Shown here: one piece after another, positions 1 to 64,000 of the stretch
Layout: every line of letters begins with the position of its first letter
Position numbering within the stretch: position 1 is the stretch's first letter
NCBI RefSeq assembly: GCF_000025485.1
Contig: NC_013851.1
Span: 2,213,501 to 2,277,500 of the forward strand
Origin: Allochromatium vinosum DSM 180
Lineage (GTDB): Bacteria; Pseudomonadota; Gammaproteobacteria; Chromatiales; Chromatiaceae
DNA: 64,000 nt
Direction of reading: 5' to 3'
Position numbers and translations under genes: made by a program
The notes under the pieces: model-generated
The model's input: only the letters and a program-made list of their open reading frames with translations
What the model was told of the DNA's origin: nothing
Database searches by the model: none

Positions 1-102
1 CGTCCCGCGATCGCGGGCATCCACCGCTCGACCCACAATTCGAAGGGCTATCGTTGTGAGCAAGCGATGCTTACCGCCGTGGCCAGACGCCGGGCCGGAT
101 GA
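1..102 (+). CDS. C-terminal tail of an unidentified protein (5' truncated)
   Basis: The window opens inside a reading frame that runs from base 1 to a TGA at 100-102 and gives about 33 residues. I prefer this frame because its third codon positions are almost all G or C, as in the neighbouring genes; the frame that stays open to 133 does not show that bias. The tail is too short to assign a family. It ends 27 bases before the next start, so it may be the preceding gene of the same operon. The alternative frame, which would overlap the next ATG as ATGA, cannot be fully excluded. Confidence 0.4.
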   Translation, partial: RPAIAGIHRSTHNSKGYRCEQAMLTAVARRRAG

Positions 103-129
103 AACGACTTTCCGGGTACATGACCTGAC

Positions 130-966
130 ATGAAGTCCCGTATCGCCGTTACAGGTGCAACTGGTTTTCTCGGGCAGCATGTCATCAACCACCTGCTCGA
201 CTCAGGCATCGAAGCCGTCGCCACGGCCCGAACCCCTTCAGGAGCGAGCAACCGCTGCTGTTTCGTGCCTCTTGACATCGCCAACCCGCCGCCGGATGCG
301 TTCGAGCGATTGGGCGCTCCCGAAGTACTGATTCATCTGGCCTGGCACGGTTTGCCCAACTACCGCTCACGCCATCATTTCGAGCAGGGACTGCCTCATC
401 ATTACGGCTTCTTGAAAGGCCTGATCGAAGCCGGGCTGCAAAAGCTCGTGGTGGCCGGAACCTGCTTTGAGTACGGCCTGCAAAGTGGTGCGCTCTCCGA
501 GCAGACGCCGACCGATCCCTGTACCGCCTATGGCTTCGCCAAGGACGCCCTGCGCCGTCAGCTGGAGTATCTGACGGCCGAACACGCCACACAGCTCGTC
601 TGGACGCGGCTGTTTTACCTCTGGGGCGAAGGACAGGCATCCGGTTCACTGTATGCGCAACTCTCGGTAGCGGCACAGCGTGGCGAACCACAGTTCAAGA
701 TGTCAGGCGGGGAGCAGTTGCGCGACTACCTGCACGTTGCCGAGGCCGCGCGCCATCTCGTAACGCTGGCCATGCGACCGTGCGCCTTCAGTCTGATCAA
801 TCTTTGTTCCGGACGCCCGATTTCGATACGCCGCCTGGTTGAACGCTGGATCAGCGAACAGGGCTGGACGATCCGGCCCCAGTTTGGTTGCTATCCTTAT
901 CCAGACTATGAGCCGCTGGCCTTTTGGGGCGATGCGGCGCGGCTGAACCAAACCGTTTCCGTCTGA
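130..966 (+). CDS. NAD-dependent epimerase/dehydratase (extended SDR)
   Basis: A 278-residue extended SDR, probably acting on a nucleotide-linked sugar in the cytoplasm. The N-terminus has the dinucleotide-binding glycine motif TGATGFLGQHV (residues 8-18). The catalytic tyrosine and lysine appear as YGFAK around residue 138. The C-terminal part (LRDYLHVAEAARHLV, then INLCSGRPISIRRLV) is the usual substrate-binding half of dTDP- and CDP-sugar epimerases or reductases. The exact reaction cannot be read from sequence. It lies at the head of the plus-strand glycan cluster, followed after 101 bases by the first radical SAM gene. Confidence 0.85.
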   Translation: MKSRIAVTGATGFLGQHVINHLLDSGIEAVATARTPSGASNRCCFVPLDIANPPPDAFERLGAPEVLIHLAWHGLPNYRSRHHFEQGLPHHYGFLKGLIEAGLQKLVVAGTCFEYGLQSGALSEQTPTDPCTAYGFAKDALRRQLEYLTAEHATQLVWTRLFYLWGEGQASGSLYAQLSVAAQRGEPQFKMSGGEQLRDYLHVAEAARHLVTLAMRPCAFSLINLCSGRPISIRRLVERWISEQGWTIRPQFGCYPYPDYEPLAFWGDAARLNQTVSV

Positions 967-1067
967 AACGCTCAAGATTTATCTGACGCGGTCGATACAG
1001 CGTCCGACATGTCCCAGATCCGTTTCGAGAACGCACGATAGCACGCAAACATGCCGGCGGTGCCTGC

Positions 1068-2357
1068 TTGAACACACACATCGACCAGATTCCAACGCCT
1101 TCACAGCTCAAGACACTGATCGGCGGCCGCGCTGTTCACATCTGGGGCGCCCGGCACGACGGCTATGCGGCGTACCATGTTTTGAACCGTCATGGCATCG
1201 ATATCCAGGCTTTCATCGATTCCAGTCTGGCGCTCCAAGGGCAGCGTGTCTTTGGCAAGGATATTCAGCTCCCGGAACCCTTTTTCGCTACCGAAACACC
1301 GCAAACGGCCTTTATCCTGATCGCATCCGGATTCCATGCCGACGCCATTGTTCAGGACTGTCAGCGTCATGGCTTCCAGGTCGGGCGGGATGTCGTGATC
1401 CAGGGCGATTTGCGACTGTTCAACTATCAGGTCGACATTGCCGGAAGCTGCAATCTGCGCTGCATCTCCTGTCCGCGCGGCAACTTCGACACCCATCGCC
1501 CCAAGGGTTTCATGTCGGCAGAGACCTATCGCGCTCTGCTCGACAAGATCCTGCGTGACGATCCCTACACGGGCATCATCACGCTCTACAACTGGGGCGA
1601 GCCGCTGCTCAATCGCGAGCTGCCCGAAATTCTCGCACTCACCCACTCGCGTGGTCTGCTCTCAGCCCTGTCGAGCAACCTGAGCTTCAAACTCGACTTC
1701 GAGCCGGTCATCGCCGCACGTCCGACCTGGTTCCGCATTTCGGTATCCGGCTGGGGCGAACGCTACGAGATCACGCACACCGGCGGAAACTGGGCGCGCC
1801 TGATGGAGAACATCCGCCGTCTGGCTGAGTATCGTGATCGGCATCATCCCGGGATGCTGGTCGAGGTGTTCTACCATCTCTATAACGACAACCGCGACGA
1901 CATCCACCGCTGGCAAGCGTTGTGTGACGAGTTGGGATTCATGCTACGTTATCGTCATGCAGCACTGGCCCCATTGGACAACATCGAAGCCATTCTCGAA
2001 GGACGCGCGGTCAACGAACGTGTTCGGCGCACCATGGCGCTGCAACAGCTTCAGGTCGGGGAGGTCATGGAGCTGGCGCTGGCCGAACGCCACCGGCCCT
2101 GCTACTACGAGCGCCATCTCTGGATCAATTGGAATCTGGAGGTTGCGCACTGTATGGAATGGTATCGACCCGATCTCAACCTCGTGCCCGGAAGCTTCAT
2201 GGATACCACACCTGAACAGCTGATCGCCGCGCGCGAGGCCAGTGAATTCTGTATGCGCTGCAAGGAGCGCGGCATCCATCGCTGCTTCATCGTCTACAGC
2301 GACGAGCGGCTGATCATCGAGCGCGACCGTCTGCCGATTGCGGCTGGAGACGCCTGA
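1068..2357 (+). CDS. radical SAM protein with N-terminal WG Rossmann-like domain, paralog 1
   Basis: A 429-residue protein in three parts. Residues 20-115 form a Rossmann-like domain with HIWGAR, a Gly-containing helix start and a QAFIDSS strand. The radical SAM core follows, with the CX3CX2C cluster-binding motif at C128, C132 and C135 and a downstream YNWGEPLLN segment. The C-terminal SPASM/twitch-like region has Cys at 345, 362, 395, 398 and 406, which could bind an auxiliary iron-sulfur cluster. The start is TTG: the only nearby ATG, at 1051, runs into a stop after six codons. The next paralog begins one base after the stop. The substrate is unknown; the context points to a sugar or glycoconjugate. 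Confidence 0.85.
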   Translation: MNTHIDQIPTPSQLKTLIGGRAVHIWGARHDGYAAYHVLNRHGIDIQAFIDSSLALQGQRVFGKDIQLPEPFFATETPQTAFILIASGFHADAIVQDCQRHGFQVGRDVVIQGDLRLFNYQVDIAGSCNLRCISCPRGNFDTHRPKGFMSAETYRALLDKILRDDPYTGIITLYNWGEPLLNRELPEILALTHSRGLLSALSSNLSFKLDFEPVIAARPTWFRISVSGWGERYEITHTGGNWARLMENIRRLAEYRDRHHPGMLVEVFYHLYNDNRDDIHRWQALCDELGFMLRYRHAALAPLDNIEAILEGRAVNERVRRTMALQQLQVGEVMELALAERHRPCYYERHLWINWNLEVAHCMEWYRPDLNLVPGSFMDTTPEQLIAAREASEFCMRCKERGIHRCFIVYSDERLIIERDRLPIAAGDA

Positions 2358-2358
2358 C

Positions 2359-3633
2359 ATGGACTGGGATCGGTTGCGTCTGCACGCCGCTTTCGGCACG
2401 CGCGAGGTGTGGATCTGGGGCGCCATGATCGTGGGCCAAGGAGTTTGCCGCGCCCTGCAGCGTGCGGGCATGACGGTCGCCGGTTTCATCGATTCCAGTC
2501 CAGCCATGCAGGGGCAGACGGCACTCGGCTATCCGGTTAGCGCGCCTGAGACCGTGCTGGAGCGGGTACGCAACGCAGAAGCCTTCATCATCATCGGTTC
2601 GGGGCATCACGATCAGACCATTGAGGACCGCTGTCGTGCGCATGGCCTGACCGCTGAGCGCGATTATCTGTCTTCACGCCGGCTCAATGACATCGATCCC
2701 AGCATCGACGTCTCCGGGATGTGCAATCTGCACTGCATCTCGTGCCCGCAAGGCAATCTCAGCGACCGACCGCCGACAGGTTTCATGAGGCTGGACGCCT
2801 ACACGGCGATCCTTGGCAAGCTGCTCGACGAGCTGCCGTTTCTGGGCAGCATCCAGCTCTACGCCTGGGGTGAGCCCTTGTTGAATCGCCAACTGCCCGA
2901 CATGATTGCGGCGACTCGCGAGGCGCAGGTGTTGAGCGCGATTTCGACCAATCTGAAGACTGCGCGCGATCTGGAGGCCGTGGTGACCGCCCGCCCCGAC
3001 TGGATCAAGGTCTCGGCGTCCGGCTATGGTGCAAGCTATGCCATCGGTCACACCGGCGGGGATTGGGATCGGTTTCTCGCCAATCTGCACCGGCTCTCAC
3101 GACTGCGCGCGCGTCATCATCCTGAGCTACAGATCGTTCTCAACTACCATCTCTACCGCCACAGTCTTGGCGAGAGCTATCGTGCGATGCGCGCGTTGTG
3201 CGATGAACTCGGATTCATCTTTCGGCCCAACATGGCCTATCTCTACTCGCTCGACAACGTGCTCGACTATGTCGAGGGTCGACCGCTCTCGCCCGAGGCC
3301 GAGCGCACACTGGAACTGATGCTGCTCGACATCGACAGCGGATTGGAGCGCGCCCGCCGGCGTCGGCACCATCCCTGTCCCGAGGAGCGCTGTCTGCCCA
3401 TCAACTGGGATGGACGGGTGCGCTTCTGTGGGGTCTATTTCAAGCCGTTCATCGCGGATGATTTTCTGGCCACGCCGTTGAGTGAGATCCTGGCCCGTCG
3501 ACAGGGCAGCGAATTTTGTCGGCGCTGCATGAGTCATGGACTGCATCACTACACCGCCGTGTACCTGGAAGAACGCCTCCTTGCGGCTGGCGGTGAGTCG
3601 GCTCAGCAAACGGATGTCGACGCCGATGACTGA
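2359..3633 (+). CDS. radical SAM protein with N-terminal WG Rossmann-like domain, paralog 2
   Basis: The second copy, 424 residues, with the same layout. EVWIWGAM lies near residue 16 and AGFIDSS follows. The CX3CX2C motif is at C122, C126 and C129, and the core contains YAWGEPLLN and YHLYRHSLGE. The C-terminal SPASM-like region has CPEERC, RFCGVYF and FCRRC. I chose the ATG at 2359 over the in-frame TTG at 2338 because GGAGA lies eight bases upstream and the start sits one base after the previous stop, which suggests coupled translation. It is very similar in order and motifs to paralogs 1 and 3, so this is a tandem duplication that has diverged. Confidence 0.87.
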   Translation: MDWDRLRLHAAFGTREVWIWGAMIVGQGVCRALQRAGMTVAGFIDSSPAMQGQTALGYPVSAPETVLERVRNAEAFIIIGSGHHDQTIEDRCRAHGLTAERDYLSSRRLNDIDPSIDVSGMCNLHCISCPQGNLSDRPPTGFMRLDAYTAILGKLLDELPFLGSIQLYAWGEPLLNRQLPDMIAATREAQVLSAISTNLKTARDLEAVVTARPDWIKVSASGYGASYAIGHTGGDWDRFLANLHRLSRLRARHHPELQIVLNYHLYRHSLGESYRAMRALCDELGFIFRPNMAYLYSLDNVLDYVEGRPLSPEAERTLELMLLDIDSGLERARRRRHHPCPEERCLPINWDGRVRFCGVYFKPFIADDFLATPLSEILARRQGSEFCRRCMSHGLHHYTAVYLEERLLAAGGESAQQTDVDADD

Positions 3634-4894
3634 TACGGCTCACATCCTGGAGCCGGTGCGTCGCGCCGCCGCTGAACGCCCCATCTGGATCTGGGGGGCC
3701 GGCAATCAGGGGCGCGGGATCGGCTCGGTGTTGCGGGAACAGGGGGTCGAGCTGAGCGGATTCGTCGATCAGGCGGCCGAGCGGTTGGCGTCGCAGGTCA
3801 TGGGACTGCCGGTGCGGCTGCCGACCGCTGTGCTTGATGCCGCGCCCCCCCAGCCGCGACCTTTCGTGATCATCGCCTCCTGGTTCTTCGAGGCCGAGAT
3901 CGCCGATCAGCTTCAGGCGGCTGGATTCGTCGAGTCAGAGGACTTCATCGGCTATGCGCGCCTCAAGCCGGTGGATTACTCGGTCGATATCGTCGGCGTG
4001 TGCAATCTCAAGTGTCTGGCGTGTCCGCGCGCCAGCCGCGCGCCCGGTCCGGGCAAACAGGGACTGATGCCGCTCGCCACCTTTCGCGCCGTGCTGGACA
4101 AGATCCTGACCGAAAGCCCCTTCGTCGGTAATCTCCAGCTCTATCAATGGGGCGAGCCGGTATTGCATCCGCAACTGCCCGAGATCATCGAATACGCCCG
4201 CGAGCGTGGGGTCTTGTGCGCCATTTCCAGCAATCTCAACGCTGACGCGGACTATGCCCGCATCGTTGCGGCACGCCCCGAATGGCTGCGGATCTCGGCT
4301 TCGGGCTGGGGTGATGACTATGAGATCGCGCATACGCGCGGGCACTGGCCGCGCTTTCTCGCCCATCTGCGCGAGGTCGCGCGCCTACGCCGTGTGCTCT
4401 ACCCATCGATGAAGATCGAGTTGTATTACCATCTCTACCGGCATAGTTTGGGCGAAGGGCTGGAGCGGTTTCGGGAGCTTTGTGAGGAGCTGGAGCTGGA
4501 ACTGCGGCCGATTCCGGCCTATCTGATCTCGCTCGACGATGTACTGGGCTATTGCGAGGGGCGTTCCCTGCCCGAGCCGGCACGGCAGGCGGCTGAACGG
4601 TTGGTGGTGAGTCTGGATGATGGGCTTGCCGCCGCGTACCGACAGCGTCATCTGGCCTGTGACGTGCTTCGGTGCGTCAATATCAACTGGGATGCCTCGG
4701 TCAGTCAGTGCATGCTCTACTACGATACGGCCGATAACAGCGTGGCGCCGAATTATCTGGACGTTTCGCTGGAGCAGATTCAGGTGCGGCGTCATCGCGC
4801 CGAGCTCTGCCGGCGTTGCAGCCGATTTGGGCTGCATCGGTATTGCGCGTCCTATGCGCAGATGGCACCGAACAGCGGGGTGAGTGCGCCGTGA
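3614..4894 (+). CDS. radical SAM protein with N-terminal WG Rossmann-like domain, paralog 3
   Basis: The third tandem copy, about 426 residues. PIWIWGAG is at residues 23-30, LSGFVD follows, and the cluster motif is C130, C134 and C137. YQWGEPVLHPQLP and YHLYRHSLGE are conserved with the other copies. The SPASM-like tail contains CDVLRC, SQCMLYY, LCRRC and a final Cys in HRYC. The start is either ATG 3614 or ATG 3626; both overlap the end of paralog 2, and the second forms an ATGACTGA overlap. A longer upstream extension only re-reads paralog 2 in another frame. The stop overlaps the GTG of the next gene, so all of these genes look co-translated. Confidence 0.85.
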   Translation: MSTPMTDTAHILEPVRRAAAERPIWIWGAGNQGRGIGSVLREQGVELSGFVDQAAERLASQVMGLPVRLPTAVLDAAPPQPRPFVIIASWFFEAEIADQLQAAGFVESEDFIGYARLKPVDYSVDIVGVCNLKCLACPRASRAPGPGKQGLMPLATFRAVLDKILTESPFVGNLQLYQWGEPVLHPQLPEIIEYARERGVLCAISSNLNADADYARIVAARPEWLRISASGWGDDYEIAHTRGHWPRFLAHLREVARLRRVLYPSMKIELYYHLYRHSLGEGLERFRELCEELELELRPIPAYLISLDDVLGYCEGRSLPEPARQAAERLVVSLDDGLAAAYRQRHLACDVLRCVNINWDASVSQCMLYYDTADNSVAPNYLDVSLEQIQVRRHRAELCRRCSRFGLHRYCASYAQMAPNSGVSAP

Positions 4895-6204
4895 ATATTC
4901 GGGTTCTGCATCTTGCGCCTCACTACGGCGGCGGTGTCGGCACCGTGGTTCGCGCTCTGATCGCTGAGAGCCGGCGTCTTGGCGGTTATACGCACCGTCT
5001 GGCTTGTCTCGAAGCCGCGAGTGAGATCACCCGCAGTTGGGCCGGCCGGCTCGGCGTCGGGCTGGCGGATCGATTGCATTGGGATGATGCGGCACTCCAG
5101 CAGGTGTTGCGCGACACGGATCTGGTCCATCTGCACTGGTGGCATCATCCGTTGCTCAACGCCATGATGCATCGCTGGGATCTGCCGCCGTTTCGCTGTG
5201 TGCTCTGGACGCATGTCAACGGACATCATCCGCCGCAGAATTTTCCGCCTGGACTGATCGATTATCCGGATCTGCTGGTTTTGGCGACGTCCTGGAGCCT
5301 GAAGGCACCAGCCTTGGCCGAGGCGGTGACCCAGGGGCGGGATATCCGGGTCGTGCGTAGCAGTGCCGGTCTTCCGCAGATGCCGCCGCGTGTCGAGCGG
5401 GGGGATGGTCCGGTACAGGTTGGCTATGTCGGGACGGTCGATCCGATCAAGATGCATCCGGATTTTATCCGGCTGTGCCTGGAAGCGGATATTCCGGGAC
5501 GTATCGTGGTGGCCGGCGGTCCTTGTCATGAGGATTTGCGCGCCGCCGCCAAGTCGGCCGGAGCCGAGGATCGCTTCGAGATTTTAGGTCCGATCGACGA
5601 TGTTCCGACGCTGATGAGTCGTCTGGACGTCTTGGCCTATCCGCTCAATTCGCAGCATTACGGGACCGGGGAACAGGTTCTACTGGAGTCGGTGGCGGCC
5701 GGGGTTCTGCCCGTGGTGTTGGGAACAGAGAACGAGCGCGAAACGCTGGATCTGTTGGGATGCGGTTTGAGCGCAGAGACCGAAGAAGACTTCGTCACTT
5801 TGCTCCGTCAGATTACGACTGATACGACGATCTTGCGCCGTGAATACAGGCGTTGCGCAGCGCTATCAGATAGCGAGCTGGACCTTAACAAAATCACGAC
5901 GGCCTGGCATCGGATTTACGATCAGGTATTTGAATTCCCCTCTAAGCCGCACCGCATTTGCGGCATTGATCGTGCCAACCCCCGCCCGCATGAATTACTG
6001 CTTGCGTCCTGCCAAGGCACCAAGCTCGCTGATTTATATTCACGGCTTATAAAACACGCCACCTTCGATGAAGAAGATTGGCAGGACATCCCCATGGGGT
6101 GTCTTGCCAAGACACGCGGCTCCTGTTTCCATTACGAAAAATTTTACGATGATCCGGCGCTGAAGCAGATCGCAGAAGCATTCAAGCCGAGGCTTGCAAG
6201 GTAA
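4891..6204 (+). CDS. GT4-type (GT-B fold) glycosyltransferase
   Basis: A protein of about 437 residues starting with GTG in a GTGA overlap with the upstream stop; GGGGTGAG lies a few bases before it. The N-terminus, VLHLAPHYGGGVGTVVRAL, is the glycine-rich acceptor-side loop of family 4 glycosyltransferases. The C-terminal half has the donor-binding region YGTGEQVLLESVAAGVLPVVLGT followed by NERETL. It probably transfers a sugar from a nucleotide donor during glycan assembly at the inner face of the membrane. The last 100 or so residues, encoded after about 5840, are unlike a standard GT4 end and coincide with a drop in GC, so the gene may be chimeric. Confidence 0.82.
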   Translation: MNIRVLHLAPHYGGGVGTVVRALIAESRRLGGYTHRLACLEAASEITRSWAGRLGVGLADRLHWDDAALQQVLRDTDLVHLHWWHHPLLNAMMHRWDLPPFRCVLWTHVNGHHPPQNFPPGLIDYPDLLVLATSWSLKAPALAEAVTQGRDIRVVRSSAGLPQMPPRVERGDGPVQVGYVGTVDPIKMHPDFIRLCLEADIPGRIVVAGGPCHEDLRAAAKSAGAEDRFEILGPIDDVPTLMSRLDVLAYPLNSQHYGTGEQVLLESVAAGVLPVVLGTENERETLDLLGCGLSAETEEDFVTLLRQITTDTTILRREYRRCAALSDSELDLNKITTAWHRIYDQVFEFPSKPHRICGIDRANPRPHELLLASCQGTKLADLYSRLIKHATFDEEDWQDIPMGCLAKTRGSCFHYEKFYDDPALKQIAEAFKPRLAR

Positions 6205-6211
6205 ATTACTG

Positions 6212-7429
6212 ATGGATATTCATGCGTTGGCGGCCATGTCGCGGAATCGCCCCGTTTACTGCTGGGGTGCGGGCCGCTATGGTGTCATGGCAATGGATGC
6301 ACTACGTCGGCATGGAGTCGGCATTACAGGGTTCATCGATAAAACAATTCGGTCTTCTCGTGACGATACGAACAAGATTTTAGCGCCTGAAGCTATTGAT
6401 TCACCCGCTGACGGCTTTGTTGTTGTCACGAGCATGTTTTTTGAACATGAAATAGAAAGCGCTCTACTGGCCAAGGGATATACGAACGAACGCGATTACG
6501 TGCTTTATTCCAATCTCAAACGCTGGAGTTTCGAAATCGATGTCTCCGGAATTTGTCAGCTAAAGTGCCCGACCTGTCCAAATGGAAATTTTACAGGCCG
6601 TAAACTTTCGCAAACGATGATGAGTTTTGCACTGTATTGTCAAATTCTGGACAAGCTGATCACTGAAGTGGATTTTCTTCCTGATGTGCAGCTTTATTCA
6701 TGGGGGGAGCCGCTACTCAATCCTTCTTTGCCGGATATCGTTGCCTATTCAGCTGATCAGGGAGTGGCCGTTGGAATTTCATCGAATCTGAACGACATCA
6801 GACATCTTGAACGCACCGTTCAGGCAAAGCCTGACTGGTTTCGAGTTTCTCTGTCCGGAACTGGCAATCAATACAGCCTGACCCACAGAGGAGGAAATTG
6901 GGACAAAGTTGCATCCAACATGGAGCAGCTCGCCAGACTGCGAGACTTGCACCATCCGGAAATGATCATCGAAGTCAATTATCATCTTTACCGAAACAAC
7001 GAAAAAAATCTTGATGAGATTGCAGCGATTTGCGAAAGAAATGGATTTTTACTCAAACCCAATGCGGCCTACATTGATCCGCTTGACACACTCATTGACT
7101 ATGCCGAGGGAAAGCCGCTCCCAGACAGCATGCTTGAAATTGCGCAGAGCCTCATACTGGATATCGACGCTGTAATTCAGGACTGCCGCCTGAGTTCCTC
7201 GGATAGTTGTGTGCGTGAAAATACGATCGTAATTCACAGTGACGGCACTATTCGCCAGTGTCCGCATGTATTCGGAAGCCAATACAAGCTAGAAAAAAAC
7301 ATTCTCTCATCATCCATCTCCGAGATTGACCGACTGTTCTTGGCTCGCGATTTATGCGCGCGATGCAAGTCTTTAGGCATGAACAATTTCTACGCCCATT
7401 TTCTTTCCCACACAAAGCTTGAATCATAG
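6212..7429 (+). CDS. radical SAM protein with N-terminal WG Rossmann-like domain, paralog 4 (AT-rich copy)
   Basis: The fourth copy, about 405 residues, separated from the other three by the glycosyltransferase. PVYCWGAGRYG is at residues 14-24, ITGFID follows, and the cluster motif is C115, C119 and C122. YSWGEPLLNPSLP and YHLYRNNEKN match the other paralogs. The SPASM-like tail is leaner but keeps SCVREN, RQCPHV and LCARC. The ATG at 6212 is preferred over a TTG at 6194 because AAGGT lies nine bases before it. Its bases are much richer in A and T than in paralogs 1-3, so it came with the low-GC segment rather than from a local duplication. Confidence 0.85.
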   Translation: MDIHALAAMSRNRPVYCWGAGRYGVMAMDALRRHGVGITGFIDKTIRSSRDDTNKILAPEAIDSPADGFVVVTSMFFEHEIESALLAKGYTNERDYVLYSNLKRWSFEIDVSGICQLKCPTCPNGNFTGRKLSQTMMSFALYCQILDKLITEVDFLPDVQLYSWGEPLLNPSLPDIVAYSADQGVAVGISSNLNDIRHLERTVQAKPDWFRVSLSGTGNQYSLTHRGGNWDKVASNMEQLARLRDLHHPEMIIEVNYHLYRNNEKNLDEIAAICERNGFLLKPNAAYIDPLDTLIDYAEGKPLPDSMLEIAQSLILDIDAVIQDCRLSSSDSCVRENTIVIHSDGTIRQCPHVFGSQYKLEKNILSSSISEIDRLFLARDLCARCKSLGMNNFYAHFLSHTKLES

Positions 7430-7606
7430 CGTCTTAACGATAAATAAAGCGGCCATGGCCACAAAATTAAATTATAAACCCAAGTCTGAAAGAGACTGCA
7501 CCTCGAATCACTGAAGCCTCAGGCATTTAGTGCATATGCGCATCAATAGCCATCTCAAAAAACGACGCATCGATTACTTGCGCTTCAGCATAGAGACAAA
7601 ACAATA

Positions 7607-8344
7607 ATGGATTATGCATTAATAACTGGATCCAGCAGCGGACTTGGCTATTGCATCGCAAAAGTATTTGCCAAGCATGGCATTACTCCGATCTTGACCG
7701 GACGGGATCAAGCATCACTTAACAGGGCAGCAAATTTCATCCAGAGAGAATCAGCGTTAAATCCAATTCGCTTTGCTGGAAATTTGACTGATGATTCTAT
7801 ACCAATGGCTTTGCACCGATTCATCTGCGACCAAGGGATCACTCCGCGCTATCTCGTTCACAATCTCGGCGGCGGCATTCAAGGTGATTGCAAAAACCCG
7901 CCGCTCTGCGTGCTGCGCAAATCTTTTCGACTCAATTTTGAAGTTTCCATTGAAATCAACTCGATTTTTTATGACGATCTAAAAAAAACGTCCGCTAAAA
8001 TTGTACATATCGGCTCGACTTCATCATTGCACCATGATGCCCCGCCAAGTTATTTGACGAGCAAATCAGCCATTTTGCCTTACGTAAAAAACGCAGCCCG
8101 ATCCTTTGCTAAAGATGGACTAACTATATTCGCAGTTTTACCAGGCATGTTGGACCATCCTGGAAGCTATGTCGATCGTTTAAGGATTGGCGATCCTGAT
8201 CGGCATGACAGATTTCTCGAAAAAATGACGTATGGTCAGTTTGTGCCATCTATTGAAGTTGCGCACTATATAGTTTCACTATGCCTAGTCGAAAGCAATA
8301 TGATCAACGGCTCGATTATCACAATTGATGGAGGGGTCGACTGA
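7607..8344 (+). CDS. short-chain dehydrogenase/reductase (classical SDR)
   Basis: A 245-residue classical SDR, NAD(P)-dependent. The cofactor motif is TGSSSGLGYCIAK (residues 7-19). The catalytic triad is visible as S in HIGSTSS, then Y and K in YLTSK. The C-terminus, NGSIITIDGGVD, is the standard end of FabG-like enzymes. The NNAG strand is altered to HNLGGG. It starts after a 177-base gap and its stop overlaps the next ATG, so it is translated together with the cobalamin-domain radical SAM gene. The substrate is unknown; a sugar or small polyketide-like building block is possible. It is AT-rich like the rest of the segment. Confidence 0.83.
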   Translation: MDYALITGSSSGLGYCIAKVFAKHGITPILTGRDQASLNRAANFIQRESALNPIRFAGNLTDDSIPMALHRFICDQGITPRYLVHNLGGGIQGDCKNPPLCVLRKSFRLNFEVSIEINSIFYDDLKKTSAKIVHIGSTSSLHHDAPPSYLTSKSAILPYVKNAARSFAKDGLTIFAVLPGMLDHPGSYVDRLRIGDPDRHDRFLEKMTYGQFVPSIEVAHYIVSLCLVESNMINGSIITIDGGVD

Positions 8345-9792
8345 TGATGGATGTCATTCTGGTATCTTCCTACCAACCCGGATCAGTAACCCGCATCGAT
8401 ATTGCACCGCCTTTATCTATTCTGCTGTTGATGGGAGCGCTAGAGCAAGCAGGTTATCGCTCGCGCATGATCGACCTGAATCTTTACAAACCAAGCTCTT
8501 GCGAGGATGAAGAAGCTTTTTACACCAAAATCATTGCATCAGAAATCAAAAGCAAGCAGACATTGGTCGGCTTCTCATGCTTGACAACCGGGCATTTTCC
8601 CTTTTTCAAAAAGGCCGCATCTTATCTTAAGCTAAACTTTCCAACTATTCGCGTTGCAATTGGCGGATGCCATTCTTCACTTTTTGGAAGCGATATACTT
8701 TACCATTGCCCTGAAATCGATTATGTGGGAATTGGCGAAAGTGAAGAACAAATTGTAGAACTGGTATCGACCCTCGACAAAAATTGGAATTCATCTGACT
8801 TTGATATTCAGGCATTTGGGTGGCGCGATACGGCCGGCAATATTCAGCTGCGTGAAAGAGAAATTTTCAACAAAGATCTGGATACAATCTATCATCCTTC
8901 CTGGCATTCGGTTAATTTCGAAAAATATTATCGCGATCATTCGCAATGGCACAATCCAAAACAGCATGACATCAAAGTTTCGATACCAATTCAAACTTCA
9001 CGCAGCTGCCCGTTTTCATGTAGTTTCTGCTCATCTATCGAAGTAAATGGTCGAGGTTATAGACGACGCTCTGCAAACGCAGTTGTGGACGAAATACAGC
9101 TTCACGTTGAACAATTCGGGCATCGTTATTTTGGATTCGTAGATGATAATCTCACGGTATCAAAGCGACACATTTTGGCGATAATGAACGAAATTGTTCG
9201 TCGCGATCTTGATATTCAGTTTGAATCATTTAGCGGCTATCATATTGCAACGTTGGACGAAGAGGTCATAACAGCACTCGTTGAGGCCGGCTGCATTTAC
9301 ACGCTCATGCCAATCGAGCATGGAAACGAGCGAATGCGCAATCAGATCATTGGCAAAAAATTGCCTACAGAAAAGATTTATGAAGTAGTAGAAAATTATC
9401 GAAAATTCGAAGTGCTAATTCGAGCCGTTTTCATTATGGGATTCCCTGAGGATACACATGATACCCTGAGGGATACGTTAGAAATGATCCAAAGACTGCA
9501 AGTTGATTTGGTCGATGTCTTTACACTCATCCCATACCCCGGCACTAAAGTTTTCGAGCAAGCTATGCGGGATGATTTGTTTATCAACAAAATTGATCAA
9601 AAAGAATTATGGTCCGGGCACTATACCCTAAACAATCAATCAAGCACTTTTTATTTGAAGCCATATTCGTTGTCACTGAACGACTTAGGGCAATGGAGAA
9701 AAACTTTTGATACGTTAAGCGAAGATCATTTAAACAACTGGAAAGCCACAAAAAATTCACGTCTCAATAAAATACGGAGCGCGCTCAGTTGA
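8344..9792 (+). CDS. B12-binding-domain radical SAM protein
   Basis: A 482-residue protein. Residues 1-150 resemble the cobalamin-binding fold of class B radical SAM enzymes: PPLSILLLMGALEQAGY, LVGFSCLT, VAIGGCHSSLF and VGIGESEEQI. The DxHxxG signature for base-off cobalamin is not evident. The radical SAM core begins with C222, C226 and C229 (RSCPFSCSFC) and continues with FVDDNLTV and a glycine-rich GFPEDTHDTL. Members of this family methylate or rearrange unactivated carbons in lipids and natural products. It is flanked by an SDR and two methyltransferases, which suggests tailoring of a rare sugar or lipid-linked substrate. Which carbon is modified cannot be told. Confidence 0.8.
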   Translation: MMDVILVSSYQPGSVTRIDIAPPLSILLLMGALEQAGYRSRMIDLNLYKPSSCEDEEAFYTKIIASEIKSKQTLVGFSCLTTGHFPFFKKAASYLKLNFPTIRVAIGGCHSSLFGSDILYHCPEIDYVGIGESEEQIVELVSTLDKNWNSSDFDIQAFGWRDTAGNIQLREREIFNKDLDTIYHPSWHSVNFEKYYRDHSQWHNPKQHDIKVSIPIQTSRSCPFSCSFCSSIEVNGRGYRRRSANAVVDEIQLHVEQFGHRYFGFVDDNLTVSKRHILAIMNEIVRRDLDIQFESFSGYHIATLDEEVITALVEAGCIYTLMPIEHGNERMRNQIIGKKLPTEKIYEVVENYRKFEVLIRAVFIMGFPEDTHDTLRDTLEMIQRLQVDLVDVFTLIPYPGTKVFEQAMRDDLFINKIDQKELWSGHYTLNNQSSTFYLKPYSLSLNDLGQWRKTFDTLSEDHLNNWKATKNSRLNKIRSALS

Positions 9793-10556
9793 GTATTTTT
9801 TATGAAGAAAAAGAAAAAGAAATCTTTGATCGCCAATTTTTTTTGATCGAAGCATTAGGCATCGATTCGCCTTTGATTTTTGATGTTGGTGCCAACATTG
9901 GACAAAGCGTTGATCGTTACAGCAAAGCCAAACCAGAATCAATCATTCACTGCTTTGAGCCGAACCCCTATGCATTTGAAAAATTGGTTCTGCATTGCAA
10001 AAACCGCAATCATGTCAAATTAGTCAATTCAGCTCTTTCCGATCACTATGGATCCACTCGTTTTTATGCCACTCAACGCACTGAGCTCAGCTCATTGCTG
10101 CGCCCTGAATCATGGTTAAGCGCTTTAAGCAGTGATGAAAAATATAAATTCGACGAGTTGTTTATATCCTGTATAACTCTCGACCAATATTGTCAGGATT
10201 CAGGGATTGAGTGGATTGATATTCTAAAAATTGATGTTCAAGGTGCTGAGCCAAAAGTGCTTCAAGGAGGGGTGAAGCTTCTCAGTAGCAACCGCATTGG
10301 ATTGATTTATTTGGAGGTCATGCTGGCTGAGACTTATGTCAATCAAGCAACGCTAGCGCAATTGCTGGAAACACTGGGAGCTTACCATTATCGTTTATGG
10401 GATCTAGTACCTTTCACTTACACCAGCGCCGGCGCCGCCTGGACAGCTAACGCATTATTTATATGCCCGCAGTGGGCAAAACAAGTTGAGGAAAAATCCC
10501 GTCGCTCAATTTCAGAAAATAAATCTGATCAAAAACAGCATAACCATGACTCTTGA
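9789..10556 (+). CDS. FkbM-family SAM-dependent methyltransferase
   Basis: A 255-residue protein. The SAM-binding motif is FDVGANIGQSVDRY (residues 31-44), followed by CFEPNPYAFEKL. The FkbM signature ILKIDVQGAEPKVLQGG comes near the middle. FkbM enzymes O-methylate hydroxyl groups on sugars and polyketides. The start is TTG, overlapping the previous stop as TTGA, and no in-frame ATG exists at the N-terminus. The C-terminal tail is rich in charged residues and overlaps the next gene by 11 bases. The very low GC of the first codons (about 30%) marks the centre of the imported segment. Confidence 0.85.
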   Translation: MSIFYEEKEKEIFDRQFFLIEALGIDSPLIFDVGANIGQSVDRYSKAKPESIIHCFEPNPYAFEKLVLHCKNRNHVKLVNSALSDHYGSTRFYATQRTELSSLLRPESWLSALSSDEKYKFDELFISCITLDQYCQDSGIEWIDILKIDVQGAEPKVLQGGVKLLSSNRIGLIYLEVMLAETYVNQATLAQLLETLGAYHYRLWDLVPFTYTSAGAAWTANALFICPQWAKQVEEKSRRSISENKSDQKQHNHDS

Positions 10557-11712
10557 TCGTTCTTGTCCTGTCTGCTCAGCAGAGGAAAGATTTTTACTGC
10601 GCTCACTTGATTATGCGCTATTTGATGACCTGCCGTTTTCAGGCACTACAGCCCTTGTGAGCTGCAAAAAATGCGGTATGGTCTTTAGTCAACTTGAAGG
10701 AGGGTCAGACGCATTAAATACATACTATAAATCGAACAATCATTATTTTTTCTCGCAGACTCCTGGATCGGGCGGGATAACCGAGATTGACCAGCGGCGT
10801 TATTTTCGTTTGTTTGAACTTTTGCGCCTTGAGCAAGAAAAAACGAAAACAATCCTGGATTTTGGATGCGGAAAAGGCGGCTGGCTTGCATGGCTTAATC
10901 AGATTGGATTCTCATCATTAATTGGCATTGAGGCATCTGTTGCCTGCCGCCAAATAATTGGGAATTATGATTCAGTTAAAATCTATAGCAACACAGGCGC
11001 TTTACCAGAAGATGAGGCGCCAGAGATTATTACCTTCAGCCATGTTCTTGAGCATCTTCATGATCCGTTGCTTGAACTCAAAACATTAATTTTCAAATCT
11101 CCCAAAAACGCTATTTTTTTTATCGAGGTTCCTAACGCACCGGCCATGCTGAAAAAAGCAAATCCGTGGCCTGATTTGTTTTTTGAACATATCAATCACT
11201 TTGACGAATTTTCTCTTAAAAATTTAGTTTGGCGCGCAGGTCTTGAAATTATTCAGTCTGGTAGCTGGGCCTTCGATCCACTGAATGATAAAGGCGACGA
11301 ATGCCTGTATTTGATCTGTCGCCAGGGAAGTTATAATCAAGAAAAACGGCTTTTCTCACGCTTGTCTTCTTGGCCGCTCCAACTGGCTGCCGCACTGGAA
11401 CACCGACCACTTTCTGAATCATTTATATTATCTCTTGATTTAAGACGTCCACTTGCACTATGGGGCTGTTCGCAGTACTCAATGCTCGTACTCGGCATGC
11501 ACCCTGAAGTCCGCATGCGAATTCACCAATTGTTCGATACATCGCCAGCCAAGATCGGTCGTGACATTGATGGGGTAAAGATCCAGCATTCATCACAGCT
11601 ACGTTACCTCAACAAGGATTACGCGCTGTTGTTGCCTCGCTCAGACTATCTTGACTCTATGCTCAAGGAAATTTCAAATACAGACATCCAGCTTGACACA
11701 TTCATTTTCTGA
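10546..11712 (+). CDS. zinc-ribbon class I methyltransferase with C-terminal WG domain (C-methyltransferase-like)
   Basis: A protein of about 388 residues. It starts with a CxxC...CxxC ribbon (C7, C10, C40, C43) like the putative zinc-binding domain of sugar C-methyltransferases such as TylC3 and NovU. The SAM domain has ILDFGCGKGGWL, GIEAS and FSHVLEHLHDP. The last 90 residues contain LALWGCSQYSMLVLG and an LFDTSP strand, the same WG-type Rossmann-like domain found at the N-terminus of the four radical SAM proteins upstream. I chose ATG 10546, which makes a short overlap; the earlier start at 10486 would overlap by 71 bases. The likely substrate is a nucleotide-linked deoxysugar. Confidence 0.8.
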   Translation: MTLDRSCPVCSAEERFLLRSLDYALFDDLPFSGTTALVSCKKCGMVFSQLEGGSDALNTYYKSNNHYFFSQTPGSGGITEIDQRRYFRLFELLRLEQEKTKTILDFGCGKGGWLAWLNQIGFSSLIGIEASVACRQIIGNYDSVKIYSNTGALPEDEAPEIITFSHVLEHLHDPLLELKTLIFKSPKNAIFFIEVPNAPAMLKKANPWPDLFFEHINHFDEFSLKNLVWRAGLEIIQSGSWAFDPLNDKGDECLYLICRQGSYNQEKRLFSRLSSWPLQLAAALEHRPLSESFILSLDLRRPLALWGCSQYSMLVLGMHPEVRMRIHQLFDTSPAKIGRDIDGVKIQHSSQLRYLNKDYALLLPRSDYLDSMLKEISNTDIQLDTFIF

Positions 11713-11733
11713 ACAACAACCGGCATCTATACT

Positions 11734-12510
11734 ATGATTGATGATCGCGATATTTTTCTTGCTGAGCGGCAGAGGCGTGTCAAAAGCTACCAGCACGATA
11801 GCGTCTTGCTAGATGCAAGCAAGCAGTTTATGAGCGAGACGTTACGCACAAAATATTCTTATCAGTTCGACTGGTTAGGTCTTCCGATCATTCAATATCC
11901 ACAAGATATCGTCATTATGCAGGAGCTGATCTGGTCAGTACGGCCAGATCTGATCATCGAAACTGGAATTGCGCGCGGCGGCTCTTTGATTTTTAGTGCA
12001 TCGATGCTCGCCTTGCTGGATTTAAGCGAGAATATCGTGGGCAATCACGCCACATTTCACTCTAAGCGAAAAGTGGTAGGCGTGGATATTGATATCCGCC
12101 CCCATAACCGACGCGCGATTGAAAAAAGCTCTTTTATTTCTTACATTGAAATGATCGAGGGATCAAGTATTGAGTTTGATATAATCGAACAGGTCAGATT
12201 ATTGGCTAAGGACTACCATCGACCAATGGTCTTTCTCGACTCGAATCATACTCATAGTCATGTTTTGGCCGAACTTGAAGCATATGCGCCATTGGTTGGA
12301 GTCGGCTCATATTGCGTTGTATTTGACACTTTAATTGAAGACTATCCATCTGCCACTTTCGCGGATCGCCCCTGGCACGCAGGTAACAGCCCTAAAAGCG
12401 CTGTAAATGAGTTCCTCTGCACCAACTCGAACTTTCAGATTGACTCTTTCATTCAGGACAAACTTTTAGTCACGGCAGCTAAAGACGGATTTTTGAAGCG
12501 CTTAAAATGA
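11734..12510 (+). CDS. cephalosporin hydroxylase (CmcI)-like protein, probable methyltransferase
   Basis: A 258-residue member of the CmcI family, which has a class I SAM-methyltransferase fold despite its hydroxylase name. The sequence shows LIIETGIARGGS near residue 74 as the glycine loop, VVGVDIDIRPHN as the acidic strand, and FLDSNHTHSHVLAELEAYAPLV with the Asp and His typical of the family's metal site. Homologs occur in lipopolysaccharide and rhamnan clusters, where sugar O-methylation is the usual proposal. It begins 21 bases after the zinc-ribbon methyltransferase and belongs to the same transcription unit. It is AT-rich, like its neighbours. Confidence 0.82.
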   Translation: MIDDRDIFLAERQRRVKSYQHDSVLLDASKQFMSETLRTKYSYQFDWLGLPIIQYPQDIVIMQELIWSVRPDLIIETGIARGGSLIFSASMLALLDLSENIVGNHATFHSKRKVVGVDIDIRPHNRRAIEKSSFISYIEMIEGSSIEFDIIEQVRLLAKDYHRPMVFLDSNHTHSHVLAELEAYAPLVGVGSYCVVFDTLIEDYPSATFADRPWHAGNSPKSAVNEFLCTNSNFQIDSFIQDKLLVTAAKDGFLKRLK

Positions 12511-12556
12511 CAATTCACCTCTATCTGTATTGATGTCACCTTGCAGAATTCACGCC

Positions 12557-14431
12557 ATGAACCCTTTGCTCAAATCGCGCAAGATAATAATCATGAAGCT
12601 CCTGGCCAACCAGGAATATTCTAATGCCGAATCTGCGGCACGCCGTTTTATCGAGCTGTATCCAGATGAGGTTTTTGGATGGAAAATAGCTGGCGCCGCA
12701 TGCTTTTATTTAGGGCGCTACCAAGAGGCTCGGGATTTTTTACTTAAAGCCGTTGTTTTCAATAGCCGCGATCCGGAAATTTTCAGTACATTAGGTAATG
12801 CATTGTTTTATCAGGGACGCATTAAAGATGCCTTGAGATGTTTTGAGCGTTCTTTGGAGATTGATGCCGATCACAGCCCGGCTCTCAATGGGAAAGGACT
12901 GTGCTTGATGGGCCTGAGTCTTGATCGAGCTGAAGAGGCAAGAAAATGCTTTGAGCGCGCATTGAGCGCCAATCAAAGTCAACCTGAAGTCTATTGCAAT
13001 CTAGGTGCGCTCCTTAGTCAGCTGGGTCAGCTAGACGAGGCTGTTGATCTGCAAAGAAAATCGCTCGAACTAAATCCAACATACGCTGAGGCCTACAGTA
13101 ATCTGGGACATGCTTTGCAAGATCTTGGAAGAGTCGATGAAGCGCTCGATGCGCTTGAAAAAGCCACTCAGGTCAACCCGCATTCGGCAGTGCTTTTTTC
13201 AAATCGATTATATGCACTGAACTACCATCCCGACAAAACGGCTGAGGATATTTTTAAATCCTATCAAGAATTTGATCGTTTGTTCGGTTTGCCGCATCGC
13301 GCCAGTTGGATTCCGCACAGCAATGACCGAGATCCAGAACGGCGTTTGCGCATTGGCTATGTGTCAGCTGACTTTGGTTCGCATGTGATCGGTTATCACT
13401 TAGAGCCTCTTCTGGCCAATCATAGTCGCGAACAATTTGAGATTACAGCTTACACTGAACGCGTTGGGTCCGATGGATTGACAGCACGCTATCGACGGCT
13501 GATTGATCACTGGGTTCCAACAAAGGAATTGACGGATGAGGTCATGGCTGAACGCATCCGTTCCGATGGCATCGACATTCTGATTGATCTGGCTGGACAC
13601 ACGTCTGGAAATCGTCTGGGTGTGTTTGCCCGCCGCCCGGCTCCGGTCGCTGTGACCTGGATGGGTTATGGTTATACAACTGGCCTGAGTGCTATCGATT
13701 ATTTCCTCACCGATGCGGTCATGACGCCTCCAGGCAGTGAGCATCTGTTTGCTGAGCAGATTTGGCATGTAGATTGTCCGGTCGGGACATATCGACCGGC
13801 ACCAGACATGGGTGAGGTTGGGCCATTACCTGCACTCACAAACGGAACAGTGACCTTCGGCACCCTTACACGCGGCATTCGAATCAATCATCGGGTCGTT
13901 CGAGTTTGGTCAGACATCCTGCGGCGGCTTCCAGGTTCACGTCTCGTCGTTGACAACAAATCATTTGTCACCGAAACGGCGCAAGCACGTCTAGCTGAGC
14001 AATTTGCTGCGCACGGCATCGAGCGCGAGCGACTTATTATCGGCTACCACAGTCCGCCATGGGATGTGCTGCGTAGTACCGATATCAGTTTGGACTGCTT
14101 TCCGCATAATTCCGGTACGACCCTGGTTGAATCGTTATACATGGGTGTTCCCTTTATCACCCTGGCTGCACGCCCCAGTGTTGGGCGTTCGGGCAGCACC
14201 GCACTCATTGCGGTTGATCACCCGGAATGGATCGCAACCACCGAAGCAGAATATGTGGATAAGGCCATCGCCTTGGCAAGCGATATCGAGCGTCTGGCGA
14301 CGATTCGCGCCGGACTGCGCGCTGAATTCGAGGCCAGCCCCTGGCGCGACGAATCTGGTTTTACCCGACGCGTCGAGCAAGCTTATCGGGAGATGTGGCG
14401 CCGCTGGTGTGCGACGCCCCAAAAAAAATGA
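12557..14431 (+). CDS. TPR-SPINDLY (GT41, OGT-like) glycosyltransferase 1
   Basis: A protein of about 624 residues. TPR repeats cover roughly residues 20-230 (for example VYCNLGALLSQLGQLDEAVDLQ). The GT41 catalytic part follows, with RLRIGYVSADFGSHVIGYHLEP, DGIDILIDLAGHTSGNRLG, VTWMGYGYTTG and the UDP-binding block DCFPHNSGTTLVESLYMGVPFITL. Members transfer a sugar to Ser or Thr of proteins. The position of the catalytic Lys842 of human OGT, nine residues before a conserved Trp, is Arg here. Possible starts are 12533, 12557 and 12593; I chose the second by comparison with the next gene. The 5' half is AT-rich and the 3' half GC-rich. Confidence 0.85.
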   Translation: MNPLLKSRKIIIMKLLANQEYSNAESAARRFIELYPDEVFGWKIAGAACFYLGRYQEARDFLLKAVVFNSRDPEIFSTLGNALFYQGRIKDALRCFERSLEIDADHSPALNGKGLCLMGLSLDRAEEARKCFERALSANQSQPEVYCNLGALLSQLGQLDEAVDLQRKSLELNPTYAEAYSNLGHALQDLGRVDEALDALEKATQVNPHSAVLFSNRLYALNYHPDKTAEDIFKSYQEFDRLFGLPHRASWIPHSNDRDPERRLRIGYVSADFGSHVIGYHLEPLLANHSREQFEITAYTERVGSDGLTARYRRLIDHWVPTKELTDEVMAERIRSDGIDILIDLAGHTSGNRLGVFARRPAPVAVTWMGYGYTTGLSAIDYFLTDAVMTPPGSEHLFAEQIWHVDCPVGTYRPAPDMGEVGPLPALTNGTVTFGTLTRGIRINHRVVRVWSDILRRLPGSRLVVDNKSFVTETAQARLAEQFAAHGIERERLIIGYHSPPWDVLRSTDISLDCFPHNSGTTLVESLYMGVPFITLAARPSVGRSGSTALIAVDHPEWIATTEAEYVDKAIALASDIERLATIRAGLRAEFEASPWRDESGFTRRVEQAYREMWRRWCATPQKK

Positions 14432-14458
14432 CATTTGAAGAATAGTTTGAGGTTTGAC

Positions 14459-16459
14459 ATGACGCACGGAAAAGCATCCAAAGATGACGGGGACGACCTA
14501 TTGGCGCTGTTTGAGCAGGGTCGGCATGCGGATGCGGAAATCAAGGCGCGTCTCTGGACCGAGAATTACCCGCATGACGCTTTTGGCTGGAAGATATTAG
14601 GGGCAATCCTGACGACCACGCAGCGCCATCAGGAAGCCGTTTCAGTTTTGAAAACGGCCCTGAAGCTCTCGCCGGAAGACGCCGAATGCCTGAATACACT
14701 CGGCGCGGCGCTAGAAGATGAAGGCCGAATGGAAGAGGCGGGTGTCTTGTATGCGCGCGCCGCCCGCCAAGCACCTGGCTTTGTGGCTGCATTCTACAAT
14801 CTGGCCAAGCTGCTTCAGAGATTGGGGCGTCTTGATGAGGCGCGATTCTATTTCGAGCACGCGCTGAGCATCAATCCACTCCATCTCAAATCGCTCAATA
14901 ATCTGGGTTCACTGCTCCGTGACCTGGGGTGTACGCAGGAAGCATTGGACTGTTATCGGCGCGCTTTGGCCATACATCCTTCGCAACCCGAAGCACTCAC
15001 CAATCTGGGCAACCTGCTGCTGAGTCTCGGGCAACTGCATGAGGCATTGGAGTGTCAACAACGCGCGGCTCGTCTACAACCCGGACATCCCGAGATTCTG
15101 TCGAATCTCGGTAATGCTTTACAACATCTGGGACGCCTTGACGAGGCATTGGACGTTTACCGCCAAGCGTTGACGATCAGGCCGGATGATACGTCGATTC
15201 ATGGCAAACTCCTCTTCACACTGAACTACCATCCGGATCAGAGCGCCGAACAGATCTTCAGCGCTTACCAAGCGTTCGACCAACGTATCGGTGTACCGTA
15301 TCGAGCAAGCTGGCAGCCGCCGGCCAGTGACCGAGACCCCGATCGACGCTTGCGTATCGGCTACGTCTCGCCGGATTTTCGCTGTCACTCCATCCGTCAT
15401 TTCCTCGAACCCGTACTGGCCCATCACGATCACCAGTCATTCGAAATCACCGCCTATGCCGAACTGTCCCAGGAAGACGGACTGACGGCTGTCTATCGCA
15501 GATTGGTCGATCGTTGGGTTCCGACGCATGGACTGAGCGATGATGTCCTGGCCGAGCGGATCCGTGCCGACGGCATCGACATCCTGATCGATCTGGCCGG
15601 ACACACAGGCGGCAACCGGCTAGGTGTGTTTGCCCGTCGTCCGACTCCAGTCTCTGTGACCTGGATGGGCTATGGCTATACCACCGGGCTGAGCGCGATC
15701 GATTACTTTCTCACCGATGCAATCATGGCGCCTGCCGGCTGTGAGCCGCTGTTTGCCGAACGCCCCTGGCGCCTGGAAGCGCCGAGCGGCATCTATCGCC
15801 CCGCTTCCGACATGGGGGAGGTCGGCTCCCTGCCGGCCCTCGCAAACGGCACCCTGACTTTCGGCACGCTGACGCGCCATGTCCGCCTCAATCACCATGT
15901 CATCCGCGTTTGGTCAGAGATTCTCAGACGACTACCGCACGCGCGTTTGATCATCGATAGCAAGGATTTCGCCACCGAAGCGGTACAAGCGCGTCTGGCC
16001 GAGCGCTTCGCCGCGCATGGCATCGAACCCGAACGGCTCAGCATCGGGTATCACAGCCCCCCATGGGACGTTCTGCGCACCATGGACATCGGGCTGGACT
16101 GCTTCCCGCACAACTCGGGCGCCACGCTGGTCGAGTCGCTGTACATGGGCGTGCCCTTCATCACGCTGGCTGCACGCCCGAGCGTCGGTCGTTCCGGCAG
16201 CAGCGTACTCACAGGTGCCGGACATCCGGAGTGGATCGCCACGAGCGAAGCCGATTATGTGAACAAGGCCGTAGCGCTGGCCAGCGACCTGGAACACCTG
16301 GCGGCTCTCCGTGCCCGGTTGCGCGCCGATTTCGAGGCCAGTCCCTGGCGTGACGAAGCGGGCTTTGTCCAACGCATCGAGCGCGCCTATCGGAATATGT
16401 GGCAGCACTGGTGTGAGTCGGCACCGGCCGGCCAGCCCGCCGATCGTCTCATGACGTGA
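14459..16459 (+). CDS. TPR-SPINDLY (GT41, OGT-like) glycosyltransferase 2
   Basis: A protein of about 666 residues, paralogous to the preceding gene and nearly identical in motif order over the catalytic half. It has more TPR units (FYNLAKLLQRLGRLDEA, LNNLGSLLRDLG, LTNLGNLLLSLG and others, residues about 50-270). The catalytic part follows, with SPDFRCHSIRHFLEP, DILIDLAGHTGGNRLG and DCFPHNSGATLVESLYMGVPF. Lys is again replaced by Arg nine residues before the Trp. ATG 14459 has TGAGG six bases upstream and is preferred to TTG 14435. The gene lies at normal high GC. Its place beside the flagellin block suggests flagellin glycosylation, as for the TPR-glycosyltransferase FlmG of Caulobacter. Confidence 0.87.
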   Translation: MTHGKASKDDGDDLLALFEQGRHADAEIKARLWTENYPHDAFGWKILGAILTTTQRHQEAVSVLKTALKLSPEDAECLNTLGAALEDEGRMEEAGVLYARAARQAPGFVAAFYNLAKLLQRLGRLDEARFYFEHALSINPLHLKSLNNLGSLLRDLGCTQEALDCYRRALAIHPSQPEALTNLGNLLLSLGQLHEALECQQRAARLQPGHPEILSNLGNALQHLGRLDEALDVYRQALTIRPDDTSIHGKLLFTLNYHPDQSAEQIFSAYQAFDQRIGVPYRASWQPPASDRDPDRRLRIGYVSPDFRCHSIRHFLEPVLAHHDHQSFEITAYAELSQEDGLTAVYRRLVDRWVPTHGLSDDVLAERIRADGIDILIDLAGHTGGNRLGVFARRPTPVSVTWMGYGYTTGLSAIDYFLTDAIMAPAGCEPLFAERPWRLEAPSGIYRPASDMGEVGSLPALANGTLTFGTLTRHVRLNHHVIRVWSEILRRLPHARLIIDSKDFATEAVQARLAERFAAHGIEPERLSIGYHSPPWDVLRTMDIGLDCFPHNSGATLVESLYMGVPFITLAARPSVGRSGSSVLTGAGHPEWIATSEADYVNKAVALASDLEHLAALRARLRADFEASPWRDEAGFVQRIERAYRNMWQHWCESAPAGQPADRLMT

Positions 16460-16484
16460 TCTGCTCGCTCCCGCCCTTGTGTTT

Positions 16485-16520
16485 TGGCGCTTGAGCGGAG
16501 AGGATTGAGTGCGCCATTTT
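16485..16520 (+). terminator. possible hairpin terminator after OGT-like gene 2
   Basis: TGGCGC at 16485-16490 pairs with GCGCCA at 16511-16516, and TTTT follows directly. The loop is 20 bases and the stem only six pairs, so this is a weak candidate. It sits 25 bases after the glycosyltransferase stop and 30 bases before the next start, a sensible place for the end of the glycan operon. Confidence 0.3.
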
Positions 16521-16548
16521 CGCCCATCTTAAATAAAGAGCCTTCGCT

Positions 16549-17043
16549 ATGATTCAACATCGCTGGCCGACCCAACTGGCCGTTTATCCCTACGCCCAAC
16601 CACTGATGATCGGCTGGCAGATCGCTGATCGTGAACGCGATGTCTATTGGAACGACTATGAGCAGGCACTCGATGCCTATCTGACGGCGCAGGACGAGGA
16701 TGTGCCGGAGGCAGAGCGTCAGAGCTGGCTTCTGACCAGTCGCGAACGCTTTCAGGCGCTGGCCGCCAAGGGCGACCGTCATATCGGTACCAGCCTCGCG
16801 CTGATCCGTATCCATGCCGAACTCGGCGAACCGCAGGCCGTGATCCAGGCCATCGAGCAACTGCTCGACATCATGCCCTGGATGGCCGAACCCCTGCCCG
16901 ACGCACTGGAGATCCATATCAACCGCCCCTTTCTGGCGCCGCTCCCCAGCTTCGACTACAGTCAGGTTTTCGAGGGCGAGCTGGGCAACTGGCTCCAATC
17001 CGGCATCATGACCGCCCTGGAAACCGCCGATCGCGCGTCATGA
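16549..17043 (+). CDS. hypothetical protein, acidic, helical
   Basis: A 164-residue protein I do not recognise. It is acidic and mostly helical in look, with a run of possible TPR-like helices in the middle (IGTSLALIRIHAELGEPQAVIQAIEQLLDI split by Gly). There is no signal peptide or membrane segment. AAAGAG lies a few bases before the ATG. It converges with the TPR-methyltransferase, and the two coding ends overlap by six bases. Lying between OGT-like genes and the flagellin block, it could be an accessory to flagellin modification, but this is only positional inference. Confidence 0.7.
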   Translation: MIQHRWPTQLAVYPYAQPLMIGWQIADRERDVYWNDYEQALDAYLTAQDEDVPEAERQSWLLTSRERFQALAAKGDRHIGTSLALIRIHAELGEPQAVIQAIEQLLDIMPWMAEPLPDALEIHINRPFLAPLPSFDYSQVFEGELGNWLQSGIMTALETADRAS

Positions 17044-19338
17044 GCACGGCGTTACGGTTTTCTGCACCCAGAACTGATACATGCCGGCAAAGGTCTGCGG
17101 GTGCTCCTGCTCGAACCGGTGCCAGGATTCCAGGTTGGTGGCGGACGGATCATCCGGAAAACGCTCGGCATAGCGCGCCATCACCCGCTGATCGAGGATG
17201 AATCCCACCAGACTCAGCTCCAGCTCGCGCAACGCATCGGCCAGTTGCGGCAGGGTGAAGCGCTGTTCGCTGACGTGAAAGAGCAGATCACGACAACCAC
17301 TGAGGCTATAGAAATCGGCGCTCTGAGTCAGATGGCCGTCATCTGAGGTCTCGCGCCGCGCCAGCAGTTGCTGGCGAAACGCGCGCATGGCCGATGCGGT
17401 CGGCTGGCAACCGTCCCGCGCGATCTGCTCGCGCACCCTGACCACGGCGCGGCGCGCCAGTTCGCTGTAGAGTCCGATCGACATGAACCCGCCTGGATGC
17501 AGATGTGCGAGCAGGGCCTTCCAGCCGGCGATCGGGTCGCGCAGATGATGCAACACCCCCACTGACTCGATCAGGTCGAAGGACTCGTCGAGTTCGCCCA
17601 GGTTCAGGATGTCGGCCTGAGCATACCGGACGTTCGTCACGCCCAGTTCGCGCGTCTTGCGTTGCGCGTACGCGAGACTGGTCAGCGACAGATCGATGGC
17701 CAGAATGCGCGCCTCGGGATAGCGCTGGGCGACCTCAAGCGCATGCAAGCCCGTACCGCAGCCCGCCACCAGGATCGAAACATTCCCGTCCTGCCGGACC
17801 GGCGCCGGCAGGCGCGTCTTGGGGAATTGCAGGCGGATATAGGCGGCGATGGTGGGGGCCGGCGTGACGATTCCGGCCCGTGTCCAGCGCGGATAAGGAT
17901 GCTCCTCGTATTGCGCGCGCACCTGGGTCGAGACGGGATCGGCCATCGTGGTCAGGCGCGGCATGGTGCGGCGATCGTCCGCCTCCTGTAACGGCTCGCA
18001 CACCTGCTCGATCACCACCGCCCTGACCGGCTCGGACCAGTCGCGATCCAGTAGCGCGGCCGGTTGTGGCAGCGTCAGCAGCGGTCGATACGCCGCCAGA
18101 GCCAGCAGATACGGCTCCGCGATCGGCGCCCCTTGGTGTTGCACCAGCGACAGCGCGCCATGCAGCGCCTCGATGTGCGCCGTCTCCGCAGACGTCTCCG
18201 CCCAAGCGTAGTCATTCAGGTGACACTGACGCGCCAGCGCCGCCAGCAGGCGCTGGGCCGCCGCGTCGAACCGATGCACCGCCGCGCTCAGCGTCACCGC
18301 CTCCAGCAGCGCACGCCGGATCTGGGTCAATAGCCGCTCCAGATCGGCATCAGCGATCGGGCAGGCTTCCAGCAGACTCATCAGCAGCGGCTCATCGGCC
18401 AGCCTGACCAGCCCGGCCGCCCCGAACAGATCCGCTGCCGCCAGCGTCTCGCCGTAGCCGAGACGGGCGAGCGCCGACCCGATGCGCGGATTCAGGCCGA
18501 TACAACTGACGCACGTGACCATGATTTCATGCGGACGGCACCAGGACTCGCGCAGAGCCTGCACCAGCCGCGCGCGAATCTCGGGACGATCCTGCGTGAA
18601 ACTCAACCGCTTGAGACAGTGGGCGTACTGACTCTTGGCCAGGGGCCAGTCGGGTTTCAGATCCAGGGCGCGGCCATACTGTGCCAGCGACTCCTCGAAG
18701 CGCCCCAGGTCGCGCAGCACCGATCCCAGGTTGTGATGCGCCTCAGCGAAGCCCGGCTTGAGTGCGATGGCGTGTGTATAAGCCGCCAGCGCCTCGTCCA
18801 GACGTCCAAGCGCCTTGAGTGCATGACCACGGTCGTTATGCGCGCTGGCCGAATCCGGCTGCAAGGCCAGCGCTCGGTCGAGACAGACCAGCGCCTCATC
18901 GGGCCGCCCGAGCTGCACCAGGACATTGCCGCGATTGATGAGCGCGCTCCCGTAATCGGGACGCAGGCGCAGGGCGTGTTCGATCGCGTCCAGAGCCGCA
19001 TCGAGTTGCACCAGATCCTGAAGCGTCTTGCCCAGACTGTTGAGGCATTCGCTGTCGCGCGGATTGAGCTCGAGCGCCTGTTGCAGCGCAGGCAGCGCCT
19101 CGCGCTGGCGATCGCCGGCCAAGAGGACCGTCCCCAGCGCCTTCCAGCCAAAGACCGCCTTGGGATAGCGTCGGATGACATCGCGCGCCATCGTCTCGCC
19201 TTCGCTCAGACGCCCGGCGTTGAACAACGCTACCAGCGCGTCCTGCTCGGCCAACGAGGGGGTGGATAGGGGAGCGGTCCGATGGATTCCATGTCCCCCG
19301 GACGCGCGTGAACCTGACGAGCGGGTTTTCTTGTGCAT
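17038..19338 (-). CDS. TPR-repeat class I SAM methyltransferase
   Basis: A protein of about 766 residues. A basic, disordered N-terminus is followed by a dozen or so helices of TPR repeats (FGWKALGTVLLAGDRQREALPALQQAL onward, residues about 55-270) that share their opening FGWK with both OGT-like proteins. A helical linker leads to a SAM domain with ILVAGCGTGLHALEVA, ILAIDLSLTSLAYA and LIESVGVLHHLRDP around residues 500-600. I chose the ATG at 19338; longer starts at 19434 and 19554 add unconserved sequence, and the last would cross the flagellin regulatory region. The gene is divergent from fliC. TPR-methyltransferases beside flagellin are candidates for modifying flagellin, for example lysine N-methylation, but this is inferred. 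Confidence 0.82.
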   Translation of the reverse strand: MHKKTRSSGSRASGGHGIHRTAPLSTPSLAEQDALVALFNAGRLSEGETMARDVIRRYPKAVFGWKALGTVLLAGDRQREALPALQQALELNPRDSECLNSLGKTLQDLVQLDAALDAIEHALRLRPDYGSALINRGNVLVQLGRPDEALVCLDRALALQPDSASAHNDRGHALKALGRLDEALAAYTHAIALKPGFAEAHHNLGSVLRDLGRFEESLAQYGRALDLKPDWPLAKSQYAHCLKRLSFTQDRPEIRARLVQALRESWCRPHEIMVTCVSCIGLNPRIGSALARLGYGETLAAADLFGAAGLVRLADEPLLMSLLEACPIADADLERLLTQIRRALLEAVTLSAAVHRFDAAAQRLLAALARQCHLNDYAWAETSAETAHIEALHGALSLVQHQGAPIAEPYLLALAAYRPLLTLPQPAALLDRDWSEPVRAVVIEQVCEPLQEADDRRTMPRLTTMADPVSTQVRAQYEEHPYPRWTRAGIVTPAPTIAAYIRLQFPKTRLPAPVRQDGNVSILVAGCGTGLHALEVAQRYPEARILAIDLSLTSLAYAQRKTRELGVTNVRYAQADILNLGELDESFDLIESVGVLHHLRDPIAGWKALLAHLHPGGFMSIGLYSELARRAVVRVREQIARDGCQPTASAMRAFRQQLLARRETSDDGHLTQSADFYSLSGCRDLLFHVSEQRFTLPQLADALRELELSLVGFILDQRVMARYAERFPDDPSATNLESWHRFEQEHPQTFAGMYQFWVQKTVTPCS

Positions 19339-19449
19339 GGCGTTGCCAATTGTCTGGCGATCATGGGCGCGACTGACCGGCTCTGCCGCCCCCGTCCTGG
19401 CGTGGGAACCAGGAGCCTGGACCTGTAGAGCCATCGGTACAGCGCTCGA

Positions 19450-19455
19450 ATTATA
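19450..19455 (-). promoter_or_regulatory. candidate -10 box for the TPR-methyltransferase
   Basis: The minus strand reads TATAAT here, with the only candidate -35 (GCGGCA, 17 bases upstream) matching three of six consensus bases. Transcription would start near 19443 and give a leader of about 105 bases to the ATG at 19338. This supports that ATG over the one at 19434, which would be almost leaderless. Confidence 0.3.
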
Positions 19456-19558
19456 AGATGGTGTGTTTTCCGTGCCGCCTCCCGCGCCTACAATCCGAAG
19501 GCGGGGGCATCCGTCGGGTACTCTGTGACCGGCGTCACGCTTGGCGCGACGCAACGGT

Positions 19559-19585
19559 TCAAGGTTTCGCTGGACTGGCCGATAC
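19559..19585 (+). promoter_or_regulatory. sigma-28 (FliA) promoter of fliC
   Basis: TCAAGGTT at 19559-19566 and GCCGATAC at 19578-19585 are separated by 11 bases. The enterobacterial sigma-28 consensus is TAAAGTTT, 11 bases, GCCGATAA, so both boxes match well and the spacing is exact. Transcription would start near 19592, about 78 bases before the ATG. This makes fliC, and possibly flaG-fliD-fliS by read-through, a late flagellar gene. Confidence 0.78.
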
Positions 19586-19669
19586 CCAAGTCGGATTGAA
19601 GCGATTTAAAACCAAGGCAGCGCTGGTGTTCAGCCGTCGGCCTGGGTCAACACAGACAGGAGAACAGTC

Positions 19670-21784
19670 ATGGCAATGGTCATCAACACCAACGTGATGT
19701 CGCTGAATGCCCAGCGAAATCTCACCAAGTCCCAGTCCACCCAGGGTCAGGCGATGGAACGCCTGAGCAGTGGTCTGCGCATCAACTCGGCCAAGGACGA
19801 CGCCGCCGGTTCGGCGATCGCCAGCCGCCTGACCTCGCAGATCCGCGGCTTCGATCAATCGGTGCGCAACGCCAACGACGGTATCTCGCTGGTGCAGACC
19901 GCTGAAGGCGCGCTGAGCGAGTCGTCCAACATCCTGCAACGCATGCGCGAGCTGGCCGTGCAGTCGGCGAACGGTACCTACACCTCCGGCAACCGTACCA
20001 CACTCAACGCCGAAACCCAGCAGCTCATCAAGGAGCTGGATCGTATCTCCGAGAGCACCAACTTCAACGGACTCAACCTGCTCGACGGTTCGGCGCAGGA
20101 AGTCAAGCTGCAAGTCGGCGCCGAGGCCAATCAGACCATCAGCGTCGAGATCAGCGCCATGGACTCCTCGTCGCTTGGCATCGAAAAGACCGCCGGCGTG
20201 GGGTCGGTGGGACGCATCGGAACAGGTACGACCGCCGCTCTCGCCACGACCGCCGTCAACCAGTTGGGAACCGGTGATCTGGAAATCAACGGTATCGCGA
20301 TCGATGCGGCCGTGGCCGCCTCCGATTCCGCGTCATCGGCCGCCAAAGCCTCCAGCGCCATTTCGACCGCTGCCGCCATCAACGCCAAGACCGATCAGAC
20401 CGGTGTATCGGCCGTCGTCGGCGAAACACAGATCGGCGGCAACACCATGGCCACAAGCACCTCGGCCACTGGGTCCATCATCCTGAATGGCGTGACGATC
20501 GATCTGAGTACCACCACCGATACCGCAACCACGCGCGCCGCCGTCGTGCGGGACATCAATCTGAAGTCCGAGCAGACCGGCGTCACCGCCGTGGACAGCG
20601 GCACGGACAATGGCGGCATTACCCTGGTAGCCGCCGACGGGCGCAATATCGTTCTTGAAAACAGTGCCGGTGGTTTGACGGCAGGCAACACGGGTCTGGG
20701 TCTGGCCGGCGCATCCGGGAATACCGCCATCGCCACCGGAACCGTGACGCTGGTCTCCGAGGGCAACAAACCCATCACCATCAGCTCGGGCGCGACCGGC
20801 AATGCCTCGGACGTCGGCTTCGCTGAAGGTACCTACAACGGGTCGCAGGTGCAGGTGACCTCGAACCTCGGCGCCAACACCACCGCCATGGCCGCTGGCA
20901 ATGTGTTCGTCAACGGCGTCTCGGTCGGCCCGTCCTATGCCACCGATGATACAGCGTCTTCGGCCGGCAACGACTTCAGCGCCATTTCCAAAGCGGCAGC
21001 CTTCAACGTGGTCTCTGACAAGACCGGCGTCACCGCCGTCGTCAATGAAAACATTGCGAAAAACACGACAGCCCAGGTTACGGCAAGTGCCGCTGTCTCT
21101 GGCTCCATCAATGGAGTACAGATCACCGGCTTCACGACCGTCGCCGGCGCGGAGAACAACAGCCTTAATCGTCAGGCGCTGGTCGATGCCATCAATGCCG
21201 TTTCCGAGCAAACCGGGGTGAAAGCGATCGATACCGGTGAGGATGGCGGTACGACTGGCGGCGGCGTGCAGCTCATTGCCGAGGATGGGCGTAACATCGT
21301 AGCGAACATCGCCAATGGTGCAAACGCCGGCTTCAACACCGGTGCAGGAACCTATGTCGGTGAATTCACGCTGGTTTCCGACAAGGAGATCGTCATCACC
21401 CGTGGCACCGATGCCAATATCTCCAACTCAGGCTTCACGGTCGGAGAGTATGGCGGCGGCGAGAATGGCCAGTCGCTCAAGAACGTCGACATCTCCACGG
21501 TGGATGGCGCCAATAAGGCCATCGTTGCCATCGACAACGCTCTGGAGAAAGTCAACAACGTCCGCTCCGACCTGGGTGCCGTCAACAACCGGCTCGATTT
21601 CACCATCAACAACCTGACCAGCATCTCGCAGAACGCCACGGCCTCGCGCTCGCGCATTGAGGATGCGGACTTCGCGGCCGAAACGGCGAAACTCTCGCGC
21701 TCGCAGGTGTTGACACAGGCCAGTCAGGCGATGCTCGCCCAAGCCAACTCGGCGCCGCAGCAAGTGTTGTCGCTCCTGCGCTAA
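19670..21784 (+). CDS. fliC: flagellin
   Basis: A 704-residue flagellin, the main filament protein exported by the flagellar type III system. The conserved ends are clear: MAMVINTNVMSLNAQRNL with LSSGLRINSAKDDAAG at the N-terminus, and SRIEDADFAAETAKLSRSQVLTQASQAML with the final QVLSLLR at the C-terminus. The variable middle holds two related modules of about 185 residues (roughly 203-390 and 411-595). Each has an xNG start, an AINxxxxQTGV motif, and ADGRNIV or EDGRNIV. The protein is longer than the common 280-500 residues because of them. AGGAG eight bases before the ATG and a sigma-28 promoter confirm the start. The central part is rich in Ser and Thr, possible sites for the nearby glycosyltransferases. 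Confidence 0.97.
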   Translation: MAMVINTNVMSLNAQRNLTKSQSTQGQAMERLSSGLRINSAKDDAAGSAIASRLTSQIRGFDQSVRNANDGISLVQTAEGALSESSNILQRMRELAVQSANGTYTSGNRTTLNAETQQLIKELDRISESTNFNGLNLLDGSAQEVKLQVGAEANQTISVEISAMDSSSLGIEKTAGVGSVGRIGTGTTAALATTAVNQLGTGDLEINGIAIDAAVAASDSASSAAKASSAISTAAAINAKTDQTGVSAVVGETQIGGNTMATSTSATGSIILNGVTIDLSTTTDTATTRAAVVRDINLKSEQTGVTAVDSGTDNGGITLVAADGRNIVLENSAGGLTAGNTGLGLAGASGNTAIATGTVTLVSEGNKPITISSGATGNASDVGFAEGTYNGSQVQVTSNLGANTTAMAAGNVFVNGVSVGPSYATDDTASSAGNDFSAISKAAAFNVVSDKTGVTAVVNENIAKNTTAQVTASAAVSGSINGVQITGFTTVAGAENNSLNRQALVDAINAVSEQTGVKAIDTGEDGGTTGGGVQLIAEDGRNIVANIANGANAGFNTGAGTYVGEFTLVSDKEIVITRGTDANISNSGFTVGEYGGGENGQSLKNVDISTVDGANKAIVAIDNALEKVNNVRSDLGAVNNRLDFTINNLTSISQNATASRSRIEDADFAAETAKLSRSQVLTQASQAMLAQANSAPQQVLSLLR

Positions 21785-21809
21785 ACTCATGGTCAGTTAA
21801 GTGACAGAT

Positions 21810-21840
21810 GCGGGCGGCGCTCCAGACGGAGTCCGCCCGC
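21810..21840 (+). terminator. strong hairpin between fliC and flaG
   Basis: GCGGGCGG at 21810-21817 pairs perfectly with CCGCCCGC at 21833-21840, and inside it CTCC (21820-21823) pairs with GGAG (21828-21831) around an AGAC loop. No U-tract follows. It may be a partial terminator or a 3' stabilising structure that keeps flagellin mRNA more abundant than the downstream cap and chaperone message. It also argues against a flaG start at 21801, which would place the hairpin in coding sequence. Confidence 0.6.
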
Positions 21841-21860
21841 TCGAACCAGGAGATACAGCG

Positions 21861-22331
21861 ATGGCCGGCGACCCCTTGAGTGTCAGCGGAACGACACAAC
21901 CGATTCAATCCACCGGGGCCACAAGCGCACGGACGCCTTCGAGTTCCGAGATACGTCCAAACGGTTTGCCGCCGCCCGGCAACCGCACTGACACCATACA
22001 AGGCAACGCCACACGTTCGGCGAACCGCCTCGACTCCGGTCAACCGGGCCGCACCGACGACAGCCGAACCGATCCATCCCAAGGTGTCGCCGCGACCGAC
22101 AAGGATAAGGTCGAAAAACTGACCGAAGCGGTCGACAAGATCAACGAAATGATGCAGCAGGGAAAGCAAATGCTGACCTTCCAACTCGACGACGACTCGG
22201 GGCGGATGGTGGTCCGGGTAGTCGACTCCCAGAGCAAGGAAGTCGTCCGCCAGATCCCGAGCGAAGAGACGCTCAACTTCGCCAAATACGTCGATGGACT
22301 GGTCGGTCTGATTTTCAACAAGAAGGCGTGA
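21861..22331 (+). CDS. flaG: flagellar protein FlaG
   Basis: A 156-residue protein of the FlaG family, which in other bacteria affects filament length. The N-terminal 90 residues are low-complexity, rich in Pro, Ser, Thr and Gly. The conserved domain is at the C-terminus: LTFQLDDDSGRMVVRVVDS, then VVRQIPSEETLNFAKYVDGL and LIFNKKA. I chose ATG 21861 because AGGAG lies eight bases upstream and a strong hairpin precedes it; the GTG at 21801 is rejected. It is the usual companion between fliC and fliD. Confidence 0.9.
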   Translation: MAGDPLSVSGTTQPIQSTGATSARTPSSSEIRPNGLPPPGNRTDTIQGNATRSANRLDSGQPGRTDDSRTDPSQGVAATDKDKVEKLTEAVDKINEMMQQGKQMLTFQLDDDSGRMVVRVVDSQSKEVVRQIPSEETLNFAKYVDGLVGLIFNKKA

Positions 22332-22394
22332 ACCGCCGGCCGCCGACGTGATGGGCGTGGCAGACCGGTTCGACGAGACACTGGAGCAACAGCC

Positions 22395-24440
22395 ATGGCC
22401 GACAACATCATCAGTTCACTGGGCGCCGGTTCCGGCATCGACATCAAGACGCTCGTCACCCAACTGACCGCTGTCGAGCGCGCACCGAAAGAACAGCGCC
22501 TGGATGCGCGCAAAGAGAGCCTGGAGGCACAGATCTCCGGCTATGGCCAGTTGCGCAGTGCCTTCGATACCTTCAAAGGCTCCCTGACACCCCTGAGCAA
22601 CGGCGACCTCTTCAACGCCCGCTCGGCCACCGTCCCCAATTCGGACGTCATCACCGCCAACCGGGTCGAGCCCGGTGCCCAGACCGGCTCCTACTCGATC
22701 GAGGTGCAGGAGGTGGCCCGAGCACAAACCCTGGCGATCGGTGGCGCGGCCCAGACCGACCCCAAGGCGGCGCTCGGTGCCTCAGGCTCCATGACCGTCC
22801 GCTTCGGCGCCTGGACCGATGCCGACGGCAATCCCCAAGCCTTTGCCGCCAATGACGACCGAACGGCGCTGACGCTCAATATCAGCAACACCGACTCGCT
22901 CGAGGACATCGCCAGCAAGATCAACGCCGCCGACTCCGGCATGCAGGCGGCCGTGATCAAGGTCAACGACCAATACCAACTGACGCTGACAGCCGACTCG
23001 GGTCGCAACAACGCCATGGAGATCAGCACCAGCGGCACGAACCTGGAGGCATTTTCCTTCAAGGATGGCGCCCTCAACGCCAACCAGACCCAAGCGGCCC
23101 AGGATGCGCAGCTCAAGATCAACGGGCTTGCCGTCACCCGCGAGAGCAACGAGATCGACGATCTCATCGAAGGCTTTTCCTTCACGGTCAACAAGAAGGG
23201 CACCGCCGGCGAGAGCCTGAATTTCTCGATCACTGCCGACAAGACCGCCGCCGATCAGGCGATTCGTGATTTCGTCGAAGCCTACAACAGCTTCCAGAAG
23301 ACCACCCAGGAACTGGTTGGCTATACCCGCGACGAGGACGACAATCTGGTGCGCGGCGGTCTGGCCGGCGACAGCACGGCACGCACCATGATCAACCGCA
23401 TGCGCGAACAGATCGGCGGGATCCTTCCCGGTGCTCAGGGCGGCTTCACGGCTCTGACCAACCTCGGCATCCGCACCGAACGCGACGGCTCGCTCACGAT
23501 CAATGAAACCGACTTCAAAAACGCCTTCGACAACAACTTCGATCTGCTCGAAGGCTTGTTCGCGAGCAAGATGAGCTCGACCAACAGCGCCGTCGAGGTC
23601 AAGGCCGGCACCTTCGCCTCGCGCGCCGTCGCCGGTACCTATGACGTTGAGATCACCCAGGATCCGACACGCGGTCAGATCGCCGGCAACGCCCTGACCC
23701 ACGATTTCTCAGCGCCGCTGGATACCTCGGACCCGGCCGCCGACTATAGCTTCAACATCAATGTCGACGGCACCAATTCGGGTCTGATCAAGCTCACCGG
23801 CACCTACGCGAATGCCGATGAACTGCGCGCCGACCTTCAGGCCCGCATCAACGGCGACTCAAACTTGAGAGCGGCTGGCGTCGCCGTGGACGTCGAGTAC
23901 GATACCGGCACCAACCAGTTCAATTTCGTCTCGCGCGAATACGGTTCGATCTCGAAGGTGAGCTTCACGTCGGCCAGCACCCAGATGGCCGAGCTGGGAA
24001 TCGAAACCGCCCTGACCGGAACCCAGGGTCTGGATGTCAAGGGCACCATCAATGGCGTGGAAGGCTTCGGCGCCGGAAACGTCCTGCTGCCGGACGTTGA
24101 CTCACCCGCCTATGGCCTGAACCTGACCGTCGGCGCGGGCGCAACCGCTCAGGGCAAGTTCCAAATCAGCTTCTCGCGCGGTGTGGCCGGCGAGCTGGCG
24201 AACATGATCGACAACTTCGTCGGCAGCACGGGTTCGATCAAGACCCGCGAATCCAGCATCCAGAAGCAGCTCGACGGCATCAAGGAAGAGCGCAGCGCAC
24301 TCGACCGGCGCATGGAGGGTTTCCAGGCGCGACTCATGTCCCAGTTCATGGCCATGGAGAACATCGTCAGCAGCCTGAAGGATACCGGCAGCCAGCTGGA
24401 CGGCATCAACGACCGCCTGCCCTTCACCGCTTCGAATTGA
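22395..24440 (+). CDS. fliD: flagellar filament cap protein FliD (hook-associated protein 2)
   Basis: A 681-residue cap protein that sits at the filament tip and guides flagellin insertion. The N-terminal domain SSLGAGSGIDIKTLVTQL is typical, and the sequence TRDEDDNLVRGGLAGDSTARTMINRMREQIG marks the FliD C-terminal domain. The end has a long heptad-like helix (SSIQKQLDGIKEERSALDRRMEGFQARLMSQFMAME divided by short breaks). It is longer than the usual 450-500 residues because of a central insertion, in keeping with the large flagellin it caps. GGAG lies upstream of the ATG. Confidence 0.95.
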   Translation: MADNIISSLGAGSGIDIKTLVTQLTAVERAPKEQRLDARKESLEAQISGYGQLRSAFDTFKGSLTPLSNGDLFNARSATVPNSDVITANRVEPGAQTGSYSIEVQEVARAQTLAIGGAAQTDPKAALGASGSMTVRFGAWTDADGNPQAFAANDDRTALTLNISNTDSLEDIASKINAADSGMQAAVIKVNDQYQLTLTADSGRNNAMEISTSGTNLEAFSFKDGALNANQTQAAQDAQLKINGLAVTRESNEIDDLIEGFSFTVNKKGTAGESLNFSITADKTAADQAIRDFVEAYNSFQKTTQELVGYTRDEDDNLVRGGLAGDSTARTMINRMREQIGGILPGAQGGFTALTNLGIRTERDGSLTINETDFKNAFDNNFDLLEGLFASKMSSTNSAVEVKAGTFASRAVAGTYDVEITQDPTRGQIAGNALTHDFSAPLDTSDPAADYSFNINVDGTNSGLIKLTGTYANADELRADLQARINGDSNLRAAGVAVDVEYDTGTNQFNFVSREYGSISKVSFTSASTQMAELGIETALTGTQGLDVKGTINGVEGFGAGNVLLPDVDSPAYGLNLTVGAGATAQGKFQISFSRGVAGELANMIDNFVGSTGSIKTRESSIQKQLDGIKEERSALDRRMEGFQARLMSQFMAMENIVSSLKDTGSQLDGINDRLPFTASN

Positions 24441-24458
24441 GGCAGGCGTCTTCAGGCT

Positions 24459-24487
24459 CCCCGGAGTGGCTCCAGGTCCCTCCGGGG
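24459..24487 (+). terminator. hairpin downstream of fliD
   Basis: CCCCGGAG at 24459-24466 pairs with CTCCGGGG at 24480-24487 around a 13-base loop. No U-run follows. It lies 18 bases after the fliD stop, so a weak terminator or mRNA end structure is possible in the 222-base gap before fliS. Confidence 0.4.
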
Positions 24488-24662
24488 TGAATGCGAACCC
24501 GATCACAATTCACAGACCGCCCTGCCTCAAGAAATCCGGCTCCGTGTCGTTACAGTCCCCAAGAGCGCAGCCAACCCCCTGCAAGACACCAGATCACCGG
24601 GTTGGAACACTCTCCCACTTTCAACGACCGACAGAGTCATCCAGTATTCGTCGAGGTAGGCC

Positions 24663-25064
24663 ATGTACGCGATGCGCAGAGAACTGAACCAATACCGTCA
24701 AGCCGGTCCGATCGCCGAGATCGCCGTGGCCGATCCACATCGCCTGACCCAGATGCTGTTCGAAGGGGCGCTGGAGCGCCTCGCCGTGGCGCGCGGCGCC
24801 ATGGCGCAGGGCAATGCTCCACTCAAAGGCCAGAAGATCGGTCAGGCCATGGAGATCATCGGCGAGTTGCGCGGCGCGCTCGATCTCGAACGCGGCGGCG
24901 AACTGGCAGCCAATCTGGATTCGCTCTACGACTACATGATCCGCCGTCTGGTCACGGGCAATGCCCGCAACGCCCCCGAGATGCTGGAAGAAATCTCGAT
25001 CCTGCTGCGCGAGATCAAGGCCGGCTGGGACGCGATCCCCGAGCAGATGCGCAAGGCCTCCTGA
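24663..25064 (+). CDS. fliS: flagellar secretion chaperone FliS
   Basis: A 133-residue all-helical cytosolic chaperone that binds the C-terminus of flagellin and prevents early polymerisation. MYAMRRELNQYRQ is the family's N-terminal helix, and DPHRLTQMLFEGALERL and LYDYMIRRLVTGN are the other conserved helices. GAGG just before the ATG supports the start. The length is normal for the family. It follows fliD, the usual order. Confidence 0.95.
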   Translation: MYAMRRELNQYRQAGPIAEIAVADPHRLTQMLFEGALERLAVARGAMAQGNAPLKGQKIGQAMEIIGELRGALDLERGGELAANLDSLYDYMIRRLVTGNARNAPEMLEEISILLREIKAGWDAIPEQMRKAS

Positions 25065-25125
25065 GCCGAGTCGGTCCCGATCCGCGCCATCGTCGTACTT
25101 CGAGGTCGAGAGGCCGCCGCCTGAT

Positions 25126-26325
25126 TCACGTATCAGACGGCAGGCCGGGCGACCGGCAATCGGCCGCCGCGATCAGGAACGCGCGAAACGCCTCGAAGAC
25201 GCGGTGCATGGCCGCCGGCTTGTACGGATAGAGTTCGATCGGGTCCATGTCATGCACCACCATCGCCGGGTCGACCTCGAAGATCAGCAGCCGCCCATCG
25301 AGGGTCTCGGCACAATCGATCCCCAGATAGTCCAACCCGAATGCTGCATGGACAGCGGCCAGGGCGTGGGCATGGCGTCGAGCGAAATCCCGCTCGAAGT
25401 CGGCCATGAACGCGGCTTCCTCGGCACGTTTGGCCGCACTCACGTCCATACCGGCGTTGAGATAGTGGATCATCCAGTGATCCGAGACCCCCATGTGGAC
25501 GGCAAAGGGCCGGCCATCGATCAGGACGACGCGGAATTTGCGAAAGCGTCCATCGGGGCTGCGATAATCGACGAAGGGCGAGACGAAGAACGTCTGGCTC
25601 GACTGAGCGTCGAGGACAGCGCGTAGCGCCTCCGGAGTATCGACCTTGGTCAACCCCTGCCCGGCATGCGAATCGAGCGGACGCACCAACAGCGGAAAGT
25701 CGAGTCCCCCCCTCCCCTCCTTACCCACCAACTCCCGGAGCCGACCGCGATCGAGACGCGCCGTGAGCGGAGCGACCAGCCCCGGCCGGCCCTGGAGCCG
25801 CCGACAGGCCCGGTCGCGCGCCACCTCGAGAATGCGGCGCGGATCGTTCAAGACCGGACGTGGCCAGTCGCGCAGACGCGGCGTCCAGGCTTCGAGCAGC
25901 GTCCGGTTGGCTTCAGATTCCCCGATGGCGACGAAGAGCAGATCATGCTCGGGGAGATCGACCGGCTCCGGAACAGTCGACGACACATAGTAGAGATCGA
26001 GTTCGATGTCGCGGCCGGCGAGCAGACATTCGACCGGGACATTGGCCATGATCGCGCCCGGCGCCATGAGCGCCAGCAGCCTGAGCCGCGCCGTCCCGGT
26101 GGCTGGAATGCGATAACGCCGTTGCTGCCCGAGCGCCTCGCGCTGGAGCCTCAGCCCCATCTCGGCATTGCCGAGACACTGCAAGACGATGGATGCATCC
26201 AGCAACGCCGCGCTGTCGCTCGGATCGTCTGCTGCGCGCTGCAACAGCGACTGACCAAACGGCGCCAGATCCTCGCCCGCCAGCGCGAGCCGCAACCATT
26301 TGGCGAGACCGAGAAAGGTCGACAT
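25126..26325 (-). CDS. ATP-grasp superfamily protein with helical N-terminal domain
   Basis: A protein of about 399 residues. The first 100 residues are helical and TPR-like (LLDASIVLQCLGNAEMGLRLQREAL). The rest looks like an ATP-grasp ligase: PLLVRPLDSHAGQGLTKV for the ATP loop, RKFRVVLIDGRPF, and FGLDYLGIDCAETLDGRLLIFEVDP for the metal-binding end, where Asp replaces the more usual Asn. Such proteins join a carboxylate to an amine or thiol; the substrate is unknown. ATG 26325 starts eight bases after the serC stop, with GGAGG 11 bases upstream. It sits just after the flagellar block, convergent with it. Confidence 0.8.
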   Translation of the reverse strand: MSTFLGLAKWLRLALAGEDLAPFGQSLLQRAADDPSDSAALLDASIVLQCLGNAEMGLRLQREALGQQRRYRIPATGTARLRLLALMAPGAIMANVPVECLLAGRDIELDLYYVSSTVPEPVDLPEHDLLFVAIGESEANRTLLEAWTPRLRDWPRPVLNDPRRILEVARDRACRRLQGRPGLVAPLTARLDRGRLRELVGKEGRGGLDFPLLVRPLDSHAGQGLTKVDTPEALRAVLDAQSSQTFFVSPFVDYRSPDGRFRKFRVVLIDGRPFAVHMGVSDHWMIHYLNAGMDVSAAKRAEEAAFMADFERDFARRHAHALAAVHAAFGLDYLGIDCAETLDGRLLIFEVDPAMVVHDMDPIELYPYKPAAMHRVFEAFRAFLIAAADCRSPGLPSDT

Positions 26326-26332
26326 GGACGCT

Positions 26333-27451
26333 TCAGCCTCCATGGCGCGCAAAATCCGTCATGAACTTGGCCAGCCGCTCGACTGCGGCGAGCGACATCC
26401 CGTTGTAGATGGAGGCGCGGATGCCGCCGAGCGAGCGATGCCCCTTGAGTCCGCTGAATCCGGCCGACTCGGCGCGGTGCAGAAAATCGGCCTCGCGCTC
26501 GGGCGTCGGCAGCCGGAAGACGACGTTCATCCGCGAGCGATCCGCCGGATGCGCCCAGCCTGTATAGACATCCGGATAGCGATCGATGACCTCATAGAGA
26601 CACGCCGCCTTGTGCCGATTGAGCGCGTCCATCCGCTCCAGTCCGCCGATGTCTTCACGCAGCCAGCGCAGGACGCGCGAGACCACATAGATGGCCATGA
26701 CCGGCGGTGTGTTGTAGATCGAACGGGCCTGAAGATGGGCGCGATAGTCGAGGATATCGGGGATTCCGGGCGGCACCTGATCGAGCAGCGCGCGACGGAT
26801 GACGACCAGCGTCACCCCGGCCGGTCCCAGGTTCTTCTGCGCATGGGCATAGACCAGATCGAAACGCTCGGGGTCGCAGGGGCGCGAGAGGAAGTCCGAT
26901 GACATGTCGCAGACCCGCCTGACCCCGTCAAGTCCGGGAATATGATGGAACTGCACCCCCTCGACCGTTTCATTGGAGACATAGTGCAGATAGGCCGCCT
27001 CGGGCGAGCACTCCAGCTCGTCTGCCGTCGGCAGTCGACGAAAGCCTGCGCCCTGACGTTCGCCATCCCAAAGCACCCGCACGTCGCCTTCCAGCCGCGC
27101 GGGCGCAATGGACTTGGCGCTCCAGTAGCCGGTCCGCAGATACTCGGCCACCCGCCCCGAACCGCGCAGCAACAGCATGGGGATCATCGAGAACTGGAGC
27201 GTCGCCCCGCCCTGGAGCATGAGCACCGCATGGCTGTCGGGCAGATCCAGGAGCGCTCGGAGATCGCGCTCGGTCTGCTCGATCAACCCGGCGAACCAGT
27301 CCGAGCGATGACTGACACCCAGGATCGAGAGTCCGATCTCGGGCACGGCGTCGATCGCCTGCCGGGTCTCGGCCAGCACCACCGCCGGCAACGCGCCTGG
27401 TCCACCCGAAAAATTGAGCGCGTTGCGATCGAAAGCGGTTTCAAACGTCAT
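26333..27451 (-). CDS. serC: phosphoserine aminotransferase
   Basis: A 372-residue PLP enzyme that converts 3-phosphohydroxypyruvate and glutamate to phosphoserine in serine synthesis, and also acts in pyridoxine synthesis in many proteobacteria. NFSGGPGALPAVVL at the N-terminus, VLMLQGGATLQFSMIP, and the PLP lysine in YAHAQKNLGPAGVT are all family marks. The Asp of MSSDFLSRP precedes the lysine as expected. The length is normal. It lies between msrA upstream and an ATP-grasp gene downstream on the same strand, with short gaps. Confidence 0.95.
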   Translation of the reverse strand: MTFETAFDRNALNFSGGPGALPAVVLAETRQAIDAVPEIGLSILGVSHRSDWFAGLIEQTERDLRALLDLPDSHAVLMLQGGATLQFSMIPMLLLRGSGRVAEYLRTGYWSAKSIAPARLEGDVRVLWDGERQGAGFRRLPTADELECSPEAAYLHYVSNETVEGVQFHHIPGLDGVRRVCDMSSDFLSRPCDPERFDLVYAHAQKNLGPAGVTLVVIRRALLDQVPPGIPDILDYRAHLQARSIYNTPPVMAIYVVSRVLRWLREDIGGLERMDALNRHKAACLYEVIDRYPDVYTGWAHPADRSRMNVVFRLPTPEREADFLHRAESAGFSGLKGHRSLGGIRASIYNGMSLAAVERLAKFMTDFARHGG

Positions 27452-27472
27452 GAGCTGTCCTGGGTCAGGGTA

Positions 27473-28027
27473 TCAGGCCGAACGCCGTTCCTCGTCGGCG
27501 ACCAGATTGCGGAAACTCCGACGCAACTTGGAGAGCTTCGGCGCGATGACGGCCTGACAATAGCCCTGGGTCGGATAACGGCGATAGTAGTTCTGATGAT
27601 ACCCCTCGGCCGGATAGAATGTCGGCACGGGTTCGATCTGGGTGACTATGGGGGCCGGCCAGATCCGCCCGCCATTCAGGCGCGCGACCACAGCTTCGGC
27701 TATGGCACGCTGCCCGTCGTCGTGGTGGAAGATGGCCGATCGATACTGACTCCCGACGTCCGCCCCCTGACGGTCGCGCGTGGTCGGATCATGGGTCGCG
27801 AAGAAGACATCCAGCAGGGTCTCGTAGTCGATCACCTGATCGTCGAATTCGATCCGGACCACTTCGGCATGGCCGGTCGTCCCGGTACAGATCTGCTGAT
27901 AGGTCGGGTTGGCGATCGATCCGCCCGCATAGCCCGAGAGCACCGACTCGACACCCGCAAGCGATTGAAAGACCGCTTCCAGACACCAAAAACACCCTCC
28001 ACCGAGTGTTGCTTTGCGTATCGTCAT
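27473..28027 (-). CDS. msrA: peptide-methionine (S)-S-oxide reductase
   Basis: A 184-residue enzyme that repairs oxidised methionine in proteins. The catalytic GCFWC motif lies near residue 9, and VGSQYRSAIFHHDD and EGYHQNYY complete the active site. A Cys in GYCQAVIAPKL near the C-terminus is the likely recycling residue. I chose ATG 28027 because GGAGGGAG lies directly upstream; a longer start adds sequence unlike the family. It is read divergently from hypF and sits 21 bases upstream of serC. Confidence 0.95.
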   Translation of the reverse strand: MTIRKATLGGGCFWCLEAVFQSLAGVESVLSGYAGGSIANPTYQQICTGTTGHAEVVRIEFDDQVIDYETLLDVFFATHDPTTRDRQGADVGSQYRSAIFHHDDGQRAIAEAVVARLNGGRIWPAPIVTQIEPVPTFYPAEGYHQNYYRRYPTQGYCQAVIAPKLSKLRRSFRNLVADEERRSA

Positions 28028-28161
28028 GATCTCCCTCCAATGTTCGACATGAAACCCAAGCGGTCCGAGCGCCCGCCACGGACCGAACTCCTTCAGGTAG
28101 GGTCGCCCGCCGGTCCTGCCAAGACTGGCCATGACGCGCGCTGTGTGGCTGGGCACGCCTC

Positions 28162-30531
28162 ATGAGTGCCGAGCGTATCCGGGTGCGGGGACTGGTACAG
28201 GGGGTCGGCTTCCGCCCGACCGTATGGCGTCTGGCCCATGAGCTGGGCCTGCTCGGTGACGTGCGAAACGACGGCGAGGGGGTGCTGATCCGGCTCCAGC
28301 CGGCCGACCCGACCGCCGATGACTCAGACGCCATCGATCGCTTCTGCGCCCGCTTGCACGCCGAGTGCCCGCCGCTGGCACGCATCGACGCCGTCGAGCG
28401 TACCCGCCTGGAGGCCCGGCTCGACACCACGACCTTCGCGATCCTCGGCAGCGACGCCGGCGCCGTCCACACCGGCATCGTCGCCGATGCCGCGACCTGT
28501 CCGGCCTGTCTGGCCGAAGTCCGTGATCCGGCCGATCGACGTTATCGTTATCCGTTCACCAACTGCACCCACTGCGGGCCGCGTCTGAGCATCGTGCGCG
28601 GCATTCCCTATGATCGTGCGCGCACCAGCATGGCCGCCTTTCCGATGTGCGCGCGCTGCCGGGCTGAGTACGAGGATCCGGCCGACCGGCGCTTCCATGC
28701 CCAGCCCAATGCCTGTCCGGACTGTGGTCCGCGCCTGTGGCTGGTCGACGCCGGGGGGCGGGAGATCGCTCCGGTGGAGCTGGACGCGCCGGACGCCATT
28801 GCAGCGGCCAGCCGTCTGCTGACCGAGGGGCGAATCCTCGCGATCAAGGGCATCGGCGGCTTCCATCTGGCCTGTGACGCCACCCATGACACGGCGGTCG
28901 AGACCCTGCGCCAACGCAAGCGGCGCTTTGCCAAACCGTTTGCGTTGATGGCGCGCGATCCGGACGTGATCCGGCGTCATGCGCGGCTGTCCGAACTGGA
29001 GGCCGAATGGCTGGCGAGTCCGGCGGCGCCGATCCTCCTGCTCGAACGCCTCCGCGAGTCCGATCTCGCCCCCGGCATCGCGCCCGGTCAGTCCACGCTC
29101 GGCTTCATGCTGCCCTACAGTCCGCTGCATCATCTGCTGCTGGCCGATTGGGACCGCCCGCTGGTGATGACCAGCGGCAATCTCAGCGACGAGCCGCCGT
29201 GCATCGACAATGCCGACGCCCTCGCCCGCCTGAGTGGTCTGGCCGATCATCTGCTGCTCCACGACCGTGACATCGTCAATCGGGTCGACGACTCGGTCTG
29301 GCGCCTCATGGACGGCCGCCCTCGCCCACTGCGGCGCGCACGTGGCTATGCGCCGGCACCGATCCGACTGCCGCCCGGATTCGCGTCGACGGCGCCGATC
29401 CTGGCCCTGGGCGGTGAACTCAAGAACAGCGTCTGCCTGATCCGCGACGGCTCGGCGATCCTCTCGCAACATCTGGGCGATCTGGAGGAGGCGCGCACCG
29501 CGCGAGAGTATCGCGCCACGCTCGCCCTCTATGGCGAGCTGTTCCAGCATCGTCCCGAGATCCTGGCCGTCGACCGCCATCCCGACTATCACTCCACGCA
29601 GCTCGGGCGCGCCTGGGCCGAACGCGAGGGATTGACGCTGATCGAGGTCCAGCACCATCACGCCCATCTGGCCTCAGTGCTGGCCGACAACGACTGGCCG
29701 CTGGACGGCGGCGCGGTGCTCGGCATCCTGCTCGACGGCCTGGGGCTGGGCGAGGATGGGACGCTGTGGGGTGGTGAGTTCCTGCTGGGGGACTATCGGA
29801 GCGTTCAGCGGGTCGGACATCTGACACCGGCGGCCATGCCGGGCGGCGTCCGGGCCATCCGCGAGCCCTGGCGCAATCTGCTGGCGCGGCTGGAGGACGC
29901 CGGCGGCTGGGAGCACTGGCGCGCGCGCTATCCCGACCTCGAGGTGATGCGGCGTCTGGAAGCCCAGCCGATCGGTCTGGCACGAAGCCTGATCGCGCGC
30001 GGCCTGAACGCACCCCGCTCGAGTTCGGCCGGACGGCTGTTCGATGCGGTGGCGGCGGCACTCGGCCTGGGTGGCGAGACCCTGAGTTATGAAGGACAGG
30101 CGGCGATCGAACTGGAGGCCCTGGCATCGACGTTTGCGCGGACATCCGGCACCGAGTCGGGCTATGTCTTCGATCTCGACTGTTCGAACCGCCCCTGGCG
30201 TCTGGACCCGACGCCGCTGTGGGACGCGCTTTTGTCCGACCTGGAGCATGGTCTGCCACCGGCTCGCGTCGCGGCACGGTTCCACCTTGGCTTCGCCGCC
30301 GCCATCAGCGACATGGGCGCGCGGCTGGCGCGAGATCTCGCTGTCGAGACCATCGCACTCTCAGGTGGCGTGTTTCAGAACCGATTGCTGCTGGAATCGG
30401 TCGCTGGTGGGCTACGCGATGCGGGACTGAAGCCACTCGTCCATCGCCGGCTGCCAGCCAACGACGGCGGACTGGCACTTGGTCAGGCCTGTATCGCGGC
30501 CGCGCTGACGAGCGACGCGGCCGGAGCCTGA
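28162..30531 (+). CDS. hypF: carbamoyltransferase HypF, [NiFe]-hydrogenase maturation
   Basis: A 789-residue protein that makes the carbamoyl precursor of the cyanide ligands of [NiFe]-hydrogenase. The domains in order are acylphosphatase (RIRVRGLVQGVGFRPTVW), two zinc motifs (CPACLAEV...CTHCGPR and CARCRAEY...CPDCGPR), a YrdC-like domain (KRRFAKPFALMARD, then LVMTSGNLSDEP), and a Kae1-like domain (VQHHHAHLASVLADN, then IALSGGVFQNRLL). No other hyp or hydrogenase gene is in the window. It ends five bases from the convergent XRE gene. Confidence 0.97.
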   Translation: MSAERIRVRGLVQGVGFRPTVWRLAHELGLLGDVRNDGEGVLIRLQPADPTADDSDAIDRFCARLHAECPPLARIDAVERTRLEARLDTTTFAILGSDAGAVHTGIVADAATCPACLAEVRDPADRRYRYPFTNCTHCGPRLSIVRGIPYDRARTSMAAFPMCARCRAEYEDPADRRFHAQPNACPDCGPRLWLVDAGGREIAPVELDAPDAIAAASRLLTEGRILAIKGIGGFHLACDATHDTAVETLRQRKRRFAKPFALMARDPDVIRRHARLSELEAEWLASPAAPILLLERLRESDLAPGIAPGQSTLGFMLPYSPLHHLLLADWDRPLVMTSGNLSDEPPCIDNADALARLSGLADHLLLHDRDIVNRVDDSVWRLMDGRPRPLRRARGYAPAPIRLPPGFASTAPILALGGELKNSVCLIRDGSAILSQHLGDLEEARTAREYRATLALYGELFQHRPEILAVDRHPDYHSTQLGRAWAEREGLTLIEVQHHHAHLASVLADNDWPLDGGAVLGILLDGLGLGEDGTLWGGEFLLGDYRSVQRVGHLTPAAMPGGVRAIREPWRNLLARLEDAGGWEHWRARYPDLEVMRRLEAQPIGLARSLIARGLNAPRSSSAGRLFDAVAAALGLGGETLSYEGQAAIELEALASTFARTSGTESGYVFDLDCSNRPWRLDPTPLWDALLSDLEHGLPPARVAARFHLGFAAAISDMGARLARDLAVETIALSGGVFQNRLLLESVAGGLRDAGLKPLVHRRLPANDGGLALGQACIAAALTSDAAGA

Positions 30532-30536
30532 GCCGG

Positions 30537-30881
30537 TCAGCCTTCACCCGCCGGCGCGATCGTGTCGAGCACCTGACGACGCCCTTTTTCATCCATGGCG
30601 CGGAAGGCTTCGACGAGCTGGCGTTCCTCGGGGGTGAGCGGACCACAGTCGTCGAGCATCAGCAGCCAGGCCGGCGTCACGTCACCGAAGGCCGCGGCCA
30701 GCTGACAGGCCGCCTCCAGCCCCATGCGACGAATCCCCTGCTCGTAGTTGCTGATCCTGGACTTTGAGAACTGGTCCTGAGTGCGTTTGGAGAGGTCGTT
30801 GAGCGACCAGCCGCGACGCATGCGTTCGGCGCGAAGACGTTGTCCGATCCGTGCGGAGAGTTGGGCGAATTCTGGTTCCAC
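30537..30881 (-). CDS. XRE-family transcriptional regulator
   Basis: A small DNA-binding protein of about 114 residues. The helix-turn-helix lies in RLRAERMRRGWSLNDLSKRT and SRISNYEQGIRRMGLEAA, the form seen in Cro/CI-type repressors. The C-terminal half (PAWLLMLDDCGPLTPEERQLVEAFRAM) resembles the end of short proteobacterial XRE regulators. I chose GTG 30881; an in-frame start at 30983 would add 34 residues that do not look conserved. It is divergent from bacteriohemerythrin across 178 bases, so that gene is a possible target. Confidence 0.8.
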   Translation of the reverse strand: MEPEFAQLSARIGQRLRAERMRRGWSLNDLSKRTQDQFSKSRISNYEQGIRRMGLEAACQLAAAFGDVTPAWLLMLDDCGPLTPEERQLVEAFRAMDEKGRRQVLDTIAPAGEG

Positions 30882-31059
30882 TGTGCGATGACCCCGCTGT
30901 TGGTGTGTCCGATGTTCGATTATGTTATTCGGCCCGACGCTGCGAGTGACTTTAGCAAATCCAGTGCGAATCGCCGGGCGCATTGGGCTATGATCAAGCC
31001 GAGTCAGGCGCCGACCCCGCGCGCCGGGTTCATGAGTTCCAATCCAGACTGGGTGTCAC

Positions 31060-31479
31060 ATGTTAAGAGACTGGTCCGACGTCTACTCGATCGGCATCGC
31101 CGAGATCGACGAGCAACACCGCGGCTTCTTCGAAGCGGCTCACCGTTTGTACGAGGACATCCTCGATCGCGAGGGTCGCAACGCTGTCGTCGAGGCGATC
31201 ACCTTCATGCGCGACTATGCCAATCGGCACTTCGAAACCGAAGAAGCCTTCATGCGCGAGCACGACTATCCCGGACTCAAGGATCACCTGCGCCAGCATG
31301 CGGCCTTCTTCCGTCGCCTCGACGAGCTGGAGAACGATCTCATGATCTTCGGTCCCAGCCAGGATCTCGCCGACCGTGCGCTCGACATCACCCAGGATTG
31401 GCTCATCGATCATATCGCCGATGAGGACATGCTGTATTCGCTGCATGTCAAAACGGGAGACGCTCGGGTGACGATCTGA
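31060..31479 (+). CDS. bacteriohemerythrin
   Basis: A 139-residue oxygen-binding di-iron protein. All seven expected ligands can be seen: H20 in EQHRGFF, H57 and E61 in HFETEEAF, H76 and H80 in DHLRQHAAFF, and H118 and D123 in DHIADED. It is cytoplasmic, with no signal peptide. Such proteins bind oxygen for delivery, storage or detoxification, which suits a microaerobic or anaerobic phototroph. The C-terminus (SLHVKTGDARVTI) is short, with no added signalling domain. No good ribosome site is seen before the ATG. Confidence 0.92.
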   Translation: MLRDWSDVYSIGIAEIDEQHRGFFEAAHRLYEDILDREGRNAVVEAITFMRDYANRHFETEEAFMREHDYPGLKDHLRQHAAFFRRLDELENDLMIFGPSQDLADRALDITQDWLIDHIADEDMLYSLHVKTGDARVTI

Positions 31480-31576
31480 GGCTCCCGCTCCGACACAAAG
31501 CGAGTTCATGCGCGTCCGGTGGACAAGCATAGCGCAGTCCAGCCGGATTGTTTCAATCGAAATGGATCCTTGATAC

Positions 31577-31600
31577 GGGCGGCGATTGATTTGGCCGCCC
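31577..31600 (-). terminator. hairpin downstream of sdhA
   Basis: GGGCGGC at 31577-31583 and GCCGCCC at 31594-31600 form a perfect seven-pair stem with a ten-base loop, 28 bases past the sdhA stop. There is no clear U-tract on the minus strand. It lies between convergent genes and could stop transcription from both sides. Confidence 0.45.
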
Positions 31601-31628
31601 GGGCGGGGTATGGCCTGACGGCCCTTCG

Positions 31629-33392
31629 TCAGTACACCCGTTCCTTCGGGGGGAAGGACTCGACGGTCAGCGGCTTGGTACGCACCGGCTTGTAGTCCAT
31701 GCGGTCGCCGTCCTGATAATAGAGACTGTGCTTGAGCCAGACCTGATCGTCGCGTTCGGGATAGTCGGGGCGTGAGTGCGCGCCACGACTCTCCTGACGA
31801 TGCAGGGCGGAGACGGCGATCGACAGACCCACATCGACCATGTTCTCCAGCTCCAGCGCCTCGATGCGCGCGGTGTTGAAGACCTTGGAGTGATCGGTCA
31901 AACGCACCTCGGGCAGCCGGTCGCGCAGCGCGCGCAGACGCTCGACGCCTTCGGACATGATCTCCTCGGTGCGGAAGACGCCGGCATGGTCTTCCATGCA
32001 CTTTCGGAACTCGGCGCGCAGTTCCTGCACCGTGGCCCCCTCACCCTTCTGCTCCCAGCGCGTCAGCCGCGCCATCGCCTGATCCAGGCTCGCCGAATCG
32101 GCGGCGCGCTGGTAGGGGTTCTCGCGCACGAAGTCGATGATGTCCTTGCCCGCCAGACGCCCGAACACCAGGATGTCCAGCAGCGAGTTGCCGCCGAGAC
32201 GGTTGGCGCCGTGTACAGAGGCACAGGCGCATTCGCCCGCCGCGTAGAGTCCGACCACGACCTCCTCGGAACCCGTGCCCGCCGGCATGGCCACGCGCCC
32301 GAAGCGGTCGGTCGGGATGCCGCCCATCGCATAGTGCGCGGTCGGGAACACCGGGATGGGTTCGACGACCGGATCGCAACCGGCGAAAATCTTGCTCGAC
32401 TCGCGGATGCCCGGCAGCCGCTTGGCGATGACCGACTCGCCGAGATGGTCGAGCTTGAGCATCACATAGTCGCCGTTCTCACCGCAGCCGCGTCCTTCCT
32501 TGACCTCGGTGACGATGGCGCGCGAGACCACGTCGCGGCTGGCCAGATCCTTGGCGCGCGGCGCATAGCGCTCCATGAAGCGTTCGCCATGCTTGTTGAC
32601 GAGATAGCCGCCCTCGCCGCGCGTGCCCTCGGTGATGAGCATGCCCTTGCCGGCGATGCCGGTCGGATGGAACTGGAAGAACTCCATGTCCATCAGCGGG
32701 ATGCCGGCACGCAGGGCCATGGCGCAGCCGTCGCCGGTGTTGATGTGGGCGTTGGACGTGGTGCGGAACACCTGACCACAGCCCCCGGTCGCCAGCAGTG
32801 TGGCCTTGGATTCGATCAGCAGCGGCTCGCCGGTCTCGATCTCCAGCACCAGGGCGCCGCAGATGATGCCCTCGGCGTCGCGCACCAGATCGATGGCGAA
32901 GAACTCGTCGAAGAAGTGCGTGCGGGCGCGGATGTTCTGCTGATAGAGCGTATGCAGGATGGCGTGTCCGGTGCGATCCGCCGCCGCACAGGTGCGCGCG
33001 GCCTGATCGCCGCCGAAGTTCTGGCTCTGGCCGCCGAAGGGGCGCTGATAGATCTTGCCGTTGTCCAGGCGCGAGAAGGGCACGCCCGCGTGCTCCAGCT
33101 CATAGACGGTCGGAATGGCCTCGCGGCACATGAACTCGATGGCGTCCTGGTCGCCCAGATAGTCCGAACCCTTGACGGTGTCGAACATGTGCCAGTGCCA
33201 GGAGTCGGGCAGCACGTTGGCGAGCGCCGCGTTCACGCCGCCCTGTGCGGCCACGGTGTGCGAGCGGGTCGGAAACACCTTGGAGACGACGGCCACGCGC
33301 AGATCCGCGCCGGCCAGTTGCAGCGCCGCATTCAGGCCCGCGCCGCCGGCGCCGATGATGAGGGCGTCGAAATGACGTGTTGGAAGACTCAT
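31629..33392 (-). CDS. sdhA: succinate dehydrogenase flavoprotein subunit
   Basis: A 587-residue catalytic subunit that oxidises succinate to fumarate with covalent [18 protein letters not shown] is the dinucleotide fold, and the His of [13 protein letters not shown] is the flavin attachment site. [22 protein letters not shown] and the C-terminal [22 protein letters not shown] motifs are all present. The gene follows sdhC and sdhD with a seven-base gap, the normal order. The iron-sulfur subunit gene sdhB, which usually comes next, is not here. Confidence 0.97.
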
Positions 33393-33399
33393 ACGGAAC

Positions 33400-33744
33400 T
33401 CAACCCCCGATGCCGGCAGTGATGATCGCCTTCACGAACCAGAGTCCGGAGGCGACGATGATGAAGACGAACCAGGTCATGAGACCCACGCGCAGATTGG
33501 TGAGACGCACATAATCGATCAGCACGTCGCGGATGCCGACCCAGGCATGGGCGAGCACCAGCGGCACGCCGAGCATCAGCGCCATGGCGACCAGCGGATG
33601 CGCCACCCAGGCCACCAGTTCGGCGTGGTCGGCGGGGGCGTCGAAGATGAATTTGAGCAGCAGATAGCCCGCGAGAAAGGACAGATAAATGGCCGTGGTG
33701 CGCTGCAACAGCCAGGCCATGAGTCCGGATGCTTGACGACTCAT
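33400..33744 (-). CDS. sdhD: succinate dehydrogenase membrane anchor subunit SdhD
   Basis: A hydrophobic protein of about 114 residues with three predicted membrane helices that, with SdhC, holds the heme b and quinone site. [45 protein letters not shown] and [17 protein letters not shown] are the membrane-associated segments. The His in [10 protein letters not shown] is the probable heme ligand. I chose ATG 33744, four bases after the sdhC stop; a longer frame would overlap sdhC and is Cys- and Arg-rich nonsense. Confidence 0.92.
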
Positions 33745-33748
33745 GCGT

Positions 33749-34135
33749 TCAGTCTCCCAGCAGGAACGACAGGATGATGGACAGCACCAGCAGCACAGGC
33801 GCCGCATAGAGCGTGAGACGGGCGGTTTCGCGCGCCATCGCACGATCGAGGCCGACGCCGTAGTCCAGGAAGAGATGACGGATCCCGGCGACCAGATGAT
33901 GGAACAGCGCCCAGAGCAGTCCGAGCAGAACCAGCTTGATCAGCCAGGTATCCAGAACGGCGGCGGTCGCCGCGAAGCCTTCGGGGCTGGACAGAGCCTG
34001 ATGGAACAGGATGGCGACGATCGGGATCGTGAGCACCATCAGTACACCACTGACGCGGTGGAGAATGGAGACGATACCTGACAGCGGCAGCTTGATCCGC
34101 AACAGGTCGAGAAACACGGGTCTGGGAGTAGTCAT
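33749..34135 (-). CDS. sdhC: succinate dehydrogenase cytochrome b556 subunit SdhC
   Basis: A protein of about 128 residues. MTTPRPVFLDLLRIKLPLSGIVSILHRVSG is broken here only by position but is the family's N-terminal signature, with Ser and Arg near the quinone site. HHLVAGIRHLFLDYG carries the heme-binding His. Three membrane helices are present. ATG 34135 is preferred over 34168 because family members start with this MxxPRPVxLDL motif. It is the first gene of the sdhCDA unit, with a candidate promoter 35-64 bases upstream. Confidence 0.92.
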   Translation of the reverse strand: MTTPRPVFLDLLRIKLPLSGIVSILHRVSGVLMVLTIPIVAILFHQALSSPEGFAATAAVLDTWLIKLVLLGLLWALFHHLVAGIRHLFLDYGVGLDRAMARETARLTLYAAPVLLVLSIILSFLLGD

Positions 34136-34169
34136 CTTGGAAGGGATCCAGTCTTTTGTGCGGCGCAAC

Positions 34170-34199
34170 AGAATATCGATTTGTCACCCGGTCCGGCAA
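34170..34199 (-). promoter_or_regulatory. candidate sigma-70 promoter of sdhCDA
   Basis: The minus strand reads TTGCCG (34194-34199), an 18-base spacer, then TATTCT (34170-34175). Each box matches four of six consensus bases. Transcription would start near 34163, about 28 bases before the sdhC ATG. It falls in the 70-base gap after the HAD gene on the same strand. Confidence 0.4.
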
Positions 34200-34205
34200 C
34201 TGCTA

Positions 34206-36257
34206 TCACATTCGCAGCATGGCACGGGCGGCCCGGAGCATCGGCGTCGGCAGTCGCTGCTTGAGCCACATCAGCGCCGGATAGGGCAGGAAGCGTACCA
34301 GCGCGCGCGGATGGACGGCACGCAGCAGTCCGGAGACGCGGTTGGCCTTGGACGACATCAGGAGGCGCACCGGGGGCGCGCTGTTGACCAGACTGCCCTG
34401 ACGCCAGCGGGTGATGGCCCCTCGTCGGGTGCCCGGACTCAGATGATAGGTCAGGGCCTCGCCGAGACTCAGGGCCGGGGCGAAGGGCAGCAGGCGTCCG
34501 GTCGGGTCGGGCGAATAGGGGAAGTCGCCGATCTCGCGTGCGAGCAGTACGCTCGGGCGCTCGACCAGGAATTCCAGACGGCTGAAGTAATGAGGCATGA
34601 GGGCCATGATCTCAGCCGGCGTGAGCCATCGGCTGAGACTGTCGCTGAAGGCGTGGATGCCGGCGCGAAATGCGCTCAGACCCCATTCCCGGATCTCGGC
34701 GCCCTCGGCGTTGAGGATGGGGTGATGGACGCCGGCGCGCGCTTCGTAGCCCAGAGTGCTGCCGTGATCGGCCGCCGTGAAGCATTCGACGATCTCGCGC
34801 AGGGCGGTCGGATCGCGCCAGAACTGGCCGGGCTGGAAGGCGAAGGCCGTCTTGCGGTTGCTCGCGGCGCCGGCGCGTGCCTGGCCCATCAGGCCCCAGT
34901 AGAGGCCGTGCAGGCTGACCCGGTTAGGCTCATCGCCGTTCAGGATGGCGTGCAGCGAATCCTGGATGGTCCCGCTCCAGCCGACATCGACCAGACAGAC
35001 CGGATCGCTTGTGGTCAGCCCTTCCTGATCCAGATAGTCCAGCAGACGGGCGCGCTCCAGCGCGGCCTGTTCGAGGACGAGCGCCTTGAGTTCGGGGTTC
35101 GAGACGAACAGCGTGCGCAGACGCCGCCGGGTGCGGTCATCGAGCGGTGTATCGGGTGATCCAGTCAGGCCCGTGGCCGCCTGGAGCCGTTCAATCAGGG
35201 TCTCGGGCCGGGCGCTCAGACGATGGGCGATGTCGATGAGCGACATCTCGCGGTGCGAGACCAGGATCCAGTCGACCAGTGCCTCGTAATCCTGATCGAC
35301 ACAGCGATGACAGGCCAGACGCGAGACGTGCAGATAGCGCGTCTCCAGATCCGCCGGCCCGAGCCGACGGGCGATGTCGAGCAGCACCTGTCCGTCGCGG
35401 GCGAGGAAATAGAGCCGGTCATGGCCCTGGGTGCGCGCGTGATCGATCACCCAATGCACGAAGGGCAGCAGCAGGGGCGCGGCATGGATGGCTCCCAACC
35501 GCGCGCGGTCGGAGTCGAGCGTCAGACGGCTCTCGCGCAGAACGCCCGCCGAGACCTGCCAGCCGAAGTCATCCTCGTTGGCGCCGAAGGCTTCGTCTGG
35601 CGTCAAATGACAGGCATCGAACAGCGTCACCTGACAGCCCTTCTCGCGCGGACGGCTGATGTCGCTGATCAGGTTGTCGCCGATGTGTTGGATCTCGGCG
35701 AGCGCCACGCCCTCGACTTCGGCCACATGCTCGAACAGCCGACCCGACGCCTTGTTGAGCTTGATCTCTGAGGAGAGATAGAGCGGCGCGGCCTCCAGCA
35801 GGAACGGATCGATGCCGTCGAGCAGTCGCTTCAGATCCGAGCGGCGCAGATACATGTCCGAGATCAGCACCACCCGCTCGCCACGCTCGGCGAGCGCGCG
35901 AAACCGCGCCAGCATCTCGGGGACGCCATAGAGGAACTCGGACTCGGCGGCGAGTTCGAGTTCCATCAGACGCTCGATGTCGGCGTCCGTGAGTCCGTGC
36001 CGTCGACCGAGACAGGCGTGGATGTCGGCGAAGTCGATCTCCTCGACCTGATGCGCGGCCTGGGGATCGCGCTCGCGTGCTTCGAGGCGAGCGGCGTATT
36101 CAGCCGCCACGCGCTCGTGCGCGAAGCGCCGGCAGAGTTCAGACGGCAGTCCCTGCGGATCGGCCAGCAGCCGGCGTTGCAGATGGACGAAGACCCCGCG
36201 CGGCGTGCCGACCCGACGGGTGATGAGGGTGTCGAAGATATCGAATGAATAGATCAT
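34206..36257 (-). CDS. COG5610-like HAD-superfamily protein, active-site type
   Basis: A protein of about 683 residues. The N-terminal third is a HAD hydrolase: nucleophile D6 in FDIFDTL, VVLISDMYL (motif II), LNKASGRLF (motif III Lys) and GDNLISDISRPREKG (motif IV). The C-terminal two-thirds (YFLARDGQVLLDIARRLG and VDVGWSGTIQDSLH) is the conserved extension of COG5610 proteins found in polysaccharide clusters; its role is unknown. The start at 36257 overlaps the galE stop as ATGA. A much longer frame reaching 37109 is galE read in the wrong frame and is rejected. A paralog is at 40416-42518. Confidence 0.82.
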   Translation of the reverse strand: MIYSFDIFDTLITRRVGTPRGVFVHLQRRLLADPQGLPSELCRRFAHERVAAEYAARLEARERDPQAAHQVEEIDFADIHACLGRRHGLTDADIERLMELELAAESEFLYGVPEMLARFRALAERGERVVLISDMYLRRSDLKRLLDGIDPFLLEAAPLYLSSEIKLNKASGRLFEHVAEVEGVALAEIQHIGDNLISDISRPREKGCQVTLFDACHLTPDEAFGANEDDFGWQVSAGVLRESRLTLDSDRARLGAIHAAPLLLPFVHWVIDHARTQGHDRLYFLARDGQVLLDIARRLGPADLETRYLHVSRLACHRCVDQDYEALVDWILVSHREMSLIDIAHRLSARPETLIERLQAATGLTGSPDTPLDDRTRRRLRTLFVSNPELKALVLEQAALERARLLDYLDQEGLTTSDPVCLVDVGWSGTIQDSLHAILNGDEPNRVSLHGLYWGLMGQARAGAASNRKTAFAFQPGQFWRDPTALREIVECFTAADHGSTLGYEARAGVHHPILNAEGAEIREWGLSAFRAGIHAFSDSLSRWLTPAEIMALMPHYFSRLEFLVERPSVLLAREIGDFPYSPDPTGRLLPFAPALSLGEALTYHLSPGTRRGAITRWRQGSLVNSAPPVRLLMSSKANRVSGLLRAVHPRALVRFLPYPALMWLKQRLPTPMLRAARAMLRM

Positions 36258-37225
36258 CTGGACTGATGCCATTTCCAGGCATGTTCGATCGTCTCGGCCA
36301 GATCGCGATAACGCGGCTCCCAACCGAGCAGACGCCGCGCCTTGTCGGCATCGGCATAGAGCACCGGCGGATCGCCCGGACGGCGCGGGCCGATCGCGCG
36401 CGGAACCGGACGACCGGTGACGCGCTCGGCGGCGGCGATGACCTCCAGCACCGAAGCCCCCTGCCCCGTCCCGAGATTGAAGGCCCCGCTCCCTTCGCCC
36501 GCGCGCAGATGGGCGAGACTCCTGACATGGGCCTCGGCTAGATCGGCGACATGGATATAGTCGCGGATACAGCTCCCGTCCGGGGTCGGATAGTCGTCGC
36601 CGAAGACCTGGAGCTGTGGACCACGCCCAGCGGCCGCCTGGAGCGCCAGCGGAATCAGATGGGTCTCGGGATCGTGATCCTCGCCGACCTCGCCCTCGGG
36701 ATCGGCGCCCGCGGCATTGAAATAGCGCAGCGCGATCCAGCCCAGACCATGGGCCTGCTCGAAGTCGGCCAGCATCCGCTCGACCATCAGCTTGGAGGCG
36801 CCATAGGGGTTGATCGGACGCTGCGGATGGTCCTCGGTGATCGGCGTCCGGTCCGGGATGCCATAGGTCGCGCAGGTGCTCGAAAAGACGATGTGCGGGA
36901 TGGCGTGATCGCGCATGGCTTCGAGCAGCGTCAGGGTGCCGGCGACATTGTTGCGGTAGTAACGCCCCGGATCGCGCACCGACTCGCCGACATAGGCATA
37001 GGCGGCGAAATGGATCACCGCCTCGGGCCGATGACGTTCGATGACCGCATCCAGACAGGCGCGGTCGCTGATGTCGCCGATCTCCAGCGGTCCCCAGCGC
37101 ACGGCCCACTCATGGCCATAGACCAGATTGTCGAGCGTGATCGGCCGGTAGCCCGCGCATGCCAGCGCTTTGCAGGTGTGGCTGCCGATATAGCCCGCAC
37201 CGCCCGTGACCAGGACCGGGATCAT
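36254..37225 (-). CDS. galE: UDP-glucose 4-epimerase
   Basis: A 323-residue extended SDR that interconverts UDP-glucose and UDP-galactose using bound NAD. The N-terminal motif is [16 protein letters not shown], the Ser of FSSTCATYG and the Tyr and Lys of YGASK are catalytic, and [28 protein letters not shown] is the classical GalE substrate region. The length is normal. It overlaps both neighbours by ATGA, so it is co-translated with the UDP-glucuronate decarboxylase upstream and the HAD protein downstream. Confidence 0.95.
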
Positions 37226-38181
37226 GCCAGCCCCCGGCTCAGCAGGCCCTCGAAATAGAAGATGGTCTGCTTGAGTCCGTCGTCGAGCGGCACGCGCGGC
37301 TCCCAGCCGAGCAGTTCACGCGCGCGCGTGATGTCGGGCTGGCGCTGGGTCGGGTCGTCCTGCGGCAGCGGCCGGTAGACCAGTTCGGACCTGGACCCCG
37401 TGAGTTCACGGATGCGTTCGGCCAGTTGGCGCATGCTCAGTTCGATCGGGTTGCCCAGATTGATCGGCCCCGTGATCTCGGCCGGGCTGGCCATGAGCCG
37501 CACGAACCCCTCGATCATGTCGTCGACGAAACAGAACGAGCGCGTCTGCGAACCGTCGCCATAGAGGGTGATCGGCTCGCCTTTGAGCGCCTGGACGATG
37601 AAGTTCGACACCACCCGCCCGTCGTTCGGATGCATCCCCGGACCATAGGTGTTGAAGATGCGCGCGACCTTGATTTCGAGCCGGTGCTGACGGTGATAGT
37701 CGAAGAACAGGGTCTCGGCGCAGCGCTTGCCTTCGTCGTAACAGGCGCGCGGACCGATGGGATTGACCCGGCCCCAATAGGTCTCGGACTGCGGATGGCA
37801 CTCGGGATCGCCATAGACCTCGCTGGTCGAGGCTTGCAGGATGCGCGCCTTGGTGCGCTTGGCCAGACCCAGCATGTTGATGGCGCCATGCACGCTGGTC
37901 TTGGTGGTCTGCACCGGGTCGAACTGATAGTGAATGGGTGAGGCCGGACAGGCGAGATTGTAGATCTCGTCGACCTCGACATAGAGCGGAAAGGTGATGT
38001 CGTGGCGCATCAGCTCGAAGTGCGGATGGCCGAGCAACTGGCTGACGTTGTCCTTGGTTGCGGTGTAGAAGTTGTCGACGCAGATGACCTCGCAGTCCTC
38101 GGCGACCAGCCGCGCGCACAGCCGGCTGCCGAGAAACCCGGCCCCGCCGGTGACCAGGACACGTTTGTGTAATGTCTTCAT
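37222..38181 (-). CDS. UDP-glucuronate decarboxylase (UDP-xylose synthase)
   Basis: A 319-residue SDR that converts UDP-glucuronate to UDP-xylose. [16 protein letters not shown] binds NAD. The decarboxylase type is shown by [38 protein letters not shown] (here split by context), [21 protein letters not shown] and [21 protein letters not shown]. It has the short bacterial form without a membrane anchor. With galE it supplies UDP-xylose and UDP-galactose to this cluster's glycosyltransferase. The start is ATG 38181, and the stop overlaps galE. Confidence 0.93.
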
Positions 38182-38206
38182 AAGGATTCGATTAGCACAG
38201 ATTCGA

Positions 38207-40342
38207 TCAGGACGCCGACTCGCCCACGCCGAGCGTGTCGAGTCGCGGATAACAGAGCATCACCATGTCCGCGACCGGCGATTGCAGATCCAGGCGCTTG
38301 AAGCTGAAGTAATAGCCCAGCTCCAGCGACTCCAGCCAGGGCTTGATCTCCAGGAAGTCCTTGGGATGGTGATAGACGCTGACGATGAGTGCCGGACGAT
38401 AGCGGCGGAGGGTTTCGACCGCGCCGAGCAGGGCCTCCTTCTCCAGCCCCTCGATGTCGAGCTTGATGAGTGCCGGGCGCAGATCATGCCGCGCGACCAG
38501 GGCGTCGATGGTATCGAACTCACACCGGACGCGACTCTCGCCGCCGTGCGCCGCCTCGTCGCGGAAGTCGGCGAGCAGGCTGGTGCCCTGATCGGGGAAG
38601 TCGTCGGCGCCGTGATGATGCATCTCGAAGTGGCCGCGATGGTCGTGCAGACCCTGGGGTTCGGGGATGATGCGTCCCTGAAGACCGAAGCGTCCGACAT
38701 TCTCGCTCAGCCGCTTGAAGTTGACCGGATCGGGTTCGAGCGCCAGCACCCGTGCGTTCGGACAGGCATCGGCGAGCTGCACCGCCGAGTCGCCGATGAA
38801 GGCCCCGCCATCGATCACGTCGCCCCCGGCGCGGATGCGGGCCTGGATGTCGCGCGGAAAGGCGTTCAGGCCATAGAGCGCCTCGAACACCTCGGCCGAG
38901 AGCCAGGGGTATTCGTCCAGGAACGCCTGATAGCGTGCGGCAATCCGAGGCGCCGGACGGGTGTTCTGCCGGAAGCGCTCGGCCGGACGCCAGAGCAGAT
39001 CCCGGTGCAGCAGGAAGCGGCTGTAGTCCTGGCACTCGGGCAGATACTTGTCGTAGATGCGCACGAAGGTCTCGACCAGGGCGCGGTCGTTCTCGGACAG
39101 GCCGCGCTGGAGTGTCGCCAGACGCTCGGGCATGTCCGCATGATGTTCACGCAGATAATCGCGCCAGAAGTTGACCCAATAGGTCGCGACCCCCTGATAG
39201 TTGGTCAAGAGATCGGCGCAGCGCGGATCCTGAACCTCGATCACCCGCCGTCCCAGGACACGATGTTTGATCGGCTGGACCCAGGGCAGACCGCCGACTC
39301 GGGCGCGCAGGGCGCGTGCCTTGTCGCGCAGCCGTACGCGCCCCGACGAGAGATAGCGCCGCGCCGTCAGTTGCAGGGCCAACGCCCGATGCGCGCCCTG
39401 ACGATAGAGCGGCGAGGCGAAGACGCGCTCATAGAAACGGATCGCCTCGGGGTCGAGTAGATGGGGATAGTCGCGCACGAAGCGCTCCTCGTCGGCCGAC
39501 AGCCCGTCGAGAATGCCGCGATAGGCCAGATAACGGAATCGCGGCTCGATGTCGCGCGTCCAGAAGTATTGCAGGCTCATCTTGTACTGCATGAAGTCCT
39601 GGAACACTGCCTCGTAGACGCCCTGCTCGCGAAAGAGCGCGATCCCTTCCCGGAAGATGCGGAAGATGTCGAGATGATGGCGCCCGCGATGCCACATGAT
39701 CGAGCCGGCGCGCATCCGGTACTTGTAGAGCTTCTCGGGCAGCATCACGACCTTTTGGGCCGCCAGCAGCACCTGCCAGTGATAGACGTTGTCGTCGAAC
39801 TGCAAACCGTCCGGAAAGCGGAAGTCGTACTGGTTCAGGAAGTCCATCCGGAAGAACTTCGACCAGGTGTAGTGATAGTGCAGAATCTCGAGCTTCTGCT
39901 CCAGCCGGGTCTTGGGCTCTAGGCTCCAGCTGTCGAAGTCGTAATACCAGTTATCGAACTCGCGCTCGTCCTCGATCATCAGGTGCTGGAAGACGATGAA
40001 ATCGGCCCCGGTACGCTCGATCTCCTCGACCAGACGCGAGACGGCGCCCGGACGCAGCAGGTCGTCCGAATCGACATGCAGCAGATAACGTCCCCGTACG
40101 TGCGCCAGGGCGGTGTTGCGCGTGGAGGCCAGTCCACGGTTGGTCTGATCGACGATGCGGATGCGCGGATCGCGCCGTGCATACTCGGCCAGGATCGCGG
40201 GCGACTCGTCGGTCGAACCGTCGTTGACGCAGATGATCTCCAGATCGGTGAAATCCTGCGTGACGATCGAGTCCAGACAGGCCCGCAGATAGGGGGCAAC
40301 GTTATAGACGGGCAGCGCAATGCTGACGGTGGGAGAACCCAT
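38207..40342 (-). CDS. GT2 glycosyltransferase fused to an FkbM-type methyltransferase
   Basis: A bifunctional protein of about 711 residues. Residues 1-230 are a GT-A family 2 glycosyltransferase: [38 protein letters not shown], and [14 protein letters not shown] with the acidic donor-binding motif. A helical middle region follows. The last 240 residues are FkbM-like: [30 protein letters not shown], and [18 protein letters not shown]. It could add a sugar and methylate it or its neighbour, perhaps as a chain cap. ATG 40342 is the best of three starts, with GGAG ten bases upstream. Confidence 0.87.
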
Positions 40343-40415
40343 GAATGCCATGCTCCGCGGAAAGCTGTGATCCAAGCGTCAAGGGTCGCCCGGACCAGGT
40401 GGATCGTAAAGGGGT

Positions 40416-42518
40416 TTAGGGACGTTCGCTCGCGCGTGCCGCCGAGAGATCGCGAATCAGACGCCGTCCGGTCGCGCGTTCCTGCCTGAAACGCCTGAGG
40501 TGCTTTCGCAGCGTGCGCGTCAATTTCAGGCTGTCGAGCACCGAGTGCTTGACGAGCACCTTGAGACCTTGTGAGAGCGGATGCAGTCTCAGGATCAGAC
40601 GCGCCAGGGGCGCACTGCGCACCAGACTGGCCTCGTACCACTCGGTCATGAGCCGCCGATCCTCATAGCGGCGCCGGAACGCATAGTCGAAGGCTTCGCG
40701 CACCCCAAAGGCCGGCGCCGACTCGCGCAGGGCCAGATCGCAATGATCGCCCGAATAGGGCACACGGCCCAGCGTTTCGGCGATCAGACGCGGCGGCTTA
40801 TGCATGAGTTCGAACAGACGCGGCAGGACAGCATCGAAATGCTCGGTCAGGAGCGGATAGCGTCCGGCCAGTCGCGCATACTCGGTCGCGAACCACTCGG
40901 CGCCGTCCAGGAATTCGCCGACGCCCCAGTCGCGCAGATGGCCGCCGTCGTCGCGTAGTTTAGGCACGATCCGCCCATCCGGCCGGCGTTCGTAGCCGAC
41001 CGTCTGACCATGATCGGCCTGCGCCAGCAGTTCGGTATGGAGCGCGACGATGTTGTCCTCGACATGGTTGGGCCGGATCGCATAGGCCGTCTTGCGATTG
41101 CGCGCGCTGGTGTAGTGCGAATAGTGGAAGAGCCCGAAATAGAAGCCGTGGATCTCGATATCCGGTTTGTGAGACGCGGCAATCTTGTAGAGCGAGTCCT
41201 GACTGCCGCCCATCCAGCCGATGTCCACGGTCCCGACCGGGCCGGCGTCGAAGAAGTCTTCCTGTTGCAGATAGGCGATGAGCAACTCACGCGCACGCCG
41301 GGCGTTGTCGAGGATCGCCTCGCGGATGGCGGGGATCTCGTCGAAGTGTTCGAGCAGTTCCAGCGTCAGGGGCTCGGGGATCGAGGCGTCCAGATCGCTC
41401 AGGCGCGCGCGCAGTGCGTCGGGCAAGAGGGCGTGCAGTTGCTCGCCCGTCATGTCGACGCGCTCGGCGAGCATGGCCAGCGACAGCATGGGGATGCGCT
41501 CGGCCAGCCAGCGATGCTCGCGCGGTGTGATCTCGAACACCGAGGGCAAACGGAAGGCCCGCCTCGATCCGTACAGATAGCGCAGATCCAGATCGAGTCC
41601 GCGCTCGCGCGCGATGGCACGCGCGAGACGCAAAAAGATCATCCCATCGCGGGCGATGAAATAGAGCCGCCGGATGCCGCGCTGACAGGCTTGATCGAGT
41701 ACGTCGCGGATGAAGCCGTAGAAGAGCGGACCGGCGAGTCCGGCCCCGATCAAGGCGTGCGGCGAGGCGTCCGGATGCAGGATCCGATAGGTCTTGGAGG
41801 AACCGGCCAGCAGTTGGCAGAACAGGCTGTCCTCCTCGTGAGAGGCCCACTCGATCTCGGACAGCAGAGCACCCTTGTAGCGTTCGGCCGCGATCCCCAT
41901 GGCACGCGGCATCCGCCAGTCGGCGCGAACGTCGTCGCCCAGATGGATCAGCTGGCCGGGCGCGACGCCTTCGGCCTGGAGGACATGCCTGAACAGCTCG
42001 CCCGAGCGCTTGGTCAGTCCCAGATCGGATGCCACATAACACGGACAGGCGGCCAGACGCGCATCGATGCCGGCCAGCAAGTGCTCGACCTCGGCGCCCG
42101 TGAAATCCGTGTCCGAGATCAGCACCACCCGCTCGCCGGCATCGAGCAGTCGGTGAACGCGTGCGATGTTCTCAGGGATGCCGATCAAGAGCTCGGCGGT
42201 GATCTCCACTTCGAGTTGCCGGATCCTGGCGATCAGAGCAGGATCAAGCTCCGGATAACGCTGGGCGATGCGGGCATAGATTTCGTCGAGACGAACCGCG
42301 ATCGGTTCCTCATCCTCCGTACCCTCCGGATAGCGCACCTGGTAATCGGCCGTAGTGCGAACTTCCAGAAATTCCTCGACCAAGCGCGTCGGCAGCCCGA
42401 GCTCCTCCTGGATATGCAATGCGTGCCGCAACGCACAGAGCACACCTCGCACGCTCGCCGTGCGATAGGTCACGAGCGTGTCGAAGACGCCGAAGGAGAA
42501 AACCGTTTTCCGGGTCAT
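40416..42518 (-). CDS. COG5610-like HAD-superfamily protein lacking the nucleophilic Asp
   Basis: A 700-residue paralog of the HAD protein at 34206-36257. Motif I reads FGVFDTL (residues 9-15): Gly10 (codon GGC) stands where the other copy has the nucleophile Asp6. Motif II VVLISDTDF, the Lys of LTKRSGELF and GDDVRADWRMPRAMG are kept, as is the C-terminal extension (YFIARDGMIFLRLARAI and VGTVDIGWMGGSQDSLY). It probably cannot form the usual aspartyl-phosphate and may act as a scaffold or regulator. It is the first gene of this minus-strand glycan unit. Confidence 0.82.
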   Translation of the reverse strand: MTRKTVFSFGVFDTLVTYRTASVRGVLCALRHALHIQEELGLPTRLVEEFLEVRTTADYQVRYPEGTEDEEPIAVRLDEIYARIAQRYPELDPALIARIRQLEVEITAELLIGIPENIARVHRLLDAGERVVLISDTDFTGAEVEHLLAGIDARLAACPCYVASDLGLTKRSGELFRHVLQAEGVAPGQLIHLGDDVRADWRMPRAMGIAAERYKGALLSEIEWASHEEDSLFCQLLAGSSKTYRILHPDASPHALIGAGLAGPLFYGFIRDVLDQACQRGIRRLYFIARDGMIFLRLARAIARERGLDLDLRYLYGSRRAFRLPSVFEITPREHRWLAERIPMLSLAMLAERVDMTGEQLHALLPDALRARLSDLDASIPEPLTLELLEHFDEIPAIREAILDNARRARELLIAYLQQEDFFDAGPVGTVDIGWMGGSQDSLYKIAASHKPDIEIHGFYFGLFHYSHYTSARNRKTAYAIRPNHVEDNIVALHTELLAQADHGQTVGYERRPDGRIVPKLRDDGGHLRDWGVGEFLDGAEWFATEYARLAGRYPLLTEHFDAVLPRLFELMHKPPRLIAETLGRVPYSGDHCDLALRESAPAFGVREAFDYAFRRRYEDRRLMTEWYEASLVRSAPLARLILRLHPLSQGLKVLVKHSVLDSLKLTRTLRKHLRRFRQERATGRRLIRDLSAARASERP

Positions 42519-42649
42519 GCCGCATCCACCCTCGAATCTCCGCCGGCATCGCAGGATCCAATGCGGCGGGGATCAGCGTTCATTTTCTATGAGATCCATG
42601 ACGCACACTACGGAGTACCGCCCCAAGTGCCCATGCGTCGAAAATTGGC

Positions 42650-42658
42650 ATCATAGCA
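42650..42658 (-). promoter_or_regulatory. candidate extended -10 promoter for the glycan unit
   Basis: The minus strand reads TGCTATGAT, an extended -10 box (TGn then TATGAT, five of six matches). No clear -35 lies 17 bases upstream, as is allowed for extended -10 promoters. The leader to the ATG at 42518 would be about 125 bases. The rest of the 261-base gap between 42518 and 42780 shows no gene. Confidence 0.25.
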
Positions 42659-42779
42659 CCTGGCCCCCAGCACATGACGCCAGATTGAGGTGATTTAGGC
42701 CATACTTAAGGAGTAGGATTGAAACATGGGTACGGTCGAGCGATCGTCCCTGTCATCGCCATTCCAGGAGGAGTCGCCT

Positions 42780-43130
42780 ATGTATCGATCGATCCCAATA
42801 CTGGCCTTGATGATGGCCGCCTCGGGGAGCTACGCCGCCGTAAAGGCGCCAACCCTGGGTATCGAGCCAACCCACAGCCTTGATCACAGCATTCTGCTGG
42901 CACAGGGGCCGCGCGGTCCCGGCGGCCCAGGTGGGGGGCCGTATGACTTCAGAGGTCCGGGGGGACCTGACCCTTATCCGCCCCGTGGTCCCAGAGGTCC
43001 GGGCGGTCCTGGCTTCTACCCAGGCCCCGGACCTGGTCCGGGACCGCGCCCGGCACCGCCGCCCGATCCGGGTCCGGCAGGCATCATTCCCAACATCCTG
43101 CCGTTGCTCTTGCCGCCCCCCCGTCCGTGA
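42780..43130 (+). CDS. small secreted Gly/Pro-rich (collagen-like) protein
   Basis: A protein of about 116 residues. The N-terminus MYRSIPILALMMAASGSYAAV is a signal peptide with an Ala-rich cleavage region. Residues 45-100 are made of GP-rich triplets such as GPRGPGGPGGGP, GPRGPGGPG and PGPGPGPGPRP, and a short hydrophobic end (PNILPLLLPPP) follows. AGGAGGAG six bases before ATG 42780 decides the start; ATG 42726 would hide the signal peptide. The repeats are too short and irregular to be sure of a collagen triple helix. It may be a surface or periplasmic spacer. It faces a Cys-rich lipoprotein across a palindrome. Confidence 0.72.
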   Translation: MYRSIPILALMMAASGSYAAVKAPTLGIEPTHSLDHSILLAQGPRGPGGPGGGPYDFRGPGGPDPYPPRGPRGPGGPGFYPGPGPGPGPRPAPPPDPGPAGIIPNILPLLLPPPRP

Positions 43131-43158
43131 CGGCTGACCCTGGGGATCCGCCGTCCTC

Positions 43159-43183
43159 GTAGGGTACGCACAGCGTACCCTAC
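43159..43183. repeat. perfect 11-bp palindrome between convergent genes
   Basis: GTAGGGTACGC (43159-43169) is followed by ACA and then GCGTACCCTAC (43173-43183), a perfect inverted repeat. It sits 28 bases after one stop codon and 7 bases before the other, so it could end transcription from both sides. It also looks like the REP-type palindromes that occur in many copies in proteobacterial genomes; only one copy is seen here. Confidence 0.65.
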
Positions 43184-43190
43184 GCTCGAT

Positions 43191-43745
43191 TCAGCGCAGA
43201 CCGAACGCAGGCCCGCCCTCTTCGCCCGGACGATGATTCGGATCGGTCGGGATGCAGGCCAGCCCCTGAGATTGGATCATGCAGCGCCCCGCTATTTCGC
43301 CGCGTGCTGTCTGGATCAGACAGGCCGAACCCTGGGTACGGTCCACACAGGCATCGACGGCTTCGCGCGGCGGCTTGGGCGCGCGATCGGGTATCCCGCT
43401 CGCGGATGGCGGCGGCATCATGGTCGCGGCATCTCCAGGACCGAAACCGGCGCCGCCCGGTCCACCCGGCATCACACGCCCATCCGGCGGCGCACGATCC
43501 GGCACGCATACCCAGTCGCGCCCCCGCTCCTGACAGGTTCCCGCGATCGCATGGACGCCGTCCTCGAAGTAGCAGACCGCCGAAGCGGCCTTGTAGAGAC
43601 AGGCGTCGAGGGCCGCGCGCGGCGGGCCGGACGATCGCGGCGGATCCTCGGCGCAACCCTGACCACAGACCGCCAGCCCCAACAGCGCCACAAAGCCGGC
43701 CAAACCCAAGCGCGCGCGTCTGATCGAAGCGTCCTTCCCCGCCAT
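43191..43745 (-). CDS. Cys-rich putative lipoprotein with two internal repeats
   Basis: A protein of about 184 residues. The N-terminus is basic, then hydrophobic (LGLAGFVALLGLAVCGQGC), and ends in candidate lipobox cysteines. Two related units follow: one begins PPRAALDACLYKAASAVC and ends WVCVPD, the other begins PPREAVDACVDRTQGSAC and ends LACIPTD. Each has four cysteines in the same spacing, so two disulfides per unit are likely. A Gly/Pro linker joins them. It has no known function. ATG 43745 overlaps the stop of the HemN-like gene, so it is probably the last gene of that unit. Confidence 0.72.
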   Translation of the reverse strand: MAGKDASIRRARLGLAGFVALLGLAVCGQGCAEDPPRSSGPPRAALDACLYKAASAVCYFEDGVHAIAGTCQERGRDWVCVPDRAPPDGRVMPGGPGGAGFGPGDAATMMPPPSASGIPDRAPKPPREAVDACVDRTQGSACLIQTARGEIAGRCMIQSQGLACIPTDPNHRPGEEGGPAFGLR

Positions 43746-43750
43746 CGGTC

Positions 43751-45226
43751 TCAAGCCTCGACTGAGTCCTGACGTACCCGATAGGGATTGAGCGGCCCCT
43801 GGGCATACTCATCCGGCTCGAACGGGATGTAAGAGCGGGCATGGAACTGATGACAGACCTCGTCGGCGAAGAACGCCCCCTTGCGGGTCAGACCGGCGAA
43901 CGCCCCCTTGTCCTCGACCAGCCCCTCGGCGACGAGCCGCTCCCAGAGTTCGGGGAAGGCTTCGTCGAACTCGATCCCGGTCAGTGCCCGATACTGCGCC
44001 TTGTCGACATCGCGGTTCTTGAGCGGCAGCACCACCGCCCAGCGCTTCTGCTCCTCGGCATTGCGCTTGATGCCGCGATTGACCGGCAACCAGCCCGAAT
44101 CGATGCGCCGATAGTAGTCCTCGAAGGTCTGGGTGTTGAGCAGGAACCGATCGCGCAGACTGCTGAAGGCGGTCAGACCGAAACCGACCTGATCGTAGAG
44201 CTGGCAGCACTGATTGTGCGCATAGTGCGAGTATTTGGCCGGATCCTTGGAGAAGACGCGCCGCAGATTCTCCGTGTAACCGTGCTCGGCCAGGATCTCG
44301 ATGGCGGCCTGCTTCATGCGGATCGCCTCCTCGAACGCCGGCAGTTCCTGCGGGCGCAGTTGGACGATCTTGTCGATCGGTCCCTGAGCATCGCCATAGG
44401 AGTCGATCTTGAGCCGATAGAGCTGGATCTCCTCGACATCCAGACGCGCGGCCTCATCGATCATGCGCATCCAGCCTTCGAGCGTCTGGCCCGGATAGCC
44501 GAAGATGAACTCGATGTTGAGCTGGAAGCCGTCGGCCCGGCAGGCCTCGATCGACGCGAGCGCGGTCTTGACGTCGTGCGGACGGTGCATCTTGCGCAGG
44601 ATCTCGTCGTCGAGCGACTGCACGCCGATGGTGAGCCGGTCGACGCCGTGCTCGCGCAGGATACGCCGGCGTTCGGCGCCGTGCTGGTCGGTCAGGGTAC
44701 CGGGATCGACGTCGAAGTTGAACTGGGTGACGCGCGAGCAGTCGACGCGCTCCTTGAAGCCGGTCAGCATCCGGTCCAGTTGCGCCGGAGTGAGCAGGGT
44801 CGGCGTGCCGCCGCCGACCAGGATCGAACGTGCCTGGAATTTCTGGATGCCGAGCCGATTGCGGAACAGATCCATCTCGCGCTCGAGCGCGTCCAGATAG
44901 CGTTCGGTCTCGTCGTGCGTCTTGTCGCCGAACTTTCCGAACTTCACCGGGTAGTGACAGAACAGACAGCGCTGCTCGCAGAACGGCAGATGCAGATAGA
45001 TGTCGAACAGCCCATCGGGCGGAAGCACGTAGTCGTCGAGCAGCTCTTCCTCGGTCGCCTCCGGATACATGGTGATCGGCGGATAATGGACCGAGGGGAA
45101 GAAATCGCCCGACTGGGCGATCAGTCCCAGCTCGCGAAAGCGCGTGAAGTCCCGAACACGCGCCTCCAGGCTCTCGCGATGCGCGGCGGTCCTGGTTTCA
45201 TCGGTCTTGATGCTCATGTCATTCAT
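43751..45226 (-). CDS. HemN-like radical SAM protein
   Basis: A protein of about 491 residues. The radical SAM motif is C83, C87 and C90 in YLHLPFCEQRCLFCHY, which matches the HemN/HemW pattern. SILVGGGTPTLLTPAQL, NFDVDPGTLT, LTIGVQSLDDEIL and IEFIFGYPGQTLEGW are all typical of the family. The C-terminal HemN domain is present (YDQVGFGLTAFSSL, then LWERLVAEGLVEDKGAFAGLTRKG). HemN-like members include coproporphyrinogen dehydrogenases, heme-degrading HutW/ChuW and methyltransferases, so the reaction is open. GAGGTGAG before ATG 45226 decides the start. It follows the BioB/HydE-like gene by 15 bases. Confidence 0.83.
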   Translation of the reverse strand: MNDMSIKTDETRTAAHRESLEARVRDFTRFRELGLIAQSGDFFPSVHYPPITMYPEATEEELLDDYVLPPDGLFDIYLHLPFCEQRCLFCHYPVKFGKFGDKTHDETERYLDALEREMDLFRNRLGIQKFQARSILVGGGTPTLLTPAQLDRMLTGFKERVDCSRVTQFNFDVDPGTLTDQHGAERRRILREHGVDRLTIGVQSLDDEILRKMHRPHDVKTALASIEACRADGFQLNIEFIFGYPGQTLEGWMRMIDEAARLDVEEIQLYRLKIDSYGDAQGPIDKIVQLRPQELPAFEEAIRMKQAAIEILAEHGYTENLRRVFSKDPAKYSHYAHNQCCQLYDQVGFGLTAFSSLRDRFLLNTQTFEDYYRRIDSGWLPVNRGIKRNAEEQKRWAVVLPLKNRDVDKAQYRALTGIEFDEAFPELWERLVAEGLVEDKGAFAGLTRKGAFFADEVCHQFHARSYIPFEPDEYAQGPLNPYRVRQDSVEA

Positions 45227-45241
45227 CGCTCTCACCTCGAT

Positions 45242-46273
45242 TCACGCTGGAACGACCAGACCGGCGCGTTCAGCGATGGCGCGCAGATGGTCGTCGTTGG
45301 GCCGATAGCGGGTGTCGTCATAGATCGGGAACAGATGCTGGAACGCCTGCGGCGTCCCATCGTGGACGGTCAGTGTGTTGGCCCCGGCCATGAGTCCGAG
45401 ATACTGACCATCGGCCTTGAGCTTCTCCAGCGAGCTGGTGGTCGGCATGAGCGCGTTCGGGTTCAGGATGCGCAGCAACGCCATGAAGTTGAGCGTCGTC
45501 TCCACGTCGCCACGCGGCTCGTGCTCATAGACGGTGCCGTGTCCGGGAATGAAGACCGAGGCGCTGACCATATCCAGATCCAGCTCGCTCAGGAAGCGCA
45601 GATCGCCGACCAGATCGTCCTCGGTCTGTCCCGGCAGACCGACGATGATGCCGCTGCCGACCATGAACCCCAATTCGAGCAGGTCGTCGAGGCACTGGCG
45701 TCGTTCGCTCCAGGTGTCGTGCGGCTTGGCCGCCTCGTAGAGCACGGGATTCGAGGCCTCGATCTTGAGCAGATAGCGATCGACGCCGGCCTCGCGCATC
45801 GCGCGGTACTGGTCGCGGCTCAAATTACCGATACAGCCGATCAGCTGGATGTCGGGTAGGCGATCCTTGATTTGGGCGCAGGCACGGATGACGTTGGCGA
45901 CGAAGCGCCGATCCTTGTTCTCGCCCGATTGCAGCAGCAGCACGCGCCGACCGCGCTCGTGATGTAGAAAGGCCGCGATCTCGACCAGATCGTCGCTCGG
46001 AATGACGTACTTCTGGGTGTCCTCACAGCCGATGTTGCAATAGTTGCAGCGTTGCTTGCAGATATTGGAGATCTCGATGACGCTGCGCACCTCGGCGCGC
46101 CGGTCGGGAAAACCGCTGAGCCGCGCCTCGCGGGCGATCTCGAACAGCGCCTCCTGCGCCTGACCGCGTGCGTTCAGGGCGGTCTTGACCGATTCCGCGA
46201 ACGCCTCGCCGGCCTGGATCCGTGCGCAGAGTGCGCGCGGATCGAGCGGCTGGATGGACTCGACTGTCTTCAT
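45242..46273 (-). CDS. BioB/HydE-like radical SAM protein
   Basis: A protein of about 343 residues. The cluster motif is C72, C76 and C79 in ICKQRCNYCNIG. The fold resembles biotin synthase, HydE and PylB: VLLLQSGENKDRRF, LKIEASNPVLYEAAKP, SGIIVGLPGQTEDDL and FIPGHGTVYEHEP. The C-terminal stretch with ALLRILNPNALMPTTSSLEKL and a GLMAGANTLTVHDGTP end is especially HydE-like. No hydrogenase large subunit or hydF/hydG lies nearby, so [FeFe]-hydrogenase assembly is not implied. The start is ATG 46273. Its tight linkage with the HemN-like gene suggests a two-step radical pathway. Confidence 0.82.
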   Translation of the reverse strand: MKTVESIQPLDPRALCARIQAGEAFAESVKTALNARGQAQEALFEIAREARLSGFPDRRAEVRSVIEISNICKQRCNYCNIGCEDTQKYVIPSDDLVEIAAFLHHERGRRVLLLQSGENKDRRFVANVIRACAQIKDRLPDIQLIGCIGNLSRDQYRAMREAGVDRYLLKIEASNPVLYEAAKPHDTWSERRQCLDDLLELGFMVGSGIIVGLPGQTEDDLVGDLRFLSELDLDMVSASVFIPGHGTVYEHEPRGDVETTLNFMALLRILNPNALMPTTSSLEKLKADGQYLGLMAGANTLTVHDGTPQAFQHLFPIYDDTRYRPNDDHLRAIAERAGLVVPA

Positions 46274-46300
46274 ACGACGAAACACCTCGATGGACGCGGT

Positions 46301-47215
46301 TCAAGTGAAAAGTGTTCTGGCCGAGATGATCGCCACGCCCGCGACCCCGACCAGACTCCCCGTCAAACGCCGGGCGCCGGGCGTCTCCCGATAGAACAGC
46401 GCCATGATCAGGAGCACGAACAGCGGCTCGGTCGACAGCAGGGTGTTGGCGATCGCCAGGGGCGTCAGCTTCATCGCCAGCAGCGACAGGAAGAATCCGC
46501 CCAGGGTCACGAAGGTCGCAATCAGACAGAAGCGGACCGCCAGACGCCAGTCGGACAGGATCGGACCCAACCAGTTGCCGCGTCCCAGATAAAACAGCGG
46601 CGCAAACAGGAACAACGACACCACGCCGCCGGCGATCCGCAGCCAGGTCGCCGTGAGCGCGTCGACCTCGCCGAGTGCGCCCTTGGCCATGGTCACGGAG
46701 ACGGCCATCGCCATCACCGACCCCAGACCGAAGAGCACGCCGCGTCGGGTCGCGCGCACGTCCGCGTCCGTTCCCTGCCCGGCCTCGTCCTCGGGTGCCA
46801 TCAGCACGATGGCCACACCCAGGATGACCAGTCCCACGCCCACCCATTGCAGCCAGAACAGCGACTCGCCCAGAAAGACCACGGCCATGGCGATGGTCGC
46901 CACCTGCCCCAGCAGCATGAGCTGCACCACGGTATGCGACGACAGCTCGCGCAACGCCTTGAAAAACAGCGTATCGGCCACCCCGATACCCAGCACGCCG
47001 CTGAAGAAGAGCACCAGGGCCGTGGTCCAGCTCATGGCGTTCGGACCGATCAGCCAAATCAGCCCCCCCAGAACGACCAGCCCGAAGACGCCCTTGGCGA
47101 AAGCCAGAGCCATGGCCGGCAACTGCTCGGCGAAGGGTTTCAGCAGCAGCGCACCAACCGCCCAGGTCGCCGCCGAACCGAGGGCGGCGAGGATACCGAT
47201 CAGTTCCAGGGCCAT
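46301..47215 (-). CDS. DMT-family (EamA) transporter
   Basis: A protein of about 304 residues with ten predicted membrane helices in two EamA halves. The first half starts LAALGSAATWAVGALLLK and the second GVLFGLGSVMAMAVSVTMAKG. The signature GVADTLFFKALRELSSHTVVQLMLLGQV lies in the first half and NTLLSTEPLFVLLIMALFYRE in the second. Such proteins move small metabolites or amino acids across the inner membrane. It lies 27 bases upstream of the BioB/HydE-like gene on the same strand and might carry that pathway's substrate or product. Confidence 0.88.
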   Translation of the reverse strand: MALELIGILAALGSAATWAVGALLLKPFAEQLPAMALAFAKGVFGLVVLGGLIWLIGPNAMSWTTALVLFFSGVLGIGVADTLFFKALRELSSHTVVQLMLLGQVATIAMAVVFLGESLFWLQWVGVGLVILGVAIVLMAPEDEAGQGTDADVRATRRGVLFGLGSVMAMAVSVTMAKGALGEVDALTATWLRIAGGVVSLFLFAPLFYLGRGNWLGPILSDWRLAVRFCLIATFVTLGGFFLSLLAMKLTPLAIANTLLSTEPLFVLLIMALFYRETPGARRLTGSLVGVAGVAIISARTLFT

Positions 47216-47320
47216 GAGCGCCCCACACCGATCGGGACGTTCCAAGTCCTCATAGGATGCAATGTAGCCAAAGACTGCATACGGATTCCATCACGGATTT
47301 TGACGTTATCGGCACGCACG

Positions 47321-48250
47321 CTACGGCCCTGGAGTCAGACTTTGACGCAGGTCGTTCACGATTTCGCCCACGGACTGGGTGGTCGGTTCGCCCATCTCGT
47401 TGGGTTCCATGATGAGCCGGTCGGACTGGGCGCTCAGCGCGTCGAGGATGGCCGAAGCCTCGGCCGTGCGTCCTTCCTGGATGTATTGGCGGGCCAGATA
47501 GGTCTGGAGCGTCGGGATGGCATCGATCCCCTGATCGGTGACGACTTCGCCATAGGGCGAGGTGCTCACGAGCGACTCATAGTACATTTCCGCGCTCTGG
47601 GTATTGCGATTCATGGCCGCGTCGAGCGCCTGCTCGGCGACTGCCACGCTGGTGGCCCAGGACTCCGGATAGTTGGTCATGAGACTGTTGAGTGCGGCCT
47701 CGCGCTCGGCCCGCTCGGCCTGGGTCTCGTTACCGCGCTTCGGGCGCGCCTTCTGGCTGAGTTCGGTGAGACGCTGGAAATCGCTCTGACCATAGGTCTC
47801 CAGATCACGCTGGCGCATCTGGGTCGCACGTTCGCTGAGACGCTGACGACTCTCCTCGAAGCGCGCGCGCGTGGCGTACTGCTCACCGAGGGCCGTCAAC
47901 AGCGGCTCGCTACCAGGCGGACCACTCAAGATCGGCGCCGCCGCGTCGAGTCCGGAGGCCCGCATCACGCGCGTGATCTGGGCGAGTTGGCGCTCCAGCC
48001 CCTCGATGCGCCGTGCCTGTTCGTCGAGCAGGCGTTCAGCGATCGAGCCGGGGGCCTCGCCGGCAGGCGCCATCTCAGGCGTCTCCGCGCGAACCGTCCG
48101 CGCACCCTCGACCTGGGGTTCCCGGATGTTTGCAGAGGCCATGTGATCGTCCGCACGCTTGTGTAGGGGCGAGAATTGCAGCCCGATCGCGACGAGCGAC
48201 AAAATCAGGGCGATGGCGCCCAGAATCAGTGCCGACTGTGGTGATTTCAT
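47321..48250 (-). CDS. membrane-anchored coiled-coil protein of unknown function
   Basis: A 309-residue protein with an N-terminal membrane anchor (ALILGAIALILSLVAIGLQF), a Pro/Ala-rich linker, then a heptad-like helix (IAERLLDEQARRIEGLERQLAQI). A helical C-terminal part resembles TPR units (IPTLQTYLARQYIQEGRTAEASAILDAL). It most likely sits in the inner membrane with its bulk in the periplasm. GGAG lies nine bases before the ATG. It follows the exported methyltransferase gene on the same strand, with a 63-base gap. I do not recognise a named family. Confidence 0.75.
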   Translation of the reverse strand: MKSPQSALILGAIALILSLVAIGLQFSPLHKRADDHMASANIREPQVEGARTVRAETPEMAPAGEAPGSIAERLLDEQARRIEGLERQLAQITRVMRASGLDAAAPILSGPPGSEPLLTALGEQYATRARFEESRQRLSERATQMRQRDLETYGQSDFQRLTELSQKARPKRGNETQAERAEREAALNSLMTNYPESWATSVAVAEQALDAAMNRNTQSAEMYYESLVSTSPYGEVVTDQGIDAIPTLQTYLARQYIQEGRTAEASAILDALSAQSDRLIMEPNEMGEPTTQSVGEIVNDLRQSLTPGP

Positions 48251-48313
48251 GATTGTGAACTCCGGTATGAATGCGAACGCCAGACGCCGTCTCGGGTGCG
48301 ACCATCGCTGTAC

Positions 48314-50413
48314 TCAGCGTGAGAACACCATCAGATAGCGCTGCGGGATCACCTGCTCGCTGGATTCGAGTTCAAAGCCATAGGCCTTCAACTGCGAGGC
48401 GATCAGCTCCTGGCGAATGTAGGGACCATGGTAGGGCAACAGGCCGTCCTCGACCGGACCGTTGTCGACGATCACCAGATGCCCCTCGGGCTTCAGGGCT
48501 TTGAGGATGCTGGCGATCATGCCGTCACGCTCGGCCTGGGAGGAGACACCATAGAGGATGTGATAGAGCGAGCACATGAAGACCATATCGGCCGTGCCGG
48601 GGTCCGGAATCTCGAAGCCATCGGTGGCCGAGACCGTGCCGACGACCTGTTTCAAGCCCCATTTGCTCGCCAGGCCATTGAGATATTCGACGTGAGAGTC
48701 CTTGGTGTCGAAGGCCAGCACCTGCCCCGTCGACCCGACCCGCTCGGCGAATTTGAACGTGTAGAAACCGGGACCGCTGCCGATGTCGACCACCCGGTCG
48801 CCGGCCTTCAGCGGCAGACGCTCCATGATCTTGGGCGACTGCTCCCAACTGTCGCGCTTCGGGTTGTTGAAGAGGATGAAATCCTCCAATGCCTGACGGC
48901 GGATGATGCCGATCTCGCGCGTCTTCTCGTCGGTCGCCTCCTCGATCGGAATAGAGGTTGCCTCCAGCTTGTATTTCCTGGCGATGTAGAACTTGAGATC
49001 GGCGTAGTCGTTCCGAGCGAGATAGGCGATGAACTCGGCCGTGAGTGGATCGCGCGTCAATTCACGCCTCTCGTCCTCAGTGGCGATCAGATACCGGGCG
49101 ATCCATTGCAGGGCGGTGTATTCGCCGCCGAAGTTTTCGTTGGGGATGATCTTGTCGTAGAGCTGGATCGCTTGGCGCGCGGCCGCGGCATCTGAGTCGT
49201 TGAGTGCCTTGAGCATCAATCGGCCGGCAGCGATGCCGAAGGGCGTGATGTCGAAGGAGTCGAGGCTGCCGATGTGGATCACGGAATGCGAGTCGCTCAC
49301 GCGAATCGAGTCCTGCTCCGGCGCCTGGGTGTAGACCGGCGGCTTGGGCGCCTGGGGCGCGCTCTTGCGCAGCACCAGCAGATAACGGTAGGGCGACAGA
49401 TCCTCGTTCGCGACCAGCTCGAAGCCATAGTGATAGAGCTGGGCCTGGACGAACTCCCGATCCACGTAAGCATTGTGCAGCGAAGCGCCGTCATGGTCGC
49501 GATTGTCGAGCACGACCAGATAACCGCCCGGGCGCAGCGTCTGGTTCAGGGTCTCCATGAACGCGTCGCGCTCGGTCGGCTGGCTCCAGGCGTAGAGCAC
49601 ATGATAGAGCGAGGAAATGAAGACCAGATCGGTCGGGTCGCGCACCACGATGTCGTTTGGCTTGGAGTGCACGGGGCGCACGCCGTCGATGCCGGACTGG
49701 TCGACGAAGGTCTTGAGCTGCGCGACATAGGCCTCCTCGGTATCGGCGGCATACACGACCGCCTCCGGTCCCAGCGCCTCGGCGATCCGGGTCGAGAAGT
49801 AGCCGAAACCCGCGCCCAGGTCGATCACCCGGCGCACCTTGGGTTCGAGTCCGGCGATGATCTCGACGACCCGGTCGGTGGCATCCCACTGCGAGCGCAT
49901 CGGGTTGTTGAACAGCAGCAGGTCGTCGAGAAAGGTGAGCCGGTCCAGGTGCGTCTCGGGATCGTTCGGCGTGTAGTCGCCCGCGCGATACTTGCGCTGG
50001 AGATATTCCCGCAAGTTCCTGGCGTCCTCGCCGAGGAAGAAGTCGAAATACGCCCGCTCCAGCCTGGATTCGGGACGCGCCGCCTCCAGGCCGACCGCGT
50101 TGGCGTGCAGCCAGGCCCGTCCCAGCCAGATCAGGGCCGAACCATTGCCGCCCGGAACCTCGCCTGACTGATGGGTTTCGATGCCTTCGATCGCGCGGGC
50201 GACCCGGTCGGGATCCCGGGTCTCCAGCCCCTCGAAGAGCATCTGAGCACTCGCGCGCGCCGCCTCGGTCACTGGATTGGGGACGGCCCCGACACGCACC
50301 ATCGAACGCTTGCCCGGCAAGGGTACCTCAAGCGCCGGCGAGGCCGGTTCGGTCGCCAACACAGGTTGGACAATGGCGATCGCCAGCAAGGAGGTAAGCA
50401 GCAACGGCAGCAT
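48314..50413 (-). CDS. tandem-duplicated class I methyltransferase with apparent signal peptide
   Basis: A 699-residue protein with two copies of one domain. Copy one has FNNPMRSQWD, VRRVIDLGAGFGYFSTRIAE (from residue 193), FISSLYHVLYAWSQPTERDAF and GGYLVVLDNRDHDG. Copy two has FNNPKRDSWE, DRVVDIGSGPGFYTFKFAE, FMCSLYHILYGVSSQAERDGM and GHLVIVDNGPVEDG. Both SAM loops look intact. The N-terminus (MLPLLLTSLLAIAIVQPVLA then TEP) looks like a cleavable signal, though it has no basic residue. A SAM methyltransferase outside the cytoplasm would lack an obvious SAM supply, so either the signal is not used or the fold does something else. Confidence 0.8.
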   Translation of the reverse strand: MLPLLLTSLLAIAIVQPVLATEPASPALEVPLPGKRSMVRVGAVPNPVTEAARASAQMLFEGLETRDPDRVARAIEGIETHQSGEVPGGNGSALIWLGRAWLHANAVGLEAARPESRLERAYFDFFLGEDARNLREYLQRKYRAGDYTPNDPETHLDRLTFLDDLLLFNNPMRSQWDATDRVVEIIAGLEPKVRRVIDLGAGFGYFSTRIAEALGPEAVVYAADTEEAYVAQLKTFVDQSGIDGVRPVHSKPNDIVVRDPTDLVFISSLYHVLYAWSQPTERDAFMETLNQTLRPGGYLVVLDNRDHDGASLHNAYVDREFVQAQLYHYGFELVANEDLSPYRYLLVLRKSAPQAPKPPVYTQAPEQDSIRVSDSHSVIHIGSLDSFDITPFGIAAGRLMLKALNDSDAAAARQAIQLYDKIIPNENFGGEYTALQWIARYLIATEDERRELTRDPLTAEFIAYLARNDYADLKFYIARKYKLEATSIPIEEATDEKTREIGIIRRQALEDFILFNNPKRDSWEQSPKIMERLPLKAGDRVVDIGSGPGFYTFKFAERVGSTGQVLAFDTKDSHVEYLNGLASKWGLKQVVGTVSATDGFEIPDPGTADMVFMCSLYHILYGVSSQAERDGMIASILKALKPEGHLVIVDNGPVEDGLLPYHGPYIRQELIASQLKAYGFELESSEQVIPQRYLMVFSR

Positions 50414-50465
50414 GGTGAGTGGTCCCAGCGATAAAAGAGCGCAAGGTTAGCAAAGCAAGCGCCAT

Positions 50466-51743
50466 TCAGCGACCCGAACCGCTCCGGGCGCCCTGGAAGT
50501 AATAACTGAGTTTGTCCGAGAGATTGAGATATTCGATCTGGGTCTGGGTCAGTTCGGAGCGATGCAGGCTCTCGCGAATCCCGGTCCCCTCCTCGATCAG
50601 ATCCAGCACCAGAGCCTCCTCGGCGGGGATCTCGTCGGAGTAGACCAGCACGTTGGGCTTGAGCAGGTCGTCGGCGTTGATCGAGATGACGACCGCGATG
50701 CGCTCGTCGTTCAGACGCACCACGGTACCGGGCGGATAGACGCCCAGGTTGGTGATGAAGGTCGTCAAGACCTTGGGGTCGTAGCACTGACGCTCCTTGG
50801 AATACATGCGCGAGACGGCCTGATGCGGCGAGAGGCCGCGTTCGCCGCCGAAGCCGTTGCAGAGATTGTCGTAGCGATTGACCACAGTCAGGATACGTGT
50901 GAGCAATCCGATATCGTTGGCACGCAGTCCGCCGGGATAACCGCTGCCATCCAGATGCTCGTGATGCTTGGCGATGATCTCGATGACACCGACCGGCAGT
51001 GTACCGATCTGACGGGCGATCTCGGCGCCGTAACGCGGATGCTGCTCATAGAAGCGTCGCTCGGGTTCGATGAGCGGCTCTTTCTTCATCAGGATCTGGG
51101 CGGGGATCTTCAGGTGCCCCAGGTCATGGAAGAGTCCGCCCTGACCGAGCAGACGCAACTGTCCCTGTTCGAGTCCCAGCTTGCGCCCGAGCACCAACGC
51201 CAGAGCCGAGACATTGATGGCATGGTTGTAGCTGTTCTCGTCCTGATGCTTGAGATTGACCAGCTGCACCGTCGTCTCGGCGTCCTCGGTCAGCTCGCCG
51301 ACCATGCTGTCGACCAGCTCGCCGGCCTCCTCGGCCGCCTGCGCGGGCGATGAGCGCAGATGCGCCATGAGTTTGCGCGCCAGACCCACTTTCTGGACAT
51401 AGGACTTGGCACACTGGTTCAGGCGTGAGCGGCGCTGCTTCAGGCGCTGGATACGCTCGTTCTTCTCGGCCCAGAGCGTCGATTGAAGATCGTCCTGGCT
51501 GTCGTCGGCCGGATCCGTGGTGTTCTCGGGCACGGCTTCAGCCAATTCTTCCTCGCTGAAGGCTTCGCTGCGATCCAGGTCGACTTTGACCTGCTCGATG
51601 TCGAGCTGGCGCAGGATGCTCAGTTGACGCTGATTGCGGATCTTGAAATTGTTCGTCAAGAACGGATGGCTCATCCAGGGCAGATCGAGCATCACGAACA
51701 GGCCGATGCGTAGCTGAGTCTTGTCGAGAAACTTTTCGTTCAC
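50466..51743 (-). CDS. HD-GYP domain protein with DUF3391-like N-terminus, altered metal-site residues
   Basis: A protein of about 425 residues. The first 120 residues (LRIGLFVMLDLPWMSHPFLTNNF) resemble DUF3391, often joined to HD-GYP. The HD-GYP domain hydrolyses cyclic di-GMP in active members. Here HDLGHLKIP replaces the usual HDxGK, and RILTVVNRYDNL has Asn where a metal-binding Asp is normal; HHEHLDGSGYPGGL is intact. Activity is therefore uncertain. I chose GTG 51743 because the DUF3391-like part begins there; the longer frame upstream looks non-coding and would cross the ileS start. It is divergent from ileS. Confidence 0.84.
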   Translation of the reverse strand: MNEKFLDKTQLRIGLFVMLDLPWMSHPFLTNNFKIRNQRQLSILRQLDIEQVKVDLDRSEAFSEEELAEAVPENTTDPADDSQDDLQSTLWAEKNERIQRLKQRRSRLNQCAKSYVQKVGLARKLMAHLRSSPAQAAEEAGELVDSMVGELTEDAETTVQLVNLKHQDENSYNHAINVSALALVLGRKLGLEQGQLRLLGQGGLFHDLGHLKIPAQILMKKEPLIEPERRFYEQHPRYGAEIARQIGTLPVGVIEIIAKHHEHLDGSGYPGGLRANDIGLLTRILTVVNRYDNLCNGFGGERGLSPHQAVSRMYSKERQCYDPKVLTTFITNLGVYPPGTVVRLNDERIAVVISINADDLLKPNVLVYSDEIPAEEALVLDLIEEGTGIRESLHRSELTQTQIEYLNLSDKLSYYFQGARSGSGR

Positions 51744-51970
51744 GTGTCGAACCGCATCCTGACTGTTTAGGCTTGGGTTTGTGCGTGCTCCGGCTCTCGC
51801 GACCCCGTGCGGGCGATCGGCGGAATGTAGTTGGCGTGATTCTATAACGGTTGTATGTCCCGTCGTCCGACTCGTTCCATCACGCGCGGCTTGATTCTGC
51901 GCGCGCCCACTTGTAGCTTGCATCACCAAGCCGCGTCCGGCATGACATGTCTCTTCAGGATCGAACCCCA

Positions 51971-54799
51971 GTGACCGACTACAAGCCCACACTCAACCTC
52001 CCCAAGACCGATTTCGCCATGAAGGCCAACCTCGCCCAGCGCGAGCCCGAGATGCTCAAGCGCTGGGAGACGCTCGACGTCTACGGCCAGATCCGCGCCG
52101 CGCGCGCCGGAGCGCCGACCTTCATCCTGCACGACGGCCCGCCCTACGCCAATGGCGAGATCCATATCGGTCATGCCGTCAACAAGGTCTTGAAGGACAT
52201 CATCGTCAAGTCGCGCACGCTCGACGGCTTCGATGCCCCGTACGTGCCCGGCTGGGACTGCCACGGGTTGCCGATCGAGTTGCAGGTCGAGAAGAAGCAC
52301 GGCAAGCCGGGGCACAAGATCAGCGCCGCCGAGTTCCGGGTCGCCTGCCGCGACTATGCCGCCAAGCAGGTCGACAAGCAGCGGATCGACTTCAAGCGGC
52401 TCGGCGTGCTCGGCGACTGGGAGCGCCCCTATCTGACCATGGACTTCGGTTTCGAGGCCGAGATCATCCGCTCGCTCGGGCGCATCATCGCCAACGGACA
52501 TTTGCAGAAGGGTGAGAAGCCGGTGCACTGGTGTGTCGACTGCGGTTCGGCGCTGGCCGAGGCCGAGGTCGAGTATGCCGACAAGCAATCCATCGCCATC
52601 GACGTGCGTTTTGCGGTGGTCGATCCGGCCATGCTCGAACTACGCTGCCATGGCAGCCCCAACGGGTGCGGCGAGGGGCCGGTCTCGGTCGTGATCTGGA
52701 CCACCACGCCCTGGACCCTGCCCGCGAACCAGGCCGTCGCGCTCAATGCCGAACTCGAGTACGTCATCGTCGAGGCCGTCACCGAGCAGGGCCGCGAACG
52801 GCTGCTGGTCGCCGAGGGACTGCTCAAGGACACCATGGATCGCTGGAGCGTCCAGGAGTATCGGGTCGTCGGCTACGGACGCGGCATCGACTTCGAAGGG
52901 GTCAAGCTGCGTCATCCCTTCTATGATCGCGAGGTGCCGATCATCGTCGGCGAGCATGTCACGCTGGACGCCGGTACCGGCGCCGTCCACACTGCGCCCG
53001 GCCATGGTCTGGAGGACTACATCGTCGGTCAACGCTATGGTCTGGCAGTCGACAATCCGGTCGGCGGCGACGGGCGCTTCCTGCCCGGCACCCCGCTGTT
53101 CGAGGGCGAGAACGTTTTCAAGGCCAACGAGCATGTGGTCGAGGTGCTCAAGCAGCACGGCGCGCTGCTCCTGGAGACACGCTTCACCCACAGCTACCCG
53201 CACTGCTGGCGTCACAAGACGCCGATCATCTTCCGCGCCACGCCGCAATGGTTCATCAGCATGGACAAGCAGGGCTTGCGCGACACCGCCCTGAGCGAGA
53301 TCGAAGGGGTGCGCTGGATGCCCGATTGGGGCCAGAGCCGCATCGAGGGCATGGTGCGCGGCCGGCCCGACTGGTGCATCTCGCGCCAGCGCACCTGGGG
53401 CGTGCCGATTCCGCTGTTCGTCCACAAGGAGACCGGCGCGCTGCATCCGCGCACCGATGAGCTGATCGAGCTGGTGGCCAAGCGGGTCGAGAAGCACGGC
53501 ATCGAGGCCTGGTTCGCGCTGGAGCCGGCCGATCTGCTCGCCGACGAGGGTGCGCTCTACGACAAGGTGCACGATACCCTGGACGTCTGGTTCGACTCGG
53601 GCGTGACCCATGCCTGCGTGCTCGAACATCGCGACGGACTGAGCACCCCGGCCGATCTCTATCTGGAAGGCTCGGACCAGCATCGCGGCTGGTTCCAGTC
53701 CTCGCTCATGACCTCGGTGGCCATGCACGGGCGTGCGCCCTATCGTCAGGTACTCACCCACGGCTTCACCGTCGATGCCAAGGGCGAGAAGATGTCCAAA
53801 TCCAAGGGCAACGTGGTCAGCCCGCAGGATGTGATGAAGACGCTCGGGGCCGACATCATCCGGCTGTGGGTGGCGGCGACCGATTATCGCAGCGAGATGA
53901 GCGTCTCCGACGAGATCCTCAAGCGCACGGCGGACGCCTACCGACGTATCCGCAACACGGCGCGCTTCCTGCTCGCCAATCTGGAAGGCTTCGACCCGGC
54001 GGTCAACTGTGTCGCACCGTCGGAGATGATCGAACTCGACCGCTGGGCCGTCGACCGCGCGCACCGGCTGCAACAGGAGGTGATCGCGGCGTATCGGGAC
54101 TATCAGTTCCATCTGATCTATCAGAAGGTGCAGCAGTTCTGCGTGGTCGACCTGGGCGGGTTCTATCTCGACGTCATCAAGGACCGTCAGTACACCACCC
54201 CGGCCGACAGCCTGCCGCGTCGCTCGTGCCAGACGGCGATGTATCACATCATCGAGGCCATGAGCCGCTGGCTGGCGCCCATCCTCAGCTTCACCGCCGA
54301 TGAGATCTGGGCCGCGATTCCGGGTGAGCGCGCCGAGACCATCTTCACCGAGACCTGGTACGAGGGGCTGTTCGCGCTCGACGCCGGCGATTCGATGGAC
54401 CGCGCCTTCTGGGATCAGGTGATCACCGCGCGTCTGGCGATCGGTCCGGCGCTGGAGAATGCGCGCAAGGGCGGAGCGATTGGTTCGTCGCTCGACGCCG
54501 AGCTGGATCTGTACTGCTCGGAGGCGCTGCTCGATGTGCTGGGCCGGCTCGGAGAGGAACTGCGCTTTGCGCTCATCGTCTCCGAGACGCGCCTGCACCC
54601 GCTGGCCGCGCGTCCGGATGATGCGGTCGCGACCGAGCTGGATGGACTGGCCGTGCGCGTCAGTGCCTCCGAGCACGCCAAATGCGTGCGTTGCTGGCAC
54701 CATCGCGCCGACGTGGGCGTCAATCCGGAGCATCCCGAACTCTGCGGACGCTGTGCCGAGAACGTCGCCGGCAGCGGCGAGACGCGGCGCTTCGCCTGA
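51971..54799 (+). CDS. ileS: isoleucyl-tRNA synthetase
   Basis: A protein of about 942 residues that charges tRNA-Ile and edits misacylated valine. The HIGH motif is in [21 protein letters not shown], the editing domain begins after [19 protein letters not shown], and KMSKS is in [14 protein letters not shown]. The C-terminal zinc site is CVRCWHHR and CGRC. I prefer GTG 51971, giving [15 protein letters not shown] as in other family members, over ATG 51947, which adds eight residues. The upstream gap holds a TATAAC box at 51843-51848 with no clear -35. It is followed by lspA after 35 bases. Confidence 0.96.
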
Positions 54800-54834
54800 T
54801 CGAACGAACCGCACTTCAACACGGATATTCAGCC

Positions 54835-55320
54835 TTGAAAAACTGGCTCTGGCTCTCACTGGCGATCCTCGTACTGGATCAGGCCAGCAAATGGATGGTG
54901 CTCCTGGCGCTCGAACCCTACGAGGTCGTCGCACTGATGCCCAACGTCAATCTGACGCTCATGTTCAACACCGGCGCGGCCTTCAGTTTCCTGGCAGACT
55001 CCGGCGGCTGGCAGCGCTGGTTCTTCGTGGTGCTGGCGCTCATCGTCAGCGGCGTGCTGGTCGGCTGGCTGCGGCGGCTTCCGGCCCATGAACGCCTGCA
55101 CGCCGCCGCGCTGGCGCTCATCATCGGCGGCGCGGTCGGCAACCTCATCGACCGCGCGCTACTCGGGCATGTGGTCGACTTCATCCAGGTCTATCTGCCC
55201 GTCATCCCGCTGGCGATCTTCAACCCCTGGCCGGCGTTCAACATCGCCGACAGCGCCATCACGATCGGCGTGGTCCTGTTGCTGCTCGCCACCCTGCGCA
55301 CCGAGGCACCACGCGCATGA
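54835..55320 (+). CDS. lspA: lipoprotein signal peptidase (signal peptidase II)
   Basis: A protein of about 161 residues with four membrane helices that cleaves signal peptides from prolipoproteins in the inner membrane. The conserved [26 protein letters not shown] and FNIADSAIT segments are present; the Asp in NLIDR or VVDF region and that in IADS form the catalytic pair. The start is TTG 54835, since no suitable ATG exists and upstream sequence re-reads the ileS end. ileS-lspA is a widely conserved pair. The stop overlaps the rimK start as ATGA. Confidence 0.95.
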
Positions 55321-56222
55321 GAATCGCGATCCTCTCGCGCAATGCCTCGCTCTACTCCACGCGCCGTCTGGTCGAGGCGGCGCGCGCGCGCGGGCACGAG
55401 ACCAAGGTGATCGACGTGTTGCGCTGCTACATGAACATCACCTCGCACGCCCCATCGATCCACTACAAGGGCGACGACCTCACCGACTTCGATGCCGTCA
55501 TCCCGCGCATCGGCGCCTCCGTGACCTTCTACGGCACGGCGGTGCTGCGTCAGTTCGAGATGATGGGCGTCTATCCGCTCAACGAGTCGGTGGCCATCTC
55601 GCGCGCACGCGACAAGCTGCGCTCGCTGCAACTCCTGGCACGCAAGGGCATCGGGCTGCCGATCACCGGCTTTGCCCATGCCCCGGACGATGTGCAGGAT
55701 CTGATCAAGATGGTCGGCGGCGCGCCCCTGGTCATCAAGCTCCTGGAAGGCACCCAGGGCATCGGCGTGGTGCTGGCCGAGACCCACAAGGCGGCCGAGA
55801 GCGTGATCGAGGCGTTCATGGGCCTCAAGGCCAACATCCTGGTGCAGGAATACATCAAGGAAGCCAATGGCGCCGACATCCGCTGTTTCGTCATCGGCGA
55901 CAAGGTGGTGGCGACCATGAAGCGTCAGGCCAAGGCCGGCGAGTTCCGCTCCAACCTGCACCGTGGCGGTACGGCCTCGCTGATCCGCATCACGCCCGAG
56001 GAACGCTCGACTGCCGTTCGCGCGGCACGCATCGTCGGGCTGAACGTGGCCGGCGTCGACATCCTGCGTTCCAATCACGGACCTGTGGTGATGGAGGTCA
56101 ACTCATCGCCCGGACTCGAAGGCATCGAGTCGGCCACCGGCAAGGACATCGCCGGACTCATGATCGACTTCATCGAGAAGAACGCGGCCATCGGCAAGAC
56201 ACGCACCCGCGGTCAGGGCTAG
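55317..56222 (+). CDS. rimK: RimK-family ATP-grasp ligase (ribosomal protein S6 glutamate ligase)
   Basis: A 301-residue ATP-grasp enzyme. [45 protein letters not shown] and [20 protein letters not shown] are strongly RimK-like. ATP-grasp residues follow in [40 protein letters not shown] and [21 protein letters not shown]. RimK adds glutamate residues to the C-terminus of ribosomal protein S6 in several gammaproteobacteria. Translation is coupled to lspA. It converges with a retropepsin-like gene three bases downstream. Confidence 0.93.
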
Positions 56223-56225
56223 CGT

Positions 56226-56999
56226 TCACTTCAGCACCAGCGTCAGCTGATTCGCGTCGTCATCGATGGTCATGCGGAAACGCCCGAGCAGGCTCATGCC
56301 CAGCAGCGAGGTTCCGCCCAGACGCTGGTCGTCGATGAACGCGACCTCCACGTCCGCGAGTCGCTTGGAACCGACCCAGATGGCCGCGACCCGCCCGATA
56401 CGCGCCTCGACCGCGCCGTTGGCCGTCTGGACCTGCTGTTGCAGGAGTGCATCCGGCGTCAGGCCGAGCGAGGCGATCCGCGAGACCGGCAGCACCACGC
56501 GATCGGCTCCCGTGTCGATGAGCATCGATTCCTGGATGGGCGCACCGCCGGATGTCCCTTCCAGTCCCAGCGTCACCAGATGCGAGACCCCGCGGCGCTG
56601 GGTCGCCAGCACGATCTCGTCCCCGCTCGCCGGCGCCGTCTCCGGCGACTCGCCGCCTTCGACCACCATGGGCGGCGGCACATAGGCGGCTTTCTCTCCG
56701 AGGATGATGACACGTTCGATGCCGGCGTCCGGCGTCTGCACGATCACATGATCGAAGTCTTCCAGGAGCAGATGCAGTCGCTCGATGAGCGTTTCACCGG
56801 CCGAGTGCGCTGTGGCGCCTTGGGTCTGTTCGAGACCGCGCACGTCGAAATCGAGTTCGCGGCTGAGTCGGTCGAGTTCGGTGGCGACCTCGACCCGAGC
56901 GGATTGAGCGGGCATCGTCCGCCCCGGCGCCTGGGCTTGGACCAGCCCGATGCCGAACAACAACAGCACGGTCAGCGAGCGTGGGTCGAACGTCGGCAT
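56226..56999 (-). CDS. retropepsin-like aspartic protease with signal peptide
   Basis: A 257-residue protein. A hydrophobic N-terminus (LTVLLLFGIGLVQA then QAPG) suggests export. The C-terminal 120 residues form a retropepsin-like domain with the catalytic LIDTGADRVVLPVSRI and the closing GGTSLLGMSLLGRFRMTID, as in clan AA single-domain proteases that act as dimers. The middle (RLHLLLEDFDHVIVQ) resembles a short helical adaptor. Its target is unknown. A perfect -10 box is found 36 bases upstream. The stop lies three bases from the rimK stop. Confidence 0.85.
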   Translation of the reverse strand: MPTFDPRSLTVLLLFGIGLVQAQAPGRTMPAQSARVEVATELDRLSRELDFDVRGLEQTQGATAHSAGETLIERLHLLLEDFDHVIVQTPDAGIERVIILGEKAAYVPPPMVVEGGESPETAPASGDEIVLATQRRGVSHLVTLGLEGTSGGAPIQESMLIDTGADRVVLPVSRIASLGLTPDALLQQQVQTANGAVEARIGRVAAIWVGSKRLADVEVAFIDDQRLGGTSLLGMSLLGRFRMTIDDDANQLTLVLK

Positions 57000-57034
57000 G
57001 GTCGAGCACTCCGTCGGGACGATGAGATCCCGCC

Positions 57035-57040
57035 ATTATA
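57035..57040 (-). promoter_or_regulatory. -10 box upstream of the retropepsin-like gene
   Basis: The minus strand reads TATAAT, a perfect -10 hexamer, 35 bases before the ATG at 56999. No good -35 is present at 16-18 bases, so the promoter may be weak or need an activator. Confidence 0.35.
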
Positions 57041-57158
57041 GTCGTGAGCCCTGCGTCTGATTGACCCGAGGTCTTTGAAAAAGTCAGGAATATTAGCGTT
57101 TCTTAACGTAACATGATCGCCTCTCCAACCCACACGTAACCATACACGAGGACACGCC

Positions 57159-59120
57159 ATGCTCGACGCCATCCGTGCCCTGTCCAAGACGGACATCGCG
57201 GGCGCCGCCTTTGCCGTTGCCGCCATCTATCTGGCCGGAATCGTCCCGACGGCCGAGATCGCCTGGGTGAGCGGTTTTCTGCTGCTGACGGTCTTTCTGT
57301 TCGCTTTCGAGGTTGTCAGTGTCGACGTGGCGGCGATCACCGTCATGGTGCTGCTGGGTCTGACGAGCCTGGCTGCGCCCCTGATGGGCCTCGAACAGGG
57401 ACTGGTGCCGGTCGAGCATCTGTTCGACGGTTTCGCCAGTAATGCCGTGATCTCGATCATCGCGGTCATGATCGTCGGCGCCGGGCTGGACAAGACCGGG
57501 ATCATGTCCAAGGTCGCCGCCTTCATCATGCGTATCGGCGGCTCGACCGAGAAGCGCATCATCCCGCTGATCTCGGGCACGGTCGGGGTCATCTCCAGCT
57601 TCATGCAGAACGTCGGCGCCGCCGCGCTCTTCATCCCCGTCGTCAGCCGCATCTCGGCGCGCACCGGGTTGCCGATGTCGCGACTGCTCATGCCCATGGG
57701 CTTTTGCGCCCTGCTCGGCGGCACCATCACCATGGTCGGTTCCAGCCCGCTGATCCTGCTCAACGATCTGATCCTGACCTCCAATCAGGCTCTGCCCGAG
57801 GGCGTGGCGCCGATGAAGACCTTCGGGCTGTTCGACGTGACGCCGATCGGTGTCGCGCTCCTGCTCACGGGCATCGTCTATTTCGTGCTGGCCGGGCGTC
57901 TGGTGCTGCCGGTCCATGGCGCGACCAAAGCCGAGGGCGGCGACACCCGCACCTATTTTGCCGAGACCTATGGTCTGACCGACTTCGAGATCGGCGAATT
58001 CCGTGTGCCCAACAGCGACAGCCATCTGATCGGGATGAGCGTCGATGAGCTGGAACAGACCTGGCGGGTGCGTCTGGTCGGCGTCGAGAAGGGCGACGGA
58101 CTGCGCTTCGGTGCCGATGGCGTCGACCGCACGCTCGGCATCACGCCCGGCAGCACACTGGCGCTGCTCGGTACGGCCGATTCGCTCCTGGACGTGGCCA
58201 ACGCCAACAAGCTCGTACGCAAGCGCGATCTCGACCGCTTCGCCGAGGTCATGTCCGCGACCAAGTCCGGTGTCGCCGAGATCGTCATCCCGCCCGGTTC
58301 CAGCCTGATCGGCAAGACCGCGCGTGATGTCTGGATGCGCAAGACCTATGGTCTGTCGCTGCTGGCCATCAATCGCGGCGGCACCCAGATCACCTACAAG
58401 ACCGGCGGGGTGCGCAACACGCCCTTCGCCGCCGGTGACGCGCTGGTGGTGCAGACCACCTGGGCCGATCTGGCGCGCCTGGAGAAGGATCGCAACTTCG
58501 TGGTCGTCACCACCGAGTATCCGCACGAGGAACTGCGTCCGCACAAGGTCTCGGCCGCGCTCGCGCTCTTCGTGCTGACCATCAGCCTGATCCTGTTCAC
58601 CGATCTGCGGCTCTCGGTCGCGCTGCTGGTGGGCGCGCTCGGCATGGTGCTCACGCGGGTGCTGACCATGGAGGAAGCCTATCAGGCCGTGAGCTGGAAG
58701 ACGGTGTTCCTGCTCGCCTCGCTCATTCCGCTGGGGATGGCGGTCGAACAGACGGGCACGGCGGCCTGGATCGCCGAACAGACGCTGGCCGCGCTCGGGG
58801 ATGTGCCGGTCTGGGTGATACAGCTCTCGCTGGCGGGTCTGGCCACGGCCTTCACTCTGGTGATGTCGAACGTCGGCGCCACCGTGCTGCTGGTGCCGCT
58901 GGCGGTCAACATGGCGCTCGGCGCCGGGGCCGATCCGGCCATCTTCGCGCTCACGGTCGCCATCGCCACCTCCAACTCCTTCCTGCTGCCGACCCATCAG
59001 GTCAATGCGCTCATCATGGGACCGGGCGGCTATCGGGTGGCCGACTATATGCGTGCCGGCAGCCTCATGACAGTGCTGTTCCTGGTGGTGGCGCTGACCA
59101 TGATCAATCTGGTCATGTAG
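57159..59120 (+). CDS. SLC13/DASS-family transporter with two RCK_C (TrkA-C) domains
   Basis: A 653-residue inner-membrane transporter. The first helical bundle runs to about residue 250 and contains MQNVGAAALFIPV and GGTITMVGSSPLILLND. Two RCK_C-like cytoplasmic domains follow (IGEFRVPNSDSHLIGMSV and AEIVIPPGSSLIGKTARDV onward). The second bundle has VMSNVGATVLLVPLAVNM and ATSNSFLLPTHQVNALI, the mirrored SNT-type motif. Homologs move sulfate, dicarboxylates or other anions with sodium. In a sulfur-oxidising host a sulfate or organic acid role is plausible, but the substrate is not shown. GAGG precedes the ATG. Confidence 0.9.
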   Translation: MLDAIRALSKTDIAGAAFAVAAIYLAGIVPTAEIAWVSGFLLLTVFLFAFEVVSVDVAAITVMVLLGLTSLAAPLMGLEQGLVPVEHLFDGFASNAVISIIAVMIVGAGLDKTGIMSKVAAFIMRIGGSTEKRIIPLISGTVGVISSFMQNVGAAALFIPVVSRISARTGLPMSRLLMPMGFCALLGGTITMVGSSPLILLNDLILTSNQALPEGVAPMKTFGLFDVTPIGVALLLTGIVYFVLAGRLVLPVHGATKAEGGDTRTYFAETYGLTDFEIGEFRVPNSDSHLIGMSVDELEQTWRVRLVGVEKGDGLRFGADGVDRTLGITPGSTLALLGTADSLLDVANANKLVRKRDLDRFAEVMSATKSGVAEIVIPPGSSLIGKTARDVWMRKTYGLSLLAINRGGTQITYKTGGVRNTPFAAGDALVVQTTWADLARLEKDRNFVVVTTEYPHEELRPHKVSAALALFVLTISLILFTDLRLSVALLVGALGMVLTRVLTMEEAYQAVSWKTVFLLASLIPLGMAVEQTGTAAWIAEQTLAALGDVPVWVIQLSLAGLATAFTLVMSNVGATVLLVPLAVNMALGAGADPAIFALTVAIATSNSFLLPTHQVNALIMGPGGYRVADYMRAGSLMTVLFLVVALTMINLVM

Positions 59121-59132
59121 GGCGTGCGCCGC

Positions 59133-62100
59133 ATGTCGTCTCCGGAATCGAGCCATGCCTGCCCTCCAGTCGCCCTAGAGATCCCAGGTGAGCAAGACAT
59201 CGCGGGGTGTCTGATCCGCGATCGTCACTCAATCCAGTCGCGTCTGCGCAATCTGCACCGGCGCGCGCGTGCCGGTCAGCCGATCGACGAGGGGCTGGCC
59301 AAGCTCCAGGACTGCATCCAGGCGTCCCAGGCCGTGGTCGCCCAGCGTCAGGCGCTGGTGCCCCGGATCGAGTATCCGCCTGAGCTGCCGGTCAGCGAGC
59401 GGCGCGACGAGGTCGCCGAGTTGATCGAGCGCCATCAGGTGATCGTGCTCTGCGGCGAGACCGGCTCGGGCAAGTCGACCCAGTTGCCCAAGCTGTGTCT
59501 GGATCTGGGACGCGGGCGCTTCGGGCGCATCGGCCATACGCAGCCGCGCCGCATCGCCGCGCGCAGTCTGGCCAGCCGCGTGGCGCAGGAGCTGGGCGTC
59601 GAGAACGGCGGACTGGTCGGCTACAAGGTCCGCTTCCACGATCGCGTGCGCCCCGAGACGGCGATCAAGCTGATGACCGACGGGATGCTCCTGGCCGAGA
59701 TCCAGCAGGACCGCTGGCTCAACGAGTACGACACCCTCATCATCGACGAGGCCCACGAGCGCGGGCTGAACATTGATTTCCTGCTCGGCTATCTCAAGGG
59801 ACTGCTGCCGCGACGGCCCGATCTCAAGCTGATCGTGACCTCGGCGACCATCGATCCTGAGCGTTTCGCGCGCCATTTCGCCGACAGCGAGCGGCGGCCG
59901 GCGCCCATCATCGAGATCTCGGGTCGGACCTATCCGGTCGAGATGCGCTACCGTCCGCCCGAGGAAGAGAGCGCCGCCGAGTGCGACGAGCCGATGCAGC
60001 GGGCGATCTCGGAGGCGGTCGAGGAGCTGGCGCGGGTCGGGCGCGGCGACGTGCTGGTGTTCCTCTCCGGCGAGCGCGAGATCCGCACCACCGCCGAGAC
60101 GCTGCGCAAGCACCATCCGCCCTCGACCGAGATCCTGCCGCTGTTCGCCCGTCAGGGGCCGCAGGAGCAGGCGCGCATCTTCCAGCCGCACGGCACGCGC
60201 CGGGTGATCCTGGCCACCAATGTCGCCGAGACCTCGCTCACGGTGCCGGGCATCCATTACGTCGTCGATCCGGGCTTCGCGCGCATCAGCCGCTACAGTC
60301 ACCGCACCAAAGTCCAGCGGCTGCCGGTCGAGCGCGTCTCACAGGCCAGCGCCAATCAGCGCAAGGGGCGGTGCGGGCGTGTGGCGGCCGGTGTCTGCAT
60401 CCGGCTCTACAGCGAGGACAATTTCGCCGCGCGCGCCGCGTTCACCGAGCCCGAGATCGCGCGCGCCAACCTGGCCGCCGTCATTTTGCAGATGAAGCTG
60501 CTCGGCTTCGGCGCCATCGAGCACTTCCCCTTCATCGACAAGCCGGATTCGCGGCTCATCAACGACGGCTATCGCACCCTGGAGGAACTCGGGGCGCTCG
60601 ACGAGTCCGGCGAGCTGACCGCGCTCGGGCGCCAGCTCGCGCGCCTGCCGGTCGATCCGCGCATCGGGCGGATGCTGCTGGCGGCCGGCGAGCATCAGTG
60701 TCTGGCCGAGGTACTGGTGATCGCCGCCGCGCTCAGCGTGCAAGACCCGCGCGAGCGGCCGCACGACAAGCAGCAGGCCGCCGACGAGATCCATGCCAGC
60801 TTCAGCCATCCCGAGTCGGACTTCATCACCTTTCTCAATCTCTGGCACTTTCTCGACACAGAGCGCCATCAGCTCTCGCGCAACAAGTTCGTCAAGCTCT
60901 GTCAGCGTCATTTCCTGTCCTGGAACCGGGTGCAGGAATGGCGCGACATCCATGCCCAGTTGCGCGAACAGATGCTGGAGATGGGGTTCAAGGAGTCCGC
61001 CGCCACGGCTGCCCAAGCGCCCTCGCTGGATGCCGATGGCTACGAGAAGATCCACCGCGCCCTGCTGGCCGGGCTACTCGGCAACATCGGCTTCCGCGAG
61101 GCCGAGCGTGAGTTCCAGGGTGCACGCAACAGCCGCTTCCTGATCCATCCCAGCTCGGCCCTGTTCGCTAGGCCGCCCAAATGGGTGATGGTCGCCGAGC
61201 GGGTCGAGACCACGCGCCAGTACGGACGCATCGCCGCCGCCATCCAGCCGGGCTGGATCGAGCGCGCCGCCGGTCATCTGCTCCAGCGCAGTTATTCCGA
61301 ACCGCACTGGCAGGCCAAATCCGGTCAGGTCGCAGCCTTCGAGAAGGTCACGCTGTTCGGCGTCACCCTAGTGCCCAAGCGGCGCGTCAACTATGGCCCC
61401 ATCCATCCGGCCGAGGCGCGCGAGATCTTTCTGCGTTTCGCGCTCACCGAGGGGGATTTCGACACCCGCGCGCCCTTCTGGCGTCACAACCGCGAGCTGA
61501 TCGAGTACGTCCAGCATCTGGAGTCCAAGTCGCGCCGGCGCGACATCCTGGTCGACGAGGAGGCCATCTACGCCTTCTATGCCGAGCGGGTGCCTTCCGG
61601 GATCTACTCGATGCCCCAGTTCGAGCGCTGGCTGCGTCAGGTCACGCGCCAGACGCCGCGCATCCTGCACATGCGTCTGAGCGATCTCATGCGCCATGAG
61701 GCGTCGGAGATCAGCGCGCAGTCCTTCCCCGATCAGCTCCAGGTGGGCGCCACCGCACTGCCGCTCGAATACCGCTTCGAGCCGGGCGCGGCGGCCGATG
61801 GCGTGACCCTGGTGGTGCCGCTGCCGCTGATCAATCAGGTCTCGCCCGACCGGCTCGACTGGCTGGTGCCGGGGCTGATCGAGGAGCGGATCACGGCCCT
61901 GCTACGCGGTCTGCCCAAGACACTGCGCAAGGCGTTCGTGCCGATCCCGGACACGGCCAAGCGGCTGGCGGCGCGACTGGCGCCGTCCGACCGGCCGCTG
62001 ATCCAGGCGCTGGCCGAGGAGATCCGGGCCATGAGCGGCGTCCAGATCCCGGAGGACGCCTGGGATCAGTCGGTGATCCCGCCGCATCTGCGCATGAAGA

Positions 62101-63104
62101 TCCGGCTGGTCGACGAGTCGGGGCAGGCGCTCGCCGTGGGCGATGATCCGCTGGCGCTCAAGCGGCGGTTCGCGGTGCAGGGGGCTCAGGGGTTCACCCG
62201 GATTCCGAGCGCCGATCTCGCGCTGGAACGCGAGGGCGTGACGCGCTGGACCTTTGGCGATCTGCCCGAGTCGGTGGATCTGACCCGCGCCGGGATCACG
62301 CTGCGCGGTTATCCGGCACTGGTCGATCAGGGCGAGAGCGTGGCGATCCGGGTGCTCGACTCGGCGCAGAATGCGACCAGCGCGCATCAGGCGGGACTGC
62401 GGCGGCTCATCATGCTGCATCTGGGCGCGGACATCCGCCAGCTACGCAAGCAACTGCCGGAGCTGGACCGGATGCGGTTGCAGTATGCCAAGGCGCCGGT
62501 GCCGACGGCTCAGCCCGCCGATCTGGCCGACGAGCTGATCGCGCTCATTCTGGATCTGACCTTCATCGAGGATCAGCCGCCGATCCGCGCCCAGGCGGTG
62601 TTCGAGCAGCGTCTGGCCGCGTGCAAGCCCCGGCTCTTTCCGACGGCCAACGCGGTCTGTCAGCTCATCGGCACGATCCTTGGCGACTATCAGGCTCTGC
62701 GCAAACGGCTGTCCAACATCAACCAGGTCAACTGGATGCCCTCGGTGCTCGACATCCGCGATCAGCTCGATGCGCTGGTGTTCCGGGGTTTTCCGCAGAC
62801 CATTCCCTCTGTCCATCTCAAGGACTATCCGCGCTATCTCAAGGCGATCGGGCAGCGCATCGAGCGTCTGGCCCATGCGCCCGACCGTGATCGGCGCTGG
62901 ATGAGCGAGATGGCCGGAATCCAGTCACGCTGGCGCGAACGCGAGGCGGCGGCGCGCACGGCCGGGCGTCAGGATCCGCGTCTGGATGAGATCCGCTGGC
63001 TGCTGGAGGAGTTGCGCGTCTCGCTTTTCGCCCAGTCGCTCGGCACGGCCTGTCCGGTGTCGGTCAAGCGCATCGAGACGCGGTGGAAGGAGCTGGGACT
63101 GTGA
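59133..63104 (+). CDS. hrpA: DEAH-box ATP-dependent RNA helicase HrpA
   Basis: A protein of about 1323 residues, the normal size for HrpA. Walker A is CGETGSGKSTQLPKL, the DEAH box is IIDEAHERGLNIDFLLGYL, SAT is in VTSATIDPERF, and motif VI is NQRKGRCGRVAAGVC. The helicase core is followed by the HA2 and OB regions and the long HrpA-specific C-terminal domain (WHFLDTERHQLSRNKFVKLCQRHFLSWNRVQEW divided in segments). It unwinds RNA and has been linked to rescue of stalled ribosomes and mRNA processing. GTG 59124 is an alternative start. It begins 12 bases after the transporter stop. Confidence 0.95.
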   Translation: MSSPESSHACPPVALEIPGEQDIAGCLIRDRHSIQSRLRNLHRRARAGQPIDEGLAKLQDCIQASQAVVAQRQALVPRIEYPPELPVSERRDEVAELIERHQVIVLCGETGSGKSTQLPKLCLDLGRGRFGRIGHTQPRRIAARSLASRVAQELGVENGGLVGYKVRFHDRVRPETAIKLMTDGMLLAEIQQDRWLNEYDTLIIDEAHERGLNIDFLLGYLKGLLPRRPDLKLIVTSATIDPERFARHFADSERRPAPIIEISGRTYPVEMRYRPPEEESAAECDEPMQRAISEAVEELARVGRGDVLVFLSGEREIRTTAETLRKHHPPSTEILPLFARQGPQEQARIFQPHGTRRVILATNVAETSLTVPGIHYVVDPGFARISRYSHRTKVQRLPVERVSQASANQRKGRCGRVAAGVCIRLYSEDNFAARAAFTEPEIARANLAAVILQMKLLGFGAIEHFPFIDKPDSRLINDGYRTLEELGALDESGELTALGRQLARLPVDPRIGRMLLAAGEHQCLAEVLVIAAALSVQDPRERPHDKQQAADEIHASFSHPESDFITFLNLWHFLDTERHQLSRNKFVKLCQRHFLSWNRVQEWRDIHAQLREQMLEMGFKESAATAAQAPSLDADGYEKIHRALLAGLLGNIGFREAEREFQGARNSRFLIHPSSALFARPPKWVMVAERVETTRQYGRIAAAIQPGWIERAAGHLLQRSYSEPHWQAKSGQVAAFEKVTLFGVTLVPKRRVNYGPIHPAEAREIFLRFALTEGDFDTRAPFWRHNRELIEYVQHLESKSRRRDILVDEEAIYAFYAERVPSGIYSMPQFERWLRQVTRQTPRILHMRLSDLMRHEASEISAQSFPDQLQVGATALPLEYRFEPGAAADGVTLVVPLPLINQVSPDRLDWLVPGLIEERITALLRGLPKTLRKAFVPIPDTAKRLAARLAPSDRPLIQALAEEIRAMSGVQIPEDAWDQSVIPPHLRMKIRLVDESGQALAVGDDPLALKRRFAVQGAQGFTRIPSADLALEREGVTRWTFGDLPESVDLTRAGITLRGYPALVDQGESVAIRVLDSAQNATSAHQAGLRRLIMLHLGADIRQLRKQLPELDRMRLQYAKAPVPTAQPADLADELIALILDLTFIEDQPPIRAQAVFEQRLAACKPRLFPTANAVCQLIGTILGDYQALRKRLSNINQVNWMPSVLDIRDQLDALVFRGFPQTIPSVHLKDYPRYLKAIGQRIERLAHAPDRDRRWMSEMAGIQSRWREREAAARTAGRQDPRLDEIRWLLEELRVSLFAQSLGTACPVSVKRIETRWKELGL

Positions 63105-63126
63105 CAGCCGAGCGCGCGTTGCAGGA

Positions 63127-64000
63127 TCACTCGACCGAATCGTCGATCACGAAGCGATTGCGCCCACCTTGTTTGGCATGATAGAGGCAGGCATCGGCGC
63201 GGTTGATCATGGCTTGCAGGCTGTCGCCCAACGCCAGGGTCGCGCCCAGGCTGATCGTGACCGACAGCGACTGATCCTCGTGTTCGATGGGCGTGGATGC
63301 GACGGTGGAGCGCAGCCGCTCCAGAGTCATGGCCAGACTCGACTGATCGATCCCGGTCAGCAGGATGCAGAACTCCTCGCCCCCATAGCGCCCGAGCAGA
63401 TCGGCCTGACGCACGCCGCAGGCCAGGAGGCTGGCGACCTGCTTGATGACCCGATCCCCGGCCAGATGCCCGTAGGTGTCGTTGACGCGCTTGAAGTGAT
63501 CGATGTCGAGCATGACCGCCGCCAGCGTGATCTGGCGTCGCTTGGCCCCGGCATAGAGCGTCTCGCCGGTCTCGAAGAAATGACGGCGGTTGTAGAGCCC
63601 CGTGAGATAGTCGCGCACCGCCGAGTCGCGGATGGTGCGCACCAGCTCGATCTGCTCGATGTTCTGGATGACGCGGCAGTAGAACTCCTCGACCAGAAAG
63701 GGCTTGGCGATGCAATCGTTGGCGCCGTTCTTGAGCAGCCGCGCCGAGAGCGCCTGTGTGCCATGCTCGGACAGCCCGATGATCGCCAGCTCCGAACGCG
63801 GATGCCGCTGACGCAGCGCGCCGATGAGCGCCAGACCGTCCATCTCGGGCATGTTGTAATCGGTGATGACCAGATCGACACCCGGATCGGACTGCATGAC
63901 TGCCAGAGCTTCGCGCCCGTTCGCGGCCTCAATCACCTGGAGACGGTGCAGTTCGAGCAGCCTGACCAGATAGGCGCGAAAAGAGCCTGAATCGTCGACC
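63127..64000 (-). CDS. response regulator with GGDEF domain (diguanylate cyclase), 5' truncated
   Basis: At least 291 residues, still open at the window edge. The visible N-terminal part (VDDSGSFRAYLVRLLELHRL, then DLVITDYNMPEMDG and CIAKPF) is a receiver domain with the phosphorylatable Asp in TDYNMP. The GGDEF domain follows, with DYLTGLYNRRHFFE, DIDHFKRVNDTYGHLAGD and the active-site GGEEF preceded by the inhibitory-site RxxD (RQAD). It should make cyclic di-GMP in response to a histidine kinase. It is convergent with hrpA. Whether another receiver domain lies further upstream cannot be seen. Confidence 0.92.
   Translation of the reverse strand, partial: VDDSGSFRAYLVRLLELHRLQVIEAANGREALAVMQSDPGVDLVITDYNMPEMDGLALIGALRQRHPRSELAIIGLSEHGTQALSARLLKNGANDCIAKPFLVEEFYCRVIQNIEQIELVRTIRDSAVRDYLTGLYNRRHFFETGETLYAGAKRRQITLAAVMLDIDHFKRVNDTYGHLAGDRVIKQVASLLACGVRQADLLGRYGGEEFCILLTGIDQSSLAMTLERLRSTVASTPIEHEDQSLSVTISLGATLALGDSLQAMINRADACLYHAKQGGRNRFVIDDSVE

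Follow-up and report, generated by a model that had tools for sequence, protein, structure and literature searches.

A conserved trio of radical SAM genes in a sugar-nucleotide and glycosyltransferase cassette upstream of flagellin in Allochromatium vinosum

The radical SAM genes and their cassette

The window analyzed here, the whole stretch of 64,000 nucleotides of Allochromatium vinosum DSM 180 under study (NC_013851.1, positions 2,213,501 to 2,277,500), carries near its start four paralogous radical SAM (rSAM) genes, which we call A to D; all window genes described here lie on the forward strand. A (1068..2357) has a TTG start and B (2359..3633) an ATG start, followed by C (3614..4894) and the AT-rich D (6212..7429; GC 0.47). 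An earlier note on this DNA had proposed four such genes, three of them in tandem and the fourth preceded by a GT4 gene, and their open reading frames, starts, stops and arrangement are all confirmed. The stop codon of A and the ATG of B are separated by a 1-nt gap, B and C overlap by 20 nt, and the GTG start of the partner of the A-B-C trio, a GT4/group-1-type glycosyltransferase gene (4891..6204; PF00534, 1.3e-9), overlaps the stop codon of C, with D beginning seven bases beyond the GT4 end. The GT4 has no NCBIfam match at 1e-10. Promoter and terminator scans returned signals no more than in shuffled sequences, and Rfam gave no matches.

Each of the four proteins comprises a Rossmann-like domain, here called WG (about residues 1-115 of A), then an rSAM core and a twitch-like cysteine-containing end. 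B, C and D are 40, 36 and 30% identical to A, and the CX3CX2C, WGEP and YHLY motifs and the C-terminal cysteines are invariant across the four. Membership of the rSAM superfamily follows from the CX3CX2C motif together with an rSAM barrel in the predicted model (pLDDT 95.3); PF04055 scores A over its cut-off (35.2 vs 29.5 bits) and B, C and D under it (20.3, 26.3 and 25.2 bits). In an alignment of 71 sequences, made up of A-D and 67 of 82 listed full-length matches, the seven presumed cluster cysteines are invariant throughout (71/71). After the barrel, four invariant cysteines (C345, C362, C395 and C398) are arranged as C...C...CxxC, as in a twitch domain. A full SPASM domain, with seven cysteines and two auxiliary clusters, was rejected on this count and, since four invariant C-terminal cysteines fit a one-cluster twitch domain better, the SPASM-like end of the earlier note is corrected to twitch-like; the four residues suggest one twitch-type auxiliary cluster. 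PF13186 is below cut-off for B (13.6 vs 21.5 bits), and D likewise scores below the cut-offs of both TIGR04085 (14.1 vs 27 bits) and NF033640, the twitch model of NCBIfam (31.6 vs 170 bits).

The gene cluster extends beyond the start of the window and reaches flagellin downstream. The cassette that has the trio at its core runs rfbF-rfbG-rfbC-like-NAD epimerase-A-B-C-GT4, followed by a B12-binding rSAM gene and methyltransferases. Just upstream of the window (L002 coordinates) lie rfbF (L002:16620-17426; NCBIfam 448 vs 300.25 bits) and rfbG, for CDP-glucose 4,6-dehydratase (L002:17416-18471; NCBIfam 482 vs 278.45 bits), both above cut-off. The window opens with the 3' end of an rfbC-like gene (1..59; sugar 3,5-epimerase-like), whose homolog in locus L005, the sole rfbC-like gene scored, reaches 161.1 vs 155.75 bits for rmlC, and continues with an NAD-dependent epimerase/reductase (130..966; PF01370, 1.7e-26) presumed to catalyze the last step to a CDP-6-deoxyhexose. 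Downstream of D are an SDR-family oxidoreductase (7607..8344), the B12-binding rSAM enzyme (8344..9792; PF02310, 5e-14; PF04055, 1.2e-16), an FkbM methyltransferase (9789..10556; PF05050, 2e-19), a Methyltransf_23 methyltransferase (10546..11712) bearing WG at its C-terminus (residues 319-404 of ORF 10486-11712), a CmcI/rhamnosyl O-methyltransferase-like methyltransferase (11734..12510; PF04989, 2e-85) and two TPR proteins with a Glyco_transf_41 (GT41) domain, of which the first (12530..14431; PF13844, 1.9e-43) is a candidate flagellin glycosyltransferase and the second spans 14435..16459 (PF13844, 4.5e-41). The flagellin gene (19670..21784; PF00669, 2.2e-46; PF00700, 7.5e-25) encodes the presumed acceptor, with 21% Ser+Thr, and precedes flaG-like, fliD and fliS genes (21801..25064), FliD and FliS being recognized by Pfam and the flaG-like gene by its position and by homologs beside FliC. 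The window and its upstream flank have the composition of a flagellin-glycosylation island, with glycosyltransferase and sugar-biosynthesis genes beside flagellin.

Conservation and divergence of the trio

A, B and C form three orthologous clades of 16 rows each, with support of 100/99, 100/96 and 97/94, respectively, in a tree of 57 rows; a first tree kept 121 rows after removal of matches below 180 bits and of L073-L082, which are duplicate loci. The earlier note had allowed that the copies might be recent identical duplicates; the trees reject recent duplication, and the copies are ancient orthologs. The order A-B-C is kept in 16/16 loci, two of which (L014 and L016) carry an extra copy after A, and these loci come from Chromatiaceae, Competibacteraceae, Methylococcaceae, Mariprofundus and deltaproteobacterial/sulfate-reducer lineages; D is seen in Chromatiaceae only. 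The distance matrices of A, B and C over 13 loci correlate at 0.93-0.95 (0/9999 permutations as high), a result also expected from shared ancestry alone, and the trio therefore appears to travel together. In locus L013 the series is A, A, A, B, with C missing, and homologs of the cassette's RfbF, RfbG, RfbC, NAD epimerase and GT4 are absent; a plasmid of Smac51 bears dispersed copies. One genome survey scored at most four candidates per genome listed; in a spirochaete sample, with at most five scored per genome listed, a match at 1e-40 was found in 1 of 344 genomes, the centre genome itself.

Of 415 confirmed matches in a contig scan, the best 80 were taken and yielded 70 loci. Cassette partners were counted in 16 loci with the trio, 29 with WG but no trio and 25 lacking WG; L057, where WG is encoded by an ORF of its own, was left out. 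The queries were window proteins, which favors close relatives in all of these counts. GT4 is listed directly after C in every trio locus, and its homologs are found in 16/16, 0/29 and 0/25 loci of the three classes; the earlier note had named conserved co-occurrence of multiple copies with glycosyltransferases in other genomes as support for a system, and this is what the trio loci contain. Homologs of the NAD epimerase (14/16, 0/29 and 0/25), RfbC (14/16, 0/29 and 2/25) and the WG-bearing Methyltransf_23 protein (13/16, 1/29 and 0/25) are distributed similarly, and the corresponding counts are 11/16, 6/29 and 2/25 for RfbF, 11/16, 9/29 and 2/25 for RfbG, and 11/16, 6/29 and 0/25 for the B12-binding rSAM. 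CDP-sugar genes thus occur near six to nine of the 29 non-trio WG-rSAM loci and are therefore not trio-specific. TPR-GT41 homologs are present in two of the 16 trio loci, the window included, which places GT41 outside the conserved core.

The fixed order, tight spacing and co-inheritance of A, B and C as a unit would also be consistent with subunits of one heteromeric enzyme catalyzing a single reaction. However, the seven cluster cysteines, the W, G and P of WGEP and the H and Y of YHLY are kept in 39/39 A, B and C sequences (the cysteines also in 3/3 D sequences), so that none of the three looks like a non-catalytic subunit, and copy number varies, as in L013, L014, L016 and the Smac51 plasmid, making a heteromer distinctly unlikely. 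Sixteen positions are fixed (at least 90% within each group) but different between A, B and C. The suggestion in the earlier note of step-by-step radical modification of different sugars or positions on one glycan fits both the old divergence and these group-specific residues, and we refine it to modification of probably one CDP-6-deoxyhexose-derived flagellin glycan.

Relatives of the radical SAM core and the WG domain

A named family for A-D was rejected, as neither Pfam nor NCBIfam provides an assignment beyond the superfamily, and among the NCBIfam matches listed (the best 25 for A and for C) none reaches its cut-off. The best NCBIfam match of all four is TIGR04317 (W_rSAM_matur), at 39.8-52 bits against a cut-off of 380, and 10 relatives score at most 78.7 bits with this model (matches at 1e-8 or better). 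This shared best match might point to maturases of a metalloenzyme or cofactor, related to the tungsten-oxidoreductase maturase of TIGR04317 and near glycan genes by chance, a reading that is barely credible given the distance from the cut-off and the GT4 homolog after the trio in all 16 loci. The fold of the rSAM model resembles SuiB, SkfB, anSME and EpeE, as might be expected if the enzymes acted, like RiPP maturases, on the peptide chain of flagellin or on a small precursor peptide. Against this, RiPP-maturase models among the matches listed are far from their cut-offs, a glycosyltransferase follows each trio and nucleotide-sugar genes accompany most, and the matches of the N-terminal domain are to sugar enzymes and Rex; we regard peptide modification as very improbable. 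The single described family with a peptide substrate that the earlier note had named as a counter-indication did not emerge, the named-family cut-offs being unmet.

In a sequence-profile comparison with the PDB, the rSAM core matches BtrN best (4m7t; 6.8e-9, profile positions 118-192) and DesII (8.9e-4) and BlsE (2.1e-3) more weakly; BlsE is the top Foldseek match, and rSAM_desII scores 18.1 bits for D against a cut-off of 450. SuiB, anSME and DesII are equal in fold comparison (Z about 18), and because peptide and sugar rSAM enzymes tie, the fold is uninformative on reaction type. The invariant C286 was considered as an epimerase hydrogen donor and set aside because, late in the helix after strand 264-272 of the model, it probably lies on the barrel face away from the SAM site, an argument from topology rather than from a measured distance.

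The WG domain, described in the earlier note as the N-terminal part of the four rSAMs, is indeed present in each but is not private to them, as it recurs on cassette methyltransferases (hhalign 7.8e-12 and 5.5e-15). WG is carried by rSAMs and by methyltransferases of two kinds; some loci also have it on further rSAM, B12-rSAM-like and HAD-type proteins. The N-termini of the four window rSAMs do not reach Pfam cut-offs, and a relative from L023 exceeds that of CoA_binding (25.9 vs 22.3 bits). In the PDB profile search the N-terminal part matches UDP-QuiN 4-dehydrogenase and VioB, and also Rex; the PglD_N/CoA_binding-like Rossmann fold compares at Z 10-12, and Rex NAD-binding domains fit equally well (Z 12.3 vs 12.2). 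The N-terminal domain of PglD, VioB and PerB and the UDP-QuiN 4-dehydrogenase domain (3nkl) share with WG a Rossmann-like fold and a G-loop...FID pattern, but are parts of acetyltransferases or of a dehydrogenase. As WG is also carried by cassette methyltransferases, it is probably a holder of a shared substrate, plausibly a nucleotide-sugar.

Flagellin and the proposed glycan pathway

Among 18 trio genomes, 8 have a flagellin-family gene at most 20 kb from the trio, placed in one of three ways (upstream as FliC-FliS, downstream as FliC, or upstream as an FlgL-like gene); these represent fewer than eight independent events, and in two of them, L004 and L017, the gene is FlgL-like and no clear flagellin. 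Genome G844, which came to light once the pattern had been established, has the order FliC-FlaG-FliD-FliS-RfbF-RfbG-RfbC-NADepi-A-B-C-GT4-MT and is not an independent case because its class and arrangement are those of the genome of L020. In the other 10 of 18 genomes a flagellin-family gene was not found within 20 kb, several trio contigs being short (9-28 kb); in Allochromatium G005 flagellin is 158 kb from the trio on a 3.2-Mb contig, and a flagellin-family gene is absent throughout the contigs of L007 (75 kb) and L016 (116 kb).

The same tailoring chemistry could serve another surface polymer such as LPS O-antigen, capsule or a pilus glycan, with flagellar nearness reflecting shared insertion sites. 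Such a role is favored by these ten genomes, by downstream genes in L007 that are pilin-like and PMT-like (named by eye), by the rfbF and rfbG homologs near non-trio WG-rSAM relatives, and by the occurrence of a FliC homolog in 0/29 non-trio WG-rSAM loci in the flanks examined. It is countered by the three arrangements of flagellar adjacency and by a Flagellin_N match in 17 of the 19 genome entries searched (two entries are one genome, and the two lacking a match are MAGs), and we hold it to be rather doubtful.

Building on the superfamily, clades, gene order, cassette and WG sharing, our best explanation, in which we infer substrate, acceptor, order of steps and reaction types, is that each member of the trio activates a different C-H bond in tailoring a flagellin glycan derived from a CDP-6-deoxyhexose, a proposal in which we place slightly more belief than doubt. 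Judging from family names, RfbF, RfbG, the RfbC-like epimerase and the NAD epimerase/reductase would produce the CDP-linked 6-deoxyhexose. We predict that A, B and C cleave SAM at the CX3CX2C cluster to form a 5'-deoxyadenosyl radical, and that each takes hydrogen from a different unactivated carbon of the 6-deoxyhexose, either while the sugar is CDP-linked or on the growing glycan. By analogy with BtrN-type sugar enzymes, the outcome may be carbinol oxidation or inversion, aided by the one putative auxiliary cluster (C345/C362/C395/C398), with WG binding the shared substrate at its nucleotide or carrier end. The GT4 and, where present, the GT41-TPR proteins would build the glycan and attach it to flagellin in the cytoplasm, and the methyltransferases and B12-binding rSAM would cap it. 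A bolder and quite tentative form of this proposal is a radical assembly line on one glycan, in which WG docking domains present the CDP-sugar or glycan intermediate to three ancient rSAMs for three C-H functionalizations. If so, flagellar sugars could have a stereochemistry or deoxygenation pattern beyond the reach of ordinary nucleotide-sugar enzymes, and WG would be a recognizable marker of the whole locus class, usable to find similar loci. With a CDP-sugar as their predicted substrate and hosts among culturable purple sulfur bacteria, A, B and C lend themselves to enzymatic testing.

Most known sugar-remodeling rSAM enzymes belong to aminoglycoside and macrolide pathways. BtrN resembles A-D in its CX3CX2C core and twitch-type auxiliary cluster, the latter suggested here by four cysteines, but the sequence match spans only ~75 residues and the present locus has three paralogs among glycan genes. 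The substrate of BtrN is a free cyclitol and, to our knowledge, it has no WG domain. DesII (a dTDP-sugar rSAM) and BlsE (cytosylglucuronate decarboxylase) likewise act on nucleotide-linked or nucleoside sugars but are not close relatives of A-D.

Searches of open-licence PMC papers brought up no account of an A-B-C set or of rSAM enzymes acting in flagellin glycosylation; PMC2791219 contains both terms, but in unrelated places. Published rSAM genes are listed beside glycosyltransferase, epimerase, rfbC/rfbF, methyltransferase or SDR genes, as in the window, on a 36-kb plasmid of Brachyspira hyodysenteriae with six rSAM genes in its table (PMC4267127), in the C. jejuni HS:19 capsule-type cluster (PMC8743553) and among C. 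fetus phase-variable genes (PMC6321876). The Brachyspira plasmid rSAMs were rejected as the same family, matching one family member weakly and partially (nine records, 26-30% of the query, E 4e-5 to 1e-4) and giving no match at 1e-5 with two other members as queries. The flagellin glycosylation islands of Enterobacteriaceae (PMC4875605) and Geobacillus (PMC5109656) differ from the cassette in that 'radical sam' has a count of 0 in both and 'radical' of 0 in PMC5109656, but they resemble it in their glycosyltransferase and sugar-nucleotide genes by the flagellin gene and in their FkbM and other methyltransferases, and the enterobacterial islands also include GT41/SPINDLY enzymes like the GT41 proteins of the window (PMC4875605).

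Four radical SAM paralogs and their clades

The four radical SAM (rSAM) open reading frames that an earlier note placed at 1068, 2359, 3614 and 6212, here A, B, C and D, were verified in the window (G000:C1:2213501-2277500, from a 3.67 Mb genome in three contigs). The stop of A and the start of B are one base apart, B and C overlap by 20 nt, the GTG start codon of the glycosyltransferase gene GT4 (4891-6204) overlaps the stop of C, and the gap between GT4 and D is seven bases. B, C and D are 40, 36 and 30% identical to A, and A, B and C share 86, 84 and 83% identity with their counterparts in Allochromatium warmingii, the nearest named relative. Only A, among the four, scores above the cut-off of PF04055. 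The best NCBIfam model for the four proteins, TIGR04317, scores 39.8-52 bits where its cut-off is 380 (for A and C, among the best 25 matches), and none of ten further relatives exceeds an NCBIfam cut-off among the matches listed at 1e-8 or better. All seven cluster cysteines are present in each of the 71 aligned sequences.

A scan of public genomes provided 70 loci, drawn from the best 80 of 415 confirmed matches, and these were placed in a quick tree (121 rows) and a careful tree (57 rows). In both trees the first, second and third genes fall into clades A, B and C, respectively, with support in the careful tree (16 rows per clade) of 100/99, 100/96 and 97/94. The order A-B-C on one strand (the trio) is kept in 16/16 loci, and mean identity within clades (A 61%, B 59%, C 52%) compares with 34-38% between clades (13 loci). 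By these sequence comparisons, A, B and C are ancient paralogs. L014 and L016 have an additional copy between A and B, which lies beside A in the quick tree and is of unsettled placement in the careful one; L015 has a fragment between A and B, and in L011 B and C are separated by a B12-rSAM gene. Exceptions are L013, with A, A, A and B without C, and the Smac51 cockroach-gut plasmid, on which six copies are dispersed. The best-matching places for the six rSAM copies on the cockroach-gut deltaproteobacterial plasmid CP026658.1 (L083) are annotated ‘hypothetical protein’. In the 57-row tree, D is joined by the fourth genes from A. warmingii and Thiorhodococcus and by no others, and another Allochromatium genome (G005) also has four copies.

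The WG domain and predicted chemistry

The isolated N-terminal Rossmann-like domain of A-D (WG domain), predicted at pLDDT 94, resembles in fold Rex NAD-binding domains (Z 12.3, 2.8 Å, 99 residues), the UDP-QuiN 4-dehydrogenase domain (Z 12.2, 2.7 Å, 95 residues) and the N-domains of the acetyltransferases PglB/WeeI/PerB (Z about 10-11), and a domain with the same fold occurs in 2py6, a solved FkbM methyltransferase (Z 9.7). Its best PDB sequence-profile matches are 3nkl (6.1e-8) and VioB (6.2e-5). In profile comparison, two cassette methyltransferases also carry a WG domain: the Methyltransf_23 enzyme has it C-terminally (MT23-WG; 7.8e-12, nine sequences), and an FkbM enzyme N-terminally (5.5e-15, four sequences). 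A combined WG profile, whose Methyltransf_23 and FkbM matches follow from its own make-up, also matches further rSAM proteins, a B12-rSAM-like protein (1.5e-5) and a HAD-type protein (7e-5); its match to the C-methyltransferases of L005 and L008, in their C-terminal domain, is weak (4-5e-5). Enzymes of one pathway share this domain although their catalytic folds are unrelated, and the best explanation is that it serves as a handle for a common substrate. From the PglD/VioB relatives we infer that it may bind a nucleotide-sugar, with NAD a live alternative as its ligand. At a Nitrospirae locus (L022:2362-19374), six proteins match the WG profile besides two WG-rSAMs.

The AlphaFold2 model of A has a pLDDT of 95.3. 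The best PDB sequence-profile match of the rSAM core is BtrN (6.8e-9), and in fold comparison SuiB, anSME, DesII, BlsE and others rank together, so that the reaction cannot be read from the fold. Forty positions are invariant across 39/39 A, B and C sequences, and 37 of these are conserved in D. SAM and substrate bind at strand ends in rSAM barrels; the WGEP, SSNL, SxSG and YHLY segments are at or near strand ends as delimited in the model. The group-specific positions 268, 299 and 301 fall within strands 264-272 and 292-297 or directly behind them. This modeled topology fits one chemistry for A, B and C, which would be carried out in three different pockets.

Cassette partners and flagellar setting

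Partners were counted with window proteins as queries (at least 40 bits), which biases the counts toward the window's closer kin, in 16 trio, 29 WG-bearing non-trio and 25 WG-less loci; absences are not firm because contig ends truncate the flanks of several loci. GT4 (16/16, 0/29 and 0/25, respectively) is immediately 3′ of C in all 16 trio loci. The other counts, in the same order, are NAD epimerase 14/16, 0/29 and 0/25; RfbC-like 14/16, 0/29 and 2/25; MT23-WG 13/16, 1/29 and 0/25; B12-rSAM 11/16, 6/29 and 0/25; FkbM 10/16, 5/29 and 0/25; CmcI-like 8/16, 0/29 and 2/25; and, both exceeding their NCBIfam cut-offs, RfbF 11/16, 6/29 and 2/25 and RfbG 11/16, 9/29 and 2/25. In L004, L005 and L008 the epimerase gene is preceded by one for a C-methyltransferase homologous to that of L004 (Methyltransf_13/23/14, Pfam). 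In Thiorhodococcus (L004) a gene for a WG-FkbM methyltransferase sits between D and the SDR gene, and in A. warmingii (L003) one follows D at the contig end; in G005 the WG and FkbM parts are separate ORFs, and the window has no significant trace of the gene (places concerned: window 7430-7606 and L090:13251-14397). GC content is 0.41-0.47 over 6212-12510, from D through the CmcI-like methyltransferase, against 0.616 for the window, and is 0.60 again at the second GT41 (Glyco_transf_41) gene; by this drop, that half of the cassette looks to have been acquired separately.

In the window the cassette extends across the two TPR-GT41 genes and reaches those for flagellin, a FlaG-like protein, FliD and FliS. 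Of the 18 trio genomes (16 tree loci, G005 and G844), eight have a flagellin-family gene no more than 20 kb from the trio. Besides the window's own flagellin, Flagellin_N matches are near the trio in L004, L005, L008, L010, L017 and L020, the gene being FlgL-like in L004 and L017, and the G844 flagellin was identified through homology to that of the window (the flank names FlgG-FlgK, FlgL, FliW and pilin were assigned by eye). FliC is downstream of the cassette in the window, L005, L008 and L010, FliC-FliS is upstream in L020 and G844, and the FlgL-like gene is upstream in L004 and L017; G844, found once the pattern was already set, shares its class and arrangement with L020. Against the proposed flagellar link, the G005 flagellin is 158 kb from the trio, no flagellin occurs anywhere on the contigs of L007, L011 and L016, and in other trio genomes either the contig with the trio is short or the flagellin matches lie on different contigs. 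Flagellin_N matched in 17/19 handles searched (G006 and G055 are one genome by coordinates), with no match in the genomes of L006 and L009.

A 164-aa protein (16549-17043) has no match in Pfam (1e-3) or NCBIfam (1e-10); similar proteins are found in L003 and L004 and next to flagellin in G005, the last identified by eye. A TPR protein that ends in a methyltransferase domain is encoded divergently from flagellin (17038-19554, minus strand). A WG-less rSAM relative shares locus L062:823-20861 with a flagellin homolog and several TPR-GT41-like proteins, whose likeness to those of the window may concern the TPR part only; this is possibly another link of this rSAM branch to flagella. Pilin-like and PMT-like genes (named by eye) lie 3′ of a Desulfobulbaceae cassette (L092:2808-8104), a hint that a pilin could be an acceptor there. 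Elsewhere in the window, HemN-like and HydE-like radical SAM genes are adjacent (43751-46285, minus strand), each scoring below the cut-off of the closest NCBIfam family, and a 700-aa protein without Pfam (1e-5) or NCBIfam (1e-10) match (40416-42518, minus strand) adjoins a GT2-FkbM fusion protein.

Distribution and relation to known systems

Four copies are found in 3/8 same-genus genomes, the window's counted; the remaining 47 of 55 genomes have no full-length match, and two have partial matches. In a phylum sample of 398 genomes, with at most four candidates scored per genome listed, five had a match at 1e-60 and two the trio, namely the window's genome and G109, identical in coordinates to the Mariprofundus genome G060. 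The class of L020's genome has the trio in 2/46 genomes (G069, which is L020's own, and G844). The trio is rare and patchily distributed, which fits horizontal spread.

No description of the A-B-C set was found in the open-licence papers searched. Flagellin glycosylation islands with glycosyltransferases, FkbM and other tailoring enzymes have been published (PMC4875605, PMC5109656), and ‘radical sam’ has a count of zero in both papers. A Brachyspira hyodysenteriae plasmid is reported to carry rSAM alongside glycosyltransferase, epimerase, rfbC and rfbF genes (PMC4267127), its rSAMs matching the A-B-C family weakly, and rSAM genes occur in a C. jejuni capsule-type cluster (PMC8743553) and among phase-variable C. 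fetus genes (PMC6321876). The parts and the setting of the A-B-C cassette are of kinds already known, and their combination appears to be new.
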